The notes beneath the pieces are model-generated. The model was not told the DNA's origin and searched no databases. It saw nothing but the letters and a program-made list of their open reading frames with translations. Shown here in pieces: positions 1-64,000 of a DNA stretch of 64,000 bases. A program made the translations under genes and the position numbers. The stretch lies in contig NZ_BMQC01000011.1 of the NCBI RefSeq assembly GCF_014647915.1, forward strand, positions 62,001 through 126,000, read 5' to 3'. How positions within the stretch are numbered: the first letter of the stretch is position 1; every line of letters starts with the position of its first letter. This DNA is from Pilimelia terevasa. GTDB lineage: Bacteria; Actinomycetota; Actinomycetes; Mycobacteriales; Micromonosporaceae.

Positions 1-318
1 GCACATCCGTCCGCCTTCACCTTCGCTTCGAAGCCTCTCCCCCGAGCAATAGCGATGCTTGACATTTGGCCGATGGAGATGCGGATGCCCAGTCCTTGTG
101 CAATCTGCCCTTTGTCGATACCTGCGGCATCAAGCAGGGTGCGTCGGCGGCAACCGGGATTCGCCGCGAGTGCGGCGAGTGTGCGGGCGTTGTGCGGCTT
201 TCGCGGTGCCGCACCACGTAGAGCGTTCAAACGTTCGTCGACGACAGCCATCTCAACCTTTGAAGGACGGGTCCGGATCTTCGCGGGAACCGGGCCGTCG
301 GATAGGGGGAAGTGGAAG
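1..318. other. left edge, no supportable gene
   Basis: Open frames here overlap one another on both strands and none has a convincing ribosome binding site or a recognisable product. It lies downstream of the minus-strand gene that ends at 319, so it may be that gene's 3' flank or part of a gene cut by the window edge. Confidence 0.4.
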
Positions 319-1116
319 CTAAGTGTTCGTGACGGACCGAACTGCTTTGAGTTGTGCGCCCCCGAACAGTTGTTCCGCATCGGGGAGACGTCGCGCACGG
401 TCCGCAGCTGCCTCGCGTTGCTGGCGGTCGAACTCCTCGTGAATCTTCAGCTCTGCCTTCGCAGCGGCAACGAGCCTTGACGGGTCGAACTCCTGAGTGG
501 AACTGCCAGCGCCTGGAATGTTGTTGATGAACGGCCACAGGAGCCGAATCGACTGCGACCCAAGCTCCCCAGCGCCCTGCAGGTGGCGAACCAGGCGGAT
601 CGCGGCGGTAAGGAAGTCGACCCTGGGGGACAATGGACCCATGATGCGACGGTCTAACGGCCACGTGGATATCGCTAGGAGGCCACGCACGCCCACGAGC
701 TGATCCGCCGTTAGGGCAGCACAGATGTAATACGGGCGTGCGTACGGCGCTGCGCGAAACGATCGCTCCTCGTCGCGCCGAAGACTTGCGAGCTTGGTCG
801 CAATAAGTCCGCCCGCGTACAACACCTCGTGCGTCGCGACGATCAACCGAGGCGCCGCCGCAACCCCCAGCACCGTAAGAACCTGATGTACCTGCTCGCG
901 GACGGGGAACAACGACATGGCCGCCGGCAACGTCTCCGGTGGGGACAGCATCGAGTCGTCGGACTCCAGCAGCGCCGAATCCCAACTCAGCTCCGCCGCC
1001 CGTAGCTCCGCGCGCAGACGAGGGACAGCGGCACGCTCGCCAGCGGCAAGTGCTTGGCGGAGGCGACCGCGGAGCTGCGAGATCCGCATCTCGAGCTCGT
1101 CCATGGCGTTGGGCAT
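319..1116 (-). CDS. unrecognised protein, 265 aa
   Basis: I do not recognise this family. I start it at the ATG at 1116; an in-frame GTG at 1218 would add 34 residues of less protein-like sequence. The N-terminus is a charged, probably coiled-coil helix (MDELEMRISQLRGRLRQAL). It is followed by a mixed, fairly hydrophobic region rich in Leu and Ala, and a basic C-terminal helix (EEFDRQQREAAADRARRLP). There is no signal peptide or clear membrane span, so it is probably cytoplasmic. It stands alone on the minus strand, and no good Shine-Dalgarno sequence precedes the chosen start, so a leaderless transcript is possible. Confidence 0.55.
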   Translation of the reverse strand: MPNAMDELEMRISQLRGRLRQALAAGERAAVPRLRAELRAAELSWDSALLESDDSMLSPPETLPAAMSLFPVREQVHQVLTVLGVAAAPRLIVATHEVLYAGGLIATKLASLRRDEERSFRAAPYARPYYICAALTADQLVGVRGLLAISTWPLDRRIMGPLSPRVDFLTAAIRLVRHLQGAGELGSQSIRLLWPFINNIPGAGSSTQEFDPSRLVAAAKAELKIHEEFDRQQREAAADRARRLPDAEQLFGGAQLKAVRSVTNT

Positions 1117-1302
1117 GGCGGAGACCGTATCACGAATTCCAAAGTCTTCCAAAGATCTCCAGACTTGCCGGAGAGTCTGCGAGGACGCTATGGCTAGCCG
1201 GCGCCGGACGGGGCACACCGAATCCGCGCGGTTCTAGGTGTTTGGCAGCAGCGTGCGCTGCGGGCGGCAGCTCGCCGCCGCACCGGGCCGGGCGCCTAAC
1301 CT

Positions 1303-1941
1303 GTGAGGGTGATTCGAGAGGCGTACCTCGCCGCCGCGGCCGTACTCACCGACTTCCTCGACCACCCGGCCGTCGAGGCCGCGTGGAAGGCGCCGAGTCG
1401 GCTGCCGAAGATGACCGTCGGGGGCGTCGCGGCGCACCTCGGCAGCGCGATCGAGCGGGTGCTGATCACGGTCGAAGCGCCGCTGACCGGCGAGGCCCCG
1501 ATCTCGCTGCTGGAGCACTACACCCGGGCGGCGTGGCGGGGCGGGGACATCGACAACGCCCCGAACACCGCCTTGCGCGACGAAGGCGAGGCCGCGGCCG
1601 ACGGCGGCGCGGCCGGGCTGGTCAAGCGGTGCCGCGAACAGCTAGCCGAGCTGCGCGACCGGCTGCCCGCCGAGCCGGCCGACCGGCTGGTGTTCCACCC
1701 CCGGGGCCCCTGGACGCTGACCCTGGACGACTTCCTCGTCACGCGGCTGGTGGAGATCGCGGTACACCTCGACGACCTGGCGGTGAGCGTCGGGCAGCAG
1801 GCGCCGGACCTGCCGGAGGAGGCGCTCGCGCCGGTGTTCACCGTGCTGACCCAGCTTGCCGTACACGAGCACGGCCCGACCGCGGTGCTCCGGGCGCTGA
1901 CCCGCTCTGAGCGCGCGCCGGCCAGTATCGCGGTGCTGTAA
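1303..1941 (+). CDS. maleylpyruvate isomerase N-terminal/DinB-like protein
   Basis: A 212-residue protein of the mycothiol-dependent maleylpyruvate isomerase family, DinB-like four-helix bundles that bind a metal and often use mycothiol as thiol cofactor. Family marks include the helix containing AAHLGSAIERV near residue 50 and the motif RLVEIAVHLDDLAVSVG near residue 155; both supply histidines expected to bind metal. The GTG at 1303 is used, but the GTG at 1309 is equally possible. It is a single gene on the plus strand, well separated from its neighbours. The substrate cannot be told from sequence: the family includes isomerases, thiol-dependent detoxification enzymes and many uncharacterised actinobacterial members. 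Confidence 0.8.
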   Translation: MRVIREAYLAAAAVLTDFLDHPAVEAAWKAPSRLPKMTVGGVAAHLGSAIERVLITVEAPLTGEAPISLLEHYTRAAWRGGDIDNAPNTALRDEGEAAADGGAAGLVKRCREQLAELRDRLPAEPADRLVFHPRGPWTLTLDDFLVTRLVEIAVHLDDLAVSVGQQAPDLPEEALAPVFTVLTQLAVHEHGPTAVLRALTRSERAPASIAVL

Positions 1942-2097
1942 CCCTCGACCGCATCGCCACGGCCACTCCCCTCCCGTGGAACCACTCGTGATCACGGTGG
2001 GTGGTCTTGTCGTAGGCGGCGGGTAGCGTCCCGGCCGCCGGCCCCGGGCGTTAGCCCGCGGCTGGCTTCCCATCGTCGAGCGGTCGGGGGGCGTTTC

Positions 2098-4062
2098 GTG
2101 GGCTGGTTGAAGCTGACGCCGAAGGTGCCCGCCGACCCGGCGGGCATCCCCCATATGAGTGAGTCGGGGTGGCTGAAGCACACCGACACCCTGGCCGGTA
2201 CCAGCTTCGCCGCGGTCGCCCGCCGCCTGCCCGGCACCATCCGGCAGGCACTGGGCATCGCGTGGGTGGCGAGCCGGATCGACACCGCCGCCGCGCTGCT
2301 GCTCAACCTCCTCACCGGGGTAGCGACCGCGTTCGGGCTGCTGGCCACGCAGAGCGTGCTGCAGCAGCTGTTCGCCGCCGGGCCGACACCGGAGCGGGTC
2401 CGGGCCGCGGTTCCCGCGCTGGCGGCGGTGGCCTGCACCGTCGCTCTGCGCTCGGGGCTGGGTATCGCGGCCGGGTGGGCGCAGTCGCGGCTCGAGCCAC
2501 GTGTCGTGGATGCGGTCGAGCGCCGCCTGTACACGGCGACGACGCTGGTGGACGTGGCGGCGTACGACGACCCGGACTTCGCCGACGAGACGTTCCGCTC
2601 CCGGCAACGCTCCAGCATCTCCGCGCAGTACCTGGTGCGCGCCAGCATCGACCTGACCGCCGGCGCGGCCGGGCTGGTCGGTACGGCGGTGGCGCTGCTG
2701 CTGATCCACCCGCTGCTGTTCGCCGCCCTCGCCGCCGCGAGCGTGCCCGGGGCGTGGACCGCGATCCGCGTCGGCCGGTTGGGCTACCTGGTCGACCGGC
2801 TGCTCACCAACCGGCGCCGCCGGATGTGGCTGCTCGCCGAGGTGATGGCCACCCGCACCGCCGGCGCGGAGGTCCGGGCGTTCACCGCGCGGGACTACCT
2901 GCTCGGCGAGTACGCCACCGTCGCGGAGGCACAAACCCGCGCCGAGGTCGACACCGCCAACGTCCGCTCCACCATCCGGCTGATCGGTGGGATCGCCTCC
3001 GGCATCGCCACCGCCGGCGTCTACGTCCTCCTGGGCTTCCTGCTCGCTGACGACGTTATCCCGCTGGCCGCCGCCGGCACCGCCGTCCTCGCCCTGCAGG
3101 CGGCACGGCAATCCACCGCGTTGGCGCTGGTGAACATCAACAAGATCTATGAGGAGTCGCTGTACTTCGGCGACTACCTCGACTTCGCCGCCCGTGCCGC
3201 CGCCCTGACCAGCCCTCCCCATCCGGGTCCGGTCGCCGCGCCGGCGAGGATCGATGCGCGGCAGGTGAGCCTGCAGTACCCGGACAGCGACCGCCTGGCT
3301 CTGGACAAGGTGACCGTGACCGCACGGCGAGGGGAGACCATCGCCCTGGTCGGGGAGAACGGCTCCGGCAAGACCACCCTCGCCAAACTCCTCGCCGGCC
3401 TATACCGGCCCACCGACGGCACCATCGAATGGAACGGCACCCCCCTGACCGGAGGCGGCGAGGCGGTGTGGCGGCACGTCGCCCTGGTGCCGCAGGAGCA
3501 CGTGCGGTGGCCGTTCACCGCCCGCACGAACATCACCATCGGCAGCCCCACGCAAGACGGCCCAGACGAGCTGGCGGTCGAACGGGCGGCGGTCGACTCT
3601 GGTGCGCACGAGGTGATCACCGCCCTGCCGGCGGGCTACGACACCTTGCTCTCGCGCGGCTTCGCCGGTGGCGTCGACCTGTCCGGCGGGCAGTGGCAGC
3701 GCATCGCCTGCGCCCGCGCCTTCTATCGCGACGCCCCGCTGCTGATCTGCGACGAGCCGTCCGCGGCGCTGGACGCCCGAGCTGAGCACGCGCTGTTCAC
3801 GGCGCTGCGGGCCAACGCCGAGCGGCGGATCACGGTACTGGTGACTCACCGGCTGGCGAATGTCCGGCACGCCGACCGGATCTACGTCATCCACGAGGGC
3901 CACCTCGTCGAGGAAGGCACCCACCAGCAGCTCATGGCCGCCGACGGCCGGTACGCCGAGCTATTTCAGCTCCAGGCGGCCGGCTACCTCGACGCCGACG
4001 CAGCGCGTGTACCCGCGCAGGTCAACGCCGCCCGCGCAGGGCAGCCCGATAAACCGACCTGA
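2098..4062 (+). CDS. fused ABC transporter, permease plus ATPase
   Basis: A 654-residue half-transporter of the exporter type. A six-helix membrane domain (about residues 50-350) is followed by an ATPase domain (about 380-640). The ATPase carries a Walker A GENGSGKTT near residue 420, the signature LSGGQ near 528, a Walker B LLICDEPS near 550 and an H-loop VTHR near 583, so it should be an active homodimer. The substrate is unknown. It lies upstream of the NUDIX and GFA genes on the same strand with short gaps, so the three may be cotranscribed. It is the only exporter-type ABC gene in the window and could export a lanthipeptide, but it lies 6 kb from those genes and on the other strand, so that is only a possibility. 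Confidence 0.92.
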   Translation: MGWLKLTPKVPADPAGIPHMSESGWLKHTDTLAGTSFAAVARRLPGTIRQALGIAWVASRIDTAAALLLNLLTGVATAFGLLATQSVLQQLFAAGPTPERVRAAVPALAAVACTVALRSGLGIAAGWAQSRLEPRVVDAVERRLYTATTLVDVAAYDDPDFADETFRSRQRSSISAQYLVRASIDLTAGAAGLVGTAVALLLIHPLLFAALAAASVPGAWTAIRVGRLGYLVDRLLTNRRRRMWLLAEVMATRTAGAEVRAFTARDYLLGEYATVAEAQTRAEVDTANVRSTIRLIGGIASGIATAGVYVLLGFLLADDVIPLAAAGTAVLALQAARQSTALALVNINKIYEESLYFGDYLDFAARAAALTSPPHPGPVAAPARIDARQVSLQYPDSDRLALDKVTVTARRGETIALVGENGSGKTTLAKLLAGLYRPTDGTIEWNGTPLTGGGEAVWRHVALVPQEHVRWPFTARTNITIGSPTQDGPDELAVERAAVDSGAHEVITALPAGYDTLLSRGFAGGVDLSGGQWQRIACARAFYRDAPLLICDEPSAALDARAEHALFTALRANAERRITVLVTHRLANVRHADRIYVIHEGHLVEEGTHQQLMAADGRYAELFQLQAAGYLDADAARVPAQVNAARAGQPDKPT

Positions 4063-4085
4063 TCAGCACGAGGATGGAGCCCCCG

Positions 4086-4703
4086 ATGCCCACCGCCGCG
4101 GCCGCACGCCAGCGCATCGCCGACCTGGCCACCCGAGTCACGCCCATAGACCATCGCGAGGACGCCGACCGGGCCGACATCCTCGCCTGGGTAGCCTCCG
4201 GCCAGCCGCTGTTCCGCACCGCCAAACCGGATGTGCCGGCCAAGCACCTCGCGGTGTACTTCGTCCTCCTCGACGAACCGTCGGGCAGTGTTCTGCTCGT
4301 CGACCACATCAAGGCCGGCTGCTGGCTACCACCCGGCGGGCACGTCGACCCCGACGAGGACCCCGCCGTCACCGCCGTCCGGGAAGCCGCCGAAGAGCTC
4401 GGCATCGACGCCCGCTTCTACCCGAAGCTCGGCGACGGGCAGCCGCTGTTCCTGTCCGTCACCCGGACCCGCGGCCCCGGCTCCCACACCGATGTCACCA
4501 TGTGGTTCGTCATGACCGGCGACCGCGATACGCCGATGACCGGCGACCCGGCCGAGTTCGCACGCACAGACTGGTTCAGCCTCGACCAGATCACCGCGTG
4601 GGCGCCCGACGCGTCCGACCCGCACATTCAGCGTTTCGTCGCCAAGCTCCAGGAGGCGCTCGCCCTCGCGGTGGAGCGGACCCGCCTAACGCAAGACTCT
4701 TGA
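4086..4703 (+). CDS. NUDIX hydrolase
   Basis: A 205-residue NUDIX-fold pyrophosphohydrolase acting on a nucleoside diphosphate linked to another group, with divalent metal. The NUDIX box is complete: G-x5-E-x7-RE-x2-EE-x-G, seen as GGHVDPDE then VREAAEELGI, in the middle of the protein. The ATG at 4086 is preferred over the one at 4074, because the GAGG before 4074 touches that codon, while GGATGGAG lies at a sensible distance from 4086. It starts 23 bases after the ABC transporter stop and ends 14 bases before the GFA gene, suggesting one transcript. Substrate unknown. Confidence 0.9.
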   Translation: MPTAAAARQRIADLATRVTPIDHREDADRADILAWVASGQPLFRTAKPDVPAKHLAVYFVLLDEPSGSVLLVDHIKAGCWLPPGGHVDPDEDPAVTAVREAAEELGIDARFYPKLGDGQPLFLSVTRTRGPGSHTDVTMWFVMTGDRDTPMTGDPAEFARTDWFSLDQITAWAPDASDPHIQRFVAKLQEALALAVERTRLTQDS

Positions 4704-4717
4704 GGGGATCCGATCCG

Positions 4718-5143
4718 ATGACCAACACCGCCGCCGACGCCGAGGTCCGATCGGGCGGCTGCCTGTGCGGCAAGATCCGATTCACCGTGACCGGGACGCC
4801 GGACTACCCGCACGTCTGTAGCTGCCCGCACTGCCAGAAACGTGCCGGCGGCCCGCTGCAGACCTGGGTCGGCTTCCCGCTGACCAGGCTGCGCTGGACC
4901 GGTGAAGGCGGCGAACCGACGTGGTTCGACACCTTCCCCGCACAGACCAAGCGGGGCTTCTGCCCGACCTGCGGAAGCCACATCGCCGCGCACGATCACG
5001 GCGACAGCACGATCGGCATCAACGTCACCGCGCTGGACCAGCAGGACGATCCCGCGCTGCTGCCCGTCAACCAGTCCTTCCGCGGCGACGCCGTGCCCTG
5101 GCTCCCGCAGGTACCCGACACGTCGCGCAGCCCGGTCGGCTAA
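4718..5143 (+). CDS. GFA family zinc protein
   Basis: A 141-residue protein of the GFA (glutathione-dependent formaldehyde-activating) family, which binds zinc through clustered cysteines. Visible ligands are CLC in GGCLCGKIRF, CSCPHC about 30 residues later, and CPTC in GFCPTCGSH. Start: ATG at 4718 after a GAGGGG site. The frame remains open far upstream, but that stretch lies inside the ABC and NUDIX genes and is not coding in this frame. Many family members are not formaldehyde enzymes, and in a mycothiol-using actinomycete the glutathione role is doubtful, so only the fold is assigned. Confidence 0.88.
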   Translation: MTNTAADAEVRSGGCLCGKIRFTVTGTPDYPHVCSCPHCQKRAGGPLQTWVGFPLTRLRWTGEGGEPTWFDTFPAQTKRGFCPTCGSHIAAHDHGDSTIGINVTALDQQDDPALLPVNQSFRGDAVPWLPQVPDTSRSPVG

Positions 5144-5465
5144 TCGGCGCCCGGCGGCGTCCAACCCGGATGATCGCGCTGAACTGCCGATGAGAGCTGC
5201 GGCCGATCATGTCGTAGTCGACGCACTCGATCATGTTGAGGCGGTGCGCCCGGACTGCCCTCCACTGTAGGGAGTCAGCGCGGCGGCGCCTCAGTGCGGG
5301 GAGTCAGCTTTGCAAATTACCACGAGCGGAGCAGCAGCATTCCATCGTCGCCAATACTAAGGCGAGGAGACGATGCCGACTTTATCTCGTCGTCCATCGC
5401 GGGCTTGTCCGACAGATGGGCGGCGGTCACAGCCCCCACCCGACCGATTGGTGATTTTCGGAGGC
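5144..5465. other. intergenic region between convergent genes
   Basis: About 320 bases between the plus-strand GFA gene and the minus-strand hamB, both of which end here. I see no gene. An imperfect repeat of the form GGGAGTCAGC occurs twice near 5270-5310. It is presumably the 3' untranslated region of both transcripts. Confidence 0.5.
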
Positions 5466-8400
5466 TTACGTCCTCCTACTCGGTGTTCTCGGTAGCAGAT
5501 CTCCCGGCCCGCGGTAGCGCAGGCGGATGCCGGTATCAGCACGGTGCCGGCGGGCGCGGAGGATGCCTTGCCGATCCGCGTCGAGGCGGATATTTGCCTC
5601 GCCTAGCAGGTCGAAGCCCGTGGACCAGATGTTGATCTTTCCGGGCGTGGCGTTGGTAATCCGCAGCCACGTGTCGGGCTCGGGAACGTCCCTGTACCAG
5701 GTGACGTCCGGTACGTCTTCGGTCTGGTGACTCCATCGGCGGGCACGGCGCCTCCCTGACGGGTTGACGAATGCTTCCCATGCTGAGCGCGATTCGGGCG
5801 TCGGCCACGCCGGGTTGAAGGCGTACTCCGGTTCGAGGTTATCGATCCAGTCGCGCAGGCCCTGGGTCGAATCGAAGGTGGCGTCGGCACTCGTGACTGC
5901 GGCGATGGCGGCGAGACGGTGGTCGAAGCCGGTGCGGATGAGGACCGAGGCTGCCTGGTTGAAGGTTCCCGTCTCGATCGCCGCCACCGTCGCGCCCGAC
6001 AAGGTGTCGGCACCGGCATTGTCCTGGGCGGTTTCGTACACCCTGGCGGCTTCCATTCCCCAGACCAGCCGATAGATGACGTCGTCCTCGATGAACTGCG
6101 CGATGTCGACGCGGTCGCCGGGTACTTCGCCGAGGGCCGAACCGCTCACCCAGTGCCGCAGAACGTCGCTCCAGTTGGCGAGGTTCGTCTTCGGCCCGAA
6201 GACCTCGATCGCGAATACGATTTCGGCGATCAGCACGATCAGGTCGGCGGCCGTCGCGTGGTCTTCCTCCAAGATGGCGGTTTCGGCCTGGCCCGCAAGG
6301 GCGATGATGCGACCGGAGACTTGGGCGAGTTCGGAGCCGCCCTGCGCACCGAGCCCGGCCAGGAACCATCCGCGCCGCTGGGACGGCGTGGCTGTCTGCC
6401 ACAGGTGCCGGGTCCGGCTAGAAACGAGTCCGCGCACGGCTGCCCTTGTGAGGTCTTCGGCGCGGCGGAGCTGCCGGTCCCATAGCGAGTCGCGGAGGGC
6501 GTCGGCGACGAGCTGGGTCGCGGCGTCGGCGAGGACGTCTTGGTCGCCGTCGCCGACGATGCTGAGAATTCCGATGTCGAGCAGTTTGAGGTTTTCTCGC
6601 CAGCTTGCGGCTGCGTCCTCCTGCGCCGTGGCGTCCTCACCGGTTATCACAGGAAGTGTCCAGTCTGGTCCACCGGTGAGGTACGCGAGCAGGGGCTCAA
6701 TTTCGGTGAGCCCCTGCGAGCGATACATCCTGCTCAGCAGCGCAAACCCGATTTCGATCAGGCCCGATCGGAGTTCTTTGCCGCCGTCGCCCTGCGTCAG
6801 TTCGAACCACTCACGGCGGCGTCCTGGTGTGGGGGCGAAGATGGGGTAGAGGACGAGTCCTTCGGTGTCGACGAACGCGCGGCCGGCGCGGCCAATCACG
6901 TTCGCGAACTCTGAGGTTTTGATCAGTTCCCGGCCGCGGTGCAGGCTGTGAAAGAGCACCGCCGAGGCGGACAGGTTCAGGCCTTGGGCCAGGGTCGGCG
7001 AGGCGATCGTGACCTTGAGGATGCCGCGTTGCAGGAGACGCTCGATCTCGCGGCGGAAAGGGCCGGGCAGCGCGCCGTGGTGGATGGCCACGCCGAGTTC
7101 GAGGCATTTCAGGATGGGATGGTCGGCGCCGAACCATTCCGCGCCCACGACCAGAGCATCACTGAGGTCGACATCGGCCGGCAGCAGAGACGTGATGACG
7201 CCTCGCGTGTGAAGGTCGACGATGGCGCGGGCGAAGGGTTCGACGGATTTGCGCACAGGGCAGAAGACCAGGACGGTCTGACCTTCATCGACCAGCCGCC
7301 ATCCGGTGGCGATAACGTGTTCACGCTGGTCCTTCGGGAACATCTTCTTGCGTCGCCCGCTCGGTGCTTTCTCCTCGAAGTAGTGTTCGATGAATGGCTG
7401 CTCTGAGCCAAGAGTGATGGACAGACGTGCATGGTCTCGTCGCCATTCGACGAGCCCGAAGCGCTGCTGCGTCGGGCGCCATGATTCGCGGTGCAGACCG
7501 TCCGCTTCGTCGTCGGTGATCCACGCGACAAAGTCGTCCAGCTGAGGCCCCGATGGAAATACGGCTGAGAGGCAGAGGATGCGCCGTTCCGAGGCGTCCG
7601 GGCGGCGCAGCAGGCGCTGAATCTGGGCCTCGTAGCGCACCTCGCGTTCGGAGGCTCCGATCATGTGCCCCTCGTCCAGGACGACGAGGCCGACGTCGTC
7701 GAGCAACGACGGGTCCGACCGCAGGGCGAAGTCCAGCTTCTCGGGAGTTGCGACGACGATTTCGCTTGAGCGCAGGGTGTCCTCGTCGACGTCGCTGGTT
7801 CCCATGCTTCCGTAGAGCGACGAGACTCGGATACCCAATGGGGTGAACGTCCGGGCGAGAATGTGTTCGGTTTGCGCGGAGAGCGCACGCAGTGGGGTGA
7901 CGTAGACCGTTCGCCGTTGCTGTGCGAGACAGGCCAGGATCGACAGCTCCGCGATGCGGGTCTTGCCGGCGCTGGTCGGCAGCGCGACGACGAGGTCTCG
8001 TACGTCTTGGAAGAGTCGGTCGACGACGTTCAGTTGCGAGGGCCACAGGTCGATCTCGGAGCGTTCTCGTGCCAGCAACGACGCGACAAAGGTCCGCCGC
8101 AGGTACCGCCACCGCTCGACGCGTTCGGCGGCCCCGGCCGGCGGATCGGTCGGAATGTTGGTCTCCAGGCTGGTATCGAACAAACCGCCGAGCATATGTC
8201 GGGTGAGCCGATAGACCCACCACGGCCCGGGGGCGTTGGCATCCGAGGATGCCTGCTCACCCTCCCGCAGCTCGGTGAGAGCGATCTCCAGGAGTGCGCG
8301 GTCGCCGATCTCGATCGCGAAGAGCCCGGACGAGACCGCCGACAGGTAGTTTTCGCTCAGTAGCAGAACGACGGGGCCGACCTGGTCGGGTTCGGTGTCG

Positions 8401-8969
8401 TCGCCCGCCACGCTGTCCGAGGAGTCGAGGGCGACCAACAACGCCTGGTCAGAAAGCTGATCGGATGATCGCAGCGACAAGGTTCGCCGCTCGATCGCGC
8501 CGAGGTCACGCATGAGCAGGTCTGCCAGCGTCTCCTCCATCGGAGTTAGTCGTTCCGACTGCCGACTGCCCTGGATCAGTGAGAACGCGCGTGCGGCGAA
8601 GCCTCCGAGGTGGCTGGCTGCGCCGGCTACGAGTCCGTGAAAGCTAAGGTCGTCCCCGGGGGCGGCGTTTCGGGTGGCTGCTTCCAGGGCGTAGGAGCTC
8701 TGGACGAATCCCTGCCGCGCGAGGTCTGCCTGCTCGGGCGAGTCGTTCTGCGCGATCTCCCACAGCTCAAGACTGGTCGACAGCAACGCATAGCCGTAGT
8801 TGAGCAGGTCGGCGTCCAAGAATGCGCTGAAGTTGGGGGCCTCCGGAGGCAGGGTGCCGTTTCGGCGAATCATCGACTGCGCTTGACCTTGAGCCAGAAG
8901 CCGGTTGCGGAAGCCTGCGTCGGTCACCGTGGTCAGGATGTCTACCAGTTCCTGCGCCTCACGGGCCAC
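5466..8969 (-). CDS. hamB: Hachiman helicase HamB
   Basis: An 1167-residue superfamily 2 helicase. Motif I ALPTSAGKTRIAE lies near residue 333, motif II VVLDEGHMIG near 430 (a DEGH box), motif III CLSAVF near 468, and the second RecA domain carries ASPTLAQGLNLS near 660 and VIGRAGRA near 691, followed by a long C-terminal region of about 450 residues without recognised motifs. In Hachiman, HamB forms a complex with the nuclease HamA, scans DNA and releases HamA activity when genome integrity is disturbed by phage. The GTG start at 8969 overlaps the 3' end of hamA by 11 bases, so translation is coupled. The related AbpAB helicase-nuclease pair is the main alternative; the neighbour's DUF1837 features favour Hachiman. 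Confidence 0.85.
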   Translation of the reverse strand: MAREAQELVDILTTVTDAGFRNRLLAQGQAQSMIRRNGTLPPEAPNFSAFLDADLLNYGYALLSTSLELWEIAQNDSPEQADLARQGFVQSSYALEAATRNAAPGDDLSFHGLVAGAASHLGGFAARAFSLIQGSRQSERLTPMEETLADLLMRDLGAIERRTLSLRSSDQLSDQALLVALDSSDSVAGDDTEPDQVGPVVLLLSENYLSAVSSGLFAIEIGDRALLEIALTELREGEQASSDANAPGPWWVYRLTRHMLGGLFDTSLETNIPTDPPAGAAERVERWRYLRRTFVASLLARERSEIDLWPSQLNVVDRLFQDVRDLVVALPTSAGKTRIAELSILACLAQQRRTVYVTPLRALSAQTEHILARTFTPLGIRVSSLYGSMGTSDVDEDTLRSSEIVVATPEKLDFALRSDPSLLDDVGLVVLDEGHMIGASEREVRYEAQIQRLLRRPDASERRILCLSAVFPSGPQLDDFVAWITDDEADGLHRESWRPTQQRFGLVEWRRDHARLSITLGSEQPFIEHYFEEKAPSGRRKKMFPKDQREHVIATGWRLVDEGQTVLVFCPVRKSVEPFARAIVDLHTRGVITSLLPADVDLSDALVVGAEWFGADHPILKCLELGVAIHHGALPGPFRREIERLLQRGILKVTIASPTLAQGLNLSASAVLFHSLHRGRELIKTSEFANVIGRAGRAFVDTEGLVLYPIFAPTPGRRREWFELTQGDGGKELRSGLIEIGFALLSRMYRSQGLTEIEPLLAYLTGGPDWTLPVITGEDATAQEDAAASWRENLKLLDIGILSIVGDGDQDVLADAATQLVADALRDSLWDRQLRRAEDLTRAAVRGLVSSRTRHLWQTATPSQRRGWFLAGLGAQGGSELAQVSGRIIALAGQAETAILEEDHATAADLIVLIAEIVFAIEVFGPKTNLANWSDVLRHWVSGSALGEVPGDRVDIAQFIEDDVIYRLVWGMEAARVYETAQDNAGADTLSGATVAAIETGTFNQAASVLIRTGFDHRLAAIAAVTSADATFDSTQGLRDWIDNLEPEYAFNPAWPTPESRSAWEAFVNPSGRRRARRWSHQTEDVPDVTWYRDVPEPDTWLRITNATPGKINIWSTGFDLLGEANIRLDADRQGILRARRHRADTGIRLRYRGPGDLLPRTPSRRT

Positions 8970-9720
8970 CGGCGGTCACCTTCTCGTAGGCTTGACGAAT
9001 GAACTGCTGGTGGCCTCGGACGCGCAGTGTGATTGTCAGCTGCGACACGGGACCCTGGTACGCCACGAGGTCTGCCGTCACGTGCTTGCCGGGGTCGTTG
9101 CCTGTGAAAAGGAACATCAGATGATCAACGTCGGCCGGGCGGACGCCCGCCAGCTGCAGCTCGAGCACGGCGATGCCGACATCGCTGTCGGGCGTGGATA
9201 GGAGCCGCTCGGCGAACTGCGCAAGCGACTGCGCTGAAGGCAGCTCTCCGTTGCGCGACAACCCCTCGCGCGCTTCGACGACGGTGTCGTTATACAGCCG
9301 GGCGCGGCTCTTGGCCTCGGCTTTGACGACGCGTGCCTTGCCGTCGGAACTGAGCTTCGCTCCGAGCGCGTCATCGCCTCGCATGGCCCATTCCTGGTGG
9401 TCGCGTTCGCTGAGTCGGCTCGGCCCGACCACCCACCCTTGCTCCTCGTGGAGATAGGCGGTCGCGAGGATCTCGCCGATGTCACCGGAGCGGGCGCTGG
9501 CCGAGGTGGGAAGTTTGTTGCGAAGGAACTCTGCGACGGCGTCCTTGCCCAGCCGCTCGGCGATGTCCGCGAGCGACCCGGACTTGGTGTACGCGGCGGG
9601 TAGACCAGCTGCGACCGCGGCGACTCCCGTGCTGTCGTCGTGCGACTCGATGAGGCCGGCTAGGTGGCCGCCTGTAGGCACCGGCGCATGAACCGTACAC
9701 CAGCGGCGGAATTCTGACAT
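8959..9720 (-). CDS. hamA: Hachiman nuclease HamA (DUF1837)
   Basis: A 253-residue DUF1837 protein, the effector of the Hachiman anti-phage system. The restriction-like core is visible: GDIGEILATAYL (Glu83), MRGDDALG (Asp116/117) and VVKAEAKSRA, giving the E-x-K pair Glu135/Lys137 typical of these nucleases. In known Hachiman systems HamA is held inactive by HamB and degrades DNA indiscriminately once released, killing or arresting the infected cell. The ATG at 9720 is preferred over upstream in-frame codons because the preceding 40 residues look untranslated. The gene is first in a two-gene operon with hamB. The assignment rests on motif pattern, size and the helicase neighbour. Confidence 0.82.
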   Translation of the reverse strand: MSEFRRWCTVHAPVPTGGHLAGLIESHDDSTGVAAVAAGLPAAYTKSGSLADIAERLGKDAVAEFLRNKLPTSASARSGDIGEILATAYLHEEQGWVVGPSRLSERDHQEWAMRGDDALGAKLSSDGKARVVKAEAKSRARLYNDTVVEAREGLSRNGELPSAQSLAQFAERLLSTPDSDVGIAVLELQLAGVRPADVDHLMFLFTGNDPGKHVTADLVAYQGPVSQLTITLRVRGHQQFIRQAYEKVTAGGP

Positions 9721-10062
9721 GTCGTGACGTTCCCGTATCCCTGTCTGTGTCTGAGCGTCAGCCGACAAACTGTATCGAGTAGCCGGAGTAGCCAGGCCCC
9801 TTTGCCGCCGTACGTGTTGCGGCTGCCCGATTTGCGACGCTGTCAACGGAAGCCCAGCCGAGCAAGCCGCCGATCACGCGCGGTGCGCCTCATTGATCCG
9901 ACCAGGTGGCGATGCCAAGCGTCGGGGATGTCCGGGGCTGGTGCACGAAGGGGCAGTCGAAGTGCGTGCCACGAAGCTGCACGCGACGATCGGTGGTCGC
10001 AATCGCTGCTCAACCAGGCCCTGAAGCTTCGGTTTGCCGTCGCAATTGCCGGACCTAATGCG
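9721..10062. other. intergenic region upstream of hamA
   Basis: About 340 bases between the start of hamA and the end of the lanthipeptide operon, both on the minus strand. An open frame on the plus strand (from 9724) has no ribosome binding site and no protein-like pattern, and I do not call it. The region should contain the hamA promoter and the terminator of the lanthipeptide operon, but I cannot point to either. Confidence 0.5.
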
Positions 10063-10821
10063 TCAGGGGCGATCGCTCCCGAATGTCGCTTCGTGGCCGG
10101 CGTGGGCGAGCGCGGCTTGGGTTGTGGCGGCGAGCCCGAGCCGGTTCCAGTGGAAGATCACGTGTAGCGCGAGGACGGCGCGGAGTCCGCGTGTGAGCCT
10201 GCCTGCTTCTCGGGTGCGCTGGAGGGTTGCGCCTGCGTTGATGAATGCGGCGTGCCATTCGTCGGTGGTGCGAACGGTACCGGTGATGAGTTGCCCGACG
10301 CTCCTGATGAAGCCGCCCCACGTGTGGCTGCTGGGCGGCTGTGTGAAGTGCTCGGCGCGGTGCTCGGCCACGCGTGCCCAGACGTCGCCTTGCTCGTTGA
10401 GGTCGAGTCCTGCGCCGCGCATGAGCGCCGTACACAGCACCAGTGACCGTTCCCGCCGGTCGGTCGGCTGGTGCTGGAGGTACCGCAGGAGGTGGCGGCT
10501 GTCCTGGTGGAACAGGGTGTGCGAGGTCGTCATCGCCTCTGTGCCGCCGAACGCGTGCGTCTCGGGTTCGTAGATGTCGGGGGTCCAGCTCACGCCGTCG
10601 GTGATCAGCTCGTGTGCCCGTTGCTGGCTGTGCTGCTGGTCGGGGGGTAGGTATCGGATGCGCCAGGCGCCCTTCCGGATGTACCACCACGAGGTGATCA
10701 GTCCGCTGGACTGGGCGGCTGGGAGAACTCGGTTCAGGTGTTCGATCGCCCGGAGTTCACGCTCGCGGGCGTCCTGGCCGGGGTAGTTGATGTTGATCTG
10801 TTGCCAGAGGCTGTCGTCCAT
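10063..10821 (-). CDS. SpaB_C / thiopeptide-type bacteriocin biosynthesis protein
   Basis: A 252-residue stand-alone version of the domain that ends LanB dehydratases (SpaB_C, thiopeptide-type bacteriocin biosynthesis domain). The start at 10821 (MDDSLWQQININYPG) lies 17 bases past the cyclase stop. The N-terminal pattern WQQININYPG, then HLNRVLPAAQSSGLITSWWY and KGAWRIRYL, is characteristic. In LanB enzymes this domain eliminates glutamate from glutamylated Ser/Thr. The LanB of this operon already has its own copy, so this extra one may act on a different residue, assist, or be a scaffold. It is the last gene of the operon. Confidence 0.78.
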   Translation of the reverse strand: MDDSLWQQININYPGQDARERELRAIEHLNRVLPAAQSSGLITSWWYIRKGAWRIRYLPPDQQHSQQRAHELITDGVSWTPDIYEPETHAFGGTEAMTTSHTLFHQDSRHLLRYLQHQPTDRRERSLVLCTALMRGAGLDLNEQGDVWARVAEHRAEHFTQPPSSHTWGGFIRSVGQLITGTVRTTDEWHAAFINAGATLQRTREAGRLTRGLRAVLALHVIFHWNRLGLAATTQAALAHAGHEATFGSDRP

Positions 10822-10837
10822 GGGTGGGCCTTTCGCG

Positions 10838-11914
10838 TCAGGCGATGAGGAGGCAGGCGTCCCAGGCGGTTGCGGTGGTGCCCATTCCGGCGAGGGCGGC
10901 ACCGGTGGTCCCGGTCAGCAGCCCCAGGGGTTCGTCCGCGTCGCCGGTGGCCCGCTGGTGGAGAGCCGCGATGGTGTTGAGCGGTGTCGGGGTGAGCGCG
11001 TCGGCGGCGATGCGCCTGGCGGTGGCCAGGAGTCCTGCGGTGCCGTGGCATAGGCCGCCCTCGACGAGCCGACCGGTCTGGTCCGGGTCGGTGACGCAGC
11101 AAGCGAAGGCCGTCTCGGCACGGTTCTGCCGGTCGGGTTCGTGCAGGGCCTGCGCGGCGAGCTGTTGGGCGCGGGCGATGCCGGGGGTGCCGTAGCACCA
11201 GGACGGCCGCAGCGGTGTCTGCTGGGTCGGGGCCCCACGGTTCACGTCGGTGAGGGTGAGGGTCTGTGGCCACCAGATCGCGCCGTCGGTGTTCTGTTGC
11301 CAGGTGTCGAGCCATCGGCAGATCCGCTGGATCGCCTCGGAGTGCCCATTGACGGTGATGCCGTCGCGCAAGGTGAGTGCGAGCAGCGCGAGCGGGCCGG
11401 TGATGCCGTGGGCGATGCCGTGGTTGGCGTGGCCGCCGACCGGCGGCGGTTGGTCGCGTTCGGGGCTGTTGCAGCACCACCAGCCGGGAAGTTCAGCTTG
11501 GGGTTCGGTGAGCCGGACGAGGTACTCCAGGACGTCGCGGAGCAGGTCGAGGTCGCCGATCCGGCGTAGGGCGACCCCGAGGCCGGTCAGTCCGCGGATC
11601 AGGTCGTACTCGGCGAAGTGCGGCAGCGCGCCGCGGTCGATGCGGCGGTGCGCCGCCTCCAGCCGCTGCCGGGTGACCATGACGGTGCCCTCAGCGGTGG
11701 TGGCCTTGGCTTGGGCGAGGCCGGGGTGGTCGGCGGCGGCGAGGACGAACGCGAGCGCGGGGGCGCCGTAGAAGAGGCTCGCTCCGGCCGCGATGCTGAC
11801 GCCGCCCACGGTGGCCTGCCGTAGGGCGTCGCGCGCTGCGGGCCAGTTGCCGGTCTCCAGGTGCAGCAGGGCGACGCCGGCAGCTCCGTCGGCGAGCGAC
11901 TGCCCCGCGCTCAT
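10838..11914 (-). CDS. lanthipeptide cyclase LanC
   Basis: A 358-residue LanC-like zinc cyclase that adds cysteine thiols to dehydrated Ser/Thr, forming lanthionine rings. Zinc and catalytic residues are in place: GHANHGIAHG near residues 161-170, Cys240 in SWCYGTPG, and the Cys-His pair at 289-290 in GLCHGTAG. The glycine-rich repeats of the alpha/alpha toroid (IRGLTGLGVALRRIG, HGITGPLALL) are visible. It is slightly short at the N-terminus compared with typical LanC proteins of about 400 residues. Its ATG overlaps the stop of the dehydratase gene by 4 bases, so the two are translationally coupled. Confidence 0.93.
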   Translation of the reverse strand: MSAGQSLADGAAGVALLHLETGNWPAARDALRQATVGGVSIAAGASLFYGAPALAFVLAAADHPGLAQAKATTAEGTVMVTRQRLEAAHRRIDRGALPHFAEYDLIRGLTGLGVALRRIGDLDLLRDVLEYLVRLTEPQAELPGWWCCNSPERDQPPPVGGHANHGIAHGITGPLALLALTLRDGITVNGHSEAIQRICRWLDTWQQNTDGAIWWPQTLTLTDVNRGAPTQQTPLRPSWCYGTPGIARAQQLAAQALHEPDRQNRAETAFACCVTDPDQTGRLVEGGLCHGTAGLLATARRIAADALTPTPLNTIAALHQRATGDADEPLGLLTGTTGAALAGMGTTATAWDACLLIA

Positions 11915-14652
11915 GCCGTCCGCCTCGCGTGGGCGGTGTGGGCGACGGTGCGGGCCAGGCGCAGGCAGTGCTGCTCGGATGCGGTGCCGACACCGATCAT
12001 GCGGGCGTGGTGCAGGTGCAGCAGGTCGCCGAGTACCTGGTCCGGGTCGAGCCCGTCCGCCTCGACCAGCGCCCGATAGGTGGCCAACGCTGAGGCCAGG
12101 CGCTCGTCGTGGAACGGGACTCGAGCGGCGTCGAGCTGGGCCGGATCCAGCCGCGGGCCGGTGTGTCGGGGGACGTGCGTGGTCAACCAGCGCAGGCCAT
12201 CGCCGGTGAACCCGTCAGCGATGGTGATCATGCTGGCGGCGGTGTTGGCCTGCCGGTCGCCGGTCAGCCGGCGCAGGGCGGCGTGGGAGTCGGCGGCGAA
12301 CACGACCTCGGCCGCCGCCAGGATCGGCCCGACGCCGTGCCGGGTCTCCGGCCGGTACTGATGCAGGCTGTAGTCCTGGACGACGGCATCGCCGTGAAGT
12401 TCCTCCACCCAGCGGGCGAGGTGGCGGGCGGCGTCCGCGAACCGGTCGACGTGCGGAAGCGGGATGCGCAGCCGCAGGTGGGGTTCGGGCTCGGGGTACC
12501 GCAGGAACCACCAGCCCGGCGGTAGGTAGTCGGCGGCGCGTCCGGCGAGGTCGGCGAGGATGGCGTCGACCCGCCCGTACAGGCGGGCCTCCAGCCACCT
12601 CGACCGGCCGGGCAGGTGCACGACGGTGCTCGCCCGCCGGGCGGAACGAGGCGGTCGGGTGGCCGGCGCAGGGTCGGTGAGGGTGAGCATCAGCTCGGCG
12701 GGGCGGTTGTCGATCCAGCCCGCCGGACCAGGCGCCTCGGTGATCACGGCGCGGCCATGCCGGTCGAGGTGCTCGCGCAGGACCGCCAAGTGCGCGGGCT
12801 GGTCCAGGTCGAGGCGCAGTTGTACGTCGTCGCCGCCGATGAGGACGTGCTGCGGAATGTGCCACTGGTGCTGGTGGCGCTGCCACGCGTCCCGCCACTG
12901 CGGCCATTCGGCGGTGCGAGCCGGGACCGCGGTGGGCTCGATGGTCCAGCGGGCCGGGTGCAGAATGCTGCGTCCGCGCCGCACGCGGGGTAGGAACGGC
13001 AGGCCGGCGGCGTGCCCCCAGTCGAACCGGGTGCACGGCGAGTTGTAGGCGGTCCAGATCTCGGCCAGGAACCGCGTCAGCGGCTGCTGAAGCGACGGGA
13101 GCACGCTGTTGCACAGCAACGGCTCGACCGGCTGGCCGGTGCTCCGGGACACCAGCCACAGCCGCCGGCCGTCTCCGGTGACCGCCAGATCCGCCACGGT
13201 CCACGGCGGCGCGGGATGGAAGTCGCCGACCGGGAGCACCGGCAGCAGCTCGGGCGTACGGGCCAGGGCCGCGAGGCGGGCGTCCAGCGGCGGGCCGGAC
13301 AGTTGCACGGTGGCCGCGCCGGGCAGGGTGGTCGGCAGCTCGCGGTATACCCGCTGGAACGAGGCGAACTCGGCGGGCGTGAGCAGGTGCAGGAACCGGC
13401 CGGCGGACACCCCGGCGTGCCGTGAGCCGCTGAGCACCGTCAGGACGAACTCGCCGCGGTCCAGATCCCGCAGCGTGTCGGCGGCGAGGGAGAACCGCAG
13501 CTCGCTGTGCGGCACCGATGGCCGGTCGTCGCCGCCGCGCAGCCGCTCGATCAGCGCATCATCCAGGAGCACCTCGGCGCACTCGTCGAGCGCTGATTGC
13601 TGGGCGAGTTGGCCGAGCAGCCGATCCCGGCCGGTGAACTTCGCGGGTGTACGGCGGGTCGATCCGCGGTATCCGGCCGGGAACCCGAGCACGCTGAGCA
13701 CGTCGCGCAGGGGCACGGCCGCTCCCGGCCCCCACCGCTCGATGAACGCTCGGTGGTACTCGACCCAGCCCGGCAGCGGCGGCGCCACCGCCACCAGCGT
13801 CGCCGCGGCCCGCCCGGCCTCGCGCAGCACCGCCGGCGGAAGGGCGACCTCGACATCGGCTCGCAGGTCGACCGCGACCCGCTCACCGGGATCACGCGTC
13901 GTGCCGCCATCCGGTGCGTAGCCGGCAGGGTCGGTGACCATCGCCGGGCGCAGCGCCGACAGCAGCACTCCGGCCTTCACCAGGTCGGCCAGCAGCCGCT
14001 CGGCTGCCGCCGCGCCAGCGCCCGGTCCCGCGATCTTTGCGGCGAGGTCGGCGAACCCGATCGGCGTCCGCGCCGCGTCGATCGCGGTCCGGACCGGGCC
14101 GGTGAGGCGGACCTCGACATCCCACCGCCGGTCACCGTCGGTGCGGGCGTACGGCAGCACCCACCGCCCGGCGCGCTCGTACCCGAGGGAGTTGGTCATC
14201 ACCGCGGCCGTGCGCAACGCGGCGAGGTTCTGCTCGACGCGCGCGGTGTGCTCGGCGATGACTTCGCCGTCCGGGCGCGCGACCGCCCGATGGGCTTCAC
14301 CCACCCGGACGCTCGCGCGGGTACCGAAGTTGACGGGGGCCACTCCGACTAAGGTGCCGAACGGGGTCGCGCGGGTGGTCCACCGCAGCAGGTACCTAAC
14401 TGCCGTTCCCACGAGGCGGCGCAGCCGGTGCTCCTCGATCGGCTCACCGGACACGACTTGAGTGATCCGCCCGGCGAGGTCCGGCGCTGCGGAGGTCACC
14501 GCCGCCGCGAATTGCGGCGATGCCCAGACCGCGGCGAGCCAGGTGCGCCACTCGTCCGGTCCGGCCGAGGCCGGGTCCGGCCAGGCGGGCAGGACCAGAT
14601 CGTTGGGGTAGGAGGCGACTCGGATCAGCGCCGCACCGGCTGCGGAAATCAC
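11911..14652 (-). CDS. class I lanthipeptide dehydratase LanB
   Basis: A 913-residue LanB. The first two thirds match the glutamylation domain (MISAAGAALIRVASYPNDLV, RYLLRWTTRATPFGTLVGVA, GRDRLLGQLAQQ). The last 220 residues match the elimination (SpaB_C) domain (WLEARLYGRVDAILADLAG, WWFLRYPEPEPHLRLRI, VQDYSLHQYRPETRHGVG). It dehydrates Ser and Thr of the precursor core using glutamyl-tRNA, in the cytoplasm. It follows the precursor gene by 72 bases and overlaps lanC by 4. The length is close to full-size LanB proteins, and no lesion is visible. Confidence 0.93.
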   Translation of the reverse strand: MISAAGAALIRVASYPNDLVLPAWPDPASAGPDEWRTWLAAVWASPQFAAAVTSAAPDLAGRITQVVSGEPIEEHRLRRLVGTAVRYLLRWTTRATPFGTLVGVAPVNFGTRASVRVGEAHRAVARPDGEVIAEHTARVEQNLAALRTAAVMTNSLGYERAGRWVLPYARTDGDRRWDVEVRLTGPVRTAIDAARTPIGFADLAAKIAGPGAGAAAAERLLADLVKAGVLLSALRPAMVTDPAGYAPDGGTTRDPGERVAVDLRADVEVALPPAVLREAGRAAATLVAVAPPLPGWVEYHRAFIERWGPGAAVPLRDVLSVLGFPAGYRGSTRRTPAKFTGRDRLLGQLAQQSALDECAEVLLDDALIERLRGGDDRPSVPHSELRFSLAADTLRDLDRGEFVLTVLSGSRHAGVSAGRFLHLLTPAEFASFQRVYRELPTTLPGAATVQLSGPPLDARLAALARTPELLPVLPVGDFHPAPPWTVADLAVTGDGRRLWLVSRSTGQPVEPLLCNSVLPSLQQPLTRFLAEIWTAYNSPCTRFDWGHAAGLPFLPRVRRGRSILHPARWTIEPTAVPARTAEWPQWRDAWQRHQHQWHIPQHVLIGGDDVQLRLDLDQPAHLAVLREHLDRHGRAVITEAPGPAGWIDNRPAELMLTLTDPAPATRPPRSARRASTVVHLPGRSRWLEARLYGRVDAILADLAGRAADYLPPGWWFLRYPEPEPHLRLRIPLPHVDRFADAARHLARWVEELHGDAVVQDYSLHQYRPETRHGVGPILAAAEVVFAADSHAALRRLTGDRQANTAASMITIADGFTGDGLRWLTTHVPRHTGPRLDPAQLDAARVPFHDERLASALATYRALVEADGLDPDQVLGDLLHLHHARMIGVGTASEQHCLRLARTVAHTAHARRTA

Positions 14653-14724
14653 GCTTGCACCACCGAGGGGGTCGGCGGGTCCGGCGCCGCGCGGGCGCCG
14701 GACCCGGTACGAGGGGTTGGGGGG

Positions 14725-14883
14725 TCAGTTGCCGCCGTCGCAGCGGGTGGTGCCGGCGTTGGAGCCGGTGTTGCCCGACCCGCAGCCGTCACTGGTGTTG
14801 GTGGAGTAGCCGCTGGCGGCGGGGCCGGCGTCGACCAGGCTGACGTCGAGGACGAACTCTTCTTCGATGGTCGTGTCGCTCAT
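14725..14883 (-). CDS. FxLD-family lanthipeptide precursor, 52 aa
   Basis: A short gene between the methyltransferase and LanB. The ATG at 14883 is preceded by AGAGAGG at a good distance and lies 12 bases past the methyltransferase stop. The leader starts MSDTTIEEEFVLDVSLVD; FVLD is the FxLD recognition motif used by LanB enzymes. The likely core follows AGPAA: about ten Ser/Thr and two Cys (34 and 48), in SDGCGSGNTG and TTRCDGG. Both cysteines are next to Asp-Gly (Asp32-Gly33, Asp49-Gly50), the sequence most prone to succinimide formation, which fits the adjacent isoaspartate-forming methyltransferase. Up to two lanthionine rings are possible. The leader cleavage site is not certain. Confidence 0.9.
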   Translation of the reverse strand: MSDTTIEEEFVLDVSLVDAGPAASGYSTNTSDGCGSGNTGSNAGTTRCDGGN

Positions 14884-14895
14884 GGGCTTGCCTCT

Positions 14896-16137
14896 CTATG
14901 AAGGGTTGAAGGCGAGGACGATGCGGCTGTGCCGCTTGTCCAGCACCGTCCCGGCCGGCAGGTCGCCGTCGGGAGTACCAGCGGGCGCGACATGCAGCAC
15001 CGGCGAGGGCGTGCCGGCGTCCAGCCACGCGCGCATCTGCTCGACCATCCGCCCCGCCGCCGCGGCAGCAGCCGGCCCGTGCGCGCGGGCGCCCACGTCG
15101 AACAGGTCACCGGTCCAGGTCAGGTCCGAGCGGTAGCAGAAGGTGCCGTCGGCCAGCGCGGCGGGCGTGCCGAACCGCCACGCCGGGGCGACGCGGCCGG
15201 CGTCGATGGCCTCCTGCTGCGCGGTGAGCACCACGAACTGCTGCCCGTCGTCGGTGGTGCGGGCGGCCAGCCACAGGTCGAGGTCGGCCAGGACCGTGCG
15301 CGCCGGCAGGCTCGCACCGGCCCACTCCTGCACCGGCGGCTGGGCCAGCAGCGCGCTGACCGCCTGGGTGTCGATCTGCTGGCCGAGTTCGTCCAGCCGC
15401 AGGTGCACGCCCTGCGCGATGTCGACGAAACGCATCTCGTGGGCGCCGGCCCCCTGCATGGACACGAACCCGCACAGCCGCTGGCTGCGGCTGACCAGCC
15501 GGTCACCGGTGCGGCGCAGCGCCCACGAGCGAGTCATCCCGAAGGTGCGCAGCGGCACCACCAGGGTGCCGTGCTCGGCGAGCTGGGCGGTCCACGCCGG
15601 CGGGATGTCCCACGCCCCGACCGTCACAATGATCAGGTCGTAGAGGCGACCGTCGGCGATCGGCTGTTCGGCGTCGGCGCACACCACGCGCACGTCGTCG
15701 TAGCCAGCCGCGATCAGGCAGGCGGTAGCGCGGTCGGTGACGTCGCTGTCGATGTCCACTGTCGTCACCGATCCCGCCGGCCCGACCAGCTCGGAAAGCA
15801 GGGCCGCGTTGTAGCCGCCGGAGCCGATCTCCAGCACGTGCCGGCCGCACAGTCCACCGTCCACGGCGTCGGCGGCCTGGCCGAGCATCTCCGCGATCAG
15901 CCACGGCGCCGACACCGAGCTGATCGCCTCGTCGCCGCGCCGCTTGGTGACCACCGCCTCATCGGCGCGGTACGCCTGGGTCAGCGGGGCGTCCGGGGTG
16001 AACAGGTGGCGGGGGACGGCGCGCAACGCCGCCTCCACCTCGGGTCGCATCGTCAGCCCCTTGTCCCCGTGGTCGGAGACGAGCTGGTCGACCATCGCGG
16101 TATGCAGGTCCTCGCTCGGCATGGTGTCGACGCTCAC
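14896..16137 (-). CDS. FxLD-system O-methyltransferase (LanS_A / PCMT-like)
   Basis: A protein of about 413 residues related to protein-L-isoaspartate O-methyltransferase, of the type paired with FxLD lanthipeptides (the characterised relative is OlvSA). It methylates an Asp side chain inside the ring-containing peptide; collapse to succinimide and hydrolysis give isoaspartate. The signature VEAALRAVPRHLFTPDAPL, the switch region ISSVSAPWLIAEML and the SAM motif VLEIGSGGYNAALL are present, plus a C-terminal extension of about 200 residues typical of the FxLD group. I prefer the GTG at 16137, with GAGGAG nine bases upstream; the frame is open to 16170. It is the first clear biosynthetic gene of the operon. 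Confidence 0.9.
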   Translation of the reverse strand: MSVDTMPSEDLHTAMVDQLVSDHGDKGLTMRPEVEAALRAVPRHLFTPDAPLTQAYRADEAVVTKRRGDEAISSVSAPWLIAEMLGQAADAVDGGLCGRHVLEIGSGGYNAALLSELVGPAGSVTTVDIDSDVTDRATACLIAAGYDDVRVVCADAEQPIADGRLYDLIIVTVGAWDIPPAWTAQLAEHGTLVVPLRTFGMTRSWALRRTGDRLVSRSQRLCGFVSMQGAGAHEMRFVDIAQGVHLRLDELGQQIDTQAVSALLAQPPVQEWAGASLPARTVLADLDLWLAARTTDDGQQFVVLTAQQEAIDAGRVAPAWRFGTPAALADGTFCYRSDLTWTGDLFDVGARAHGPAAAAAAGRMVEQMRAWLDAGTPSPVLHVAPAGTPDGDLPAGTVLDKRHSRIVLAFNPS

Positions 16138-16245
16138 TGGGATGCACTCCTCTTCCATCAGGGCCGCCACGTGGGACGGCTCGGCTTCGGGCTGTTCGGG
16201 CTCAACACCGGGCTGAGCGACGGGACTCGAGATCGGCTTGCGCGG

Positions 16246-16395
16246 TCACGGCTGGCGGGTACGCGATGTCGTCGGCATGCGCGCGGGCGGTGTGGTGTCG
16301 GGGACAACAGGCGCCGGAGCCGCGAACGCCGCGGCCACCGGCTCGGATCGGACCGTGCCGGCGCGTCGCAGTTCGTCGATGGTGGGCTCGGTCAT
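16246..16395 (-). CDS. 49-aa ORF, apparent remnant of a second FxLD methyltransferase
   Basis: The ATG at 16395 overlaps the stop of the upstream 105-residue gene (ATGA), and GGGAG lies seven bases before it, so it is probably translated. The sequence TIDELRRAGTVRSEPVAAAF followed by VVPDTTPP resembles the N-terminus of FxLD methyltransferases, where the pattern is a charged helix, then PxVxAAFxAVPRHxFxPD. The intact methyltransferase 110 bases downstream has the same arrangement (VEAALRAVPRHLFTPD). After that the similarity stops and the frame ends. I read it as a truncated duplicate of the enzyme; a small independent peptide is the alternative. Confidence 0.45.
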   Translation of the reverse strand: MTEPTIDELRRAGTVRSEPVAAAFAAPAPVVPDTTPPARMPTTSRTRQP

Positions 16396-16709
16396 CGGTG
16401 GCTCCCGGGTTGGGTTGTCGTGGGAAGGAGGCGCAGGTGGGCGGGCGGCGTGCTCCGGGTGGCCAACCGTCGTCGGCCGGGAGCGGATGCGCTCGAGTCA
16501 GCGCCGTCGCCCGGCTGGGTCCCGGCGGTCGGGGCGGCGGTGTGCCGGCCGGGGACGGCGAGGACAGCAGCCGCGCGGCGGGCCGCGGGACATGGTGCGG
16601 CGGCCAGGCGGGCGGCGTCGTCCAGGCAGCCGGCGCACCAGCCGCCCGGGTCGGGTCGGTGGATGGCCAGGGTGGCGGCGGCGCGGGTGAGCACGGCGTC
16701 GAGCTGCAC
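16392..16709 (-). CDS. small CxxC protein, 105 aa
   Basis: A protein of about 105 residues that I do not assign to a function. The N-terminal half contains IHRPDPGGWCAGCLDDAARL and, shortly after, a third cysteine in APCPAA, a small metal-binding-like pattern; the C-terminal half is Pro/Arg-rich and low in complexity. I place the start at the GTG at 16709, eight bases past GGAGG, rather than the GTG at 16718, which directly abuts that site. It is the promoter-proximal gene of the lanthipeptide operon, coupled to the 49-aa frame by an ATGA overlap. The operator-like TTGTACAGAT motif lies about 65 bases upstream. Confidence 0.6.
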   Translation of the reverse strand: MQLDAVLTRAAATLAIHRPDPGGWCAGCLDDAARLAAAPCPAARRAAAVLAVPGRHTAAPTAGTQPGDGADSSASAPGRRRLATRSTPPAHLRLLPTTTQPGSHR

Positions 16710-16768
16710 GACGATCACCTCCGGCCGCCTCGGCGCGGCCGGCGGGCGGCTGCCGGCGGCCGGGTGGG

Positions 16769-16783
16769 GTAGTTGTACAGATG
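16769..16783 (-). promoter_or_regulatory. operator-like motif upstream of lanthipeptide operon
   Basis: The plus strand reads GTAGTTGTACAGATG. It matches 12 of 15 bases of each arm of the perfect inverted repeat at 22125-22162, including ten identical bases TTGTACAGAT. It lies between the divergent lanthipeptide operon and the pentapeptide-repeat gene. I infer a binding site for a shared regulator, possibly the XRE protein at 22161-22481, or a shared promoter element. Confidence 0.5.
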
Positions 16784-16834
16784 GCGGCGCGCGCGGCGGC
16801 TTGGCATGTCGGGGCGGCTGGCTACGGTGGGGCC

Positions 16835-17518
16835 ATGGTCGTGCGTTCCCCGCGGCGCGGTGTCACGCGCTGGCAGCCCCCGCAGCCGCCCACCGTCCCC
16901 GCCTCGCTGACCCGCGGGGTACTGCCGGACCACGACTTGGACCATGAGGTGTCCTTCGACCGGGTCGAGTTCGACGGCCTCGACTTGACCGGCCGCCGCG
17001 CGGGCGGGGTGCAGTTCGAGGAGTGCCGGCTGGTCCGTACGGATCTGGCGGAGACGGTGCTGGACCGGTCGCAGTTCTCCGAGTGCATCGCCGAGCAGGC
17101 GAACTGGGCGAATCTGAAGGCCACGAAGTTGACGTTGCTGCGCTGCCGGCTGTCCGGGCTTCGGCTGACCGGCCTGCACTGGGTCGACGGCGGCCTGCGC
17201 GACGTCACGATCTCCGAGTGCCGGGTGGACCTGGCGTCGTTCCGGTTCTCGTCGTTCTCCGCGGTGCTGTTCGAGGACTGCGTCCTGACCGGCGCGGACT
17301 TCACCGGCGCGAAGTTGGGCGGTGCCCGGTTCGTGGGCTGCGACCTGACCGGCGCCCGGTTCCCCGAGGCACAGCTGAAGGGCGCGGAGTTCTCCCGCTG
17401 CACCCTGGCGGACATCGACGGGATTACCAACTTCGCCGGGGCGGTGATCGACAGCCACGACCTGATCGCCCTGTCCTACACGCTGGCTGGGGCGCTGGGC
17501 ATTCAGATCCGCGACTGA
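16835..17518 (+). CDS. pentapeptide-repeat protein
   Basis: A 227-residue right-handed beta-helix protein built from A(D/N)Lxx-type repeats, for example FDGLDLTGRRAGGVQFEECR, CVLTGADFTGAKLGGARFVG and CDLTGARFPEAQLKGAEFSR. The start is the ATG at 16835; upstream in-frame residues lack a ribosome binding site. It diverges from the lanthipeptide operon across a shared 125-base region with the TTGTACAGAT motif and ends three bases from the stop of the convergent carbamoyltransferase gene. Pentapeptide proteins of the MfpA/Qnr type protect DNA gyrase and often sit beside toxin genes, so self-protection is conceivable, but nothing in the sequence fixes the partner. Confidence 0.85.
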   Translation: MVVRSPRRGVTRWQPPQPPTVPASLTRGVLPDHDLDHEVSFDRVEFDGLDLTGRRAGGVQFEECRLVRTDLAETVLDRSQFSECIAEQANWANLKATKLTLLRCRLSGLRLTGLHWVDGGLRDVTISECRVDLASFRFSSFSAVLFEDCVLTGADFTGAKLGGARFVGCDLTGARFPEAQLKGAEFSRCTLADIDGITNFAGAVIDSHDLIALSYTLAGALGIQIRD

Positions 17519-17520
17519 TG

Positions 17521-19233
17521 TCACCGCCGGCCCCCGATGAGGGGGGTCTTGCTGACCAGCAGCGGGCCTAGCTGTAGGTGTTGCAGGTCGGACCCGTCGA
17601 GGACGGCGAGGGCGCCGGCGGCGGTGCGGGCGATGGGCTGGCCGTGCAGGTTCAGTGAGGTGTTGAGCAGGATCCCGCGCCCAGTGGCCTGCTGGTAGGC
17701 GGTCAGGATGGCGGCGAGGCCGGTGTCGGTGTGGTCGTCGACGATCTGTGGCCGGCAGGTCAGGTCCGCGGGGTGGACCGCGGCGATCATCTCGGGCAGG
17801 GCGTCGGCGCGGGCGGGCATGGCCAGCATCATGTGCGGGCTGGGCAGCTTCTTCGGGTTGTGCAGGTAGTCGTGCTGGCGGCTGGCGAGCACGGCGGGGG
17901 CGAACGGCATCCAGAAGTCGCGCTGCTTGACAAGCCGGTTCAGGATCCGCGGCAGGTCGGGGTTGGCGGGGTCGGCGAGGATGGACCGGTTGCCCAGGGC
18001 GCGGGCGCCGAACTCCATCCGCCCCGCCGCCCGACCGACGATTTCGCCGCGGGCGACCAGCGCCGCGACCGCGGCGGCTGGGTCGGCAGGGTGCTCGACG
18101 TGGTAGCCGGGCCGGTCGGCCAGGGCCGCGGCGGCGTCGGCTTCGGTGATGTCGTCGCCGAGGTAGCAGTCCGCCAGCGGCGCGACGTCGGCGTGCCCGT
18201 ATTCGTCGGCGGTGTGCTGGTACAGGGCACCCAGCGGAAGGCTCTCGTCGCCGCAGGACGGGAACGCGGCGAAGCTGTCGACGCCGGGCAGGGCGGCGAG
18301 GCGCTGGTTTGCCTTGACGTTCATGAACACCCCGCCGGCGGCGAGGACGTCGCGGATGCCGGTGTGCGCGACGGCGGCGGCGGTCCAGTCGGCGAGGAGG
18401 TTCTCGGTGAACAGCTGCAGTCCGGCGAAGACGTCGTCGAAGCGGCGGCCTTGCAGCCGGGCGGCGATCCGCGGCCAGCTGCGCTCCACCGACGCGGTGG
18501 TGGTGCGGCGGAAGGTGAGTCCGTCGGCGGAGAGCTTGAGGAAGTCGCCGTAGACCGCAGCGACCTGGCTGGCCCGGCCGGGATCGGCGTGGGGGGCCAT
18601 GCCCATGAGCTTGTACTCGTCCTCGTGCGGGGTGAAGCCGTGGGCGTGGGTGGTCCAGAAGTACAGCAGCCCGAGACTGTTGCGCAGGTCCGTGCGCGCT
18701 ACCTCGGTCGCGTGGCCGTTGCGCCAGACGGTGATGGTGGCGCAGGCGCCGTCGCCGAACCCGTCGCAGGTCAGCACCAGGTAGGGGCGGGCGGGGTCGG
18801 CGCGTAGGCCGTAGTAGGCGGTGGCGGCGTGGGTGCGGTGGTGTTCGTAGAAGCTGACCGGCGCCTTCACGCCCACGCCGGCGAGGGCGTCGGTGACCTG
18901 GCGGCGGTTGGCCGGGGAGTCGTCGGCGAGCAGTTGCACCTCGTGGCGGGCGACGCCGGGTCGGCGGTGGAAGTCGACGAGCCGGCGCAGGAACTCCTCA
19001 CGCGGGCAGTGCGCGACCGGGCCGGTGCGGGCGCCGTAGGCGACGGCGGTCACGTCGGCCGGATCCGCGGCGACGTGGCGCAGGCATGCGGCGATCGCCT
19101 CGCGGGGGAAGCCGATGTGTCCCTTGTTCCGGGTCAGGCGTTCCTCCTGCACGCAGTAGATCAGCCGGCCGTCGACGGCGATGGCGGCCGCGGAGTTGGC
19201 GCCGGCATGCAGGGCGAGGGTCAGGGCGGTCAC
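17521..19233 (-). CDS. NodU/CmcH-family O-carbamoyltransferase
   Basis: A 570-residue carbamoyltransferase that activates carbamoyl phosphate as carbamoyl-adenylate and transfers it to a hydroxyl group. The N-terminal HSP70/Kae1-like domain carries CVQEERLTRNKGHIGFP near residue 30 and metal-binding histidines in YEHHRTHAATAYY near 130. The C-terminal YrdC-like domain carries the hallmark GRMEFGARALGNRSILADP near residue 390, then FWMPFAPAVL. The start at 19233 overlaps the stop of the upstream radical SAM gene (GTGA), so it belongs to the same operon. By context the acceptor would be the modified 53-aa peptide or a compound derived from it, which is inference. All key motifs look intact. Confidence 0.93.
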   Translation of the reverse strand: MTALTLALHAGANSAAAIAVDGRLIYCVQEERLTRNKGHIGFPREAIAACLRHVAADPADVTAVAYGARTGPVAHCPREEFLRRLVDFHRRPGVARHEVQLLADDSPANRRQVTDALAGVGVKAPVSFYEHHRTHAATAYYGLRADPARPYLVLTCDGFGDGACATITVWRNGHATEVARTDLRNSLGLLYFWTTHAHGFTPHEDEYKLMGMAPHADPGRASQVAAVYGDFLKLSADGLTFRRTTTASVERSWPRIAARLQGRRFDDVFAGLQLFTENLLADWTAAAVAHTGIRDVLAAGGVFMNVKANQRLAALPGVDSFAAFPSCGDESLPLGALYQHTADEYGHADVAPLADCYLGDDITEADAAAALADRPGYHVEHPADPAAAVAALVARGEIVGRAAGRMEFGARALGNRSILADPANPDLPRILNRLVKQRDFWMPFAPAVLASRQHDYLHNPKKLPSPHMMLAMPARADALPEMIAAVHPADLTCRPQIVDDHTDTGLAAILTAYQQATGRGILLNTSLNLHGQPIARTAAGALAVLDGSDLQHLQLGPLLVSKTPLIGGRR

Positions 19234-20621
19234 GAGATGGCTCCGGCGGGCTGGCGGGTGGGAATGTCGAGCAGGTCGGTGAACCACTGCCACTCGGCGA
19301 ACTTCAGCTCGGCCAGCCGGGTCAGGTCCCCGGCCCGGGACTCGTGCAGCCCGGCGAGGACGGGCCGGACATGCTGGGCGTACCAGTCGGACAGCTGGGC
19401 GTCGAGGTCGGCGATCTCGGGGTCGGCGAACCGGAAGCCGCGGTGGAACGGTGCGGCATCGAGCAGGCCGTCGTCGCGGATGCGGCGCTCGGCGACCGTG
19501 CCGGGGATGACCAGCAGCCGCGAGCGGGCCAGGAACTGCGGGACCCGGTGGCGGCCGAACTCCTCCAGGGCGGCCAGCTCGGCGCGCAGGGCGGGCAGGG
19601 TTTGCCAGGGGTGCCAGAGGATGTAGCTGGCCACGGTGGTGATGCCGGCGGCATCAGCCGCCGCCACCACGCGGCGCAGGTGGTCCAGGTCCTGACGTTT
19701 GCCGTACAGGCGGTGCAGCGTGTCCGGGTTGAGCGACTCCACGCCGATGAGCAGTACGTCGACGCCGGCTTCGGCGAGCAGGGTGATGGCTTCGCCGGTG
19801 AGGGTCTCGGACCGGATGTTCATGCTCAACCCCACCCGCCCAGCCAGGCCGTGGGCGTGGAGGGCGTCGCGGAGTTGGCCGGCGCGGCGGATGCAGGCGT
19901 CGCGGGTGCCGCCGAAGTCGACGTCGTCCATGGAGAAGCGGGTGGCGCCGGTCAGCTCGTGCAGGTGGGCGATGTCGGCGACCGCAGCGGCGATGGGGAG
20001 TTCGGTCCAGCCGGCGCCGAGGTCGGCGTTGTAGGCGCAGAAGGTGCAGCGGGATCGGCAGCCGCGGCTGGCCGACACCGACACCACCGCCTCCGGCTGC
20101 CGAGCCACATCCTCGGCGGTGAGGTCGAGCAGCGAGGTGTGGCCGCGCAGCGCGTCCGCCGCATCGGCGGCGACCGCGGCCACGAGCGGGTCGCGGGCGG
20201 GCCCGCTGTTGGGGTGCAGGCCGACGACGTGGTCGACGGCGCCGTGGGCGCGCAGCTCCGCGGCGGCGCTGGTGGCCAGCGGCCCGAACCCGAGCACCGC
20301 GACCGCGTGCCGGAAACGGGCGGCGGCCAGTTCGTCGGCGATCTCGGCCAGCCGCGGCCCGTAGGCGTCGGAGGTCCACAGGTGCACGATCAGCACGTCG
20401 AACCCGCCACCTGCGAGCACGTCGGCGAGCGGAGAGGCGTTGGCGGCGCGGTTGTAGGCGTCCAGCAGGCAAACGTGGTGGCCGCGGGCGCGTAGGTGGG
20501 CATGCAGGGCGAGCGCTTCGCCGTCGACGTGGTGCTGCTTGAACCCGCCCTCGTACAGGCTCGGCGCCCACAGCAGGATCCGCGCCCGCCGGGTCGGGGT
20601 CAGCACTCGCAGCGCCGGCAT
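19230..20621 (-). CDS. B12-binding-type radical SAM enzyme
   Basis: A 463-residue enzyme. An N-terminal cobalamin-binding-like Rossmann domain (about residues 14-135; LHAHLRARGHHVCLLDAYN, then DVLIVHLWTSDAYGPRL) is followed by a radical SAM barrel with the cluster motif CRSRCTFC (CxxxCxxC) and an HxxxR-free core containing LLIGVESLNPDTLHRLYG. Members of this class often methylate unactivated carbons or rearrange skeletons. The frame stays open far upstream, but that part lies inside the other radical SAM gene. The ATG at 20621 gives a normal length and a 22-base overlap with the upstream gene. It is cotranscribed with the SPASM maturase and carbamoyltransferase. Confidence 0.88.
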   Translation of the reverse strand: MPALRVLTPTRRARILLWAPSLYEGGFKQHHVDGEALALHAHLRARGHHVCLLDAYNRAANASPLADVLAGGGFDVLIVHLWTSDAYGPRLAEIADELAAARFRHAVAVLGFGPLATSAAAELRAHGAVDHVVGLHPNSGPARDPLVAAVAADAADALRGHTSLLDLTAEDVARQPEAVVSVSASRGCRSRCTFCAYNADLGAGWTELPIAAAVADIAHLHELTGATRFSMDDVDFGGTRDACIRRAGQLRDALHAHGLAGRVGLSMNIRSETLTGEAITLLAEAGVDVLLIGVESLNPDTLHRLYGKRQDLDHLRRVVAAADAAGITTVASYILWHPWQTLPALRAELAALEEFGRHRVPQFLARSRLLVIPGTVAERRIRDDGLLDAAPFHRGFRFADPEIADLDAQLSDWYAQHVRPVLAGLHESRAGDLTRLAELKFAEWQWFTDLLDIPTRQPAGAIS

Positions 20622-21811
20622 GGCGTGGCCACCTCCCCCCGGAACGCGGCCATCGTCGCCGAGGAGAACCACACCTGGTCCAGGTCGTCGGTCAGCAGGT
20701 TCCCGCACCGCATGGCTGGGTTCTCCACACCGAAGATGCAGGGGTAGATGTCGGCGCGCTGGTCCACGGCGAAGCCGACGGTGCCGCTGCCGCACGGCTC
20801 GTCGGGGTTGATCGTCTCGATCTCCACCGCGTGCAGCCGGGCCAGCCGCGCGCACTCCGGCACGAGCGTGCCCATGATCTGCGCGTCGTCGAGGGTGTGC
20901 GCGACCGTGGAGCGGCCGACGGGCTTCTGCGGGAAGAACTTGAACCGCGAACAGCCCACCTGCACGCCGACCTTGACGATCTGCTCCAGCTCGGCAAGGT
21001 TCATCCGGTTGACCACCGTGTTGATCACCGGGGTGGCGAACTGCGCGATCTGCTCGATCCCCGCCAGCGTCCGGGCGAACGAGCGGGGGGCGCCGCGGAT
21101 CAGCTCGTGCGTGGCGGCGGTGCCGCCGTCGAGTGATACCTGCACCGTGCCGACACCCAGCTCGCGCAGCCGGGTGAGGGTGCGTGGGGGTAGGACGGTG
21201 GCGTTGGTGCTGACCCCGAACCCCATCCCGCGGCCCAGGATCTCGCCGGCGATGTCGAAGAACCCGTCCAGCATCAGGCTCGCCCCGCCGGTGACGTAGA
21301 CGTCGAAGACGCCGTAGTCGTCGAGCCGCCCTATCACCTCCCGCCACGTCTCGGTCGGCAGCAGGAACGGGTCGGCTTTCGGGCCGCCGGAGCAGTAGCA
21401 GTGCAGGCACTTCTGATTGCACACGGTGAACGGCTGCAGGTGCACCCACATCGGTTTCAGCACCGGCAACGCGGGCCGGCGCTCAGCGATTGCGCGGCCG
21501 GCCCCGTCCAGGTCCGCCGCGGTGACCGCAGTCGGGCGCTCGTCGGCGGCGACCAGCACGTCCTGGTCGAGAAGGCTGGCGACGATCTCCGCCCAGCCGG
21601 CCTCGGTGATCGGGTCCAGGCCGGGCACGTGCACCGCCGGCGACGGCGCGGCGGCGGGCCGGGACCGGTGGTGCAGCAGCACCAGCGCGACGGCGGCGGG
21701 GTGCAGGTTGAAGATGCGCCGCGGCCGGCCCCGCCACGCCAACGCCCCGAAGTGCTCATGCCGCAGCCGCAGATCCGGCGCGACGGTGATAGCCGCTGGA
21801 AGTACCGACAC
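20600..21811 (-). CDS. radical SAM/SPASM peptide maturase with PqqD-like N-terminus
   Basis: A 403-residue radical SAM enzyme. The first 90 residues resemble a PqqD-type precursor-binding (RRE) domain (HFGALAWRGRPRRIFNLHP). The barrel follows, with FTVCNQKCLHCYC (CxxxCxxC), VYVTGGASL and VQVSLDGGTAATHELIRGAP. A C-terminal SPASM-like cysteine set includes CGSGTVGF, IYPCIFG, RCGNLL and PCRRCEC, which should bind auxiliary iron-sulfur clusters. This layout is that of RiPP maturases. The GTG at 21811 is chosen for the purine-rich GGAAGGGGGG site before it. It begins 59 bases after the candidate precursor gene. The exact chemistry cannot be read from sequence. Confidence 0.9.
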   Translation of the reverse strand: MSVLPAAITVAPDLRLRHEHFGALAWRGRPRRIFNLHPAAVALVLLHHRSRPAAAPSPAVHVPGLDPITEAGWAEIVASLLDQDVLVAADERPTAVTAADLDGAGRAIAERRPALPVLKPMWVHLQPFTVCNQKCLHCYCSGGPKADPFLLPTETWREVIGRLDDYGVFDVYVTGGASLMLDGFFDIAGEILGRGMGFGVSTNATVLPPRTLTRLRELGVGTVQVSLDGGTAATHELIRGAPRSFARTLAGIEQIAQFATPVINTVVNRMNLAELEQIVKVGVQVGCSRFKFFPQKPVGRSTVAHTLDDAQIMGTLVPECARLARLHAVEIETINPDEPCGSGTVGFAVDQRADIYPCIFGVENPAMRCGNLLTDDLDQVWFSSATMAAFRGEVATPCRRCEC

Positions 21812-21870
21812 CCTGACCCCCCTTCCCGGGTGGTGGGGCGGGCCTGCTGGCGCCCGCCCCACCACGACCA

Positions 21871-22032
21871 TCACTTCGCCGCCGACACCTGGCGGTCAGC
21901 GGTCGCGGCCTGCTTGCCGGTCGGGAACGGACGGTCCGGGGCGACTGTGCCCGAGTAGGTCCGGTGGCCGATCGACAGCGACGCCGCCGCGGTCGTCTCG
22001 TACGCCGTCACCGGCGGATACGTCGAGGACAT
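21871..22032 (-). CDS. candidate RiPP precursor, 53 aa
   Basis: A short gene directly in front of the radical SAM maturase. ATG at 22032 with a near-perfect AGGAGG eight bases upstream, the best ribosome binding site in this operon. The peptide starts MSSTYPPVTAYETTAAASLS, continues with IGHRTYSGTVAPDRPFPTG and ends QVSAAK. It has no cysteine; Tyr, His, Arg, Thr and Ser are concentrated in the middle. It fits a substrate for C-C or C-O crosslinking, methylation and carbamoylation, and the maturase has a PqqD-like domain to bind it. I do not recognise the family. A regulatory peptide or a non-RiPP small protein is possible. Confidence 0.75.
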   Translation of the reverse strand: MSSTYPPVTAYETTAAASLSIGHRTYSGTVAPDRPFPTGKQAATADRQVSAAK

Positions 22033-22063
22033 GCCGATACCTCCTGCGATATCGCTGGGTTTC

Positions 22064-22080
22064 AGCGGGTACCTCCCGCT
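22064..22080 (-). promoter_or_regulatory. small hairpin in the leader of the precursor gene
   Basis: AGCGGG and CCCGCT pair across a five-base loop about 32 bases upstream of the 53-aa precursor start. On the minus strand the loop displays a GGAGGTACC, resembling the true ribosome binding site downstream (GGAGGTATC). It may be a decoy or a regulator half-site. I infer only that the leader is structured. Confidence 0.4.
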
Positions 22081-22124
22081 ATCTACTCATTGACCCACCG
22101 CCCGCGCCGTGAGGCCAGAAGGCC

Positions 22125-22162
22125 GATCTGTACAAGTAGGAGGGTCGCTACTTGTACAGATC
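22125..22162. promoter_or_regulatory. perfect 15-bp inverted repeat, probable operator
   Basis: GATCTGTACAAGTAG and CTACTTGTACAGATC are exact inverted repeats around an eight-base spacer. The right arm overlaps the stop codon of the XRE regulator, and the repeat lies about 95-130 bases upstream of the 53-aa precursor gene. A single related copy lies upstream of the lanthipeptide operon (16769-16783). No T-run follows on the minus strand, so an operator is more likely than a terminator, and the regulator ending inside it is the obvious candidate binder. Confidence 0.65.
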
Positions 22163-22481
22163 ACCGTCCGGCGCCGCCGGGCCCGTCGTGCGATGCTCCC
22201 GACCCCGCCGCGCGCCGGCGACGGTCTGCGGCCAGTTGCTGAGCCCGCACCGGCGGCCACAGCGCCTCCAGCTCCCCACCAGCGACGAGGACCTTGTCGC
22301 AGCTGGCGGCCAGCTCCCGCGACGGCCAGCGCTCTGCCCGCTCGGTCTTGGCGACGGTCTGCGCGCTTTGAAAGACGAGGTCGGCCAACCCCTGCTGGGA
22401 CAGCCCGCGCCGGATCCGCCATGAGCGCAGGGCGGCACCGAAGCGATGCGCCGGCGACGCGTCCGGGGTCAGGTCACTCAT
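22161..22481 (-). CDS. XRE-family transcriptional regulator, 106 aa
   Basis: A 106-residue DNA-binding protein. The helix-turn-helix lies at about residues 15-70: FGAALRSWRIRRGLSQQGLA then VFQSAQTVAKTERAERWPS, followed by the GGELEALWPP tail common in actinomycete XRE regulators. The ATG at 22481 is used; earlier in-frame residues look non-coding. It is transcribed towards the 53-aa precursor and ends within the perfect inverted repeat, which suggests it controls that operon and possibly the lanthipeptide operon through the shared motif. It has no ligand-binding domain. Confidence 0.85.
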   Translation of the reverse strand: MSDLTPDASPAHRFGAALRSWRIRRGLSQQGLADLVFQSAQTVAKTERAERWPSRELAASCDKVLVAGGELEALWPPVRAQQLAADRRRRAAGSGASHDGPGGAGR

Positions 22482-22539
22482 CCGGCCGGCCACAGCCACC
22501 ACCACCCGGGCCACCGCAGCCGGCACCGCGCAGGGGGCA

Positions 22540-22575
22540 CCCGGCCGGCGGGAGCTGGAATCTCCGCCGGCCGGG
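22540..22575. terminator. stem-loop between M28 peptidase and regulator
   Basis: CCCGGCCGGCGG pairs with CCGCCGGCCGGG around a 12-base loop. It lies downstream of the minus-strand M28 peptidase gene and upstream of the regulator gene, so it probably ends the peptidase transcript. No U-rich tail is present on the minus strand, as is common for actinomycete terminators. Confidence 0.55.
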
Positions 22576-22647
22576 GCTTTCCCCAACCCCCTCCGCTCGC
22601 CCCTCGGGTGGGCGAACGTCTTTCACCCGGCCGAAGCCGGACGCGGT

Positions 22648-24504
22648 TCACGCGCCGCTCCAGGTGAGCCGGCCCGCTTCGGCCATCACGTCGAACAGCG
22701 CCTCCGCATGCCCCGCGTCGACCGGCAAGCCGGTGGCGGTGGCGGCGCGCGCGGCGAGCAGCGGCACCGGGCTGGCGTCATCGACGGCGTGCGCGAGGGC
22801 GACCAGCCGGGCGTAGTCGGCCGGCCCGTCACCCAGCAGCCCCGCGAGCCGGCGGCGGCCGGCGGTGTTCAGCGCCTCGGCCAGGGCGTGCAGGGTCCAG
22901 GGGCCGGTCCAGCCGCGTAGCGGCACCCGCCCCACCGGCAGGCTCGTGACCGGCGGGGGCAGCGCCGGGGCGAGGCGGTGGGCGTGTTCGGCGACCTCCT
23001 TGCGCCGCGCCTCGACGTCGAGCAGCCCGCTGGGGTGCCAGCGGCTCAGGACATCGAGGCCGCCATGCGCGGAGTCGACGGCAGCGACGAGATCCGCGGT
23101 GGTGGGCTGGCGTGGGCCGCTGTCGCCGAGCAGGTCGGTGATGCGGCGCAACGCGAGGTCCGTGGCGGCGTCGGTGACCTCGGTCAGCGCCGGCCCGCCG
23201 ATACACAGCGCCGTGACCGCGACGGCGGCGGTGATGGCGCCGAGCCGCAGCTCGGGGTAGGAGATCGTGGCCGGGGTGTCGCCGCTGGTGTGCTGGTACC
23301 TGTTCGGTTGCCGGCTGAGCCGGGCGGCGGGGATGCCGATGGCCGGGTCGGCGTAGAGGGCGTGGTCGCCTGCGCCGACGAACGGCACGACACCACGCGC
23401 CCAGGTCGGCAGCCGCACGGTGCCGGCGTAGGAGCGGACGTCCGGCTGGACCGCCCGGGCGGCGGCTTCCAGGGCACCGGCCAGCGGCGAGGGCTGGTGA
23501 TCGGGCGACCCCTCGATCGTGAGGGTCCCGCCGCACAGCTGGGGATCTCCGCCCAGGGAGTCCAGGCACAGCACGAACTCCGGGCCGGCGTCGCCGGTGT
23601 CGGCGATGTCGTGCAGGAACGCCGCCGTACCGACCGTCTCCGGCGCCCACAGGAATGCGAGGTCGGGGCCGGCGTTGGCGCCGAAGATGGAGTAGGCGGC
23701 GTAGGCGATCGAGGTCAGTGCGGCGGCGCCGGAGGCGTTGTCGTCCGCGCCCGGGCCGGCGTGGCACAGGTGCGCGGACAGAAGCCCGTGCGGGCGCCCC
23801 TGGCGGCGGACCTTGCGGCGGGCGTAGACCAGCGGCATCGCCGCCGGCGGGTCGCCTTCGACGAAGACGTGGACGTACTCGCCGGCGTCGGCGGCGTGCT
23901 GGAGCCGGGCGGCGTGCTGCAGCGACACCGAGAACACCGGCAGCCGGGTGCCGTCGGCGGCCTCCAGCCGCTCGACCAGCGAGGCATCGATGTTCGACCT
24001 GCGGTCCGTGCGGACGGCTACGCCGATCGCGCCCTGGTCGGCGAGCTGCTCCAACCGCGCATCGAGTGCCAACCGCGGCGTGGGCGGTAGGAGGTAGAAC
24101 GCGCCACTGATACGCCGGTCGGGGCTGCGTTCCAGGTCCACGACCGGGCCGGTCAGCCCGGTCGGCGGGGTGGCCGCGCAGCCGCGGGCCATGGTGCAGG
24201 GCTGCTCGGGGTAGGCGATCAGCGGGGCGCCGTCGCCGTTGATCGTCAGGGTCGCCGTCCGCACGGCCGGGGCGGTGCTGGGGGCGTGGTTCCACCAGTG
24301 GGCGTCCGCGGTGCCGGGTAGGTAGTGCCGCACGTGCACCTCGAGCCCGGCCCGGTCGGCGCGGGCGGCGACGAGTTCGGCGGCGGCGAGCAGCCCCTGG
24401 CCGCCCTGGGTCCGGTCGTGGCCGGCCAGCGTGGTCAGGTCGGTGCGCAGGGCGGCGGTGGAGATGACGTCGCCGTAGGCGGTGGCCAGGTCGGTCAAGC
24501 GCAC
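22648..24504 (-). CDS. M28-family zinc aminopeptidase-like protein
   Basis: A 618-residue protein with an M28 peptidase domain. The dinuclear-zinc segment SAHLCHAGPGADDNASGAA lies near residue 250; ETVGTAAFL and LDSLGG follow, and a later histidine region includes GDHALYADPAIGIPA and YQHTSGDT. There is no signal peptide, so it should act in the cytoplasm, unlike most secreted M28 enzymes; a C-terminal helical domain of about 150 residues is added. GTG at 24504 with GAAAGG eight bases upstream. Its place beside the radical SAM operon makes it a candidate for removing a leader or trimming a RiPP, which is inference. It is set off from both neighbours by stem-loops. Confidence 0.82.
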   Translation of the reverse strand: MRLTDLATAYGDVISTAALRTDLTTLAGHDRTQGGQGLLAAAELVAARADRAGLEVHVRHYLPGTADAHWWNHAPSTAPAVRTATLTINGDGAPLIAYPEQPCTMARGCAATPPTGLTGPVVDLERSPDRRISGAFYLLPPTPRLALDARLEQLADQGAIGVAVRTDRRSNIDASLVERLEAADGTRLPVFSVSLQHAARLQHAADAGEYVHVFVEGDPPAAMPLVYARRKVRRQGRPHGLLSAHLCHAGPGADDNASGAAALTSIAYAAYSIFGANAGPDLAFLWAPETVGTAAFLHDIADTGDAGPEFVLCLDSLGGDPQLCGGTLTIEGSPDHQPSPLAGALEAAARAVQPDVRSYAGTVRLPTWARGVVPFVGAGDHALYADPAIGIPAARLSRQPNRYQHTSGDTPATISYPELRLGAITAAVAVTALCIGGPALTEVTDAATDLALRRITDLLGDSGPRQPTTADLVAAVDSAHGGLDVLSRWHPSGLLDVEARRKEVAEHAHRLAPALPPPVTSLPVGRVPLRGWTGPWTLHALAEALNTAGRRRLAGLLGDGPADYARLVALAHAVDDASPVPLLAARAATATGLPVDAGHAEALFDVMAEAGRLTWSGA

Positions 24505-24546
24505 GGAACTGCCTTTCGCGGAGCGGTTTCGGGCATGGCGGGATGG

Positions 24547-24588
24547 CCGCGCCGGCCCGTCGGACGGGGAACCTCGGGGCCGGCGCGG
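24547..24588. terminator. stem-loop between GPP34 and M28 genes
   Basis: CCGCGCCGGCCC pairs with GGGCCGGCGCGG across an 18-base loop in the 150-base gap after the GPP34 stop on the minus strand. Position and strength suggest termination of the permease-amidase-GPP34 transcript. Confidence 0.5.
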
Positions 24589-24654
24589 AGCCGGGGCGCT
24601 GCTAACGGGGTCGGAGGCCGGGCTCGGCGCGCGGTCGGCGCGGCGGGTGGGCGG

Positions 24655-25410
24655 TTAGGTGTAGACGGCGGTGGCGGCGTCGCCGATCGCTGCCTTGGTG
24701 ACGGTGCCGATGATCGGCAGGCCGGCCAGCGGTCCGCCGGCGTAGCGGGTGGGGAGCCGGTCGATCGCGTCGGCGACGGCGGCGCGGACCTCGGGGACGG
24801 CTTGGTTGAAGAAGAACATCCGGTCGTGCAGCCCGAGCGCGTGCACGAGCACGCACAGCCCGTCGGTAACCGGATCCGGGGCCAGGCCCTTGACGATGTC
24901 CTGCCCGTCTACCGCGTCCCGGGCCCGCGCCCGGACGCGGACATTGAGGCCGCCGTCGGCGAGCGTGTGCCGCGGACCGAGCAGCCGACGGTGCACCGGC
25001 CGAAGCCGCCCGGCCACGACCAGGTACGCCTGGGTCCGCTCATACAGGCCGGGCGCGATCAACCCCAGCGCGGTCGGCAGGGACAGGGTGCCGCCATGGA
25101 CCCGCAGCCGGCCCATCGCCTCGGCCAGCAGCCGGTCCGTCGGCGGCTGCGCGAAGGACCGCACGAACACCCGCGTGTGATCGACGGTGGCGACCCCGGC
25201 GATCAGCAGGTCGGCCAGCGTCGCCCCCGCCAGGGCGACGGCCAGAGAGCGGGGGTTGACCAGGAGCTTGAACCGGCGGTCCTCGTCGTGGGCGAACAGG
25301 AACACCTCATCGCGCACCGTCAACGTGTGGGCGCCGCGGTCGCGGGCGTCGGCCGGGATCCGCTGCACCGCCACCACCCGCTCCCCAACGACCGCCCGCC
25401 CGGCGGTCAC
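24655..25410 (-). CDS. GPP34 (GOLPH3-like) protein
   Basis: A 251-residue protein of the GPP34 family, related to eukaryotic GOLPH3/Vps74, which binds phosphoinositides at membranes. Bacterial, mainly actinobacterial, members are often encoded near secondary-metabolite genes but have no settled role. The typical N-terminal pattern is DEVFLFAHDE then LAVALAGATLADLLIAGVAT; a C-terminal hydrophobic region contains MFFFNQAVPEV. The GTG at 25410 overlaps the stop of the amidase gene (GTGA), so the two are coupled. A peripheral membrane location is expected by analogy. I cannot connect it mechanistically to the RiPP genes. Confidence 0.85.
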   Translation of the reverse strand: MTAGRAVVGERVVAVQRIPADARDRGAHTLTVRDEVFLFAHDEDRRFKLLVNPRSLAVALAGATLADLLIAGVATVDHTRVFVRSFAQPPTDRLLAEAMGRLRVHGGTLSLPTALGLIAPGLYERTQAYLVVAGRLRPVHRRLLGPRHTLADGGLNVRVRARARDAVDGQDIVKGLAPDPVTDGLCVLVHALGLHDRMFFFNQAVPEVRAAVADAIDRLPTRYAGGPLAGLPIIGTVTKAAIGDAATAVYT

Positions 25411-26414
25411 CGGTACTCCCGACCGCGCTCGGCCAGCCGGCTGTGCACGCCCTCATACGGGGTGCCGCCGGGCACGTACCGCTTCGCGATCCCGGCCGCG
25501 ATCGTGTAGTTCGCGTCCACGACGTTGCCGATCGGCGCGGTACCGGCCTGGGACAGCAGCTGGTACGAGTCGAGGGCGTCCATGCCGGTCAGCTCGCCGA
25601 TCCAGCCGACCAGGTCGTGGCAGCCGGACCGGTAGGCGTCCTCCAACGGCCGCGCCACCCCGACCGAGAACAGCTCCGAGTCGGACTCGATCCGCGGCGT
25701 CGCCGTCGCCACCGCCTTGATCACGTCCACGATCAGGACCGTGGTCATCGCCGTCTCGACCGCTACGCCGCAGCACTCCCCCTCCCCCTGCCGGGCGTGC
25801 CCGTCGCCGAGGGCCAGCAGCGCCCCGTCGACGTTGACGGGCAGGTAGAGGGTGTTCCCGGCGCGCACGTGCGGGGTGTCGAGGTTCCCTCCGTGCCGGT
25901 CCGGGACGATCGTCAGACGCGCTTCCCCGGCTGCGGGGGCCACGCCGATGGTGCCGATCATCGGCTCCAGGGGCAGATCCACCACGTGGTCGCTGCGGCG
26001 GGCGGTGAACCGGACGGTCCGCGTCGACCGGTCGATGTCGTAGCGCCAGACCCGCTCCTCGAGCCACGGCTGCAACGTCGCCGTGCTCGGGGTGCCGGTG
26101 AGTGCCCCGAAGCCGGGGAACGTCGCCGAGAACCCGTGGTCGCGGCGTGGGGTGATCGACACGATGTGCACGGCGAGGGTGTCACCCGGCTCGGCGCCCT
26201 CGACGTGGATCGGGCCGGTCACCGGATTCAGGTTCGGGAACCGGCACACCCGCGACGGCAAGTCGTCGACGCTCAGCACGGCGCCGCCGAAGCAGTCCTC
26301 GGTCTGTACCTGCAGCACCTGGCCGGGCCGGACCTTGGCGATCGGGGGCACGCCGCCGAAGGTGTAGGCCAGCCGCTCGGCGGTGGCATCGAGGACGAGC
26401 AGATCATCGGACAT
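25407..26414 (-). CDS. acetamidase/formamidase family amidohydrolase
   Basis: A 335-residue member of the FmdA/AmdA family, which hydrolyses small amides such as formamide or acetamide to ammonia and an acid in the cytoplasm. Family landmarks include VLQVQTEDCFGG near residue 35, the segment FPNLNPVTGPIHVEGAEPGD near 60, DTPHVRAGNTLYLPV near 180 and DGHARQGEGECCGVAVE near 205. The ATG at 26414 follows the permease stop by four bases. With the upstream APC permease it forms a plausible import-and-hydrolysis pair. The substrate is open: a carbamate or an amide from the neighbouring carbamoyl pathway is an attractive but untested idea. Confidence 0.9.
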   Translation of the reverse strand: MSDDLLVLDATAERLAYTFGGVPPIAKVRPGQVLQVQTEDCFGGAVLSVDDLPSRVCRFPNLNPVTGPIHVEGAEPGDTLAVHIVSITPRRDHGFSATFPGFGALTGTPSTATLQPWLEERVWRYDIDRSTRTVRFTARRSDHVVDLPLEPMIGTIGVAPAAGEARLTIVPDRHGGNLDTPHVRAGNTLYLPVNVDGALLALGDGHARQGEGECCGVAVETAMTTVLIVDVIKAVATATPRIESDSELFSVGVARPLEDAYRSGCHDLVGWIGELTGMDALDSYQLLSQAGTAPIGNVVDANYTIAAGIAKRYVPGGTPYEGVHSRLAERGREYR

Positions 26415-26418
26415 CGGG

Positions 26419-27813
26419 TTACGCCTCCTGAAGATGGTGGGGCAGACGGGGACGAAGGCCGGCCGCGTACATGCCGGCCAGGACCAGCACGCCCACCCCG
26501 AGCCAGATCACGCCGACTTGCTGGGCGAGCAGGTTCGCGTTGACCGCGACCGCGATCAACACCGCCGCCCCGGCCAGCGGCAGCAGCAGTTGACGGACGA
26601 ACTTGGGGCGGCGGCCGGCACGGCTGTGGTGCCAGATCACCGACGCGTGCAGGGTGATGAAGGCGATCACCGCGCCGAAGTTCACCAGCGAGGACAGCAG
26701 GGTGATGCCGTCGGCGCGGCCGGCCATCCACACCCCCAAGCCGAGGGAGAGCACGGCGGTGGTGAGGATCGCGTTGATCGGCACCGCCCGCTTCAGCGAC
26801 ACCCGGGCGAGGAACGCGGGTAGCTGCCGGTCGCGGGCCATCGCATACAGCAGCCGCGACGTGGCGGCCTGGGCGACCAGTGAGTTGGCGATCCCCCACG
26901 CCAGGGCGGTGGCGATCGCAGTCAGCGTGGCCAGCCAGCCGCCGCCTGCGACGCGCGCGGCGTCGTAGAACGCCGTCCCGGCCGGGTCGCCGTTGGCGAT
27001 CAGGCCGTCCGGGTCCGGAGCGAGCAGGGCGGCGACCCAGCCCTGTACGACGAACAGCGTCCCGGCCAGCAGCAGCGCGGCGACCATCGCCCGGCCGACC
27101 TGACGGCTGCCATCGCGGGTCTCCTCGGCCAGCATCGAGATCCCGTCGAAGCCCAGGAAGCTCAGCATGGCCACCGACACCGCGGCGAAGATCACCGGCC
27201 AGGCGAACGCGTCCGGGTCGAACAGCGGGCTCCACTCGAAGCCCCGCCCCTTTCCGTCAGCCAGCGCCTTCATCCCGATGGCGAGGAACACGCCCAGCAC
27301 GGCCAGCTCGGCGACCAGGAACACCTTCGTCACCAGGGCGGTCAGCCGGATCCCGAAGCTGTTGACCAGCGTGTTGAGCAGCACGAACCCGACCACCCAC
27401 ACCAGCGTCGGAACCGCCGGGAAGGCCGCGTTCATCGCCACCCCCGCCACGACGTACAGCAGGCACGGGACCAGCAGGTAGTCCAGCAGCACCGCCCACC
27501 CGGCCAGGAACCCGACCGGGGCCGCGATGCCGCGGCCGGCGTAGTTGTAGACGCTGCCCGCCATCGGGTACACGCGCACCATCTGCGCGTAGGAGTTTGC
27601 GGTCAACATCATCGCCACCATGCCGACCAAGTACGCCAGGGCGACCATCCCGGCCGACGCCGAGAAGACCGAGCCGAAGATTCCGAACGGTGCGATCGGC
27701 ACCATGAAGATCAACCCGTAGAACAGCAGATCCCGGGTGGTGAGCGTGCGGCGGAGTTCTTGGCGGTAGCCGAATCGTTCGAGTGAGGGGTCGGTTCTGG
27801 TCACGTGCAACAC
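26419..27813 (-). CDS. APC-superfamily amino acid/amine permease
   Basis: A 464-residue secondary transporter with about twelve hydrophobic helices. The first contains GLIFMVPIAPFGIFG and the conserved glycine-rich VYNYAGRGIAAPVGF lies near residue 90; SFLGFDGISMLAEETRDGSR near residue 220 is the classical APC motif. It should import an amino acid, amine or amide by proton symport. It is the first gene of a three-gene operon with the amidase and GPP34 protein. GTG start at 27813. The divergent regulator at 28017 may control it across the 200-base gap. Confidence 0.9.
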   Translation of the reverse strand: MLHVTRTDPSLERFGYRQELRRTLTTRDLLFYGLIFMVPIAPFGIFGSVFSASAGMVALAYLVGMVAMMLTANSYAQMVRVYPMAGSVYNYAGRGIAAPVGFLAGWAVLLDYLLVPCLLYVVAGVAMNAAFPAVPTLVWVVGFVLLNTLVNSFGIRLTALVTKVFLVAELAVLGVFLAIGMKALADGKGRGFEWSPLFDPDAFAWPVIFAAVSVAMLSFLGFDGISMLAEETRDGSRQVGRAMVAALLLAGTLFVVQGWVAALLAPDPDGLIANGDPAGTAFYDAARVAGGGWLATLTAIATALAWGIANSLVAQAATSRLLYAMARDRQLPAFLARVSLKRAVPINAILTTAVLSLGLGVWMAGRADGITLLSSLVNFGAVIAFITLHASVIWHHSRAGRRPKFVRQLLLPLAGAAVLIAVAVNANLLAQQVGVIWLGVGVLVLAGMYAAGLRPRLPHHLQEA

Positions 27814-28016
27814 TTCCTGCCTCGGAATCGGGGGTGAGGGCCGGTGATCCCGGAGAGCGTTCTACCTACCGGCGGCGTTGTATGGTCATGGACCACGGAG
27901 CGCGGGATCGAGGGGCCGACCTGTCCGCGCGTCGTGACCGTCCAAGCACACTCCCGCCGCCTCGGACGGACAACAACCCGGGGCGAATCAGTACCGAATC
28001 AAACTGCGAAGGGCCC

Positions 28017-29309
28017 ATGACGGCGGACGGCATGCCCGATGCGCTGCGCGAGGCGCGGCGTAGCTCCGGCATCGCGTTTCACCGCTTCGCCAGCCTCGCC
28101 GGATACTCCGAGGGTCACCTGCGCAGTGTCGAGAACGGGCGCCGGGCGGTCACCGAGGACATCGCCACCGCGTACGACCGAGTGCTCCGCACCGGGGGTA
28201 TGTTCGTCGTCCAGCTGCGGACGCTCGGCGGCATCGACGCGGTGTCGTGGGGGCGGGCCAGCACCGAGGCCTTGCTGACGACGATCACGCAAGAAACGGA
28301 CGATGTGAAGCGACGCTCCATCCTGGCGCTGCCCTGCGGGGCCATGGCCGCCACAGCCACCCTATGGGCGGACGCCCTCAGCCCAGCTACGCCCGTCGAG
28401 GGCCACGGCCCCCAGCGCATCGACGTCCGCCTTGTGGATCACATCGATCAGCGGCTCGACCACCTGCGCCACCTCGACGATCAGATAGGCAGCGGGGAAC
28501 TCACGCGGCTTGCCCGGTCCGAGCTAACGCTGATCGCACGCCTGCTCCGCAACGGTCGATTCACCGAACCGGTGGGCCGGCGCCTGTACTCACTGGCCGC
28601 GGAAGCGAGCAGGCAGGCGGCGTGGGGACACTTCGACCAAGACCACAACGTCTCAGCGCAGCGCTACTTCGATCTCGCGCTTCGCGCGTCAGCGGACGCA
28701 GGCGATCCTGCCGCGGGTGCGTACGCCATGTCGTTCATGGCTGTGCAGTGCTACTCGACCGGCCATCCGCGCGACGCCATCGCGCTCCTCGAGGCCGCGC
28801 AAGCAGCCATCTCGCGGACCGGCACGGCGCGCATGAAAGCCATGCTCGCGGCCCGTCATGCTCGCGCGCTGTCGAAGACCGGTGACAAGCAGGCGTACGC
28901 CAGGATGCTGCACAAGGCGCGGGTCGAACTCGAGCGCGGCCCGAGCGAGGACGACCCGCCGACGTTGTACTGGGTCAGCGAGGCCGAGATCGAGATGATC
29001 GCCGGATCGTCCGCGTTGGACCTGGGTGACGCGCGAGAAGCCATTCGTCGGTTCGATGCCGCCATCGCAGCGGACACTGTCAAGGGCGAATACGCGCGCA
29101 GCCAAGCCATCTACTTCGCGAGGGCAGCAAAGGCGCACATTCAGGTCGGTGACCTCGATGGCGCCCTCTCGCGCGCCGAAGACGCCCGCCAGTGTCTCTC
29201 CAGCGTGGACTCAGCTCGTTCGTCAGCAACGCTGGCTCAGCTCCGTGGACTGCTGCGCTCGCACGCCAAGAGCCGAGCGGTCCGAACCTTCCTGCAGCAG
29301 GACGCCTGA
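28017..29309 (+). CDS. XRE regulator with C-terminal TPR-like region
   Basis: A 430-residue regulator. The N-terminal helix-turn-helix (residues 1-70) includes REARRSSGIAFHRFASLAGY and SEGHLRSVENGRRAVTED. About 300 residues of paired helices follow and resemble tetratricopeptide repeats (RYFDLALRASADAGDPAAGA, DAIALLEAAQAAISRTGTAR, EAIRRFDAAIAAD). The ATG at 28017 is preferred over upstream codons, which fall in non-coding sequence. Regulators of this plan often respond to a peptide or small molecule through the repeat domain. It diverges from the permease operon and is a candidate regulator of it. Confidence 0.85.
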   Translation: MTADGMPDALREARRSSGIAFHRFASLAGYSEGHLRSVENGRRAVTEDIATAYDRVLRTGGMFVVQLRTLGGIDAVSWGRASTEALLTTITQETDDVKRRSILALPCGAMAATATLWADALSPATPVEGHGPQRIDVRLVDHIDQRLDHLRHLDDQIGSGELTRLARSELTLIARLLRNGRFTEPVGRRLYSLAAEASRQAAWGHFDQDHNVSAQRYFDLALRASADAGDPAAGAYAMSFMAVQCYSTGHPRDAIALLEAAQAAISRTGTARMKAMLAARHARALSKTGDKQAYARMLHKARVELERGPSEDDPPTLYWVSEAEIEMIAGSSALDLGDAREAIRRFDAAIAADTVKGEYARSQAIYFARAAKAHIQVGDLDGALSRAEDARQCLSSVDSARSSATLAQLRGLLRSHAKSRAVRTFLQQDA

Positions 29310-29315
29310 ATGGCG

Positions 29316-29939
29316 TCAGGTCGCCGGTAGGCCGAACAAGGCCCGTAGGACGCGCGATGTCTCGTCCTCGTCCAGCGCGTGGATGACCGTCATGCCCATC
29401 CGCTGGGCCGGAACGAGATTGGCTTCGGTGTCGTCGGCGAAGACGCACCTATCGGCCGCTACTCCGAGTCTTTCGAGGGTGTACTCGAAGATCGCAGGAT
29501 CGGGCTTACGGATCTTTAGGTCGGTCGACAGAACGAAGTGATCCACGGCGTCGTGCAGGTTATAGGTCAGGTAGGGATCGTGCGGGTCGGTTCCCAGAGA
29601 GTTCGACAACACCGCCGTGCGGATACCTGCCGCCCGCGCCTCACGCAGCACGTTCAGCACTTCATACGCAGGATCGAGCGCGTAGAGCACTCGGCCCATA
29701 AGGTTGGAAGGGTCGACTCCGATCAACGCCCCGAACCCGGCGTTCCAGTCCCGCTGGTCGATCTCTCCCAGCTCGAGTCTCCGGTACAGGTCTTGCCCGC
29801 GGGGATCCGCCCACGCGCGCAGGAAGACGCCTCGTCGGAGCCGCTCTCGGTGCTCGAAGTGGTCAATGACCTCCACCATGTTGCTGGTCATGACGCCCGC
29901 GAAGTCGAGGATCAAGCCGTCATAGCGCTCTGCCACCAC
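29316..29939 (-). CDS. HAD-superfamily hydrolase
   Basis: A 207-residue phosphatase-like HAD protein. Motif I is LILDFAGVM (nucleophile Asp), motif II VLSNSLG, motif III lysine in KIRKPDPAIFEYTL, and motif IV VFADDTEANL; the cap is a small helical insert after motif I. Substrates in this subgroup are small phosphorylated metabolites. The start is uncertain: the GTG at 29939 gives the normal domain edge, while in-frame codons up to 30071 add unlikely residues. It ends seven bases from the convergent regulator gene. Confidence 0.87.
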   Translation of the reverse strand: MVAERYDGLILDFAGVMTSNMVEVIDHFEHRERLRRGVFLRAWADPRGQDLYRRLELGEIDQRDWNAGFGALIGVDPSNLMGRVLYALDPAYEVLNVLREARAAGIRTAVLSNSLGTDPHDPYLTYNLHDAVDHFVLSTDLKIRKPDPAIFEYTLERLGVAADRCVFADDTEANLVPAQRMGMTVIHALDEDETSRVLRALFGLPAT

Positions 29940-30034
29940 GAATGGTGATGCTATCGGACGACCCGATCTTGCCCCCAACGTCGATGGGGCCGGCTCGTTC
30001 GTCCTGCGCTGGAGCTGCGAGAACCTGTCCGCTG

Positions 30035-30070
30035 TGCGTGGGCCGGCCGGGTGTGGCCGGCCCACGCACA
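30035..30070. repeat. perfect 15-bp stem-loop
   Basis: GTGCGTGGGCCGGCC pairs exactly with GGCCGGCCCACGCAC around a six-base loop, in the 330-base gap between the divergent HAD and S9 peptidase genes. It could be a terminator for an unseen small transcript or a protein-binding palindrome. No coding sequence is recognised around it. Confidence 0.6.
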
Positions 30071-30178
30071 TTGTCGGTATGGAGTTCTCAAGTCACGGTG
30101 CCGCTGAGGGCCGGCCTTTGAGCGTTGACCAGGCCGTACGCCCATTCAGCCCGACGGGCGGTAGCGGTGGAACCATCG

Positions 30179-30208
30179 CCATGCGGACAAGGAGCGTTGT
30201 CCGCATGG
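30179..30208. repeat. perfect 12-bp stem-loop upstream of S9 peptidase
   Basis: CCATGCGGACAA pairs exactly with TTGTCCGCATGG around a GGAGCG loop, 63 bases before the start of the S9 peptidase gene. A hairpin in the leader of that gene or an operator is possible. Together with the hairpin at 30035 it makes this gap unusually structured. Confidence 0.55.
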
Positions 30209-30270
30209 CAAGCACCTGGATCGCCGTGGCGCGCGTGCGGCAACGGGCTCGCACGTGATGCGATAGCGGC

Positions 30271-32037
30271 GTGACGCTTCAGCCTGCGCAGCCACTGGAC
30301 GCCCGTGTGGTCGCATCGGATCGGACAACTCTGGATCATCTCGTCCACGCCGGCGGCGGCTTCTATTGGCTGGAAGCCGGCGGCCGATCGGGCGGCGAAG
30401 CTGTCGTGGTGCGCGCGGAGCCTGGCCATGTACCGGCGGTGGTGTCGGTTCCAGGTGTCGAGATTGCCAGCGGGCTGCATTCGTACGGGGGCGGCGCGTA
30501 CGCGATCGCTGGTGATGGGGCGCTGTGGTTCACGACGACGGACAAGGCAGCCCTGTACCGGCGCGGGCACCGCGAGCTGGTCGAGGTAGGCATCGGTGTC
30601 ATCGGCGATCTCGTGGCTGATGGGGATGCCGTTCTCGGAGTGCGTGAGGACGCCGACGGCGACGCCCTCGTCCAAGTCGGGCCCGACGGCCGGACAGTCG
30701 AACTGATGCGCGCCACGGCCCACCTGTCGTCGCCGACCAGGTCGGGTCAGCGCATCGCATGGCTGCAGTGGGACGACGAGCACATGCCCTGGGATCGGTG
30801 CGGGCTCTGGGTCGGGCAGATCGGGCCGGACGGCAACCTCGTTGACGCGCAGCTCGTTGCGGGACTGCCGGAGGAGGCCGCGGCCCAGCCGCGCTGGGCG
30901 CCGGACGGCACGCTGTACTTCGCGTCCGACCGGGCGGGCTGGTGGAACCTGTACCGGTGGGACGGACATCGCGTCGCCCGGCTAACGGACACCGCCGGCG
31001 AGCAGGCCGTGGCGCATTGGGAGCACGGCTACCGGACGTTCGACCTGCTCCCCGACGGCCGGATCGTCGTGATCACCCAGCGCGGCGCAAGCCAGCGGCT
31101 GGAGGTCGTGTCGCCTACCGGCCGGACGGAAGTGGTTCCGCTGCCGTACAGCTCGATCAAGCCTTACCTCGCAGTGGGCGACGGTGCGGTGGGCATCATC
31201 GCCGCGACGCCGGTAACCAGCCCCGCGGCCGTGCTGGTGAACATCGACACCCCCACGACAACGCCACTCAGCACCCCCGCTCACGAGCCACTGGATGGGT
31301 CCGCCCCGGTGCGCAGCGAGCCGCTCGTGGTCGGCGGCATCTGCGCGACGCTCTACCGAGCCGGCCCACGGGACGCGCCGCTGCCCACGATCGTCCGGGC
31401 ACATCCAGGTCCGACCTACAACATGCAGGTCAGGGTCGACGCCCACATTCGGTACTTCACGAGCCACGGCTTCGCCGTGGTCGACGTGGACTACCGTGGC
31501 AGCACCGGCTACGGACGGGCGTTCCGGCAGAGCCTCTACGGGCACTGGGGCTGCTACGACGTCGAAGACTGCACGGCCGTGGCGCGCTGGCTGATCAAGG
31601 AAGGCTACGCGCGCGGCGACGCGACGTTCATCGCCGGAGCGAGCGCTGGGGGCTACACCGCGATGCGCTGCGTGAGCCGCAACGACAGCCCGTTCGCCGG
31701 CGCGGTTGCCTCCAGCGCGATCGCCGACCCGCAGCGGTGGACGACCACGGTCCCACGCTTTCAGCGGGCACACGCGAAGGCCCTGGCCATTGGCGCCGAG
31801 CCCGTGGCCGCGGACACGATCGCGCGTCCTGTGTTGCTGCTGCACGGGACCCGCGATGCTGTCGCTCCGATCGACGACGTCCGGCCGCTGGCGGCGGCGC
31901 TTCGAGGGCGAAGCGGCGAGCACCAGCTCGTGGAGCTCGACGCGGGCCACGGCCTGACGGCGCCGGCCACGCTCGTCACTGCGCTGGAGGCCGAGCACGC
32001 CTTCTACGGTCGCCGGCTCGGCTCGCCCGTGGGCTGA
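30271..32037 (+). CDS. S9 prolyl oligopeptidase-like peptidase
   Basis: A 588-residue serine peptidase. An N-terminal seven-bladed beta-propeller (about residues 20-330; repeats such as AQPRWAPDGTLYFASDRAGW) gates access to a C-terminal alpha/beta-hydrolase domain. The triad is Ser near 458 in GASAGGYTAM, Asp near 529 in HGTRDAVAP, and His near 560 in DAGHGL; the oxyanion segment VDVDYRGSTGYGRAF is also present. No signal peptide, so it is cytoplasmic. The family cleaves short peptides or acylaminoacyl substrates. It is not clearly in an operon. A role in RiPP processing cannot be excluded, though it is 8 kb from the nearest precursor. Confidence 0.9.
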   Translation: MTLQPAQPLDARVVASDRTTLDHLVHAGGGFYWLEAGGRSGGEAVVVRAEPGHVPAVVSVPGVEIASGLHSYGGGAYAIAGDGALWFTTTDKAALYRRGHRELVEVGIGVIGDLVADGDAVLGVREDADGDALVQVGPDGRTVELMRATAHLSSPTRSGQRIAWLQWDDEHMPWDRCGLWVGQIGPDGNLVDAQLVAGLPEEAAAQPRWAPDGTLYFASDRAGWWNLYRWDGHRVARLTDTAGEQAVAHWEHGYRTFDLLPDGRIVVITQRGASQRLEVVSPTGRTEVVPLPYSSIKPYLAVGDGAVGIIAATPVTSPAAVLVNIDTPTTTPLSTPAHEPLDGSAPVRSEPLVVGGICATLYRAGPRDAPLPTIVRAHPGPTYNMQVRVDAHIRYFTSHGFAVVDVDYRGSTGYGRAFRQSLYGHWGCYDVEDCTAVARWLIKEGYARGDATFIAGASAGGYTAMRCVSRNDSPFAGAVASSAIADPQRWTTTVPRFQRAHAKALAIGAEPVAADTIARPVLLLHGTRDAVAPIDDVRPLAAALRGRSGEHQLVELDAGHGLTAPATLVTALEAEHAFYGRRLGSPVG

Positions 32038-32041
32038 GGGT

Positions 32042-33346
32042 CTATCCGGCCAGCCGGAGGGCGCCGGCTGCCGCGGGGGGTGAAAGGCGCTCGGTCGCGT
32101 ACTCCCGGAACTCGCGCACGGCTGCGACGTCGGCATGGTCGGCCAGGCGCGCCAAGACGGCCAGAACACGTTGGGAGCTGCGGAGCGAGGCGATCGCGGC
32201 GGCGTGATCCACGGCGGTACGGCCGACCGCGCACGCCTCCTCGATGTCGCCGGAGGCCGCCAGCGACGTTGCCAGCAGCGCGGTGTCGATCGCCAGGCGC
32301 CGGCGGCGGGTCGGCGCGAGGCTGGCGACGGCCTGCCGTACCTCGGCCTGGGCGGCGCGGTGCTGGCCGAGGTCGACCAGACAGTGCGCCCGCTCATCGG
32401 CGAGGTATGCGCCGTCGAAGTAGCCGATCCACGCCGGTTCGTCTCCGGGGCGGATGGCCTCCAGTTCGCGGTCGGCCACCGCGAGCGCGCGCGTGCTGGC
32501 GGCTTCCTCACCGAGTCGGGCGTGAGCGCGGGCCGTAACCGCGGCGAGCGCGGACCGGATTGCGGGTGTGGAGCAGCTATCCGTTCCTGCAGATGCGGCG
32601 AGGCTCATCCGTAGGGCGGTAGAGGCGTCACCGCAGTGCAGCGCGAGATGGGCGAGGCTGACCCCGATGAGGTAGGCGCCGTAGCGGCGGTCGTCCTGTG
32701 CGGCGACCAGGCCGTTCAGGTAGTGGCGCTGGGCGGTCCCCACGGCGCCGACGTCGACAGCGGCGTAGCCGGCCAGCTCGTACGCGCCGACCACCAGACT
32801 CCGGCCGGTCGACGTGGCTGCGGGCCCGTCGGATGCGGATCGTAGGGCGGTGACCTCGCCGGCGATGAGTGTGTCGATCTGGTCGTGGACGACGCCGGCG
32901 CCGTACCGGTGGTCGGCTTCCCGGAGGCGCTCCAGCTCTCCGGCGGCGCGATCGAGGACCGCCTCGTCCGGGGTCAGCATCGGCGGTCGGCCAGGTGCGT
33001 GGCCCAGGTTGCCCAGCAGCCAGTCCAGCGTCGGGCGGTCTAGCGCCGGCGCCTCGAAGCCGGAGTCGCCGGCGGCCGGCCGCCGCACGCCGTGGAACCG
33101 TGCGGTCTTCCACAGCGCCGCGAGCGCGCCTCCGGCGCCGAGGACGGTGTCGCAGTCGGTGACGAAGCGGTCTGACGGCACTCGCTCGGCAGTTTCACAG
33201 CGTCGAACGGTGTCAGCCGTGTATCTGATCTTGCGACCGAGTTCGGCTTGGGACAGTCCCGCGGCGGTGCGGAGTCGGCGCAGTTCGGCGCCGAAGTAGT
33301 GCAGCGTGGACGCCGATGGAGTCAAGCGACGTGGCTGCTGACCCAT
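32042..33346 (-). CDS. XRE regulator with large C-terminal helical region
   Basis: A 434-residue regulator. The helix-turn-helix lies at about residues 15-80 (FGAELRRLRTAAGLSQAELG, then YTADTVRRCETAERVPSDRF) and ends in the GGALAALWK motif. The remainder is all-helical and TPR-like (SLAHLALHCGDASTALRMSL, AVADRELEAIRPGDEPAWIG). Start: ATG at 33346 with GGGAGG just upstream; the longer open frame begins in non-coding sequence. It ends four bases from the convergent S9 peptidase stop. It is separated from the integrase by a strong terminator, so it is probably chromosomal rather than part of the element, but I cannot exclude the reverse. Confidence 0.83.
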   Translation of the reverse strand: MGQQPRRLTPSASTLHYFGAELRRLRTAAGLSQAELGRKIRYTADTVRRCETAERVPSDRFVTDCDTVLGAGGALAALWKTARFHGVRRPAAGDSGFEAPALDRPTLDWLLGNLGHAPGRPPMLTPDEAVLDRAAGELERLREADHRYGAGVVHDQIDTLIAGEVTALRSASDGPAATSTGRSLVVGAYELAGYAAVDVGAVGTAQRHYLNGLVAAQDDRRYGAYLIGVSLAHLALHCGDASTALRMSLAASAGTDSCSTPAIRSALAAVTARAHARLGEEAASTRALAVADRELEAIRPGDEPAWIGYFDGAYLADERAHCLVDLGQHRAAQAEVRQAVASLAPTRRRRLAIDTALLATSLAASGDIEEACAVGRTAVDHAAAIASLRSSQRVLAVLARLADHADVAAVREFREYATERLSPPAAAGALRLAG

Positions 33347-33479
33347 CGCGCCTCCCGCCGCTGTTCCCTGGCCGGGTCTGCCCGGCATCTGAGGACGGTA
33401 CGCGTGGCTAGCGTCGCGCGGGGGTCGCCAGGCCGGGGAGACCTTGAGCAGCCGGCGCAGCGGCCTGAACGCCACCGAC

Positions 33480-33511
33480 GGGGCGTCCGACCACGCGGTC
33501 GGACGCGCCCC
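33480..33511. terminator. strong stem-loop after the integrase gene
   Basis: GGGGCGTCCGACC pairs with GGTCGGACGCGCCCC (two unpaired bases) around an ACGC loop, ten bases past the integrase stop on the minus strand. It ends the leftward arm of the element and is close to where its attachment site should be. Confidence 0.7.
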
Positions 33512-33520
33512 TCGACGGTG

Positions 33521-34993
33521 TCAGGCGGCCTTGGGCCGCGAGCGCGGCACGAGCTTCGTGACCTTGTTGGCGGTCTCCTTCTGCAGTTCCTCCAGTACGG
33601 ACGTGTAGAGGTCGGCGGTGATCCGGTAGTTGGCGTGGCCGAGGGTTTCCTGGATCTCTTTGAGCGTGGCTCCGGCGGCGAGCATCAGGGTCGCGGCGAG
33701 GTGCCGCAGGTCGTGCAGCCGCACCGGCGGCAGCCCCGCGGCAGCCACGATCTTGTAGAAGATGCGGGAGAGCTGCTCGGGATGCCAGGCCGAGCCATCG
33801 GATCGGACGAAGAACAGCCCACTCGCCACCCATTTGGCTCCGGCCGTGAGCTGCCGCTGCGAGCGTCGTGCCTTGTATTTGCGCAGGCTGCCGGTGGTGT
33901 CGTCGCCGAGCGCGACCTGGCGGGCGCCCGCGCGGGTCTTGACCGTCTTGGTTACCGGGACGTAGCCGACGCTGGTGATCTGCTGTTCGACACCGAGCTG
34001 CCCGTGGACGAGGTCGACGTTGTCGTCAGGCAGCCCACACGCCTCCCCTCGCCGCAAGCCACGGTGCCCCATGACCTCGTAGACGGGGGCCAGGTCGGGG
34101 TAAGCGGCCTCGGCGTAGTCGAGGAAGATGCCGAAGTGCTCGGCGGTCCAGACCATGACCGGGGACGGCCGCAGTCCGGTGCGCTCCCACTTGGCGACGG
34201 CCGCCTTGGTCCACAGCCGCGGCTTGGGCGAGGCGCCGGAGGCCAGCTCGACGTTGACCGCCGGGTTGTACTCGAGCAACCGGTGGATCCGGATGGCGTC
34301 GTTGAGGGCCTTACGGATCGTCGCCTTGATGCGCTGCTGGCTGGCTGGCCCGACGAGCCGCTGCCCCTTGACGCTGGCGCGAACCGTCGGGTCGGCGCTT
34401 TGCCGCGCTTCGTGGATCTCGGCGTTGCGGTCGTCGATGGCGTCGAAGATCGCCAGGAGGTGGTGGGTGCGCAGCTTCTGCAGCGGCAGGTCCCCGATCG
34501 CGGGGGCGAAGTAGAGGCGGATGTGGTCGTCGTAGTTGCGGTAGGTCTTCGGCGAGATCTTCCGGCGGCGGCTGGTGAGCCACTCGACGAGGTAGTCCCC
34601 GGTGGTGGTCTCGGCGTGGACGGCGACACCGGCCCGGATCCGGCGGGCCACGGTGTCGCGGTCCGGCAGTGGCTCGCGCTGCTTGAGGCCCTGCAGCAGG
34701 TCCCCGACGGCTCGTTTGGTGTCCGGGTCGTCGCCGGCAAGGCCGAGTAGCTCGCGGACGGCGTCGCGGGCCGCGACGGCTTCCTCGCGGAGGCTGTAGC
34801 CGGAGCGGCGGAACTGCCGGCGGGTTCCGGCCGCGGTGGGTGGGAGCTCGACCTGCATCGCCCAGGTGCCGTGGTGCGGGCTCCAATTCTTGTCAGATCC
34901 TCTGCGCAGTTTCGGGCAGGTGGCGCCGACGAGCTTGCCGTCGGGGTTTCGGCAGGTGCAGCGTTTCGTAATAGAGCGGTCGGGCGCGGCCAT
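33521..34993 (-). CDS. int: tyrosine-recombinase integrase
   Basis: A 490-residue phage-type integrase. The N-terminal part has cysteines in CTCRNPDGK and ATCPKLRRG. A core-binding domain follows, with ISPKTYRNYDDHIRLYFAPA near residue 145. The catalytic domain has Arg in GHRGLRRGEACGL near 314, the HDLRH box near 426, LGHANY near 454 and the nucleophile Tyr in DLYTSV near 461. The ATG at 34993 is preferred over GTG 34999 because GGAGG then lies nine bases away. It should integrate and excise the conjugative element that begins here. No tRNA gene or att core could be identified in the window. Confidence 0.94.
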   Translation of the reverse strand: MAAPDRSITKRCTCRNPDGKLVGATCPKLRRGSDKNWSPHHGTWAMQVELPPTAAGTRRQFRRSGYSLREEAVAARDAVRELLGLAGDDPDTKRAVGDLLQGLKQREPLPDRDTVARRIRAGVAVHAETTTGDYLVEWLTSRRRKISPKTYRNYDDHIRLYFAPAIGDLPLQKLRTHHLLAIFDAIDDRNAEIHEARQSADPTVRASVKGQRLVGPASQQRIKATIRKALNDAIRIHRLLEYNPAVNVELASGASPKPRLWTKAAVAKWERTGLRPSPVMVWTAEHFGIFLDYAEAAYPDLAPVYEVMGHRGLRRGEACGLPDDNVDLVHGQLGVEQQITSVGYVPVTKTVKTRAGARQVALGDDTTGSLRKYKARRSQRQLTAGAKWVASGLFFVRSDGSAWHPEQLSRIFYKIVAAAGLPPVRLHDLRHLAATLMLAAGATLKEIQETLGHANYRITADLYTSVLEELQKETANKVTKLVPRSRPKAA

Positions 34994-35083
34994 GGGCACA
35001 CTCCTCCTATGTATCGAATGCGGGGATGCGATTTCGTGCTTCCTACTTGGCGTGGTTGATCAACGCTCCGATTCGGGAACGGA

Positions 35084-35383
35084 TCAAGTCGACGGCGCTG
35101 ATTCCGTCGTTCCGTCGGTTGATGGCGGGCTGGGGTGGCGTGGGGGTTCGGCGGGGATGCCGAGCACGGCCATGATCGACAGGACGGACACCCAGCGGCG
35201 TTTCCCGACAGTCATCACCGGCACCGGGAAGGCGCCGCGACGGGCGGCGTCGTAGGCGACCGTGCGGTTCATGCCAAAGATCGAACCGGCGGTGGGGATG
35301 TCGACGAGCGTCCCGAGGGCGCGGATCTGCGCAGCGGTCCAGCCGTTGGCCCGGCCTTTGGGCCGTCCCTTCGCCGCGCTCAC
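35084..35383 (-). CDS. excisionase-like HTH protein, 99 aa
   Basis: A small basic protein with a probable winged-helix fold. Residues 15-80 read GWTAAQIRALGTLVDIPTAG, SIFGMNRTVAYDAARRGAFP and VPVMTVGKRRWVSVLSIMAV, the pattern of MerR-like excisionase/DNA-binding proteins. The GTG at 35383 overlaps the stop of the upstream gene (GTGA). It lies about 90 bases in front of the integrase on the same strand, the usual place for an excisionase. The protein at 35992-36357 is a clear paralogue. The Ser/Thr/Pro-rich tail appears disordered. Confidence 0.7.
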   Translation of the reverse strand: MSAAKGRPKGRANGWTAAQIRALGTLVDIPTAGSIFGMNRTVAYDAARRGAFPVPVMTVGKRRWVSVLSIMAVLGIPAEPPRHPSPPSTDGTTESAPST

Positions 35384-35811
35384 CCGGTGCCCCTGCCGCG
35401 GCGGCGGGCGGCGGTGACCGCGTCGATCATCGCCTTCCACTGCGCGCGCCGCAGGCCGTGGACCCGGTCGATGAGTAGGGGCCAGTACAGGGCGAGGCGG
35501 CGGACGATCAGGCTCCAGCAGTCGCTGTGCAGCACGGTGACGGTGGTCCCGTTGCGGCTGCGCACCGTGCGGACCGCGCCGGCCGGCGGCGCTTCGAGGA
35601 GCTCGTCGACCAGGCCGGGCAGGTCGATGTAGTCGAGCAGCTCCGCGGCGGGGATCCGGTCCAGCGCGGGGTTGCGCAGACGCCGGGGATGCAGGTTCGG
35701 CCGGCGGGCCAACGTGGCGGCCATCAACGTCGCCGGCCGCAGGTAGCGCCCCGTGGCCGGCGCGGTCCGCGCCGGGCGGGCGGTCTGGGTGTGGGAAATG
35801 GTGGAAGGCAT
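35380..35811 (-). CDS. unrecognised element protein, 143 aa
   Basis: A 143-residue protein I cannot assign. It begins MPSTISHTQTARPARTAPAT, and the body contains IPAAELLDYIDLPGLVDELL, then VRSRNGTTVTVLHSDCWSLI. The ATG at 35811 has GGGAG six bases upstream and a large stem-loop about 100 bases before it. It is coupled by a GTGA overlap to the excisionase-like gene. A DNA-binding or replication-control role is plausible from location only. Confidence 0.55.
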   Translation of the reverse strand: MPSTISHTQTARPARTAPATGRYLRPATLMAATLARRPNLHPRRLRNPALDRIPAAELLDYIDLPGLVDELLEAPPAGAVRTVRSRNGTTVTVLHSDCWSLIVRRLALYWPLLIDRVHGLRRAQWKAMIDAVTAARRRGRGTG

Positions 35812-35914
35812 ATCGGGCTCCCGAAAAAGGCCAAGTCGTGGAGCCGGCCCACCGGCGCGGACAGCAGCACCACCAGACGGGGACTGTCGGCGGCCGAGGC
35901 CGGAGAAGAAGAGG

Positions 35915-35974
35915 CCGCCGGTGGCACCCGGGCGCGGCTGGAAAGCCGTCGCGGTTCTTGGGTGCCACCGGCGG
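35915..35974. terminator. stem-loop with perfect 15-bp arms
   Basis: CCGCCGGTGGCACCC (35915-35929) pairs exactly with GGGTGCCACCGGCGG (35960-35974), with a smaller hairpin in the loop. On the minus strand it is followed by CTCTTCTTCTCC, a pyrimidine tract. It separates two cassette-like genes of the leftward arm. Confidence 0.6.
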
Positions 35975-35991
35975 ACCAGTGGTGGGGAATT

Positions 35992-36357
35992 TCAGGACTG
36001 GGCGGGCCAGCGGGCCAGGCCGAGCAGGTCCAGGATCGGCGCGACCGGCACCCGGTACCGGCCACCGACCTTGATCACCGGCACCGGGAACGCGCCCCGG
36101 GCGTTGATCGGGTACGCCGACAGCGGCTGCAGCCCGAGGATGGACGCCGCGGTCTGCAGGTCGGTAGACACACCCAGCGCCCGGATCTCCTGCGCCGTCC
36201 ACCGGGTCGACCGCCCACCGCTCGCGCCGGACTTACCGGCGCGGTCGCTGGTGACGGTCTCGGTCGTGGTGGTCCGGCGCAGCTGCCAGCGGCTGGTCTT
36301 GCGGTGCGAACCGGCGTAACGGCCGGTGCGGGAGTTGGTGTTGTCGTCGGAAGGCAT
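35992..36357 (-). CDS. second excisionase-like HTH protein, 121 aa
   Basis: A paralogue of the 99-aa protein near the integrase: RWTAQEIRALGVSTDLQTAA, SILGLQPLSAYPINARGAFP and VPVIKVGGRYRVPVAPILDL align closely with it. An additional N-terminal region of about 50 residues is basic and Thr-rich, suggesting DNA binding. The ATG at 36357 has AGGAG six bases upstream. Two such proteins may divide excision and regulation, or act at different sites; which is the true excisionase is not decidable here. Confidence 0.65.
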   Translation of the reverse strand: MPSDDNTNSRTGRYAGSHRKTSRWQLRRTTTTETVTSDRAGKSGASGGRSTRWTAQEIRALGVSTDLQTAASILGLQPLSAYPINARGAFPVPVIKVGGRYRVPVAPILDLLGLARWPAQS

Positions 36358-36381
36358 ACAAAGCTCCTGAGAGACGAAGAT

Positions 36382-36425
36382 GGCCGGCCCCGGGATCCGC
36401 GACGTCGCGGATCCCGGGGCCGGCC
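36382..36425. repeat. 44-bp perfect palindrome
   Basis: The 22 bases from 36382 (GGCCGGCCCCGGGATCCGCG, then AC) are the exact reverse complement of the next 22, with no spacer. On the minus strand it is followed by CATCTTCGTCTCTC and lies just upstream of the 121-aa protein gene. As RNA it would form a very strong hairpin, probably a terminator; as DNA it could extrude a cruciform. Confidence 0.7.
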
Positions 36426-36529
36426 TGATGAAGGGGGTGTTGGTGCGAGGTGGTGCTGCCGTTGGCGCGGGCGCGCTGCGGGCGGGCCGTGCTCCGGTGG
36501 ACTCCTTTCGATCAGCGCCGACAGCGGGG

Positions 36530-36985
36530 TCAGGTCGCTGGGGCGTGCCAGCGTCGGCGGGCGATGCCGTCGACACCGTGGTCGGCGCGGCGGCGGCTGG
36601 GCCGCGACCAGCCGGCGGTCGGGGGCCGGGAGGCGACGACCTGCCAACCGGCCGCGCGCAGGCTCGCGCCCGATTCACCGTTCTGGGTGTAGGTGATCAG
36701 CCGGCGGTAACCCATCGCCTTCGCCGCCCTCCATGCCGCCCCGTACAGCAGGCTGCAGGCGTTGCGCGCGCCGTCGGCGACGGCGACGCGGGTGACCTCC
36801 AAGGTCTGGCCGTCGTCGAGGAGCCGGGCCACGGGTCGGCCCACGACGGCGACGCCGACCAGGACGTCGCCGTCAGCCACGCCGAGCGAGAACTTGTGGC
36901 CCCGGGGTGGCCGGTGGTGGCGGTGCCAGTCGTCGATGAACGCGACGGCTTGGGCGAAGGTGACCGGCACGACCCGCAGGGTCAC
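36530..36985 (-). CDS. XF1762-like GNAT-related protein
   Basis: A 151-residue protein resembling the XF1762 family of phages and mobile elements, which is distantly GNAT-like. Its signature is FIDDWHRHHRPPRGHKFSLG near the N-terminus, then VGVAVVGRPVARLLDDGQTL, EVTRVAVADGARNACSLLYG and YTQNGESGASLRAAGW. Function in this family is unknown; a modification or acetyltransferase role is guessed from the fold. The GTG at 36985 overlaps the stop of the preceding frame (GTGA). It belongs to the leftward cargo. Confidence 0.68.
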   Translation of the reverse strand: MTLRVVPVTFAQAVAFIDDWHRHHRPPRGHKFSLGVADGDVLVGVAVVGRPVARLLDDGQTLEVTRVAVADGARNACSLLYGAAWRAAKAMGYRRLITYTQNGESGASLRAAGWQVVASRPPTAGWSRPSRRRADHGVDGIARRRWHAPAT

Positions 36986-37482
36986 CGATCGACCTCACGC
37001 CATCCGGACCGGCGCCCGGCCGTCCGGGCCGCCGCCGGCCGGGGCTCGGGCGCCGTACGCCGCGGTCGGCCGCCCGGGGCCGGGACGGCACCGTTGCCGA
37101 GCGCACGGGGATCGGGAGTTGGTAGGTGGTTCGACAGCATGCGACTTCCTTGGTCAAGAAGGCGGCCGGGCCGGCATCCGCAACAACCAGATGCCGGCCC
37201 GGCCGACGGGGGAAGGGATCTACAGAGGTGGCGGAACGGGCCGATCTGCGGTCCGGGCCGGACGGCGGGGATCGGCTCGCCGCGGCGGCGGCCCTGCGGG
37301 AGCAGGGGCCGGCCGCTGCGATGGATGTGGTGGGCCTCCTCGGCGAAGGTGAAGCCGGTGTCGGGTGCGTCGGCGCCGAGCTGGCGCAGCAGCGCCACCG
37401 GCAGCCGGCCGTTCGGGCCGGCGCGGCGACGCCGCCACGTCCGCGCCGCCATCCAGTGCCAGGCGTTGGTGAACAGGGACAT
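36982..37482 (-). CDS. small element protein with internal hairpin and restart
   Basis: The ATG at 37482 has a perfect AGGAGG eight bases upstream and reads MSLFTNAWHWMAARTWRRRR, then LLRQLGADAPDTGFTFAEEA. The frame has no stop until 36982 (166 residues), but it passes through a 15-bp hairpin (37164-37204). An internal ATG at 37140 with its own AAGGAAG site would give a 52-residue product (MLSNHLPTPDPRALGNG at its start). I suspect two genes here, the first having lost its stop or shifted frame, since a stop in the adjacent frame lies just before the hairpin. No function recognised. Confidence 0.4.
   Translation of the reverse strand: MSLFTNAWHWMAARTWRRRRAGPNGRLPVALLRQLGADAPDTGFTFAEEAHHIHRSGRPLLPQGRRRGEPIPAVRPGPQIGPFRHLCRSLPPSAGPASGCCGCRPGRLLDQGSRMLSNHLPTPDPRALGNGAVPAPGGRPRRTAPEPRPAAARTAGRRSGWREVDR
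37164..37204. terminator. stem-loop with perfect 15-bp arms
   Basis: GGCCGGGCCGGCATC pairs exactly with GATGCCGGCCCGGCC around an 11-base loop. The minus strand continues GCCTTCTTG, and a ribosome binding site and start (37140) follow. It is one of a series of hairpins separating small genes of the element. Confidence 0.6.
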
Positions 37483-37511
37483 CGGATCGGCCTCCTGGGC
37501 TGTGGCGGGAA

Positions 37512-37558
37512 GAAGGCCCCGCCGGCAGCGCGTCACCGCGCTCGCCGCCGGGGCCTTC
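37512..37558. terminator. stem-loop before the 37482 gene
   Basis: GAAGGCCCCG (37512-37521) pairs with CGGGGCCTTC (37549-37558), with further GC pairing inside. It lies between the stop of the DNA methyltransferase gene at 37592 and the next gene, followed on the minus strand by TTCTTCCCG. It probably ends the methyltransferase operon. Confidence 0.65.
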
Positions 37559-37591
37559 AAAGGTGTGCAGTGTGGTGCGGTAGGGGCTCCT

Positions 37592-38644
37592 CTACTGGTG
37601 GGGGTCTGGCAGGTGCGGGCGTAGCCGGAGCAGGGCCTCGTCGTGGTAGGCGCCGACGGTGTCGATGCCGACGTACGAGCGGCCGAGCTGCAGCGCCGCC
37701 AGGCCGGTGGTCCCAGCTCCCGAGAACGGGTCCAGGACCATGCCGCCGGGTGGGCAGCCGGCCGCGATCGCCCGCATCGGCAGGTCGACCGGGAACGGCG
37801 CGACGTGCGCCCCCCGGTACGGCCGCGTGGCCAGCAACCAGACGTCGCCCGGGTTCTTGCCGCGCGGGTGCGCGGCGGTGTGCCGGCTACCGGTCGGGGC
37901 GAGGTTGACCGCCCCGGCGCGGGGCATCACGGAGCCGACACTGTATTTACTAGCGCCCCTGCGTCGTGCGGTCGCGCCGATCCCACCTGTGGCGCCCTTG
38001 CGGGAACCGCCGAAGACCCTGCTGCCGTCGGCGGCCTCGGGGCGCAGCAGCGGCTGGCGGATCGGATCCAGGTCGAACCAGTACCTGGCCGACGCGGTGA
38101 GCAGGAAGAACATCTCGTAGGTACAGGACAGGCGATCACGCACCGATTCGGGCATCGGGTTGGTTTTTGCCCAGACGATCGCGTTGCGGATCCACCAGCC
38201 GTCCGACTGCAGGGCCAGCGCGGTACGCCAGGGCACGCCGACGAGGTTCTTCGCCGGCAGCCTCTTTCCTTCTTCTCCTTCCTTACCTACTACGGGTGGG
38301 GTGTGCCGGTCGGCGGCGGTGTAGCCGTCGCCCAGGTTCAGCCACGCCGTACCGTCCGGTTTGAGCACCCGGCGGATCTGCGCGAACACGGCGACCAGCC
38401 GGTCGACGTACTCGTCAACGTTGGGCTCGAGCCCGTAGGGGACCTCGCCCGGCTGGCTGCCGGTGGGCGCGTAGTCCCGCAGTCCCCAGTACGGCGGTGA
38501 GGTGACCACGCAGTCGACCGACGCGGGCGGCATCGCCGCCAGCACCTGCACGGCGTCGCCGCGCAGCAGCCGCACCGGCCCCACCTGCCCATGTCGGAAC
38601 GCCGCGAGGGGGTCGCCACCCCCGGCCGGCGAGGCCGCGCTCAC
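37592..38644 (-). CDS. site-specific DNA methyltransferase (SPPY type, beta order)
   Basis: A 350-residue SAM-dependent methyltransferase of exocyclic amino groups (N6-adenine or N4-cytosine). The catalytic motif CVVTSPPYWGLRDYAPTG comes first, near residue 48, and the SAM motif VLDPFSGAGTTGLAALQLGR is near the C-terminus (about 303): the beta-class order. The middle is variable and should recognise the target. The GTG at 38644 overlaps the stop of the cytosine methyltransferase frame (GTGA). It is the last gene of a five-gene overlapping modification cassette. No restriction partner is visible, so an orphan, anti-restriction role is likely. Confidence 0.9.
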   Translation of the reverse strand: MSAASPAGGGDPLAAFRHGQVGPVRLLRGDAVQVLAAMPPASVDCVVTSPPYWGLRDYAPTGSQPGEVPYGLEPNVDEYVDRLVAVFAQIRRVLKPDGTAWLNLGDGYTAADRHTPPVVGKEGEEGKRLPAKNLVGVPWRTALALQSDGWWIRNAIVWAKTNPMPESVRDRLSCTYEMFFLLTASARYWFDLDPIRQPLLRPEAADGSRVFGGSRKGATGGIGATARRRGASKYSVGSVMPRAGAVNLAPTGSRHTAAHPRGKNPGDVWLLATRPYRGAHVAPFPVDLPMRAIAAGCPPGGMVLDPFSGAGTTGLAALQLGRSYVGIDTVGAYHDEALLRLRPHLPDPHQ

Positions 38645-39877
38645 GGGAACGGCTCCCACCGGGTCGGGCACAGCAGCAGCCGCAACGCGAGCGCCGCCTG
38701 GGCGGGAACGACCCCGTTGCCGAGCACGTGCAGCGCCCGGGTCCGCGGCAGGTCCAGCTCGGTGACCCAGCCGGCCGACAAACCCATCAGCCACTCGACG
38801 AACGGCGGGGCCAGGACCGGCTTGCCGTGGCGACCGGTCTGCGTCGCCGCCGGCGCCGACCGCCCGAGCAGCAGCTCCCAGCAGGCGACCGCCTGCGCGT
38901 AGATGCCCCACGCCCGCTCGTGCGCGGCGCTGGCCACCGTGGTCCGCAGGCCCGGGCCGCCGGTGCCGTGCCGGCCCGGCCCCCGCCCATCCGACGCGCG
39001 CGGTGTCGGAAGGACCGGCAGCCGCACCGATGCCGACGGCAGGGTCAGGTCCCCGCGCCGGCCCCGCTGACCCGGGCTGCCCTTGACCCCGTCGCTGGCA
39101 CGCGGCGTCGGCAGCAGCCCGTCGGCCGGCGTGGACGCGCACGCCGGGAGGAACCCGGCGAGCGTGTTCAAGCTGTGCCGACGGGTCGCCCCGGGCGACG
39201 GGCTACGGTTCGACCCGTACGCCGCGGCGGTCGGCGTCGGAAGTAGCTGACCGCTGTGCCGGCCCCCCTCGATCAGGTCGGGCAGGCCGTATTGGTGGCC
39301 TGGCCCTTTGCCGTCTCGGGCGCACGGCGTCGGCAGCGTCCGCGCCGAGCCAGGGCTGGTCTCGGTGGTGGCCGAGCAGGAACAGCCGGTCCCGCCGGTG
39401 CGGTGCTCCGACGTCGGATGCGCGTACGCATGTCCATCGCGTGTCGTACCCGAGCGCGGCCAGATCACGGTGGACGACGTCGAGGCCTCGCCGGAGTAGG
39501 GCGGCGACGTTCTCCACGAACACGAGGCTGGGTCGAAGCTCGCCAACGGCGTGGGCGACTGATCCCCACAGGCTGGACTTCGGCCCGCTGATCCCGGTTC
39601 GGCCGCCGGCGTTGGAGATGTCCTGGCACGGGAACCCGGCGGTGAGCACGTCGACTCGGGGCACGGTGCCCCAGTCGATGTGCTGGATGTCGCCGAGGTT
39701 GCCGATGCCGGGCCAGCGGGCGGCCATGACCCGGTTGGCGTGCCGGTCGGTTTCGGCGTACCAGGCCAGCTCGCCGCGCAGCACCAGCTCGACGGCCAAG
39801 TCGAGGCCGCCGTAGCCGGAGCACAGCGACCCGACCCGCGGCCGGCGTGTGGTTGGGGTGTGGGCGTCACTGTTCAC
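38641..39877 (-). pseudogene. DNA cytosine-5 methyltransferase, frameshifted
   Basis: The N-terminal half lies in the frame starting at GTG 39877: VGSLCSGYGGLDLAVELV (motif I), the catalytic VLTAGFPCQDISNAGG (motif IV) and VFVENVAALL (motif VI), through GAPHRRDRLFLLG. The C-terminal half is in another frame ending at 38641: LPTPCARDGKGPGHQYGL, QLLPTPTAAAYGSNRSP, and motifs IX-X in RALHVLGNGVVPAQAALAL. The switch must occur between about 39330 and 39400. All other motifs look intact, so one lost or gained base (real or an assembly error) divides an otherwise complete enzyme of about 410 residues. The start overlaps the PAPS-reductase-like gene by four bases. Confidence 0.8.
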
Positions 39878-40779
39878 GCCACCCCCCGACCTGTGGCCGG
39901 GGTGTGGGGGCAGGTCCACGGACCGCACCCCAACGCCTCGGCTTCGCCGGCGCCCGGCGTGCGGGGTCGCAGGATGACCTCGTCGAGGGGCACCCGCTGC
40001 CGGTGCAGGAAGAACTGTCCGCGCAGGGGCTGTCCGGCGGCGTTGGCTCGCGCCGAACCGTTGCGGATCGCGCGGTCGAACGCGACTGCGTCCGCCCACT
40101 CCGCCGGCTTGTGGGCTTTCAGGTCGGCCCAGAAGTCGTCGGAGTGGAACGGGCATCCCAGGCACGACGAACGCGGAGTGCCCGGGAAGCCGTGCCGGGT
40201 CAGGAACTCCAGGCAGTCCCCGCGCCGCCAGCCGAGGTCCAGCAGCGGGAAGGTGTTGCGCATGTAGCGCACGTCGGCAGGCCGGGCCCGGCCGATCTCG
40301 TCGACGCTGATCCCGATCGCCATCTGCGCCCACACGCCAGCCGGGATCCGGCGCGGGTGCGGGTAGCCGAGCCGGCGCCGAACTTCCACTTTGATCGGTT
40401 TGACCTTGTACTCACTGGTGCATTGCCGGCGTGCCATACCCTTGCGCCCATCCGGGGACAAGGTGAACAAGGGCATCGAGGCGAAGCGGTGCTTGGGGTC
40501 CAGGGCGTCGTACCGGATGTTTCCGGCACCGACCCGCACGACCGGGATGCGATGGGCAGCGGCGTACCGCTCCAGGCGCAGCAGGTGCTCATAGACCGCG
40601 ACGGGCTCCCATGCGGTGTCGGCGAACACGGCCACGTCGAAGGCGTCGACCAGGCCGTGGCAGGCCGCCACGAGACGCGCCGAGGACTGCACCCCGGCAC
40701 CCAGCGACAGGACCCGCAACGCGGGCCGCCCCGGCGCGGTGGCCGGGGCGGCGCTGCGTGCGGTAGCGGTGGCGGTCAT
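39874..40779 (-). CDS. PP-loop ATPase, PAPS reductase/DndC-like
   Basis: A 301-residue adenine nucleotide alpha-hydrolase. The PP-loop VLSLGAGVQSSARL lies at about residues 24-37; FADTAWEPVAVYEHL follows; cysteines occur in RRQCTSEYKVKPIKVE and SSCLGCPFHSDDFW, with a Cys-containing tail (LGCGPWTCPH). Relatives reduce PAPS or, as DndC, help put sulfur into the DNA backbone; phage-type relatives are usually of unknown role. Here it sits between DNA methyltransferase genes with ATGA/GTGA overlaps on both sides, so a role in DNA modification is likely. No DndA, DndD or DndE partner is in view. Confidence 0.8.
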   Translation of the reverse strand: MTATATARSAAPATAPGRPALRVLSLGAGVQSSARLVAACHGLVDAFDVAVFADTAWEPVAVYEHLLRLERYAAAHRIPVVRVGAGNIRYDALDPKHRFASMPLFTLSPDGRKGMARRQCTSEYKVKPIKVEVRRRLGYPHPRRIPAGVWAQMAIGISVDEIGRARPADVRYMRNTFPLLDLGWRRGDCLEFLTRHGFPGTPRSSCLGCPFHSDDFWADLKAHKPAEWADAVAFDRAIRNGSARANAAGQPLRGQFFLHRQRVPLDEVILRPRTPGAGEAEALGCGPWTCPHTPATGRGVA

Positions 40780-41657
40780 CGGGCCACCACCCCCGCGGTC
40801 GGGTCGCCGGGGTTGCGCAGGACGATGACGTCCTCGTGCGCGATCAGGTGCATCGGCACCCCGACCAGCCGCTGCTTGCGGACGTGGCCGAGCTGGAAGA
40901 ACGACGGCCGGGCGATGATCCGCCCGTCCCGGACCGCGCCGAGGGAGGCGGGCATCCACGCCACCGGCACCAGCCCGGCACCCAGGCCAGCGCCGACGAC
41001 CGCAGACGGCAGGTCGACCAGCGGGCCCTTGTGCCGGAACGGCCGCACCGTCACCACCACGACCCCGGCCGGGCGCAGGACCTGCCGGCAGCCGGCCAGG
41101 ATCTGCGTGAACCCGTCGATGAGCGCCTCGGTAGACCGGTGGGCCAGGTTGCCCCGGTCCTCGCCATAGCGGTAGTTCTGCTTGGCGATGCCCGCTTCGG
41201 TCGGATCCACGTGCCCGTGGACCGTCGACCCGTACGGCGGCGAGGTGACGACGAGCGCGACCTGACCGTGCAGCACGGACGGGAGGAGCTGGGTCAGCGC
41301 GGTGGAGTCGCCGCGGATCACCGAACCACGACCCGGCGCACCCTGAGCACGAGCCAGCGCCAGGTTGGCGTCGGCGATGTCCGACCACCGCGACTCGTAC
41401 TCCACCCCGACCGCGTCCCGCCCGAGGTGCATGGCCTCGACGAGGGTGGTGCCGACCCCGGCCATCGGATCCAGTACGAGATCACCGGGGGCGGTGTAGG
41501 TGGCGATCGCGTGGGCGGCGGTCGCCGGATACATCCGGGCGGGATGGGACTTCTGCTCGGGTACGTATCGGCCGCGGCGCTGGACGGGCTGGGTCTGCTG
41601 CGCGGTCGCCCACACCGACAGACGGTCCGGGTCGACTGGGTTGCGGCGGCTAGGCAT
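40776..41657 (-). CDS. DNA methyltransferase (SPPY type, gamma order)
   Basis: A 293-residue amino-methyltransferase. The SAM motif VLDPMAGVGTTLVEAMHLGR comes first, near residue 62, and the catalytic VVTSPPYGSTVHGHVDP later, near 134; a C-terminal part includes RPSFFQLGHVRKQR. Upstream of the SAM motif are SVWATAQQTQPVQRRGRYVP and HPARMYPATAAHAI, found in N4/N6 methyltransferases of mobile elements. The ATG at 41657 overlaps the upstream gene by eight bases, and the stop overlaps the PP-loop gene. With the beta-class enzyme and the cytosine-5 enzyme it gives three different DNA methylation activities in one transcript. Confidence 0.88.
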   Translation of the reverse strand: MPSRRNPVDPDRLSVWATAQQTQPVQRRGRYVPEQKSHPARMYPATAAHAIATYTAPGDLVLDPMAGVGTTLVEAMHLGRDAVGVEYESRWSDIADANLALARAQGAPGRGSVIRGDSTALTQLLPSVLHGQVALVVTSPPYGSTVHGHVDPTEAGIAKQNYRYGEDRGNLAHRSTEALIDGFTQILAGCRQVLRPAGVVVVTVRPFRHKGPLVDLPSAVVGAGLGAGLVPVAWMPASLGAVRDGRIIARPSFFQLGHVRKQRLVGVPMHLIAHEDVIVLRNPGDPTAGVVAR

Positions 41658-42306
41658 GAGCCTCACCCGCCCGACGCAGGTACACCCGAAGGTCGCGGTG
41701 GACCCGCACGTGCCCCGACCCGGTTGGGTCAGCGGCAGCGGCCAACTCGGCCTTCGTCGGGTAGAACACGAACCGCTCGCCCTCGGCGGGGGCACCGACC
41801 GCGACGATGTGCTGGAAGTAATCCAGCCCCACCGCCGCAGCAGTGACGTGGACCGGACGCTGATCGACCGGCCCCGCCAGCGCCGGGTCGACGAGGATCA
41901 GGCAGCCGCCGGGCAGCAGCCACCCGGCCGCCTGACCGAACAGCGCCGTGGTGGCCTCGTCGGTGGCCGGCCGGTCGGCGACGACCAGCGCCGCCATGCC
42001 TGGCCCGGGGTCGGTGGTGTGCCGGCGGCCGGCCTGAGCGCAGGCGTCGGGGATGCTCGGGCTGGCGGTGCGGTCGACGACGGTGTGGCCGGGGTTGGCG
42101 TAGGAGGTGACGATCGCCGCCGCGAGCCGGGCCCCGATCTGGTCGGGGACGTCGGTGTCGGTGGTGGCGGTGCGCCACAGGCTGATCGGGACCGGCGGCT
42201 CGCCGGTCACCACATCCACCCCGTCGACAGCGACGGACGTGGACGCGGGGGCGGGCAGGGGCTCGAGCGAGAGCTCGGACTGGGACTTCAGCTTGGGCTT
42301 AGGCAT
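41650..42306 (-). CDS. degenerate methyltransferase-like protein, 218 aa
   Basis: A 218-residue protein that looks like a DNA methylase fold without the catalytic motifs. AAIVTSYANPGHTVVDRTAS stands where a methylase would have PGDxVLDPFxGxGT, and the later AALFGQ-type region (TTALFGQAAGWLLPGGCLIL) resembles its helper strands, but no SPPY motif is present. It could be a specificity or regulatory partner of the next enzyme. The ATG at 42306 is the first start of the leftward operon and lies 42 bases outside the left 72-bp inverted repeat. Confidence 0.6.
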   Translation of the reverse strand: MPKPKLKSQSELSLEPLPAPASTSVAVDGVDVVTGEPPVPISLWRTATTDTDVPDQIGARLAAAIVTSYANPGHTVVDRTASPSIPDACAQAGRRHTTDPGPGMAALVVADRPATDEATTALFGQAAGWLLPGGCLILVDPALAGPVDQRPVHVTAAAVGLDYFQHIVAVGAPAEGERFVFYPTKAELAAAADPTGSGHVRVHRDLRVYLRRAGEAHA

Positions 42307-42347
42307 TCGGTGTGGGAGTTCCCGCCGCGGCGGTGATGCGCTGACGC

Positions 42348-42419
42348 CTACCAATCCGCGTTTGCCATCGCCAGCGAACGCCTTACCGCGATGGCAGAGC
42401 AGTGGCAGCGATGGCAAAC
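42348..42419. repeat. left 72-bp inverted repeat with TGGCA iterons
   Basis: The outer 42 bases (from CTACCAATCCGCGTTTGCCA to CGCCTTACCGC) are the exact reverse complement of 43908-43949; the inner 30 match at 25 positions. The inner part holds TGGCA at 42392, 42403 and 42412 (steps of 11 and 9). It lies 42 bases upstream of the leftward operon, so it may carry that operon's promoter and operators. ACGC directly abuts its outer end, as it does at the other copy. Confidence 0.85.
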
Positions 42420-42437
42420 CCACGCGGGCCCGGGCGC

Positions 42438-42669
42438 TGCCATCGCAGCCCGCAGTGGCAAAACGCGGTCAAGAACCTCGTGTGTCCGACATGCACGATT
42501 GCCAGCCGCCGCCTGGCTCTACCCATCCTCCGCCGCGTGTTTACGCAGGTCAGAGGCGGTCTGCCATCGCATTGCCATCGCGCTGCCATCGCTGCCATCG
42601 CAGGCCGCCGAGGCCGTCTGTGTGGCCGAAAAGGGCCTCTGACCTGCGGTGCCATCGCAGTGCCATCGC
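42438..42669. repeat. TGCCATCGC iteron cluster
   Basis: Seven exact copies of TGCCATCGC start at 42438, 42562, 42573, 42584, 42593, 42650 and 42661. The steps of 11, 11, 9 and again 11 put copies on one face of the helix. The copies sit between the left inverted repeat and the 311-aa protein gene. Such arrays bind replication initiators, partition proteins or relaxosome proteins; which one applies here is not known. Confidence 0.8.
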
Positions 42670-42740
42670 CGGCTGGCCCAATTCGTGGCCTGACCGCCGG
42701 CCACCTGGCCGCGGCACCGAACCTGCGAAGGGCACCTGCG

Positions 42741-43676
42741 ATGCACACGACCACGACAACCGCCGCCACCCTCGATACCCCGACCGCCGCCGGCGGCACG
42801 AGCGCGGCCTGGGCGGCGGGATCGTCGCTGTCAGCGGCCGAGACGGCGTTCGACCTGCTGACCACGGAGCCGGCGCCGCTGAGCCTGGACTGCACCGACA
42901 TCGACGGGCTGCCCGCAGGGCCGGTGCCGCTGCCGCAGGTCCGGGCGTGGCTGCTGGCCCACCCCCAGGCGCACGGCGCCTCCGACGAGGTGTGGCGGCG
43001 CCTGATCCTGGCCGCCCGGCTGGACGGGCCCGCGTGGGTCGTGGCGACGGTCGGGATGGCGATCCCGGCGTTGGCGGCGATGTCGCGTCAGCTGCGCGAC
43101 CGGTTCGCCGAGGCCGACCCCGTCGACATCGACGCCGAGCTTCTCACTGGGCTCCTAGAGGCGGTCCGCGACCGTGTCGACCGCCAGGCGGCAGGGCTGC
43201 TGCCGACGCTGCGGATGACCGCCTGGCGGGCGGCCTGGGCGATGCTGACCCGGGACCTGGACGTCGAGCCCCGCGACGACATCGACCACACGGTGCCCGC
43301 CTCGCGGACCCCGCGGCCGATGGTCGCCCACCCCGACCTGCTCGTCTGGCGGGCCGTCGAACTGGGCGTGGTCGACGGGGAAGACGCCGACGCCTGGATC
43401 GACATCCGGCTCGGCCACAAGGCGCCCGAGCCGCACGCGGCGCGGATGGGGATCAGCGTAGACGCGCTGCGGATGCGCCTCGGGCGCGCCGACCGTGCCC
43501 TGCACACCGCGATCCGTGCGGGTGCCCTCTCCGACGGCGCTGGCCCCGGCGAGCGCGAGCGGCACGGCACGGTGGCGGCCAGGCGCAGCGGGCAGCGGCG
43601 CCGCACCGCCGAGGCGGCAGCCGGCCGGATCGCCCGGCTGCTCCGCCAACCCGCACCCGCGACCGCGATCACCTGA
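42741..43676 (+). CDS. unrecognised protein between inverted repeats, 311 aa
   Basis: A 311-residue protein. The ATG at 42741 follows GAAGGG; the long upstream open frame crosses the iteron cluster and is not coding. The N-terminal 30 residues are Thr/Ala-rich. The centre is helical (RLILAARLDGPAWVVATVGM, TLRMTAWRAAWAMLTRDLDV). The C-terminal region has a helix-turn-helix-like stretch, AARMGISVDALRMRLGRADR, resembling sigma-factor region 4, then a basic Arg-rich tail. It lies alone between 72-bp inverted repeats full of TGGCA iterons, so it is a good candidate for the protein that binds them. It does not look like a known transposase or replication initiator. Confidence 0.65.
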   Translation: MHTTTTTAATLDTPTAAGGTSAAWAAGSSLSAAETAFDLLTTEPAPLSLDCTDIDGLPAGPVPLPQVRAWLLAHPQAHGASDEVWRRLILAARLDGPAWVVATVGMAIPALAAMSRQLRDRFAEADPVDIDAELLTGLLEAVRDRVDRQAAGLLPTLRMTAWRAAWAMLTRDLDVEPRDDIDHTVPASRTPRPMVAHPDLLVWRAVELGVVDGEDADAWIDIRLGHKAPEPHAARMGISVDALRMRLGRADRALHTAIRAGALSDGAGPGERERHGTVAARRSGQRRRTAEAAAGRIARLLRQPAPATAIT

Positions 43677-43845
43677 CCCCTGGAACGACTACCACCCTGT
43701 GGCCCCGGCGCTTTCGCCGGGGCCACAGCCACGTCTGGCCACCTACAGCTCGGCGACCTGGGGCACCAGGCGGGCCGGTGTCCAGATCATCCGATAGGTC
43801 GGCAGTGGCAACGATGGCAGCGGCGCTATTTCGGTAATGCCGGGC

Positions 43846-43864
43846 GTGGCAGCGGCGCTGCCAC
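43846..43864. repeat. palindromic iteron pair
   Basis: GTGGCAGCGGCGCTGCCAC forms two 9-base arms around one base, made of opposed TGGCA iterons. It lies just inside the right inverted repeat, where the iteron array changes direction. Confidence 0.5.
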
Positions 43865-43877
43865 CGGTTTGCCACTG

Positions 43878-43949
43878 CTCTGCCATCGCTGCCACCGCTC
43901 TGCCACTGCGGTAAGGCGTTCGCTGGCGATGGCAAACGCGGATTGGTAG
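43878..43949. repeat. right 72-bp inverted repeat with TGCCA iterons
   Basis: Reverse-complement partner of 42348-42419: 42 exact bases (43908-43949), then 25 of 30. TGCCA occurs at 43870, 43881, 43890 and 43901 (steps 11, 9, 11). It points towards the rightward secretion operon as the left copy points towards the leftward operon. ACGC follows directly at 43950. Confidence 0.85.
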
Positions 43950-44254
43950 ACGCGAGACCACCCAGCTCGGCCAGCCCACCAAGCCAGCCGCACGCGACGG
44001 GGTCTCGCTGGCCGCCGGGGATCTGCCCGGTGTCGGACCAAGACGCCTCGCGGGTTGGCGTGATCCCGGGTGCCGCGCCTATCGATGCGCTGACACCTCA
44101 TCGCCAAGCACACACCCTTCGAGGGGAGGACGAGTTCCTCTCCGGGCTTCGCGCCCCACCTGCGACGCGTTCGCCTTCCGGCGCCGGCCCCGGCGGCTAC
44201 CTCCCTTTTCCCCTGTTCGCCCCGCCCTGCGCGGTGGGGCCGGAGGTGTCTGCC
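43950..44254. other. leader region of the secretion operon
   Basis: About 300 bases between the right inverted repeat and the pilin gene. An in-frame open stretch upstream of the pilin start has no ribosome binding site and is not called. The 3' part is GC-rich and partly self-complementary just before the GGAGG site of the pilin gene. It presumably holds the promoter and leader of the rightward operon. Confidence 0.45.
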
Positions 44255-44626
44255 ATGCGAACCTTTATCCACAGCCTCATCCACAGGCCAGGCGTGCGCG
44301 CCGTGGCCGCCCACGGCACCGCGATCGCCCTCGCCGTGGCAGTACCGGAGGCCGCCTACGCCGACCCCGGCGACGGCACCGCGGTCCTGGCGGCCAACAC
44401 GCTGCCGCAGGTGATCGCGAACCTGCAGTCCTGGGTCATGGGGCTGCTCGCCGCGATCGCCACCCTCTTCCTCGTCCTCGCCGGCGTCTACTGGGCCACC
44501 GCAGGCGGCGACCCCAGTGCGGTGGAGCGGGCCAAGGCCGCCCTGCGCAACGCCTGCATCGGCTACGGCCTTGCCGTGCTGGCGCCGGTGCTGCTCGGGG
44601 TGGTCAAGGGCATCGTCGGCGGCTGA
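44255..44626 (+). CDS. VirB2/TrbC-like pilin
   Basis: A 123-residue membrane protein. A signal peptide (GTAIALAVAVPEAAYA) ends near residue 34, and the mature part has two hydrophobic helices (SWVMGLLAAIATLFLVLAGV and CIGYGLAVLAPVLLGVV) separated by a short charged loop, TAGGDPSAVERAKAAL: the plan of conjugative pilins and their Gram-positive TrbC/VirB2 counterparts. ATG at 44255 with GGAGG eight bases upstream. It is the first gene of the secretion operon, and the next gene starts six bases after its stop. Confidence 0.8.
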   Translation: MRTFIHSLIHRPGVRAVAAHGTAIALAVAVPEAAYADPGDGTAVLAANTLPQVIANLQSWVMGLLAAIATLFLVLAGVYWATAGGDPSAVERAKAALRNACIGYGLAVLAPVLLGVVKGIVGG

Positions 44627-44632
44627 TGCGTC

Positions 44633-45538
44633 ATGGGCTTCTTCCTCGACGGCATCCTCAAACGCCTCGCCGAGATGCTGCTGGCGGGCTTCGACGCGAT
44701 CGTCGCCGCCCTGACCAAGATCCTGCTCGTCATCCCGAACGTCACCGGCCTGCCGCAGGTGCAGGCGCTGACCGGCAAGTCGGTGTGGGTCGTCGACACC
44801 GTCTTCGTCCTGGCGTTCCTCGCCGCCGGCGCGATCACCATGTTCTCCGGCGGCAGCGAACGCGCCCGCTACGAAGTCAAGGACCTACTCCCGCGCCTTG
44901 TCGTGGGGTTCATCTGCGCGCACTTCTCACCCCTGATCTGCACCCTGGCGATCGACCTGGCCAACGCGCTGACGTTCAGCTTCTCCCAACAGCCCGGCAC
45001 CGAAGCCGGGGCGGTGGCGGCTATGCGCCGACACCTCGTCGAGGCACTCGCGGGGGGTCCGGCCACCGCGCTGCTGTTCGTACTGATCGGCGTGCTCGTC
45101 GTGACGCTGGCGTGCATCGCGGCGTTCCAGACGATCGCCCGGCTGTGCATCCTGATCGTGCTCGCGGCTTTCGCGCCGATCGCCCTGGCGATGCATGCGC
45201 TGCCGCAAACCGACCCGGTCGCCAGGCTGTGGTGGCGCAGCTTCGCCGGATGTTTGGCCGTGCCCTGCCTGCAGGCGTTCGTCCTGCAGGCAGGGGCCTG
45301 GATGCTCACCGACCCCAAGGTGCTGCTACCCAACCTCGGCCTACCCGGCCAGCCGACCACCCTCATCAACTTGTTGATCGTGGTGGTCCTGCTCTGGACC
45401 GTCATCAAGATCCCCGGCCTGGTCGCCCGCCACGTGCGTTCGCCGGCCGCGTCCGGCCGCACGGTCGTCGGGGGCGTGTTCCGCATCGCGGTGGTCCAGC
45501 AGGCCAGCCGCGTCATCCCCGGCCTGAAAGGACGGTAA
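44633..45538 (+). CDS. VirB6/TrbL-like channel protein
   Basis: A 301-residue polytopic membrane protein with about six hydrophobic segments, for example VWVVDTVFVLAFLAAGAITM, ALLFVLIGVLVVTLACIAAF, ARLCILIVLAAFAPIALAMH and INLLIVVVLLWTVIKIPGL. The ALAMHALPQT and WWRSFAGCLAVPCLQAF region is typical of TrbL/VirB6-like proteins of Gram-positive type IV systems. It would form the inner-membrane channel with VirB4 and the coupling protein. It is tightly spaced with its neighbours in the operon. Confidence 0.78.
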   Translation: MGFFLDGILKRLAEMLLAGFDAIVAALTKILLVIPNVTGLPQVQALTGKSVWVVDTVFVLAFLAAGAITMFSGGSERARYEVKDLLPRLVVGFICAHFSPLICTLAIDLANALTFSFSQQPGTEAGAVAAMRRHLVEALAGGPATALLFVLIGVLVVTLACIAAFQTIARLCILIVLAAFAPIALAMHALPQTDPVARLWWRSFAGCLAVPCLQAFVLQAGAWMLTDPKVLLPNLGLPGQPTTLINLLIVVVLLWTVIKIPGLVARHVRSPAASGRTVVGGVFRIAVVQQASRVIPGLKGR

Positions 45539-45543
45539 CCCTC

Positions 45544-46491
45544 ATGCCCGACAAGACCGACACACCCGAGGTCCGCGCGCGGATCACGTCCGACGTCGAC
45601 GCACCCGACAAGATCCTCTACGGGTTGACGTTCCGGCAGTTGGCGATCCTCGCCGTCGCCGCCGTGATCTTCTACGGCCTGTTCCAATCGCTGCGCCACA
45701 CGGTGCCGATGCCGGTCCTGACCGGTGCAGGCATCGTGTGGGCAGGGTTGGCGTTCGGCCTGGCCGTCGGCCGCCGCGACGGGCTGCCCTTGGACGTGTG
45801 GCTGGCCCACGCGCTGCGGCACCGCCGCGCACCCAAGGCCCTCGCCACGGCGCCGCCGGCAGCGGGCAACCTGCCCGGCTGGGCGCCCAGCGCCACCGGC
45901 GCGACGGCGGGGCCGGCACCGCTGCGGCTGCCCGCCGACGCCATCGACCGCGACGGGCAGATCCGTCTGCCCGACGGCACGGCGGCGATCACCGCGACCA
46001 CCACGGTCAACCTGGCGCTGCGCACGACGGACGAGCAGGCCGCTCTGGTCGACGGGTTCGGCCGGTGGCTCAACTCCCTGACCGGGCCGGCGCAGATCGT
46101 GGTGTCCGCCCAGCCGGTCGACCTGACCGCCCGCGCCAAGCGCCTGGCCGCCCGGGCGCGCCGGCTTCCGCACCCGCAGCTCGCGGCGGCGTGCGCCGAC
46201 CACGCGCAGTTTCTCGCCGACCTCGCCCAGCGGCGCGACCCGCTGCGCCGGCAGGTCCTGGTCGTCACTCGCAGCGCCCAGACCGACGGGCACGCGGCGC
46301 GGCGGGTCGCCGACGACACCGCCCGCGCGCTGGGCGGCCTGGGGGTCACCGCCCAGGCGCTGGATGCCGGCGCGGTCAGCGCCGCCCTGGCCGCGGCCGT
46401 GGACCCGTACCGGGCGGCGCTGCCCGGCCAGCGGGCCGCCGCTGGCCGGCCCGTCACCGCCGCCGGTGCCCCGGCGGCCGACACCAGCTGA
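45544..46491 (+). CDS. PrgI-family secretion protein
   Basis: A 315-residue protein. The N-terminal 90 residues match PrgI (VRARITSDVDAPDKILYGLT, then FRQLAILAVAAVIFYGLFQS and a second hydrophobic helix), the VirB3-like component of Gram-positive conjugation systems. About 220 cytoplasmic residues follow, with LADLAQRRDPLRRQVLVVTR, which resembles the N-terminal part of VirB4-type ATPases. Domains of VirB3 and VirB4 are often fused or adjacent. ATG at 45544; the next gene is the VirB4 ATPase. Confidence 0.8.
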   Translation: MPDKTDTPEVRARITSDVDAPDKILYGLTFRQLAILAVAAVIFYGLFQSLRHTVPMPVLTGAGIVWAGLAFGLAVGRRDGLPLDVWLAHALRHRRAPKALATAPPAAGNLPGWAPSATGATAGPAPLRLPADAIDRDGQIRLPDGTAAITATTTVNLALRTTDEQAALVDGFGRWLNSLTGPAQIVVSAQPVDLTARAKRLAARARRLPHPQLAAACADHAQFLADLAQRRDPLRRQVLVVTRSAQTDGHAARRVADDTARALGGLGVTAQALDAGAVSAALAAAVDPYRAALPGQRAAAGRPVTAAGAPAADTS

Positions 46492-46530
46492 CCAACCACC
46501 CGGCCCTCGCGCCGAAGAAGGGAATCGATC

Positions 46531-48333
46531 ATGAGTGTGTTCGCGCCGTTGCGGCGCCCCACCAACACCCAGGCCCCCGCCCCCGACTCCGGGTCAGCGG
46601 GGGCCTTCGCGTGCGGGCCCGTCGAAGTCGCTGCCCGGCACATCCGCGTGGCCGATGGCTACGTCGCCACCCTGGCCGTGACCGGCTACCCGGCCGAGGT
46701 CGGGCCAACGTGGCTGGCGCCGCTGTTGTCGTGGCCTGGCCGGCTCGACGTCGCCATCCACGTCGACCCGCTCCCGGCGCCGATCGCGGCGGACCGGCTG
46801 CGCAAGCAGCGCGCCCGCTACGAGAGCAGTCGCCGCGCCGACGCCGCCAAGGGCCGCCTCGGCGACCCAGTCGTCGACGCCGCAGCCGAAGACGCCGCCG
46901 ACCTGGCCGCCCAGCTCGCCCGCGGCGTCTCCAAGCTGTTCCGCGTCGGCATCTACGCCACGGTCCACGCCCGCACCGAGCTGGAGCTGCAGGTGGCGTG
47001 CCAGCAGGTCACCGCGGCCGCGGCGTCCACCCTGCTGGAGGTGCAGCCGACGACGTGGCGGCACCTGCACGGCTGGACCACCACCCTGCCGCTGGGCCAC
47101 GACGCCCTCCAGCAGCGCCGGACCATGGACACCCGCGCCCTGGCGGCGGCCTTCCCCTTGGAGTCGCCGGACCTGCCAGCGCCGCTTCCCGGCCAGCCGG
47201 CCGACGACGGCGGGGTCCTCTACGGCGTCAACCCGGCATCCAGGGGGATCGTGTGGTGGGACCGCTGGACCCAGGACAACTACAACTTGGTCGTCCTGGC
47301 CCGGTCCGGTGCCGGCAAGTCGTACTTCGTCAAGGTCGAGACCTTGCGGCACCTCTACGACGGCGTCCGCGTCGCGGTAGTGGATCCGGAGGACGAGTAC
47401 CTCGCCCTGGCCGACGCCGTCGGCGGCCGCATCGTCCGGCTGGGGCAGGCCGGGGTGACGGTCAACCCGCTCGACCTACCTGCCGGCGACCGGCGCCCGG
47501 ATGTGCTGACCCGACGCGCGTTGTTCGTCCACACCTTGGTGGCGGTGCTGCTCGGCGAGCAGCCCACCGCCGCCCAGCGCGCGGCACTGGACCGGGCGGT
47601 GCTGGCCACCTACCGGGCCGCCGGGATCACCGCCGACCCCGCCACCCACTACCGGCCCGCACCCCTCCTGGCCGACCTGGTCACCCAGCTCGACGCCACC
47701 GGCAGTGCCGGTGCGGAGTTGGCGGCCCGCCTGCAGCCCTGGATCAGTGGCTCAGCCGCCGGTCTTTTCGCCGGGCCGTCGACCCACCGGACGGATTCGC
47801 ACTTGGCGGTGTGGTCGCTGCGGCAGTGCCCCGACCAGCAGCGCCCCGCCGCCACCCTGCTGGCGCTGGACGCGATCTGGCAGTCCGTGGATTACCAGCC
47901 CGACCCCGGCAACAGCCGCCGACCGCTGGTCCGACGATTGGTGGTGGTCGACGAGGCATGGCAGCTGCTGCGCGATGGCGAGGGCGCGAAGTTCCTGTTC
48001 CGGCTGGCCAAGGCCGGCCGCAAGCGCAACACCGGGCTGACGATCGCGACCCAGGACGCCGCCGACGTGCTGGGCACCGACCTCGGCCAAGCGGTCGTCG
48101 CCAACGCGGCGACGGCGGTGCTGCTGCGCCAGTCCCCGCAGGCCATCGACGCCGTCGGTGATGCCTTCGGTCTGACCGGCAGGGAGCGGCGGCTCCTGCT
48201 GGCCGCCCCGCGCGGGCAGGGCCTCCTGCTCGCCGGCGCCCACCGCACCGGCCTGGAAGTGGTCGCCTCGGCTGCCGAGGCGGATCTCGCTTCGACGTCA
48301 CCGGACTCCCTAGCCGACGACGACCCCCTCTGA
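46531..48333 (+). CDS. VirB4-like conjugation ATPase
   Basis: A 600-residue ATPase powering type IV secretion. Walker A ARSGAGKSYFVKVE near residue 260 and Walker B RRLVVVDEAWQLLRDGEG near 473 are intact. ATQDAADVLGTDLGQAVV and RQSPQAIDAVGDAFGLTGRE complete the C-terminal motor domain. The N-terminal 250 residues form the domain that docks to the membrane complex. ATG at 46531 with AAGAAGGGA upstream. VirB4 is the defining component of a conjugative type IV system and is distinct from the FtsK-like TraB of streptomycete elements. Confidence 0.92.
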   Translation: MSVFAPLRRPTNTQAPAPDSGSAGAFACGPVEVAARHIRVADGYVATLAVTGYPAEVGPTWLAPLLSWPGRLDVAIHVDPLPAPIAADRLRKQRARYESSRRADAAKGRLGDPVVDAAAEDAADLAAQLARGVSKLFRVGIYATVHARTELELQVACQQVTAAAASTLLEVQPTTWRHLHGWTTTLPLGHDALQQRRTMDTRALAAAFPLESPDLPAPLPGQPADDGGVLYGVNPASRGIVWWDRWTQDNYNLVVLARSGAGKSYFVKVETLRHLYDGVRVAVVDPEDEYLALADAVGGRIVRLGQAGVTVNPLDLPAGDRRPDVLTRRALFVHTLVAVLLGEQPTAAQRAALDRAVLATYRAAGITADPATHYRPAPLLADLVTQLDATGSAGAELAARLQPWISGSAAGLFAGPSTHRTDSHLAVWSLRQCPDQQRPAATLLALDAIWQSVDYQPDPGNSRRPLVRRLVVVDEAWQLLRDGEGAKFLFRLAKAGRKRNTGLTIATQDAADVLGTDLGQAVVANAATAVLLRQSPQAIDAVGDAFGLTGRERRLLLAAPRGQGLLLAGAHRTGLEVVASAAEADLASTSPDSLADDDPL

Positions 48334-48363
48334 ACATCCCGAGCCTGCTTGGAGCAGATCATC

Positions 48364-50901
48364 ATGCACACCCTTGCCTCGATCCACCCTGCCCAGCTCA
48401 CGCCGACCCCGGACCCCGCACCGCCAATCGCCCCGCCCCACCTCGACCCTGGCGCTGCGGCTGCCGATGCGGTGGCGTGGGCGCTCGGGCGGCCGTGGCT
48501 GCTCGGCGCCCTCGCCCTGATCGCCGTCAGCGCGCTGACGCTGGTGCGGGTGGTCGCCAACCTGCGGCACCTGCGCCAGGTCGACGGCGCCCGCCAGGTC
48601 ACGATCGCGCCGCCGCCGCAGGTCGACCCCGCCGGCGCCGGCGTGTTCTGGGCCAACCTCGCCGGAATCCTGCGACCAGCCCGGATCAAGCGCCTGCGGT
48701 ACGGGACACCGCATGTCGTCTTCGAATACCTGTGGGTCGGCCGGCGGCTGACGATCAGCGTGTGGGTGCCCGGCACCGTGCCGCCGGGGGCGGTGGAGGC
48801 CGCCGCCCGCGCCGCCTGGCCGGGCGCCGCCGTCACCACCACCGACGAGGCCACCGATCCGCTGCCCGCCGTGGAGAACATGACCGCGGTGGGTGGGCAG
48901 CTCGCCCTGTCCGACGCCGAGTGGCTGCCCATCAGCACCGACCACGACGCCGACCCACTGCGCCCACTCATCGCCGCGGCCGGCCGGCTGCGCGACGACG
49001 AGCACGCCGTCGTGCAGGTACTCGCCCGCCCCGCATCGCCACGTCGATACGCCCGCGCACGGCGGGCCGCCGGCCGGCTACGCGCCGGCAAGCCCGCCGC
49101 CAGCGGCGTCGACCTGGGCGCCCCGATCCGCGGGGCGCTGGACATCTTCCTGCCCGGCCCACCGACCTCCGGCCGCGCCGCGACGGCGGGACCGCGGCAC
49201 CCGGGAGTGGACCGCGACGTGCGGGCCATCCTGGAAAAGAGCAGCGGCCAGCTGTGGCAGGCCGGCATCCGCTACGCGGTCGCCGCGGTACCCCGCGGCG
49301 GGACCGCGCCGAGCCCGGACCGGCGGGAGCAGATCACCCGCCGGCTCGGCGGCATCGGCTCGGCGGTCGCGTCCGCGTTCGCCGTCTATTCCGCGCGCAA
49401 CCAGCTCGCCCGCCGACTGCGCCTGCCGCACCCGGTGCGGGCCGTCGCCGACCGCCGCCTGGGTGCCGGGTTCCTGCTCGGCACGCCCGAGCTGGCGGTG
49501 CTGGCCGGGCTGCCGCAGGACCTCGCGGTGCCCGGCCTGGACCGGGCCCGCGCCAAGGCCATGCCCGCGCCGGTGGAGGTACCCACGGGCGGGCGGGACA
49601 CCAAGCCCCTCGGGCTGGCCGAGGTCGGGGGCCACAAGGTCGCGCTGCGGGTGGCGGACTCCCGGTACCACACCCACATGGTCGGGCAGACCGGCTCGGG
49701 CAAGTCGACGCTGCTGGCGCGGCAGATCATCGCCGACATCAACGCCTACCGCGGCACCGTGGTCATCGACCCGCACGGGGACCTGATCACCGACGTCCTC
49801 GAACGCCTCGACCCCAAGCACGCGGACCGGGTGGTGCTCTTCGACCCCGACCAGCCCAACCCGCCCGCCCTGAATCCCTTGGACGGGTCGGATCACGACC
49901 TGATGGTCGACAACATCGTCGCCATCTTCTCCTCCATCTTTTCCAAGGCGTGGGGGCCGCGGATGGACGACGTGATGCGGGTATCGTGCCTGACCCTGCT
50001 CCGGCATTCAAATGTGACGTTGCAGCACATCCCACCGCTGCTCAATTCGCCGCAGTTCCGGGCCGAAATGACCGCCGACCTGGACGACCCCGACGGGTTG
50101 GATGGCTTCTGGCAGTGGTACGACGCCATGACGCCGGCGCTGCGCTCGCAGGTAATCGGTCCCGTCCTTTCACGGCTTCGCTCATTCCTACTGCGCGACT
50201 TTGTGAAGCGGACCATGAAATGGCCCAAGTCATCGTTCGACATGGGCAAGATCCTCGACGGCGGCATCCTGCTCGTCCGCATTCCCAAGGGCGTGCTCGG
50301 CGAGGACACCAGCAAATTGCTGGGCTCGCTGATTCTGGCGCGGGTGTGGCAGGCCGCCACCGCCCGGGCGTCACTGCCACCCGAGAAGCGGCGGGACGCC
50401 TCCATCTACTTGGATGAGGCCCAGAACTTCCTAACCCTCGCCGGGTCGCTGGACACGATGCTGGCCGAAGCCCGTAAGTACCGGCTCGCGATGACGTTGG
50501 CGCACCAGGACTTGGCGCAGTTCCCCCGGGAACTGCTCGCGGCAGTCTCCGCGAATGCGAGGAACAAGGTGTTCTTCTCGGTGGCGCCGGAGGATGCGCG
50601 GGTGCTCGCGAGGCACACGATGCCGGAACTCGACGACCACGACCTCACCCACCTCGACGCCTACACCGCCGTCACAAGGTTGGTGGTCGACGCCCGGCAG
50701 ACCGCGCCGTTCACCATGAAGACCCTGCCTCCGGCGCCGGTCGTAGGAGCGGTCACCGCGATCCGCCAGTCCGCGGCCTCCCGGGTACCCACCCAGCACC
50801 GCTCCGCCGTCGACGGCCTAGTCGAGCGGGCCGCCCGCAAGGAGGCCCACCAGAAGGAGCGGGCGCGCCGCGAGCGCCAGGATCCGGTCAACGGCACCTG
50901 A
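48364..50901 (+). CDS. VirD4/TraG-like type IV coupling protein
   Basis: An 845-residue ATPase linking the relaxosome to the secretion channel. It has an N-terminal membrane helix (LGALALIAVSALTLVRVVAN), Walker A VGQTGSGKSTLLARQII near residue 442, VVIDPHGDLITDVLERL just after, and Walker B ASIYLDEAQNFLTLAGSL near 682, then AMTLAHQDLAQFPRELL. The C-terminal tail is basic and helical. The ATG at 48364 has GGAG nine bases upstream and is preferred over the in-frame start at 48349. The gene closes the core secretion operon; a 13-bp hairpin follows. Confidence 0.9.
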   Translation: MHTLASIHPAQLTPTPDPAPPIAPPHLDPGAAAADAVAWALGRPWLLGALALIAVSALTLVRVVANLRHLRQVDGARQVTIAPPPQVDPAGAGVFWANLAGILRPARIKRLRYGTPHVVFEYLWVGRRLTISVWVPGTVPPGAVEAAARAAWPGAAVTTTDEATDPLPAVENMTAVGGQLALSDAEWLPISTDHDADPLRPLIAAAGRLRDDEHAVVQVLARPASPRRYARARRAAGRLRAGKPAASGVDLGAPIRGALDIFLPGPPTSGRAATAGPRHPGVDRDVRAILEKSSGQLWQAGIRYAVAAVPRGGTAPSPDRREQITRRLGGIGSAVASAFAVYSARNQLARRLRLPHPVRAVADRRLGAGFLLGTPELAVLAGLPQDLAVPGLDRARAKAMPAPVEVPTGGRDTKPLGLAEVGGHKVALRVADSRYHTHMVGQTGSGKSTLLARQIIADINAYRGTVVIDPHGDLITDVLERLDPKHADRVVLFDPDQPNPPALNPLDGSDHDLMVDNIVAIFSSIFSKAWGPRMDDVMRVSCLTLLRHSNVTLQHIPPLLNSPQFRAEMTADLDDPDGLDGFWQWYDAMTPALRSQVIGPVLSRLRSFLLRDFVKRTMKWPKSSFDMGKILDGGILLVRIPKGVLGEDTSKLLGSLILARVWQAATARASLPPEKRRDASIYLDEAQNFLTLAGSLDTMLAEARKYRLAMTLAHQDLAQFPRELLAAVSANARNKVFFSVAPEDARVLARHTMPELDDHDLTHLDAYTAVTRLVVDARQTAPFTMKTLPPAPVVGAVTAIRQSAASRVPTQHRSAVDGLVERAARKEAHQKERARRERQDPVNGT

Positions 50902-50913
50902 CCGCTCCGCGCC

Positions 50914-50950
50914 GGGCCGGGACCACTGCACAACTTGGTGGTCCCGGCCC
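50914..50950 (+). terminator. stem-loop after the coupling protein gene
   Basis: GGGCCGGGACCAC pairs exactly with GTGGTCCCGGCCC around an 11-base loop, 13 bases past the stop. It is followed by another small hairpin (TGCCACCTGCAGTGGCA) made of two opposed iteron cores. It is likely to terminate or attenuate the secretion operon. Confidence 0.65.
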
Positions 50951-51198
50951 GCTGCCACCTGCAGTGGCAAGACAGCGATGTGTCCGAATTCGTTGCCGCC
51001 TTCGCTGCTGCCTTCGCTGCTGGGTTCGTCACGCGGATCTCCGACGAAACGACCCAGCCTCGCGCGCTGCCCCCGTTCGCGCAGGTCGGCGGCCTGCCAC
51101 CGGCCGGCGCCGCCGGCCGTGCTGCCCAGACTCCTCCTCCCGGAGGTTCGTCTTCTCCCCCTTGGCGAGTCCTAGCCGTCTACCGAAAGGCCCTGCTC
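50951..51198. other. gap before the relaxase-like gene
   Basis: About 250 bases in which the frame of the next gene is open but has no ribosome binding site except the GAAAGG before 51199. I see no separate gene. It may carry a promoter for the Replic_Relax gene and the accessory genes behind it. Confidence 0.4.
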
Positions 51199-52023
51199 AT
51201 GCCTGCTGTCGACCCGCTGATCCACCTGCGACACGTGACCGTCCGCGACCGGCTGCTGATGTCCTGGCTCACCGAGCACTACATCCTGTCGACCGAACAG
51301 ATCACCCAGGCCCTGTTCCCCAGCCTGCGCTCAGCGCAAGTCAGGCTGCGGCTACTGACCCGCATCGGCGCCGTGACCCGATTCGTGCTCCCCATGGCCG
51401 ACACCACCTCCAGCTCCTACCGCTACACCCTCGGCCCACTCGGGGCGCTGCTGCACCCGACCGCGTGGCAGGACCCGGACAACCCGGCCGCCAAGCCCGC
51501 CCGCACCCACCTGGAGCGGCGCAACCGGATCGTCCGCTCCCCACGACTGGGCCACCTGCTCGGCGTCAACACCTTCTTCACTGCCCTGTACGGGCACGCC
51601 CGCACCTGCCCCGACGCCGCGCTGCAACGGTGGTGGTCAGAGCAGCACGCCACCAGCGTGTACTCGCCCCGCTCACCCAAACTGCGACCCGACGCCTACG
51701 GCGTCTGGACCCACCACGGGCAGCTCACCGAGTTCTTCCTCGAGTACGACACCGGCACCGAAGGGCTGCCCCGGGTCCTAGCCAAACTCGGCGCCTACGA
51801 GGACCTCGCGCACGAAACTGGGGTGGCCCGCACCCTCCTGCTCTACGTCCCCGACACCCGGCGCCGCGGCCGGCTCACCGCCGCGCTGCACGGCGAGCCG
51901 CTGCTGACCCCGGTAGCGGTCGCCGCCCACACCGCGGCCCCGCACGAGGCGGTGTGGCACCTACCCGGCCACACCAAGCCGCTGGCCCTGCACGAGCTGC
52001 CCAGCACCCACCCGGACGACTAA
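51199..52023 (+). CDS. Replic_Relax-family protein, candidate relaxase
   Basis: A 274-residue protein of the replication-relaxation family, found on plasmids and conjugative elements of Gram-positive bacteria. An N-terminal winged-helix-like part (VRDRLLMSWLTEHYILSTEQ, ITQALFPSLRSAQVRLRLLT) precedes a region with SPRSPKLRPDAYGVW and LTEFFLEYDTGTEGL, the acidic core conserved in the family. ATG at 51199 with GAAAGG upstream; the open frame before it looks non-coding. It is the only relaxase-like protein in view, and an iteron and hairpin region lies immediately downstream, so it is the best candidate to act at oriT. Confidence 0.78.
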   Translation: MPAVDPLIHLRHVTVRDRLLMSWLTEHYILSTEQITQALFPSLRSAQVRLRLLTRIGAVTRFVLPMADTTSSSYRYTLGPLGALLHPTAWQDPDNPAAKPARTHLERRNRIVRSPRLGHLLGVNTFFTALYGHARTCPDAALQRWWSEQHATSVYSPRSPKLRPDAYGVWTHHGQLTEFFLEYDTGTEGLPRVLAKLGAYEDLAHETGVARTLLLYVPDTRRRGRLTAALHGEPLLTPVAVAAHTAAPHEAVWHLPGHTKPLALHELPSTHPDD

Positions 52024-52535
52024 GTCCGAAATGCCACCGGTGGCAGAGCGGTGGCAACAGTGGCAGAGCAGTGGCAGCGCGGTGGCAGCAACCGCCGCCG
52101 CACCCGAGTTTGCCCAGGTCACACGGGCTTTCGCTGGGTGCGGCGGCGGGGTTGCGTTGCCACCGGCCATGTGTACCGTCCAAGGCCACACACAAACTCC
52201 ACACGCACCACCCAGGCTGGTCCCACCCCGGACTCCCGCCGCGCGACACGGCATCGAACACACCCACCCGCTCACCTGAGCCGGTCGGCCCGACGCCCAG
52301 CGCAGCGAACCCGCAGGGTCGCACCAACCACCAGCACCACCCGGCACCACCGAGCACCACCCGCTCCACCCACTGCTCAATCTCGAGCAACCCCCGCGGC
52401 AATTAATGCCGCGTCACGGGCGCTCGCCCGATCTCGCCGACACGGCGCTACCGAACAGCCGAACCGCACGATGCGGTCCGGCCGCCTTCGCGCGCCCGGC
52501 ATCGGGCGCGCTCTCGTGAAGGGAACCGATCACCG
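52024..52535. other. candidate oriT region: iterons, palindrome, stem-loop
   Basis: About 510 bases without a gene. TGCCACCGGTGGCA (52032-52045) is a perfect palindrome. Five TGGCA iterons follow at 52041, 52052, 52061, 52072 and 52083 (steps 11, 9, 11, 11), sharing a module of the form TGGCAGAGCRGTGGCA with the inverted repeats at 42.4 and 43.9 kb. Then CCGCCGCCGCACCC (52092-52105) pairs with GGGTGCGGCGGCGG (52136-52149) across a 30-base loop. Position directly behind the relaxase-like gene suggests an origin of transfer or a regulatory site for the relaxosome. The rest is unremarkable apart from a hairpin at 52490-52511. Confidence 0.5.
52490..52511. repeat. 9-bp hairpin before the 52536 gene
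   Basis: GCGCGCCCG pairs exactly with CGGGCGCGC around a four-base loop, 25 bases upstream of the next start codon; GAAGGGA follows as ribosome binding site. Confidence 0.55.
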
Positions 52536-53372
52536 ATGACCAGCACCGAGGCTGGTACGCCGCTTGGCCGCTACGGCAGCCGCGCCCGTGCCGCACTCGC
52601 CACCGATGCCACCGCGCGCCCGAGGGCCGCTTCGCCGTCGCCCCGTCCGGCAGCCTCGTCCGCGCCTGCCACCGCTGCCGGCGCAGCCATCCGGGTGCCG
52701 GCGACGGTCCGCACCATGATCGTCTGCCTGCCCGAGGACCTCCCGACCGCCGCGCTCGCCGACGGCCGGGACCTGAGCCTGCTCGGGATCACCGCGACCG
52801 CGACCGCACTGTTCTGGACTGTGCCCACCGTGCGCGTGTGGCAGCGCGGTGACTTGATCGACCGGCGGGCCGGCAAGCGCGGACCGCGCTGGTGCGCCGG
52901 CGGGCCGCTGCGGCTGCTGAACCTCGACGGGATGCGCCACGCCGCCGGGATCGCCGCCGCCGTCCGCCACCACACCTGGGCGGCCACCGTGCGCGGCACC
53001 CGCAACGCCGGCGCGTGGCCGGACTACCTGGGTCGGCACCTGCAGCACGGCGACCGGTACCCGCTCGCCGCCGCCCAGCGGGACTTCGAAGCCCAGCCCC
53101 GGATCCTGGCGATGCGCGCGCACAACGCCGCCCAACCCCACGCCCCGCAACTCGACCCGTACGAGGTCGACGCCTACCAGACGGGGCACGCGGCCTACCA
53201 GCACCTGCACGCCGCCGCCGCGGTCTGCGGCGACGCGGTACGGGCCGCGGACTCCACGGCGCTGCGCCCGGCCAGCGGCGAACTGACCGACCGGATCACC
53301 TACCTGGCCGCCGCCAACGCCCACCTCGCCCGGCTGCGGCCCGACGCCCGGCTGCTCGCCCTCACCGTCTGA
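52536..53372 (+). CDS. unrecognised element protein, 278 aa
   Basis: A 278-residue protein I do not recognise. The first 60 residues are Ala/Pro/Thr-rich and probably disordered. The rest includes TVRTMIVCLPEDLPTAALAD, a Trp-rich strand (WTVPTVRVWQRGDLIDRRAG), the helical HHTWAATVRGTRNAGAWPDY and YQTGHAAYQHLHAAAAVCGD. No signal peptide or membrane span. The ATG at 52536 has GAAGGGA upstream. It is the first of a series of individually punctuated cargo genes. Confidence 0.6.
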   Translation: MTSTEAGTPLGRYGSRARAALATDATARPRAASPSPRPAASSAPATAAGAAIRVPATVRTMIVCLPEDLPTAALADGRDLSLLGITATATALFWTVPTVRVWQRGDLIDRRAGKRGPRWCAGGPLRLLNLDGMRHAAGIAAAVRHHTWAATVRGTRNAGAWPDYLGRHLQHGDRYPLAAAQRDFEAQPRILAMRAHNAAQPHAPQLDPYEVDAYQTGHAAYQHLHAAAAVCGDAVRAADSTALRPASGELTDRITYLAAANAHLARLRPDARLLALTV

Positions 53373-53384
53373 GCCCGACCACGA

Positions 53385-53417
53385 ACGGCGCGGCACACCT
53401 CGCGGGTGCCGCGCCGT
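53385..53417 (+). terminator. perfect 12-bp stem-loop
   Basis: ACGGCGCGGCAC pairs exactly with GTGCCGCGCCGT around a nine-base loop, 12 bases past the stop of the 278-aa gene and 38 bases before the next start. Confidence 0.6.
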
Positions 53418-53454
53418 CGCGCATCCAACCAACCCACAGAACTGGAGAAACCTG

Positions 53455-53931
53455 ATGGCACTGAGCTTCACCTTCGAGCTCGGCCGAGTGCTGGAGTTGG
53501 CCGAGCACGCGGTGGCCGCCTCGGCCCACGCCGACCCGATCGGCAACGAGCCTGCAGGCCCGGCCCTGCTGCTGGGCTGCAACGACGGCGTGTACCTGCT
53601 GTCCAATGGCGACCCCCAGGTCCCGCCGGCCGCGGACCAGCCACCGCACTCGACGCTCCTGGCCGCGTCCAGCAACGAGGCCCCACCTATGTCCACCCCC
53701 GGTGTGTACCCGGCTGGCGGTGGATTGTCCGGCCTGTACCCCAGCCTGGAGGCCGCCGCAGCGGCCGGCGCCGTCCACCTGGACCTCCGAATCTCACCGC
53801 TGCCTCTGCTCACCGCGGACGGCGGACCGCTGCTGGAAACGCTGCGCGGCGGCGCCGCGGCCGAGCACCGCCGGGTGCGGATGACCTTCGATCGCGGCGG
53901 CGATAACCCGCCAACCATCACCACCGAGTAA
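53455..53931 (+). CDS. unrecognised element protein, 158 aa
   Basis: A 158-residue protein without recognised family. It starts MALSFTFELGRVLELAEHAV and contains GPALLLGCNDGVYLLSNGD, the stretch GLYPSLEAAAAAGAVHLDLR and a C-terminal HRRVRMTFDRGGDN; a small alpha/beta fold is likely. ATG at 53455 with TGGAG eight bases upstream. It is flanked by stem-loops on both sides. Confidence 0.6.
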   Translation: MALSFTFELGRVLELAEHAVAASAHADPIGNEPAGPALLLGCNDGVYLLSNGDPQVPPAADQPPHSTLLAASSNEAPPMSTPGVYPAGGGLSGLYPSLEAAAAAGAVHLDLRISPLPLLTADGGPLLETLRGGAAAEHRRVRMTFDRGGDNPPTITTE

Positions 53932-53944
53932 CCACCACCGAGCC

Positions 53945-53974
53945 CAGCCGGGGGTCGCCGCCCGCCCCCGGCTG
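53945..53974 (+). terminator. perfect 10-bp stem-loop
   Basis: CAGCCGGGGG pairs exactly with CCCCCGGCTG around a ten-base loop, 14 bases past the 158-aa gene. Probable transcription terminator. Confidence 0.65.
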
Positions 53975-54317
53975 TTCGGAAGCCCAGCCCGGCAAGGCGA
54001 CGGAACGCGAACCGCATGACACCGCCGCACCAGGAAGCCCGCGGCATCCGATGCCGCCCGCCACCTCCATGGCGCCGCGACGCAAGTCGGCCGCTGCAGC
54101 ACTCGAAGCCCCGAGTCCGGTGTCGTGCGGCGCTTCATGGCGGTGCCCACATGCCGGGGCGCCGACCCGTGCCCGGCCACGAAGCCGCCGGGTCTCGCCC
54201 TGTTCCTCTTCCGCTCCCCAGCGAGCTGCCCACGGGCGCCCCGCTGGCGACCTGATCGATCTGGCGAACGAAGCGTGGATCAGTCCCACGCCCAACGAGA
54301 AGGGAAACCCAACCACC
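53975..54317. other. gap without a recognisable gene
   Basis: About 340 bases before the winged-helix gene. Several frames are open on the plus strand, but none has a ribosome binding site and a protein-like pattern. A small palindrome, GCGGCATCCGATGCCGC, lies near 54045. A structured leader or small RNA is possible; I see no proof of either. Confidence 0.4.
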
Positions 54318-55154
54318 GTGTCACCAACACAAACCGAGCCGATGACCACCGAGCAAAAGGTCGTCCACGCCATGTGGACGGACCTGAACCGGGCCGCCAC
54401 GGCCGCCGAGATCGCCGCTGCCGCGGGGCTCGGCTACTCCACCGTCACCCCGATCCTGCGCCGTCTCCACAAGCGCGGCGACGCGACCAAGGACGCCTCC
54501 GGCCGATGGGCGCTGGTCGAAGGCCGCCCCGTTTCCACCAGCGGCAACCTCCCCGAGCCGGACTCCGACCTGACCGACCAAGCCGACGAGGAGGACAACG
54601 CCGAAGACGAGGACGCCCAGGAGCCCGACACCGCCGACAACCCCACCACCACCCCCGACCCCGACGCGGAGGCCGACACCGACGAGGACGCCGAGGACGC
54701 GGCGGATTCCGAGCCGGAAGGCGAGCAGACCACCGCGGCCACCGCACCTGCCGATACCACGGCGCCGGTGGCCGAGGACTCGCCTGCGGCAGCACCCGAC
54801 GACGACCAGGTCGCGCCACCCGAGCCGCCGGAGGCCGCAGCCGACGGCGACGGCGACGGCGAGGACAGCAAGGGCGACGCGGACCCCGACGAGGCGGGCG
54901 GGCGCAAGCGCCGGTCACCGGCCAAGCCCAAGCGCGGCAAGGGAGTACTCCGCGAGGAGGTCCTGGCCATGCTGCGCGCCAACCCGGACCAGGCGTGGAA
55001 GGTGTCCGAGATTTGCCGGCTGGTCAACGACGCCGACGACGGCACCCACAACATCGCCTCACCCGGCGCGGTGGCTAACGCGTTGGAGAAGCTCGCCGGC
55101 GAGGGCAGCGTCCGCCAGCTCGACGGCAAGCCGGTCACCTTCCAGGCCGAGTGA
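54318..55154 (+). CDS. double winged-helix protein with acidic linker
   Basis: A 278-residue protein in three parts. Residues 1-75 form a MarR-like winged helix (KVVHAMWTDLNRAATAAEIA, AAAGLGYSTVTPILRRLHKR). Residues 80-200 are a highly acidic, disordered linker of Asp, Glu, Pro, Thr and Ala. A short basic stretch (GGRKRRSPAKPKRGK) precedes a second winged helix at about 215-278 (VLREEVLAMLRANPDQAWKV, NALEKLAGEGSVRQLDGKPV). GTG at 54318; ATG 54342 is an alternative. The acidic linker could mimic DNA or tether two DNA-bound ends. A frameshifted gene at 63435 carries a similar C-terminal-type domain. Confidence 0.7.
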   Translation: MSPTQTEPMTTEQKVVHAMWTDLNRAATAAEIAAAAGLGYSTVTPILRRLHKRGDATKDASGRWALVEGRPVSTSGNLPEPDSDLTDQADEEDNAEDEDAQEPDTADNPTTTPDPDAEADTDEDAEDAADSEPEGEQTTAATAPADTTAPVAEDSPAAAPDDDQVAPPEPPEAAADGDGDGEDSKGDADPDEAGGRKRRSPAKPKRGKGVLREEVLAMLRANPDQAWKVSEICRLVNDADDGTHNIASPGAVANALEKLAGEGSVRQLDGKPVTFQAE

Positions 55155-55195
55155 CCCGCGCCCCCCGGCGCACCCCTCTTCCGAAGGTCTTCAGC

Positions 55196-55259
55196 CCGGG
55201 TCGGCCGTACAGCTTGGTCGCATCACGGCCGACCCGGTGCTCCTTAACAGACAAGGAGC
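55196..55259 (+). promoter_or_regulatory. stem-loop plus hairpin sequestering a ribosome binding site
   Basis: CCGGGTCGGCCGT (55196-55208) pairs exactly with ACGGCCGACCCGG (55225-55237). Two bases later GCTCCTT (55239-55245) pairs with AAGGAGC (55253-55259), which is the ribosome binding site of the diguanylate cyclase gene (AAGGAG, 8 bases before the GTG at 55267). Translation of the cyclase may therefore need the small hairpin to open. Confidence 0.6.
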
Positions 55260-55266
55260 CCGACAA

Positions 55267-55953
55267 GTGTCCATCACAGCGCAAGTACTCACCAGCCTCG
55301 GCATCCTGCTGCTCGGCGTCATCGCCATGACCCCCGGCGTGTGGAGCATGCACCGGCGCGCCGCCTACTGGCGCGCGCAGGCATTGACCGACCCGCTCAC
55401 CGAACTGCCCAACCGGCGGGCGCTGACCGCGCACCTGCGGCAGCGCCACGAAGACCGGGCGCCGACCGCGATCCTGCTGCTGGACGTCGATGGCCTCAAG
55501 GCCGTCAACACCGGCTACGGGCACGGCGCCGGCGACGCTCTGCTGCAGGCGCTCGCCGCGCGGCTGCAACACCTCGGCCCAGTGCCTGTGGATCTGGCGG
55601 CGCGGCTGGGCGGCGACGAGTTCGCCGTCGTGGTCCACACCGGCGACCCGCGCCAGGCACACCGGGTCGCCGAGGCCGTGCACGCCGCCGTCACCGGCAC
55701 GCCCGTGTCCCTGGGCACCGATCTGTGGGTCGACCTCGGTCTGTCGATCGGGGTGGCCGTCGGCACGGCCTACTCCCACCCGCCGTTGCTGCTGCACCAG
55801 GCCGACCTGGCCATGTATGAGGCCAAGGCGGCAGGGGGCGGGGTGCACCTGCACGGCCCGGCCGCGGTACCGACGACCTGCGTGGACCGGCGTCCGCTGG
55901 TGCGGCCCCGCGACCGCCACCGGCCCGCCGAACGAGGGGGCCGGCGGTGGTGA
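55267..55953 (+). CDS. membrane-anchored GGDEF diguanylate cyclase
   Basis: A 228-residue protein. One N-terminal membrane helix (VLTSLGILLLGVIAMTPGVW) is followed by a GGDEF domain: TDPLTELPNRRALTAHL, LLLDVDGLKAVNTGYGHGAG, the active-site RLGGDEFAVVV near residue 113 and LGLSIGVAVGT. The GGDEF core is complete, so it should make cyclic di-GMP from GTP. No inhibitory RxxD site is obvious right before GGDEF. The GTG at 55267 is preferred because AAGGAG lies eight bases upstream. It overlaps the next gene by seven bases. Confidence 0.9.
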   Translation: MSITAQVLTSLGILLLGVIAMTPGVWSMHRRAAYWRAQALTDPLTELPNRRALTAHLRQRHEDRAPTAILLLDVDGLKAVNTGYGHGAGDALLQALAARLQHLGPVPVDLAARLGGDEFAVVVHTGDPRQAHRVAEAVHAAVTGTPVSLGTDLWVDLGLSIGVAVGTAYSHPPLLLHQADLAMYEAKAAGGGVHLHGPAAVPTTCVDRRPLVRPRDRHRPAERGGRRW

Positions 55954-56396
55954 TCATCGGCGCTGAGCAGCGGTCGCTGTGGACCGAACTGCTCCGGCGG
56001 GTCTGGCGCGCCACCCACGACGGGGCGGACCCGGACCCGCATTGGCTGGCCGACACCGCCAAGACGCTGGCCGCCGCCACCCAGACAACAGTCGGCCGGG
56101 AACGGGAGCAGGCGCTGTTCGCCGAACTTCGCCAGCTGCGCGAGCAAGGGCGCATCGACCTGGACACGGCCACCGCCGTGCAGCGCGCCTTCGAGGCGCT
56201 GACGGTACCGGTCGGAGGGCTGGTCGAAGCCCACGCGCGCGTGCGCCTCGGCGTGGTCGGCCGCGACCGGGAAGCCGCCATCGACGCGGCCCAGGACGTG
56301 CTGCGCGAGGTCCTCGGCGCCGACGCCTGCGAACTGCTGTCCCTGCGCATCCGCTGCGCCTCGCCAGCCGGCCACGCCGGGCCACCTCCAACCTGA
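55947..56396 (+). CDS. unrecognised helical protein, 149 aa
   Basis: A 149-residue, mostly helical protein without recognised family: MVIIGAEQRSLWTELLRRVW, LADTAKTLAAATQTTVGRER, LFAELRQLREQGRIDLDTAT. Its start overlaps the end of the GGDEF cyclase gene, so the two are coupled, and it may be a partner or regulator of the cyclase. No cyclic di-GMP binding motif (PilZ RxxxR or similar) is visible. Confidence 0.6.
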   Translation: MVIIGAEQRSLWTELLRRVWRATHDGADPDPHWLADTAKTLAAATQTTVGREREQALFAELRQLREQGRIDLDTATAVQRAFEALTVPVGGLVEAHARVRLGVVGRDREAAIDAAQDVLREVLGADACELLSLRIRCASPAGHAGPPPT

Positions 56397-56469
56397 CCCG
56401 GCCCACGTGCCACCACCAATCCCCGGCCGGTTCACGGCCAGCCACTCAACAAATCAGGAGGCCCACGCA

Positions 56470-57003
56470 ATGGGTGAACGAATCATGATCGGCGTCGCCG
56501 AGCCCGGCGGCGCATTCACCGCCGAGTACCGGCAGTGGGGCGAAGGACCCGAGAAAACGGTCCCGCAGCTGCGCCGGCAACTGCAGGAGCAATTCGGCGG
56601 GGACGCCGCGGCGATGTACCGGCGGGAGGAGAACTCCGAATGGCCGCTCGAGCGAGGCAACATCCGCGCGAGCGCTGACCCGAACTACGTATTCCTGTAC
56701 CTCATCCACGTGCCCGCCACCGCCGTTGAGGTGTACACCCCAAACCCGCTCGACCGGCGCGGCACAACGTTCGAATGGATACTGCACAGCCGCTACCGCC
56801 TGACCGCCAGCGACGACGACATGTTCGCACTGGACGGCGAAACCGTGCGCTGCACGAACTGCGACAGCGTCGAGGTCGACTTCGTAACCACCTCGCCGTC
56901 CACCACCGGCCTCGGTGAAGACACCGCTATCCGCTGCCGCAACTGCGCAGCCACCGAGACAACCACCTCGGCCTTCACCATCGGCCGACGCCCCCCGATC
57001 TGA
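56470..57003 (+). CDS. unrecognised zinc-ribbon-like protein, 177 aa
   Basis: A 177-residue protein. The N-terminal 110 residues form a mixed fold (GVAEPGGAFTAEYRQWGEGP, YVFLYLIHVPATAVEVYTPN). The C-terminal part holds two CxxC pairs, VRCTNCDSVEVDFVTTS and IRCRNCAATETTTS, spaced as in a zinc ribbon. ATG at 56470 with a perfect AGGAGG eight bases upstream. Function unknown; binding to nucleic acid or to a protein is equally possible. Confidence 0.65.
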   Translation: MGERIMIGVAEPGGAFTAEYRQWGEGPEKTVPQLRRQLQEQFGGDAAAMYRREENSEWPLERGNIRASADPNYVFLYLIHVPATAVEVYTPNPLDRRGTTFEWILHSRYRLTASDDDMFALDGETVRCTNCDSVEVDFVTTSPSTTGLGEDTAIRCRNCAATETTTSAFTIGRRPPI

Positions 57004-57026
57004 CCCTCGCAACACGCCAAGGAATC

Positions 57027-57070
57027 CGGCCGGTCGCCCCACCACGCAGTTCGCGGTGGACGACCGGCCG
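57027..57070 (+). terminator. stem-loop with 10-bp outer stem
   Basis: CGGCCGGTCG (57027-57036) pairs exactly with CGACCGGCCG (57061-57070), and CCACC/GGTGG pairs inside the loop. It lies between the zinc-ribbon gene and the next gene; the tail reads CTTCATGG. Confidence 0.6.
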
Positions 57071-57107
57071 CTTCATGGCATCCCAAATTTCCGATGAGGA
57101 GAAGTTC

Positions 57108-58001
57108 ATGTCCACGCATTCCTTCACCGCCGGCGACTATGCCGTCCTTGACCGCAGCGTCTCCGACAGCCTCGGCGAGGTCTACGAGATCACAGGCGTC
57201 GCCGCCGGGCTGCTCACTGGCAGGCCGATCGGCGGCGGCATCGAACTCGACGCCCAGGTCCACCTGTGGCAGCCCGCCGACCCGGCCCTGGTCGCCGACG
57301 CCCAGCGCATGGCCGCCGGCGGCTTCGCCAACGGCGACCTGGTCGTGCTCGCCCCGTACTACACACGCCGCACCACCGCCGGTGTCGTCTACCGCGTCAA
57401 CGAGATCGACGGCGGCAAGAAGTCCGTCCGAGCCACGTCCGTCGTCGGCGGGCGAGTAATCAGAGCCGACTTCGACGGCTGGCGGCTCGCCCCGGCCGAC
57501 CTGGCAGCCGCCGCTCTGGCCAAGGCCAGCGCCAGCGGCGCCGACCCGGCTGCCGTGGTGGAGGGCGCGGTGGTCACCATCGCCGGCCGCGGCTGGAAGC
57601 AGCCCGCCGGGCAACTGTTCGTGGTGACCCGCCGCGCCGGCGACGAGAAGGTCCGCGTCGCGCGCCTCGGCGGCGACGGTGGGCGGTACTGGCCGAGTGT
57701 CCCCCTGGCCTTCGTGACCGTGGTGGCCCCGCCGGCCGCGCTGGTGGTCGGCGCGACGGTGTGGGTCATGCACTACTACCAGCGTCCGGAGGTTCCCGAG
57801 CAGACGCTGCACGCGAGCGCGGACTCCGCGTACGCGGCGATGGCCAAGATCGCCCGTGACCGGTGGGCGAAGGCCGGCACCGAATGTCCGGAGTTGGCGG
57901 CGCAGCCGCCTGCCGACCCGCAGGAGCTGATCCAGGCGTACTTCGGCCGGACCAACGCCGACGACTTCGCCCACGTCGAGGAACAGACAGTCAGCGCCTG
58001 A
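57108..58001 (+). CDS. unrecognised element protein, 297 aa
   Basis: A 297-residue protein, mostly beta-strands: AGDYAVLDRSVSDSLGEVYE, NGDLVVLAPYYTRRTTAGVV, VVEGAVVTIAGRGWKQPAGQ and LFVVTRRAGDEKVRVARLGG. The repeated GD-V-L and V-V-x-G units suggest two or three related SH3-like barrels. A helical C-terminus (YAAMAKIARDRWAKAGTECP) follows. ATG at 57108 with GAGGAG six bases upstream. No membrane span; the role is unknown. Confidence 0.62.
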   Translation: MSTHSFTAGDYAVLDRSVSDSLGEVYEITGVAAGLLTGRPIGGGIELDAQVHLWQPADPALVADAQRMAAGGFANGDLVVLAPYYTRRTTAGVVYRVNEIDGGKKSVRATSVVGGRVIRADFDGWRLAPADLAAAALAKASASGADPAAVVEGAVVTIAGRGWKQPAGQLFVVTRRAGDEKVRVARLGGDGGRYWPSVPLAFVTVVAPPAALVVGATVWVMHYYQRPEVPEQTLHASADSAYAAMAKIARDRWAKAGTECPELAAQPPADPQELIQAYFGRTNADDFAHVEEQTVSA

Positions 58002-58016
58002 CCTACAACCCGAATT

Positions 58017-58064
58017 GGTGGGGCCGTGACGCGAAGCCCGATGCGGGCCGCGTCCGGCCCCACC
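58017..58064 (+). terminator. 16-bp stem-loop
   Basis: GGTGGGGCCGTGACGCG (58017-58033) pairs with CGCGTCCGGCCCCACC (58049-58064) with one bulged base. The tail TTCATTTCCCC is the most U-rich of the series, so this is probably a genuine intrinsic terminator after the 297-aa gene. Confidence 0.7.
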
Positions 58065-58098
58065 TTCATTTCCCCGTCTCTGGAAGGGAGGTCTACCC

Positions 58099-59127
58099 GT
58101 GGCGATCAAGCACACGCTCGTCACGGCCGTTGCGGTGGTCGCCGCCCTGGCGTTGATCGGCGCCGGACTCACCGGCGCGGGCTTCGGCATCAGCGGCGAC
58201 ACCGGCGTCTGCGTCCCAGCACCGACTGCAGGGGCACCGTCAGCACCTGCTTCGAGTGGGTTGGACGACGAGCAGACCGGTAACGCCACCACGATCGCCG
58301 CCACCGGCGCCCGCCTCGGCGTACCCCAGCGCGGGTGGGTCATCGCCGTGGCCACCGCTATGCAGGAGTCCGCGCTGCGGAACCTGGCCGGCGGGGACCG
58401 GGACTCGGTCGGGCTGTTCCAGCAGCGCCCCAGCATGGGATGGGGTACCGCCGCCCAGCTGCGCGACCCCCGGTACGCGGCCACCGCCTTCTACCAGCGG
58501 CTGGTCAAGGTGGCCGGCTGGGAGCAGATGCCGCTGACCGTCGCCGCGCAGGCGGTCCAACGCTCTGCCTACCCGGATGCCTACGCCAAGCACGAGAGCG
58601 CCGCGACCGCCCTGGTCAACACGATCGCCGCAGGTGCGATGGTGCCCGTGTGCCCGCCGGTCGGCGCGCAGGGCTGGGTCGCACCGGTGACCGCACCGGT
58701 GGTGTCCGGGTTCCGGACCGCCGACAGGCCCGGACATCAGGGTGTTGACCTGGGCGCGGCCCGGGGCACGCTCATCCGCGCCGCCGCCGCCGGCCGGGTC
58801 GTGCAGGCGGTCTGCAACGTCAGCCCACCTGAGCATGGCTGCGACCAGGACGGCTCGCCGGCGGTTGGCGGGTGCGGCTGGTACGCCGACCTTGACCACG
58901 GCGCTGGGGTGATCACCCGCTACTGCCACATGGCCGCCCGCCCTCTGGTCCACATAGGCCAGCATGTTCCCGCCGGCGCGCCGCTCGGGCACGTCGGCTC
59001 CTCGGGCAACTCCTCCGGCCCACACCTGCACTTCGAAGTGCACCTGCGCGGCGACGCCGGCCCCTCCGGGGCGGTCCCGCCCCTCGAGTGGATGGCCGCC
59101 CACGGCGCTCCTCTCGGGCAAACGTGA
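58099..59127 (+). CDS. VirB1-like peptidoglycan hydrolase with M23 domain
   Basis: A 342-residue exported enzyme. The N-terminal helix (VTAVAVVAALALIGAGLTGA) is a signal or anchor. A lytic-transglycosylase-like domain follows (about residues 65-180; VATAMQESALRNLAGGDRDS, VGLFQQRPSMGWG with the catalytic-type Glu in MQES). The C-terminal M23 endopeptidase has zinc ligands in GHQGVDLGA near 212 and HLHFEVH near 309. Such enzymes open the cell wall for a conjugation channel. GTG at 58099 with GGGAGG upstream. Confidence 0.88.
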   Translation: MAIKHTLVTAVAVVAALALIGAGLTGAGFGISGDTGVCVPAPTAGAPSAPASSGLDDEQTGNATTIAATGARLGVPQRGWVIAVATAMQESALRNLAGGDRDSVGLFQQRPSMGWGTAAQLRDPRYAATAFYQRLVKVAGWEQMPLTVAAQAVQRSAYPDAYAKHESAATALVNTIAAGAMVPVCPPVGAQGWVAPVTAPVVSGFRTADRPGHQGVDLGAARGTLIRAAAAGRVVQAVCNVSPPEHGCDQDGSPAVGGCGWYADLDHGAGVITRYCHMAARPLVHIGQHVPAGAPLGHVGSSGNSSGPHLHFEVHLRGDAGPSGAVPPLEWMAAHGAPLGQT

Positions 59128-59128
59128 G

Positions 59129-59173
59129 GTTCGGCGGCGCCACCCAAACGTCCGGCGACCCGTCCTCCGGGAC
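59129..59173. repeat. direct repeat, copy 1, of the M23 duplication
   Basis: Forty-five bases directly after the intact M23 gene, starting GTTCGGCGGCGCCACCCAAA, occur again at 59951-59995 after the truncated copy, with a single difference. They mark the repeat unit of a tandem duplication. Confidence 0.85.
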
Positions 59174-59178
59174 GGCGG

Positions 59179-59943
59179 GTGACGGCGATGCAGGAGTCCG
59201 GGCTACGGAACCTTCCCGGCGGGGACCGTGACTCGGTCGGCCTGTTCCAGCAGCGGCCGAGCCAGGGCTGGGGCACCGTCGCGCAACTGCGCGACCCGGC
59301 CTACGCGGCAACGAAGTTCTACCAACGGCTGGCCAAGGTTCCCGGGTGGGAGCGGATGTCAGTCACCGACGCTGCGCAGGCCGTGCAGCGCAGCGCTTAC
59401 CCGAACGCCTACGCCAAACACGAACCGGCCGCCATCCGGCTCCTGACTGCCATCGGTACCGGCCTGCCGGCGTGCCCGCCGGTCAGCGCCAACGGGTGGG
59501 TAGCCCCCGTCAAAGCCGCGGTCGTGTCCGGGTTTCGCACCACAGACCGGCCCGACCACAACGGCGTCGATCTGGGTGCGCCGCGCGCGACGACCATCCG
59601 CGCCGCCGCCGCTGGACGCGTCGTGCAGGCGGTGTGCAACGTGGTGCCCGCCTCGCACGGCTGCGACCGGGACGGCAACCCTGCCATCGGCGGGTGCGGC
59701 TGGTACGTCGACATCGACCACGGAGGCGGTGTCATTACCCGCTACTGCCACATGAGCCGGGAGCCTCGCGTCCACATCGGCGACCGCGTCACCGCCGGCC
59801 AGCCGTTAGGGCAGGTCGGCTCGTCCGGGAACTCTTCCGGCCCGCACGTGCACTTCGAGGTCCACCTACGCGGCGACGCCAGCCCCACTGGTGCGGTGCC
59901 GCCGCTGCCCTGGATGGCAGCCCACGGCGCAGCTATCGGCTGA
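59179..59943 (+). pseudogene. truncated tandem copy of the M23/transglycosylase gene
   Basis: A 254-residue copy of the preceding enzyme that lacks about the first 95 residues, including the membrane anchor and start of the transglycosylase domain. It begins MTAMQESGLRNLPGGDRDSV, exactly where the first copy has ATAMQESALRN. Both catalytic regions (DHNGVDLGA, HVHFEVH) are intact and divergence is modest. Without a signal it could not be exported normally. Either it is a relic of unequal crossing-over, or it recombines with the first copy. No good ribosome binding site precedes it. Confidence 0.75.
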
Positions 59944-59950
59944 ACGTTCA

Positions 59951-59995
59951 GTTCGGCGGCGCCACCCAAACGTCCGGCGACCTGTCCTCCGGGAC
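59951..59995. repeat. direct repeat, copy 2, of the M23 duplication
   Basis: Partner of 59129-59173, with one C-to-T difference, directly after the truncated copy. The distance between the copies (822 bases) gives the size of the duplicated unit. Confidence 0.85.
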
Positions 59996-60093
59996 CGGCG
60001 CCGGAATGCACAACACCAACCCTCATCCGCGGGTGCCTGTCACCTCGGCCGGGGTGTGGGGTGCCCTCCATCGAGCAAAGGAGAACATCTCCG

Positions 60094-60468
60094 ATGTCGA
60101 ATCAGGTGGCCGGTGCGCCGATGGTGCGCTACCGCTACAACGTCCAGCAGATGCGCCGCTTCGCTGTCATCGCCTCCCGGGCGGCCGATGAGTGGGAGCT
60201 GGTCTGCGACCTGCTGTGGGCGATTTACACCCCGCTGCTGTCCCACAGCACCGTCCCCACACCGCCGCAGGCGACCGAGACTGGCGAGGTGCCGCGGCTA
60301 CTGATCCCAGCGGGGCAGGCTGCCGCCATCCGGCAACTGGCCTACGACCGGGCCGACGACTGGGCCAGCAGGGTTGAGGTCGCGTTGCGGCTGGTCAACC
60401 AGATGCCCCCCGAGTACCCAGACCCGGGCCAGCCCACCGGCAAGCGAGCTAGTGGTCCTCGGCGGTAG
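60094..60468 (+). CDS. paralogue family protein 1, 124 aa
   Basis: A 124-residue protein of an unknown family with three members in this element. The shared pattern is a first helix, then WAIYTPLL, a loop, PAGQAAAIRQLAYDRADDWA, a helix with VEVALRL and PPEYPDP. The partners are at 61603 and 62946. The ATG at 60094 has AAGGAG ten bases upstream, and that site lies in a small hairpin (GGAGA/TCTCC) directly before the start codon. Probably an all-helical cytoplasmic protein; role unknown. Confidence 0.65.
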   Translation: MSNQVAGAPMVRYRYNVQQMRRFAVIASRAADEWELVCDLLWAIYTPLLSHSTVPTPPQATETGEVPRLLIPAGQAAAIRQLAYDRADDWASRVEVALRLVNQMPPEYPDPGQPTGKRASGPRR

Positions 60469-60501
60469 CGCGACCGACGTCATCGAACTCCACCAAATGG
60501 C

Positions 60502-60550
60502 AAGCGATGCGCCCCGCACCTAGCCCCCTCCGGTTCGGGGCACATCGCTT
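60502..60550 (+). terminator. 13-bp stem-loop with one mismatch
   Basis: AAGCGATGCGCCCC (60502-60515) pairs with GGGGCACATCGCTT (60537-60550) except for one position. It lies between two cargo genes, 48 bases before the next start. Confidence 0.6.
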
Positions 60551-60598
60551 CCCAACCCATGCCCAACGCGCCACACACGACCGAAAAGGGGAACTGTC

Positions 60599-61478
60599 AT
60601 GGCAGCTCAAAATCCACCCCACTCGCCCCCACCGCCGCGGCCCCTACGCATCGGCGAGGAGGGCATCTTCGCTGGGGACTGGGCGCTCACCTACGACCCG
60701 GCGACCGGCCGGCACCGCGTCCCGGTCGGGTTCCCTGGCCTGTTGATCGACTGGTGGAACGGGTTCGCGGTCTGGTCCTGCAACCGTGCGGTGGCCGAGG
60801 CGGTGGTCGCCGACCAGCAGTGCCTACGCGACCAGATCACCCGCACCCTCACCGGGCAGGGCCTGACCGGTACGGCGCTGCGGGCCGAGTTGGACGTGCA
60901 GGCCGCGTCGATGGTGTGGGACGGCGCCGACATCATCGTCGACGAGACCAGCCAACACGGGCCCGCCGACGGCGTGTCACGGATTAGCCCCGACCAGCGG
61001 GGTCGGTATGTGATCTGCGGGTGGCGGTGGACCTGGGCCCTGGTTGACCCCGCCGACTGTGATCGCATCGCCGACCCCTGCAGGGGGCCTGCGGTGACCC
61101 GCTGCCTGTCGCGCGGGCATGTCGACAACGACCTGCTCGCCCGGGTCATACACGCCGCCCGTGGTGACGCCGACAACACTGCCGCGGTGTGGGAGATGGA
61201 CAACCTCGGCGGCCGGTCAACCGGCGACCCCACCCCACTGGCCCGCAAGGTGATCGCCGGAGTCGACGACGGCGACCCCGCGATCCTGGATGCGCTACCC
61301 GGGCCCTCGGGTCGACGGGCCGGCCGAGGCGTTCACCCAGGCTGCCCCGGCCGGCGCTGACCTGGCCGGTCTGTGCCCCGGCTGCCGGGAACGCGTCGAC
61401 GACGCCTACCTGAACGAATATGTGCAGCGTCTGCATGACGCGGTCGTCGAGCACTGCGAATACCACCTGAACCCGTAG
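60599..61478 (+). pseudogene. unrecognised protein, split by a frameshift
   Basis: The ATG at 60599 (AAGGGGA upstream) opens a frame with WALTYDPATGRHRVPVGFPG, the stretch LLIDWWNGFAVWSCNRAVAE and WEMDNLGGRSTGDPTPLARK, which then runs into an unnatural Arg/Gly/Pro tail and stops at 61360. The adjacent frame continues smoothly from about 61300 with VDGPAEAFTQAAPAGADL, CPGCRERVDDAYLNEYVQRL and ends CEYHLNP at 61478. A one-base change in the CCCGGGCCC run near 61297-61308 would join them into about 292 residues. Function unknown; the CPGC pair may bind metal. Confidence 0.6.
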
Positions 61479-61539
61479 CCCACCCCGGGACTGCGGATCC
61501 GTCGGGCCCGCACGGGCCGGCGCCAACCCTGAAATTTGA

Positions 61540-61600
61540 GGCAGGGGAACGCGCCGGCGTCACCGGCCCGCGTTCCCCTGCCCCTCACTGTGAGGAGCAG
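61540..61600 (+). promoter_or_regulatory. 14-bp stem-loop plus hairpin over the ribosome binding site
   Basis: GGCAGGGGAACGCG (61540-61553) pairs exactly with CGCGTTCCCCTGCC (61569-61582), with CCGG/CCGG pairing inside. Directly after it CCTCA pairs with TGAGG around CTG, covering part of the GAGGAG ribosome binding site of the gene at 61603. The layout repeats that at 55196-55259. Confidence 0.6.
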
Positions 61601-61602
61601 CA

Positions 61603-62346
61603 ATGTCCAACCCGAAACGCCACGTCTACACCGCAGCCGAGCTGACCGCGATCGTCGAGGCGATCAACACCGCCGGCGACGGCGGCCGGCTGCTGCGCGG
61701 CACGATGGAAGCGATCTGGAAGCCGCTACTGACCCAGTACGCGACGGGGTCAGGCCACAACACCGCAGTCCGCCCGGCCGACCATGAGATCCCGCTGGCG
61801 CAGTGGCAGGCGGTGACCGAAGCCGTCCTGGCCCGGGCCGACCAGTGGGGCCTGGCACCGGTCATCGCGTTCGACCTTGCCATCGGCTTGCCTTCGCACT
61901 ACCCGGACCCGACGGTGCCTACCCCAGACCTGCCGGTCGGGGTGAACCTGCCCGGCGTGCACCGCCTGGAGGCCGATCGGGATGCCACCGAGGTGATCAG
62001 CGCGGCCAGCGCCTACTGCGACGCGCTGGCCGCCGCCTACGGACCGGGCAGCGGCTACCACCTGGACGCGGTCGTGTCCTGGCAGCGGCAGCTGTCGCGC
62101 ATGTTCCAACTGTCCCTGGGCGCCCGCACCCGCGTACACCGCGACGGTCCGCTGTCGCTGCTGGTCCACACCCAGGCCGGCATCACCTACGGGCTGCTCT
62201 TCCACGCCATCCCCCGCCGCTGCACGGTCTGCGGCGCCGGGCTCACCGACGACGGCACCGCTGTCGGCGGTGATTCCGGCTGCTCGCATGCGCCGAACTA
62301 CCCGCTCGACCGCCCGCAGCCCGGCACCTGGTCATTTCATTCCTGA
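61603..62346 (+). CDS. paralogue family protein 2, 247 aa
   Basis: A 247-residue member of the three-paralogue family. The N-terminal 100 residues (MSNPKRHVYTAAELTAIVEA, TMEAIWKPLLTQYATG, RADQWGLAPVIAFDLAIGLP, SHYPDP) align with the proteins at 60094 and 62946. A second domain of about 140 residues is unique: YCDALAAAYGPGSGYHLDAV, LLVHTQAGITYGLLFHAIPR, then CTVCGAGLTDDG with a CxxC pair and a later Cys-His (GCSHAPNYP), suggesting a zinc site. ATG at 61603. Function unknown. Confidence 0.65.
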   Translation: MSNPKRHVYTAAELTAIVEAINTAGDGGRLLRGTMEAIWKPLLTQYATGSGHNTAVRPADHEIPLAQWQAVTEAVLARADQWGLAPVIAFDLAIGLPSHYPDPTVPTPDLPVGVNLPGVHRLEADRDATEVISAASAYCDALAAAYGPGSGYHLDAVVSWQRQLSRMFQLSLGARTRVHRDGPLSLLVHTQAGITYGLLFHAIPRRCTVCGAGLTDDGTAVGGDSGCSHAPNYPLDRPQPGTWSFHS

Positions 62347-62360
62347 AAGGACGTCCGACC

Positions 62361-62819
62361 GTGATGAACGGTAGTGACAAAAACGTAGACGATGCGTCAG
62401 CTCACCGCCCACCGGCCAAGCTCCGGCCGGCTGACGGGAGTGATCAGGGAATCTGGCCGGCCGCCGGTGTTTACGGCGGTGAGCCGAAGGACTGCGCGCC
62501 GGAGGCGGTGCGTGAGGAGTACGACAAGCGGCTGGGCTACTTCGAGCTGTTGGACAAGCACGAGACGGCCTGGCTCGCGGCGGAGGTGCGCATGCTGTAC
62601 CGGCAGTGCGAAAGCGTGAAGGCCGACTGTCGGCAGCGGCTGGCCGAGGCCCACCAGCGGGAACTGAACCTGCGGCATCGACTGGCCCACCAGCTGCTGG
62701 GTCTGATGCCCCGCTGGGGCCTCGGCAAGTACGCGACCGCCGGCGCGCGAAGGGCTCTGGACGCGGTGTATCCGACCGGGAACTGTTCCGATTACTGCCC
62801 ACACGACCAGCACCGATAG
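62361..62819 (+). CDS. unrecognised helical protein, 152 aa
   Basis: A 152-residue, charged protein. The N-terminus is disordered; a long helix follows (EYDKRLGYFELLDKHETAWL, AAEVRMLYRQCESVKADCRQ, RLAEAHQRELNLRHRLAHQL), probably a coiled coil, and the C-terminus has three Cys/His positions (CSDYCPHDQH). GTG 62361 or ATG 62364 can start it, with AAAGGA upstream. No function recognised. Confidence 0.58.
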   Translation: MMNGSDKNVDDASAHRPPAKLRPADGSDQGIWPAAGVYGGEPKDCAPEAVREEYDKRLGYFELLDKHETAWLAAEVRMLYRQCESVKADCRQRLAEAHQRELNLRHRLAHQLLGLMPRWGLGKYATAGARRALDAVYPTGNCSDYCPHDQHR

Positions 62820-62885
62820 CCCGCCCAGGACGGCCAATGCGCTCCCTAGCAGCGGCTGCGCACATCTATGGATCGGTCCGATACA

Positions 62886-62925
62886 GGAGGTGGGAGGCAC
62901 CGGCGAACGCCGAAGCCTAACCTCC
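62886..62925 (+). terminator. composite stem-loop before the 62946 gene
   Basis: GGAGGT/ACCTCC, AGGC/GCCT and CGGCG/CGCCG pair in nested order between 62886 and 62925. The left strand contains a GGAGG and the right strand its complement. It ends 20 bases before the next start codon. Confidence 0.5.
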
Positions 62926-62945
62926 GTCATTCATGAGGAGAAGCA

Positions 62946-63275
62946 GTGTCTACACCAGTTCGGCACGTCTACACGCATGCGGAGATCACCGCGATCACGC
63001 AGGCGGTCGACGCCGCGACCGACCCACACAAGCTGATGTGGGGGGTTCTGGCCGCCGTCTACAACCCGCTGCTGGCCGCCGCCGGACGTGGGGACTTCGA
63101 CATCGTCGAGTTCACCACCGGTCAGATCCAGCCGGCCCAGTTCTGCATCCCGGCCGGTCAGTGGACCGCCATCGACCGTGCGGTGTGCGCGCGGGCCGAT
63201 CAGTGGGTTACGCGAGTGGCGTTGGCGTTGGCGATCACGATGAGTCTGCCGCTGCAGGACAACCCCCGACCGTAA
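62946..63275 (+). CDS. paralogue family protein 3, 109 aa
   Basis: A 109-residue protein, the shortest of the three paralogues: VRHVYTHAEITAITQAVDAA, LMWGVLAAVYNPLLAAAG, FCIPAGQWTAIDRAVCARAD and QWVTRVALALAITMSLP. It is closest to the N-terminal domain of the 247-aa paralogue (RHVYT and ADQW are shared). GTG at 62946 with GAGGAG upstream. Role unknown. Confidence 0.65.
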   Translation: MSTPVRHVYTHAEITAITQAVDAATDPHKLMWGVLAAVYNPLLAAAGRGDFDIVEFTTGQIQPAQFCIPAGQWTAIDRAVCARADQWVTRVALALAITMSLPLQDNPRP

Positions 63276-63368
63276 CCGCCGTGGCCGCTGACCAGCCGTA
63301 CACCGGCCGACCGCGGCAGTAGCTGTAACACCCCGGCGCCCACCTGGTGGGCGCGTTCACCTTCACCC

Positions 63369-63427
63369 AGGAGGTGGCCGCGCCCAGACGGGGGGGCGGC
63401 CACCTCCTGCCCATTTGATGGCAGGAG
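63369..63427 (+). promoter_or_regulatory. two mutually exclusive hairpins over a ribosome binding site
   Basis: AGGAGGTGGCCGC (63369-63381) pairs exactly with GCGGCCACCTCCT (63396-63408). CTCCTGCC (63404-63411), which overlaps that right arm, also pairs exactly with GGCAGGAG (63420-63427), the ribosome binding site of the gene at 63435. Formation of the first hairpin would free the site, while the second would block it. It may also terminate the upstream transcript. Confidence 0.6.
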
Positions 63428-63434
63428 CACCAAC

Positions 63435-64000
63435 ATGCACATCCCCAATCCGGCCGGCAGCGCACCAGCCTGGTCGATGACCGCCCCCAACCCCACCGCC
63501 GCGACTACCAGCACCACGGCGCCCCCCGCACCGCCCGCGACGCTGACGGTGTCGGGGTTGCCGACGCTGCGTCCTGGTCAGCTACGCGCCCAGGTGTTGG
63601 CGCACCTGGTCGGCCAGCCCGGTGACGGCAACACCGTCGGCGCGGTCGCCCGCGCTCTGGCGGCCGTTCCACTGGGGCGGTTGGTCAGGCGATCACCAAA
63701 TTGGTGGAGCTGGATCACGTCACCGGGGAGGTGTCGGGCGGGAAGAAGGTCTTCCACGTCACCACCGCTGGCCTCCAGCAACATCAGGACAACCTGGCCG
63801 CCGGGGTCCTGGACGCTCCTCCGGCCGCGGCCCGCAACCGCCCAGTCCCGGCACCGCGTCCGGCGCCTGCGGCGGCGCCGGCACGGTCGGGGCCGGTGCT
63901 GCGTCCCAACGGCACCCCGTACCACCCACGTCAGTTGGCCGGCCGCCGTGATGTGGATGTTCTGCAGGAGTTGCGTGGGGCGGGTATCGCCGCTCTGCTC
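63435..64000 (+). pseudogene. winged-helix protein, frameshifted and cut by the window edge
   Basis: The ATG at 63435 (GGAG seven bases upstream) reads a Pro/Thr-rich start, then LPTLRPGQLRAQVLAHLVGQ and NTVGAVARALA in one frame. From about 63660 the sensible reading continues two bases along in another frame: GRSTGAVGQAITKLVELDHV, TGEVSGGKKVFHVTTAGLQQ, then VLRPNGTPYHPRQLAGRRDV to the window end. Together they form a winged-helix domain (AVARALGRSTGAVGQAITKL) like the one at 54318-55154. The switch lies in CTCTGGCGGCCG near 63656-63667. The gene continues beyond the window. Confidence 0.6.

Follow-up and report, generated by a model that had tools for sequence, protein, structure and literature searches.

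Within the window, by which we mean the whole 64,000-nucleotide stretch of Pilimelia terevasa DNA that was analysed, a short peptide gene precedes genes for a SPASM radical SAM maturase, a second radical SAM enzyme and a carbamoyltransferase (Table 1). These four genes constitute one operon and a real conserved unit. The features that an earlier note had read from this DNA are all present in the sequence, namely the 53-residue ORF with its AGGAGG site, two radical SAM genes and a carbamoyltransferase gene, as are the overlaps of 22 bases between the maturase and second radical SAM genes and of 4 bases between the latter and the carbamoyltransferase gene. The limits of the unit had been drawn too narrowly, as it reaches past the end given to it and takes in a pentapeptide-repeat protein (PRP) gene, a neighbor that was overlooked and that provides our best functional clue. 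This gene is convergent with the operon, is separated from the carbamoyltransferase gene by 3 bp, and probably begins at the ATG at position 16835. For the maturase, GTG 21811, which lies 3' of a strong hairpin, seems a likelier start than position 21874, where the ORF opens, because the orthologues start there.

Table 1. Genes and sequence elements at the locus (positions in the window).
Feature	Position	Strand	Evidence
Pentapeptide-repeat protein, proposed gyrase-protecting immunity protein	16781..17518	+	PF13599 1.7e-30
NodU/TobZ/NovN-type carbamoyltransferase	17521..19233	-	PF02543 4.6e-28, PF16861 1.6e-50
Second radical SAM enzyme (AprD4/TsrM-like) with a B12-binding-like Rossmann domain at its N-terminus	19230..20621	-	PF04055 8.6e-15
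RRE-fused SPASM radical SAM maturase	20600..21811	-	PF04055 4.8e-19, PF13186 3.5e-6
N-terminal RRE (MftB/PqqD-like peptide-binding domain) of maturase	21551..21790	-	TIGR03967 match
GC-rich hairpin between peptide and maturase genes	21830..21865	-	strong hairpin in same intergenic place, 8/8 loci
Precursor peptide gene, 53 aa, MSSTYPPVTAYETTAAASLSIGHRTYSGTVAPDRPFPTGKQAATADRQVSAAK	21871..22032	-	AGGAGG before ATG; homologous peptides at the corresponding site in 7 further genomes
Perfect 15-bp inverted repeat GATCTGTACAAGTAG..CTACTTGTACAGATC between HTH and peptide genes	22125..22162	.	possible operator
Upstream gene for a small XRE-type HTH protein, candidate regulator	22161..22481	-	HTH_31 1.3e-7

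Searching 354 other Micromonosporaceae genomes (355 with P. terevasa) identified maturase orthologues in seven, which belong to two other genera, and the order of the peptide gene and the three enzyme genes is identical in all eight maturase-carrying genomes from the three genera. The gene set is intact in P. terevasa and six relatives, all soil bacteria and Micromonospora andamanensis among them, and the enzyme genes are broken in one further copy. No orthologue was found outside the Micromonosporaceae in class, order and plasmid scans, which were samples of a larger group; in the order scan, the second radical SAM enzyme was found in three genomes, all three of which also carry the maturase. 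DNA alignments show that the relatives share one block of approximately 7.3 kb (regulator-peptide-enzymes-PRP-PRP), the edges of which coincide in cross-genus comparisons while the flanks are unrelated, and no protease or exporter is conserved within it. The three enzyme genes occur together, and in the same order, in all of the genomes in which they were found, rather than being embedded in an unrelated pathway, and pN/pS values of 0.22-0.25 among the relatives indicate purifying selection on the enzymes. FxLD lanthipeptide genes lie adjacent to the operon in the window; we considered and rejected them as part of the unit, given that none are clustered with the genes of the other seven loci.

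A short-pattern peptide search of 84,980 GTDB genomes recovered no relatives because the peptide diverges, and the homologous peptides were located by taking the maturase as the query and inspecting the DNA in front of each match. Directly upstream of the maturase in all seven relatives is a peptide of 57-58 residues, so that a small conserved peptide adjoins every homologous maturase found (8/8 loci). Alignment of these peptides, a check suggested in the earlier note, gave a conserved core with the consensus [ST]L[AS][LI]G[CH][KR]TY[ST]GT[VI]A, which includes TY[ST]GT and an invariant tyrosine. When a profile built from the seven relatives' peptides only was used to search the window, the 53-residue peptide ranked first among 1055 stop-to-stop ORFs (E = 1.8e-5, with the next ORF at 0.24), a match that is more than chance. 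Moreover, the peptide reading frame has the best amino-acid conservation among the six frames, and the gene is single-copy, being present at this site only. The description of the peptide as cysteine-free holds for the window but fails for the relatives, all seven of which have one cysteine at that position. Constraint on the peptide (pN/pS 0.70) is weaker than that on the enzymes; the core is conserved at synonymous sites as well, and part of the constraint may therefore act on the nucleic acid.

The maturase is 58-62% identical to its six intact orthologues, carries the CX3CX2C motif as CNQKCLHC, and matches both PF04055 and PF13186 above their cut-offs, the latter being the SPASM domain. 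As a point against the favored reading, it has GGA where the six intact aligned orthologues show the SAM-binding GGE. A PqqD-like N-terminus had also been proposed, and this is supported in the form of an MftB-like domain: the mycofactocin MftB model TIGR03967 aligns with residues 8-87 (profile positions 6-83 of 85) and recognizes all seven orthologues tested, with a best E value of 8.7e-5, a match that falls short of the model's own cut-off, and Pfam and PDB searches with the N-terminal domain gave no PqqD match. Homologous upstream peptides with a conserved core (8/8 loci), together with this MftB-like RRE, support the reading of the operon as a RiPP pathway, and we consider it very probable that a modified-peptide pathway is encoded here. 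Among the closest known systems is mycofactocin (MftA/MftB/MftC), which likewise combines an MftB-like domain and an MftC-like SPASM enzyme with a short peptide having a conserved tyrosine. Indeed, the nearest NCBIfam model to the maturase is MftC (1.2e-27), and one might suppose that the peptide is a scaffold trimmed to a small molecule such as a redox cofactor, as in the mycofactocin and PQQ pathways. We regard this as very improbable, however, because the maturase scores 97 bits against an MftC cut-off of 265, the peptide lacks the Val-Tyr end, the block contains no MftD/E/F-like genes, and neither the carbamoyltransferase nor the PRP has a place in a mycofactocin-like pathway. The operon further differs from mycofactocin in the fusion of the RRE to the maturase and in having a second radical SAM enzyme. 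A sporadic distribution (8/355 genomes) also suits a specialized metabolite better than a cofactor. No MftC equivalog above the cut-off is present in the P. terevasa genome.

The assignment of the second enzyme as a B12-type radical SAM protein stands for the radical SAM core (CRSRCTFC), which PF04055 matches at 8.6e-15, but only tentatively for the B12-binding domain, PF02310 being matched in four of seven members and weakly in the window (5e-4; 20.3 bits versus a cut-off of 32.1). Its best PDB match, AprD4 (1e-10), is not a methyltransferase, and C-methylation is therefore one candidate role. Foldseek returned AprD4 and TsrM for a low-confidence model; such rankings are hints only because the AlphaFold models, which were built on 7-row alignments, are weak (pLDDT 50 and 59). 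In the case of the carbamoyltransferase, its proposed NodU/CmcH-type identity is confirmed by the presence of both the N- and C-terminal domains (PF02543 and PF16861), matches to PDB carbamoyltransferases at 1.8e-64, and a complete sequence in which the active-site motifs HHxxH, DGFGDG, GGVFMN and GRMEFGARALGNRS are invariant or nearly so. The nearest solved structures are AprD4 and NovN/TobZ; as both AprD4 and TobZ act in aminoglycoside pathways, the enzymes could conceivably decorate a non-peptide molecule, the small ORF being incidental. Conservation of the peptide at 8/8 loci, the RRE on the maturase and a conserved block devoid of sugar or cyclitol genes make this very improbable and the least credible of the alternatives. 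Carbamoylation of the peptide itself would fit its sequence, O-carbamoylation of Thr, Tyr or Ser being consistent with the invariant residues. The only characterized RiPPs with carbamoyltransferases are crocagin and Std (PMC10070186, PMC13174530), and StdF, the best-characterized precedent, carbamoylates lysine and is fused to a peptidase. Unlike the present operon, neither the crocagin (CgnA-I) nor the std (StdA-I) cluster has radical SAM enzymes, the former using CgnB/C/E and the latter an MNIO and YcaO-TfuA. We found no description of a carbamoyltransferase paired with radical SAM RiPP maturation in the literature searched, nor any RiPP pathway joining these three enzymes, in agreement with the earlier note.

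MfpA and Qnr are PRPs that protect DNA gyrase, although the PRP family is large and many members do not act on gyrase. The window PRP is collinear over its full length with the Qnr-type structure 2w7z (1.2e-14), and equivalog scores are far below the cut-offs (46 versus 460 bits for QnrB, and 32 versus 360 for MfpA). A PRP is convergent with the carbamoyltransferase gene in 8/8 loci, an orthologue of the window protein (40-44% identity) being located at the same place in all seven others, which have in addition a second, MfpA-like PRP that is collinear with MfpA. Microcin B17 is assembled by azole chemistry using a cyclodehydratase/dehydrogenase and is not known to involve radical SAM enzymes or a carbamoyltransferase. 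Like the peptide here, it is ribosomal and its cluster includes a gyrase-protecting PRP, McbG; AlbG and CysO similarly confer immunity within the clusters of albicidin and cystobactamid, peptide-like gyrase poisons (PMC9886550). Unlike the peptide here, these two come from non-ribosomal assembly lines. Albicidin is also carbamoylated, by Alb15 (cited in PMC13174530), and PRPs have already been used as beacons to find topoisomerase inhibitors (PMC9231227). Since the adjacent gene is of a gyrase-shielding family, the product may be an antibiotic that blocks gyrase, and we put the chances that gyrase/topoisomerase is the target at about even. It is also conceivable, if rather unlikely, that the RiPP has another target, such as signaling or a different antibacterial mode, and that the PRP merely co-travels with it in an unrelated role. 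The peptide, RRE and enzyme evidence stands independently of the PRP, PRP roles are diverse, and genome G346 has a PRP similar to that of the window without the cassette. On the other hand, the PRP lies within the conserved block at 8/8 loci and is doubled in seven, the block edges coincide with it, and PRP genes are few, with only about 2-4 strong ones per cassette-bearing genome, of which 1-2 are in this block. Genome G253, in which the family scan gave no maturase orthologue, has at a contig end a PRP very similar to those of the relatives and a truncated second PRP, a pair that looks like a remnant or immunity-only copy.

We favor, with moderate confidence, an undescribed RiPP family whose product most likely inhibits DNA gyrase (type II topoisomerase). 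In such a pathway, the SPASM enzyme would hold the leader through its fused MftB-like RRE and alter the conserved TY[ST]GT core by radical chemistry resembling that of mycofactocin's MftC, either oxidation or crosslinking, and the AprD4/TsrM-like enzyme might introduce one further carbon-centered change (C-methylation, dehydration or epimerization). Leader removal and export would fall to enzymes encoded elsewhere than in the cluster, and the neighboring PRP or PRPs would shield the producer's gyrase like McbG, AlbG and CysO. More tentatively, and with the balance tipping slightly against it, the locus could define a new RiPP class containing the first radical-SAM-built, carbamoylated peptide to poison gyrase/topoisomerase, protected by one or two PRPs and forming the ribosomal equivalent of albicidin and cystobactamid. 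If true, the operon would be a compact and complete test case in which three enzymes direct rarely or never combined chemistry at one short conserved core, and in which the target can be predicted from a resistance gene. RiPP biosynthesis would then gain a further carbamoyltransferase, radical SAM peptides would join the gyrase inhibitors, and a new scaffold for antibacterials would become available. With the peptides and boundaries defined here, the genes can be ordered and the model tested directly in the laboratory.

The hairpin downstream of the peptide gene has no T-run at any of the eight loci and is likely an attenuator or mRNA-stability element, through which the precursor would be produced in excess over the enzymes. 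No counterpart of the 15-bp inverted repeat was detected in front of the peptide genes of the relatives. At the place of the window HTH gene, tblastn located, in six loci of the relatives, a divergently oriented gene (F7) encoding a 445-residue HTH-containing protein, so that the two genes correspond in position.

Using the maturase as a query against 355 genomes of the family Micromonosporaceae, we identified orthologues at 58-62% identity in seven other genomes from two further genera, Micromonospora andamanensis among them. The window comes from a GC-rich member of the family with a 4.5 Mb genome, the sole representative of its genus among those searched. An earlier note had proposed, on the window alone, a RiPP operon on the (-) strand that runs from a 53-residue ORF through a SPASM radical SAM maturase and a second radical SAM enzyme to a carbamoyltransferase; this gene set, with its AGGAGG site and enzyme-gene overlaps of 22 and 4 bases, was confirmed, and all seven relatives have the same four genes in the same order. 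The note also called for small peptides beside homologous maturases, and an ORF encoding 57-58 aa with an AGGAAGG-type site and ATG indeed lies upstream of each relative's maturase and aligns with the window peptide. The operon is therefore very probably a well-conserved, undescribed RiPP cluster.

Features of the window operon, its neighbour and the adjoining lanthipeptide cluster
Feature	Position	Strand	Remark
Second Lant_dehydr_C	10063-10902	-	
LanC-like	10838-11914	-	
LanB	11911-14652	-	
FxLD lanthipeptide precursor	14725-14883	-	TIGR04363
FxLD methyltransferase	14896-16170	-	
Pentapeptide-repeat protein (PRP)	16781-17518	+	convergent with carbamoyltransferase, 3-base gap
Carbamoyltransferase	17521-19233	-	
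Second radical SAM enzyme	19230-20621	-	
SPASM radical SAM maturase	20600-21811	-	
Precursor peptide ORF, 53 aa	21871-22032	-	AGGAGG ahead of ATG
HTH gene	22161-22481	-	

The aligned peptides share the stretch A[TS]L[AS][LI]G[CH][KR]TY[ST]GT[VI]A, with L19, G22, T25, Y26, G28, T29 and A31 invariant. A profile built solely from the seven relatives' peptides ranks the window peptide first among 1055 ORFs (E 1.8e-5; next E 0.24), cross-locus amino-acid similarity is highest in the peptide frame of all six, and length differences between loci are whole codons. Each genome has one copy, always at the operon position. As a caveat, peptide pN/pS is 0.70; among the relatives, pS is 0.10 in the core versus 0.25-0.30 in the remainder of the gene, hinting at an extra constraint at the nucleic-acid level or a small-sample effect. 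All eight loci have a GC-rich hairpin between the peptide and first enzyme genes, which would fit a need for precursor in excess over enzyme.

The maturase carries CX3CX2C and a SPASM domain, and among named families it comes closest to the mycofactocin maturase MftC, with a score far under the MftC cut-off. The N-terminal ~90 residues resemble the mycofactocin chaperone MftB in seven of seven orthologues tested, which identifies this region as a fused RiPP recognition element (RRE). Judged from the orthologues, translation probably starts at GTG 21811, 3' of the hairpin. The SAM-binding motif at residues 175-178 is GGA in the window and GGE in the six aligned orthologues, a replacement that may reduce activity. 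AprD4, followed by TsrM, is the closest match to the second radical SAM enzyme, whose B12-binding domain is only weakly recognised; since AprD4 is not a methyltransferase, a methylated product would be guesswork. Both domains and the conserved motifs of TobZ/NovN/GdmN are present in the carbamoyltransferase. Enzyme pN/pS values of about 0.22-0.25 among the relatives indicate purifying selection. One relative's locus (L020, 10815-13211) is a decaying copy, in which a DDE transposase splits the second radical SAM gene and the maturase N-terminus is disturbed; its peptide and PRP genes are still present, and the PRP match from the scan contains a single in-frame TAG.

In the pathway that we infer at every chemical step, the RRE would bind the leader, the SPASM enzyme would modify the TY[ST]GT region, one further carbon-centred change would come from the second radical enzyme and the carbamoyltransferase would cap a hydroxyl, for which all eight peptides share the acceptors T25, Y26 and T29. 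StdF carbamoylates Lys (PMC13174530); Lys carbamoylation cannot be general at the basic position conserved here, which is Arg in the window. The ~7.3-kb block containing these genes has no conserved protease or exporter, so leader removal and export would rely on genes outside it.

DNA comparison delimits this block as an HTH-containing gene, the peptide, the three enzymes and two PRPs, with coinciding edges and flanks that are unrelated between genera; in one relative (L019) it is without the HTH gene and inverted relative to its flanks. The window has a perfect 15-bp inverted repeat (22125-22162) that begins at the HTH gene stop codon, ahead of the peptide, and was sought in the relatives and not found. 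The earlier note did not include the PRP gene, of which an orthologue (about 40-44% identity) lies at the same cluster end in all seven relatives, with a second, MfpA-like PRP between it and the carbamoyltransferase. A Micromonospora genome in which no maturase orthologue was detected encodes, at a contig end (L046, 9216-10196), a window-type PRP together with the N-terminal ~51 residues of the second PRP, either a remnant or an immunity-only copy.

PRP immunity genes occur in the clusters of the gyrase inhibitors albicidin, cystobactamid and microcin B17 (PMC9886550), and PRPs have already been used for finding topoisomerase inhibitors (PMC9231227). We propose gyrase as the target because of these precedents, the retention of the PRP in the block and the small number of strong PRP genes (about 2-4) per genome; by this analogy, there is an even chance that the product is a gyrase inhibitor. 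The link from PRP to gyrase may not hold, however, since PRPs are a diverse family, those of the cluster score under equivalog cut-offs, and a related PRP stands alone, with no cassette, in another genome (G346).

RiPP carbamoyltransferases are "exceedingly rare", crocagin being the only well-characterised case before std (PMC13174530). Both crocagin and std resemble the window cluster in having a carbamoyltransferase but, unlike it, are made without radical SAM enzymes. Searches of the open-access literature for radical SAM RiPPs paired with a carbamoyltransferase, or with a PRP, gave no description of this gene set, which may have been mentioned elsewhere. The enzyme families are each known; neither their combination nor the peptide family seems to have been described.

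A complete FxLD lanthipeptide cluster (10063-16170, (-) strand), a separate RiPP pathway of a kind already known, adjoins the operon. A HamA-like protein and a large DEAD-box helicase (5466-9846, (-) strand) are probably a Hachiman-type anti-phage pair. The stretch at 33521-52023, with an integrase, TraG/TrwB-like ATPases and a Replic_Relax protein, is an integrative conjugative element, and within it a Mom-like protein is encoded at 36530-36985.

What the first reader, a model, noticed from the sequence alone, without database searches (positions are those of the whole stretch)
21871..22032. 53-aa candidate precursor with no recognised family
The peptide has a perfect ribosome binding site and lies 59 bases before its putative maturase. 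Its middle section (GHRTYSGTVAPDRPFPTG) concentrates aromatic and hydroxyl residues and lacks Cys, unlike ranthipeptides or sactipeptides. None of the triceptide, streptide or mycofactocin core patterns I know fits it.
Basis: partly seen in the sequence, partly recalled or inferred. Interest (0 to 1): 0.7.

Follow-up and report, generated by a model that had tools for sequence, protein, structure and literature searches.

The report
New radical-SAM peptide precursor family
A tiny gene really encodes the starting peptide of a rare, undescribed peptide natural product, which two radical enzymes and a carbamoyl-transferring enzyme probably convert into an antibiotic-like molecule, beside a gene that resembles bacterial protectors of DNA gyrase.

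Summary
The 53-aa ORF (22032-21871, minus strand) is real. It is the precursor of a rare peptide cassette that no Pfam or NCBIfam family names. Eight of 354 Micromonosporaceae genomes have a small ORF in front of a homologous maturase, with invariant core G-[C/H]-[K/R]-T-Y-[S/T]-G-T-[I/V]-A. A DNA pattern for that core hits exactly these eight genomes, once each.

Absence of Cys is peculiar to this genome: the seven relatives have Cys where it has His.

Downstream the cassette has a SPASM radical-SAM maturase with an MftB-like peptide-recognition domain, a B12-type radical-SAM enzyme, and a NodU/TobZ-class carbamoyltransferase. Convergent pentapeptide-repeat protein(s) resemble EfsQnr, QnrB and AlbG. 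A strong hairpin separates precursor and maturase.

Best reading: a new radical-SAM RiPP family whose Tyr-centred core is modified by two radical enzymes and carbamoylated; the product may target gyrase, with the pentapeptide protein as immunity. RiPP identity is about 0.9 likely; the chemistry and target are inferred. The carbamoyltransferase lacks the catalytic His of its class in all eight genomes. Not mycofactocin, sacti- or ranthipeptide: a new variant of a known kind.

The parts
21871..22032 (-). Precursor peptide gene, 53 aa. Leader about residues 1-22 (V8..Y11...A17.L19.I21.G22), core G22-H-R-T25-Y26-S27-G28-T29-V-A31, variable tail 32-53
22040..22045 (-). Ribosome binding site AGGAGG, 7 nt before the ATG
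   Evidence: sequence
21831..21864 (-). Hairpin (13-bp G+C-rich stem) between precursor and maturase; present with different sequence in six of six relatives folded; probably sets precursor/enzyme expression ratio
   Evidence: z -2.8 here, -3.4 to -5.8 in relatives; alignment
20600..21811 (-). Radical SAM maturase, 403 aa: MftB-like recognition domain (about 1-90), radical SAM core CxxxCxxC (131-138), short SPASM/twitch-type C-terminus (C340, C358, C398, C401, C403)
19230..20606 (-). B12-type radical SAM enzyme, about 458 aa; likely GTG start at 20606 overlapping the maturase stop
17521..19233 (-). Class III (NodU/TobZ/NovN) carbamoyltransferase, about 570 aa; likely GTG start at 19233 overlapping the previous stop; catalytic His position of TobZ/GdmN is Ala
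16781..17518 (+). Convergent pentapeptide-repeat protein (start may be the ATG at 16835), candidate immunity protein; relatives have two in tandem here

Best explanation
The ORF is the precursor of a new family of radical-SAM RiPPs. Proposed sequence of events: (1) the leader V..[FY]...A.A[S/T]L.[L/I]G is bound by the MftB-like domain at the N-terminus of the maturase; (2) the SPASM radical-SAM maturase makes a radical modification (cross-link or desaturation) in the T-Y-[S/T]-G-T core, most likely centred on the Tyr; (3) the B12-type radical-SAM enzyme adds a second modification, such as C-methylation or another radical rearrangement; (4) the class III carbamoyltransferase puts a carbamoyl group on a core hydroxyl (Tyr/Ser/Thr) or on the free N-terminus after cleavage; (5) an unlinked protease releases the product. 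The product is probably an antibiotic-like molecule, possibly acting on DNA gyrase, and the pentapeptide-repeat protein(s) protect the producer. Shown here: conserved precursor, conserved cassette, enzyme families, exact co-occurrence. Inferred: all chemistry, order of steps, target. Rough probabilities: RiPP precursor 0.9; Tyr-centred maturase chemistry 0.6; carbamoylated product 0.6; gyrase-type target 0.4.
For: Homologous ORF with invariant core G[CH][KR]TY[ST]GT[IV]A in all 8 loci. Core pattern, maturase and B12-type enzyme occur in the same 8 of 354 genomes. In L016 the DNA shared with the other relatives starts 69 bp before the precursor ATG and ends after the pentapeptide-repeat genes, so the precursor is the first gene of the shared unit. 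Purifying selection on the core. MftB (TIGR03967) is the only NCBIfam match to the maturase N-terminus at E 9e-5, and the top match in all five members tested. Radical SAM and SPASM domains by Pfam. AprD4, TsrM and OxsB are the nearest folds to the second enzyme. NovN, 7xb6, TobZ and GdmN are the nearest solved relatives of the carbamoyltransferase. EfsQnr, QnrB1, AlbG and MfpA are among the solved relatives of the pentapeptide-repeat protein, and AlbG is best for its relative in L008. An NsdA-type regulator diverges from the cassette in L008, in a block shared by six relatives. Carbamoyltransferases are known in two RiPP pathways.
Against: No product, expression or mass data. No protease or exporter is conserved in the block. 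The usual general-base His of class III carbamoyltransferases is Ala in all eight, so transfer activity is not assured. Pentapeptide-repeat proteins are repetitive, which inflates similarity, and not all act on gyrase. The maturase model was too poor to use (mean pLDDT 49.7). The maturase body scores about equally against AhbD, TIGR04053 and MftC, so its sequence alone does not fix the reaction.
Confidence: 0.72

Rival explanations
1. The cassette makes a small cofactor-like molecule from the core Tyr, as PQQ and mycofactocin are made, and the rest of the peptide is discarded.
For: MftB-like recognition domain; MftC among the best-scoring families; relatives show C-x-x-Y in the core, which resembles the C-terminal CGVY of MftA (recalled from memory, not tested).
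Against: The Tyr is internal, not C-terminal, and the residues after it (SGT-[IV]-A) are as conserved as those before it, so they matter to more than recognition of a tail. Gyrase-protection-like proteins fit an antibiotic better than a cofactor. The cassette occurs in only 8 of 354 genomes of the family.
Confidence: 0.18
2. The short ORF is a regulatory leader (attenuator) peptide of the enzyme operon; the hairpin after it is the attenuator and the enzymes act on another substrate.
For: Strong conserved hairpin right after the ORF.
Against: The core is conserved in amino acids with synonymous drift; the maturase carries a peptide-recognition domain; hairpins between precursor and enzymes are usual in RiPP operons (own knowledge); no run of one amino acid's codons.
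Confidence: 0.05
3. It is a RiPP, but the carbamoyltransferase carbamoylates the core Lys to homocitrulline, as StdF does, rather than a hydroxyl.
For: Lys at core position -1 is invariant in the seven relatives; StdF precedent (PMC13174530).
Against: The position is Arg in this window, while the carbamoyltransferase is intact.
Confidence: 0.15

Closest known systems
Mycofactocin (MftA/MftB/MftC)
   Same: MftB-type recognition domain plus SPASM radical-SAM maturase acting on a short peptide with a conserved Tyr
   Different: Domain fused to the maturase; Tyr internal instead of C-terminal; no MftA family match; MftC score 97 bits against a cut-off of 265; extra B12-type enzyme, carbamoyltransferase and pentapeptide-repeat protein
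Std pathway (StdF, homocitrulline RiPP, PMC13174530) and crocagin (CgnI, PMC10070186)
   Same: RiPP pathways with a carbamoyltransferase (NodU-like in StdF)
   Different: No radical-SAM enzyme is named in the Std paper (0 occurrences); the crocagin scaffold is made by CgnB, CgnC and CgnE; different precursors and cores
Albicidin cluster (Alb15 carbamoyltransferase, AlbG pentapeptide-repeat immunity)
   Same: Carbamoyltransferase together with a gyrase-protecting pentapeptide-repeat protein
   Different: Albicidin is made by a non-ribosomal assembly line (own knowledge); here a ribosomal precursor and radical-SAM enzymes
Sactipeptides, ranthipeptides, streptide, triceptides
   Same: SPASM radical-SAM maturase with recognition domain
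   Different: Cys-based linkage impossible in this window (His at the site where relatives have Cys); core motif does not match those known to me; no family model over its cut-off

Membership tests
RiPP (ribosomally made, post-translationally modified peptide) | Short precursor gene next to modifying enzymes, conserved core among homologues | tested here: met
RiPP (ribosomally made, post-translationally modified peptide) | Leader-recognition domain on a modifying enzyme | tested here: met
   MftB-like N-terminus, E 9e-5, weaker but same top match in relatives; below the curated cut-off of 33 bits; fold not confirmed (model poor)
RiPP (ribosomally made, post-translationally modified peptide) | Peptide actually modified | not testable with these tools
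   needs expression and mass spectrometry
Mycofactocin | Precursor with C-terminal Val-Tyr (MftA family) | tested here: not met
   Tyr is residue 26 of 53; no NCBIfam match at E up to 1
Mycofactocin | MftC equivalog score over cut-off | tested here: not met
   97.3 bits against 265
Mycofactocin | Separate MftB protein over cut-off | tested here: not met
   only match in the genome is this maturase's N-terminus, 22 bits against 33
Sactipeptide/ranthipeptide | Core Cys that forms a thioether | tested here: not met
   no Cys in the window precursor; His replaces the Cys of relatives
Class III O-carbamoyltransferase (TobZ/GdmN/NovN) | Kae1-like and C-terminal carbamoyltransferase domains | tested here: met
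   PF02543 and PF16861; NovN E 1e-57
Class III O-carbamoyltransferase (TobZ/GdmN/NovN) | Iron ligands His, His, Asp, Asp | tested here: met
   H151, H155, D177, D349 (numbering of alignment A4's first row) are invariant; correspondence to GdmN H133/H137/D156/D333 is inferred from motif spacing
Class III O-carbamoyltransferase (TobZ/GdmN/NovN) | General-base His (GdmN H27, essential; PMC9633730) | tested here: not met
   column is Ala in all eight; an invariant His lies three residues earlier and might replace it
B12-dependent radical SAM enzyme | N-terminal B12-binding-type domain plus CxxxCxxC radical SAM domain | tested here: met
   PF02310 weak (E 5e-4, below cut-off), PF04055; AprD4/TsrM/OxsB fold matches on a model of mean pLDDT 65. 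Cobalamin use not testable
Gyrase-protecting pentapeptide-repeat protein (Qnr/MfpA/AlbG) | Right-handed pentapeptide-repeat helix | tested here: met
   by sequence only: Pentapeptide_4 E 2e-30; EfsQnr, QnrB1, AlbG matches
Gyrase-protecting pentapeptide-repeat protein (Qnr/MfpA/AlbG) | Protects gyrase | not testable with these tools
   needs a supercoiling assay

The most novel reading that the evidence does not exclude
A RiPP class of its own: an MftB-MftC-like fused enzyme modifies an internal T-Y-[S/T]-G-T core, a B12-type radical enzyme adds a second change, and a carbamoyltransferase with a relocated catalytic base carbamoylates it, giving a ribosomal, radical-made gyrase inhibitor whose producers protect themselves with Qnr-like proteins.
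Probability: 0.27. Interest if true: 0.82.

Novelty: new variant of a known kind. Interest (0 to 1): 0.64.

Why it matters
It defines a compact, self-contained cassette (precursor, two different radical-SAM enzymes, one carbamoyltransferase, candidate immunity) that no family model or paper found here describes. The combination predicts a carbamoylated, radically modified peptide and names a testable target. If the pentapeptide-repeat protein is the immunity factor, this would be a radical-SAM-made peptide that acts on gyrase. The altered carbamoyltransferase active site is a separate enzymology question that can be tested at once.

Tried and rejected
Structure prediction of the maturase (seven sequences) gave mean pLDDT 49.7 and was not used. 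The wish to fold the recognition domain with the peptide could not be met: only single window proteins can be folded. Plasmid and phage collections hold no relative of the maturase. Wider samples found none outside the family: maturase query, 396 genomes of the phylum at E 1e-50; B12-type-enzyme profile, 394 genomes of the class at E 1e-25; both sampled, so rare distant copies may be missed. Lys carbamoylation considered and ranked low because the window has Arg. Cys-thioether chemistry rejected because the window has His. Attenuator peptide rejected on codon evidence. The neighbouring FxLD methyltransferase/LanB/LanC genes (10838-16170) were considered as part of the cassette and set aside: tblastn of the methyltransferase and LanB finds them at none of the seven related loci. 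The HTH, M28 peptidase and GPP34 genes upstream are likewise not conserved there, apart from a weak HTH match in L016.

Full report
Observation. The ORF lies on the minus strand at 22032-21871 and encodes 53 residues. AGGAGG stands 7 nt before its ATG. The next gene starts at 21811, 59 nt after the stop. The DNA is high-GC and the window lies in a 4.5-Mb genome of unknown name. L001, a named relative locus, is Micromonospora andamanensis; I take the family of the window to be Micromonosporaceae because that locus is the same contig as G190, which the tool lists as same family.

Is it real? The maturase has 58-62%-identical relatives. Searching the held Micromonosporaceae genomes with the maturase and with the next gene downstream gave the same 8 genomes of 354. 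In front of each maturase lies a short ORF with a shared core. The alignment of eight precursors gives GxxTYxGTxA as invariant, in full G[CH][KR]TY[ST]GT[IV]A, with a looser leader pattern and a variable tail. As a blind test I searched all 354 genomes with a degenerate DNA pattern for the core alone: it matches those 8 genomes once each and no other, and the reversed control pattern matches none. Within the window it matches once, against none in 100 shuffles. In the seven relatives the core has 94% nucleotide identity against 77% for the leader and 75% for the spacer, and its few changes are mostly synonymous (6 to 2; P 0.009). The relatives share ancestry, so these are not eight independent events.

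Cassette. The shared DNA block is compact. In L016 it begins 69 bp before the precursor ATG and ends after the pentapeptide-repeat genes; in six relatives it also holds an upstream stretch that in L008 encodes a divergent NsdA-type regulator. The order is precursor, SPASM radical-SAM maturase, B12-type radical-SAM enzyme, carbamoyltransferase, then convergent pentapeptide-repeat genes: two in each relative, one in the window. The likely start codons of the second and third enzymes overlap the preceding stops (sequence), which suggests translational coupling. A strong hairpin stands between precursor and maturase in the window and in all six relatives folded, with unrelated stem sequence in the window.

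Enzymes. Maturase: Pfam Radical_SAM and SPASM. Its first 115 residues match only MftB, the mycofactocin recognition protein, in NCBIfam (E 9e-5 here, 0.0035 to 0.078 in four relatives, below the curated cut-off). The body is best matched by MftC, AhbD and TIGR04053, all far under cut-off. Second enzyme: radical SAM with a weak B12-binding domain match; on a moderate model (mean pLDDT 65) the nearest folds are AprD4, TsrM and OxsB. Third enzyme: carbamoyltransferase N- and C-terminal domains, nearest solved relatives NovN, a carbamoyltransferase (7xb6), TobZ and GdmN. GdmN uses His27 as essential general base, and its authors report it universally conserved in that subclade (PMC9633730). In the alignment that column is Ala here, and it is Ala in all eight members, with an invariant His three residues earlier. 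The iron-ligand motifs are intact. Pentapeptide-repeat protein: Pentapeptide_4 E 2e-30; solved relatives include 2w7z (EfsQnr), QnrB1, the McbG-like 2xt2/2xt4 (AlbG) and MfpA (the names EfsQnr and AlbG for those entries are my own knowledge), and for the L008 homologue 2xt4 is best at 1e-17. Such proteins serve as producer resistance genes in topoisomerase-inhibitor pathways (for example PMC9886550, PMC8837603, PMC12406682, listed).

Mechanism (inference). The leader is bound by the MftB-like domain; the maturase modifies the Tyr-centred core; the B12-type enzyme adds a second radical modification; the carbamoyltransferase adds a carbamoyl group to a hydroxyl or the freed N-terminus. Cys is not required, since His replaces it in the window. 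Lys carbamoylation is disfavoured, since Arg replaces Lys. No protease or exporter is in the shared block, so these steps would use genes elsewhere. The gyrase target rests only on the pentapeptide-repeat protein.

Known systems. Two RiPP carbamoyltransferases are described, CgnI (PMC10070186) and StdF (PMC13174530; its authors call StdF the second example). Literature searches for radical-SAM plus carbamoyltransferase RiPPs, and for radical-SAM RiPPs with pentapeptide-repeat proteins, found no description of this cassette, within an open-access library. It fails tested defining features of mycofactocin and of sacti/ranthipeptides, so it is not filed under either.

Verdict. A real, previously unnamed radical-SAM RiPP precursor family, limited in the genomes sampled to a few Micromonosporaceae. 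What the product is remains inference.

Noticed in passing
window 10838-16170 (-): A separate FxLD-type RiPP cluster stands next to the cassette: FxLD methyltransferase (TIGR04364, 420 bits, over cut-off), LanB-like protein with TIGR03891 domain, LanC-like protein.
   Followed up: partly
L010 6120-9747: In genome G078 the cassette is decayed: the maturase has a frameshift after about 35 codons and the B12-type enzyme is split by an insert of about 1 kb that carries a 314-aa transposase-like ORF, while the precursor ORF is intact.
   Followed up: partly
window 17521-19233 (-) and relatives: The carbamoyltransferase family lacks the class's general-base His in all eight members, with an invariant His three residues upstream.
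   Followed up: partly
L008 435-1772 (-): NsdA-family regulator diverging from the cassette; the DNA block is shared by six relatives but absent from the same place in L016 and the window. Another NsdA-family gene lies in the window at 27783-29309.
   Followed up: partly
window 5466-8969 (-): 1167-aa protein with a Hel308-like helicase domain in its middle, with a 295-aa ORF of no NCBIfam family next to it.
   Followed up: no
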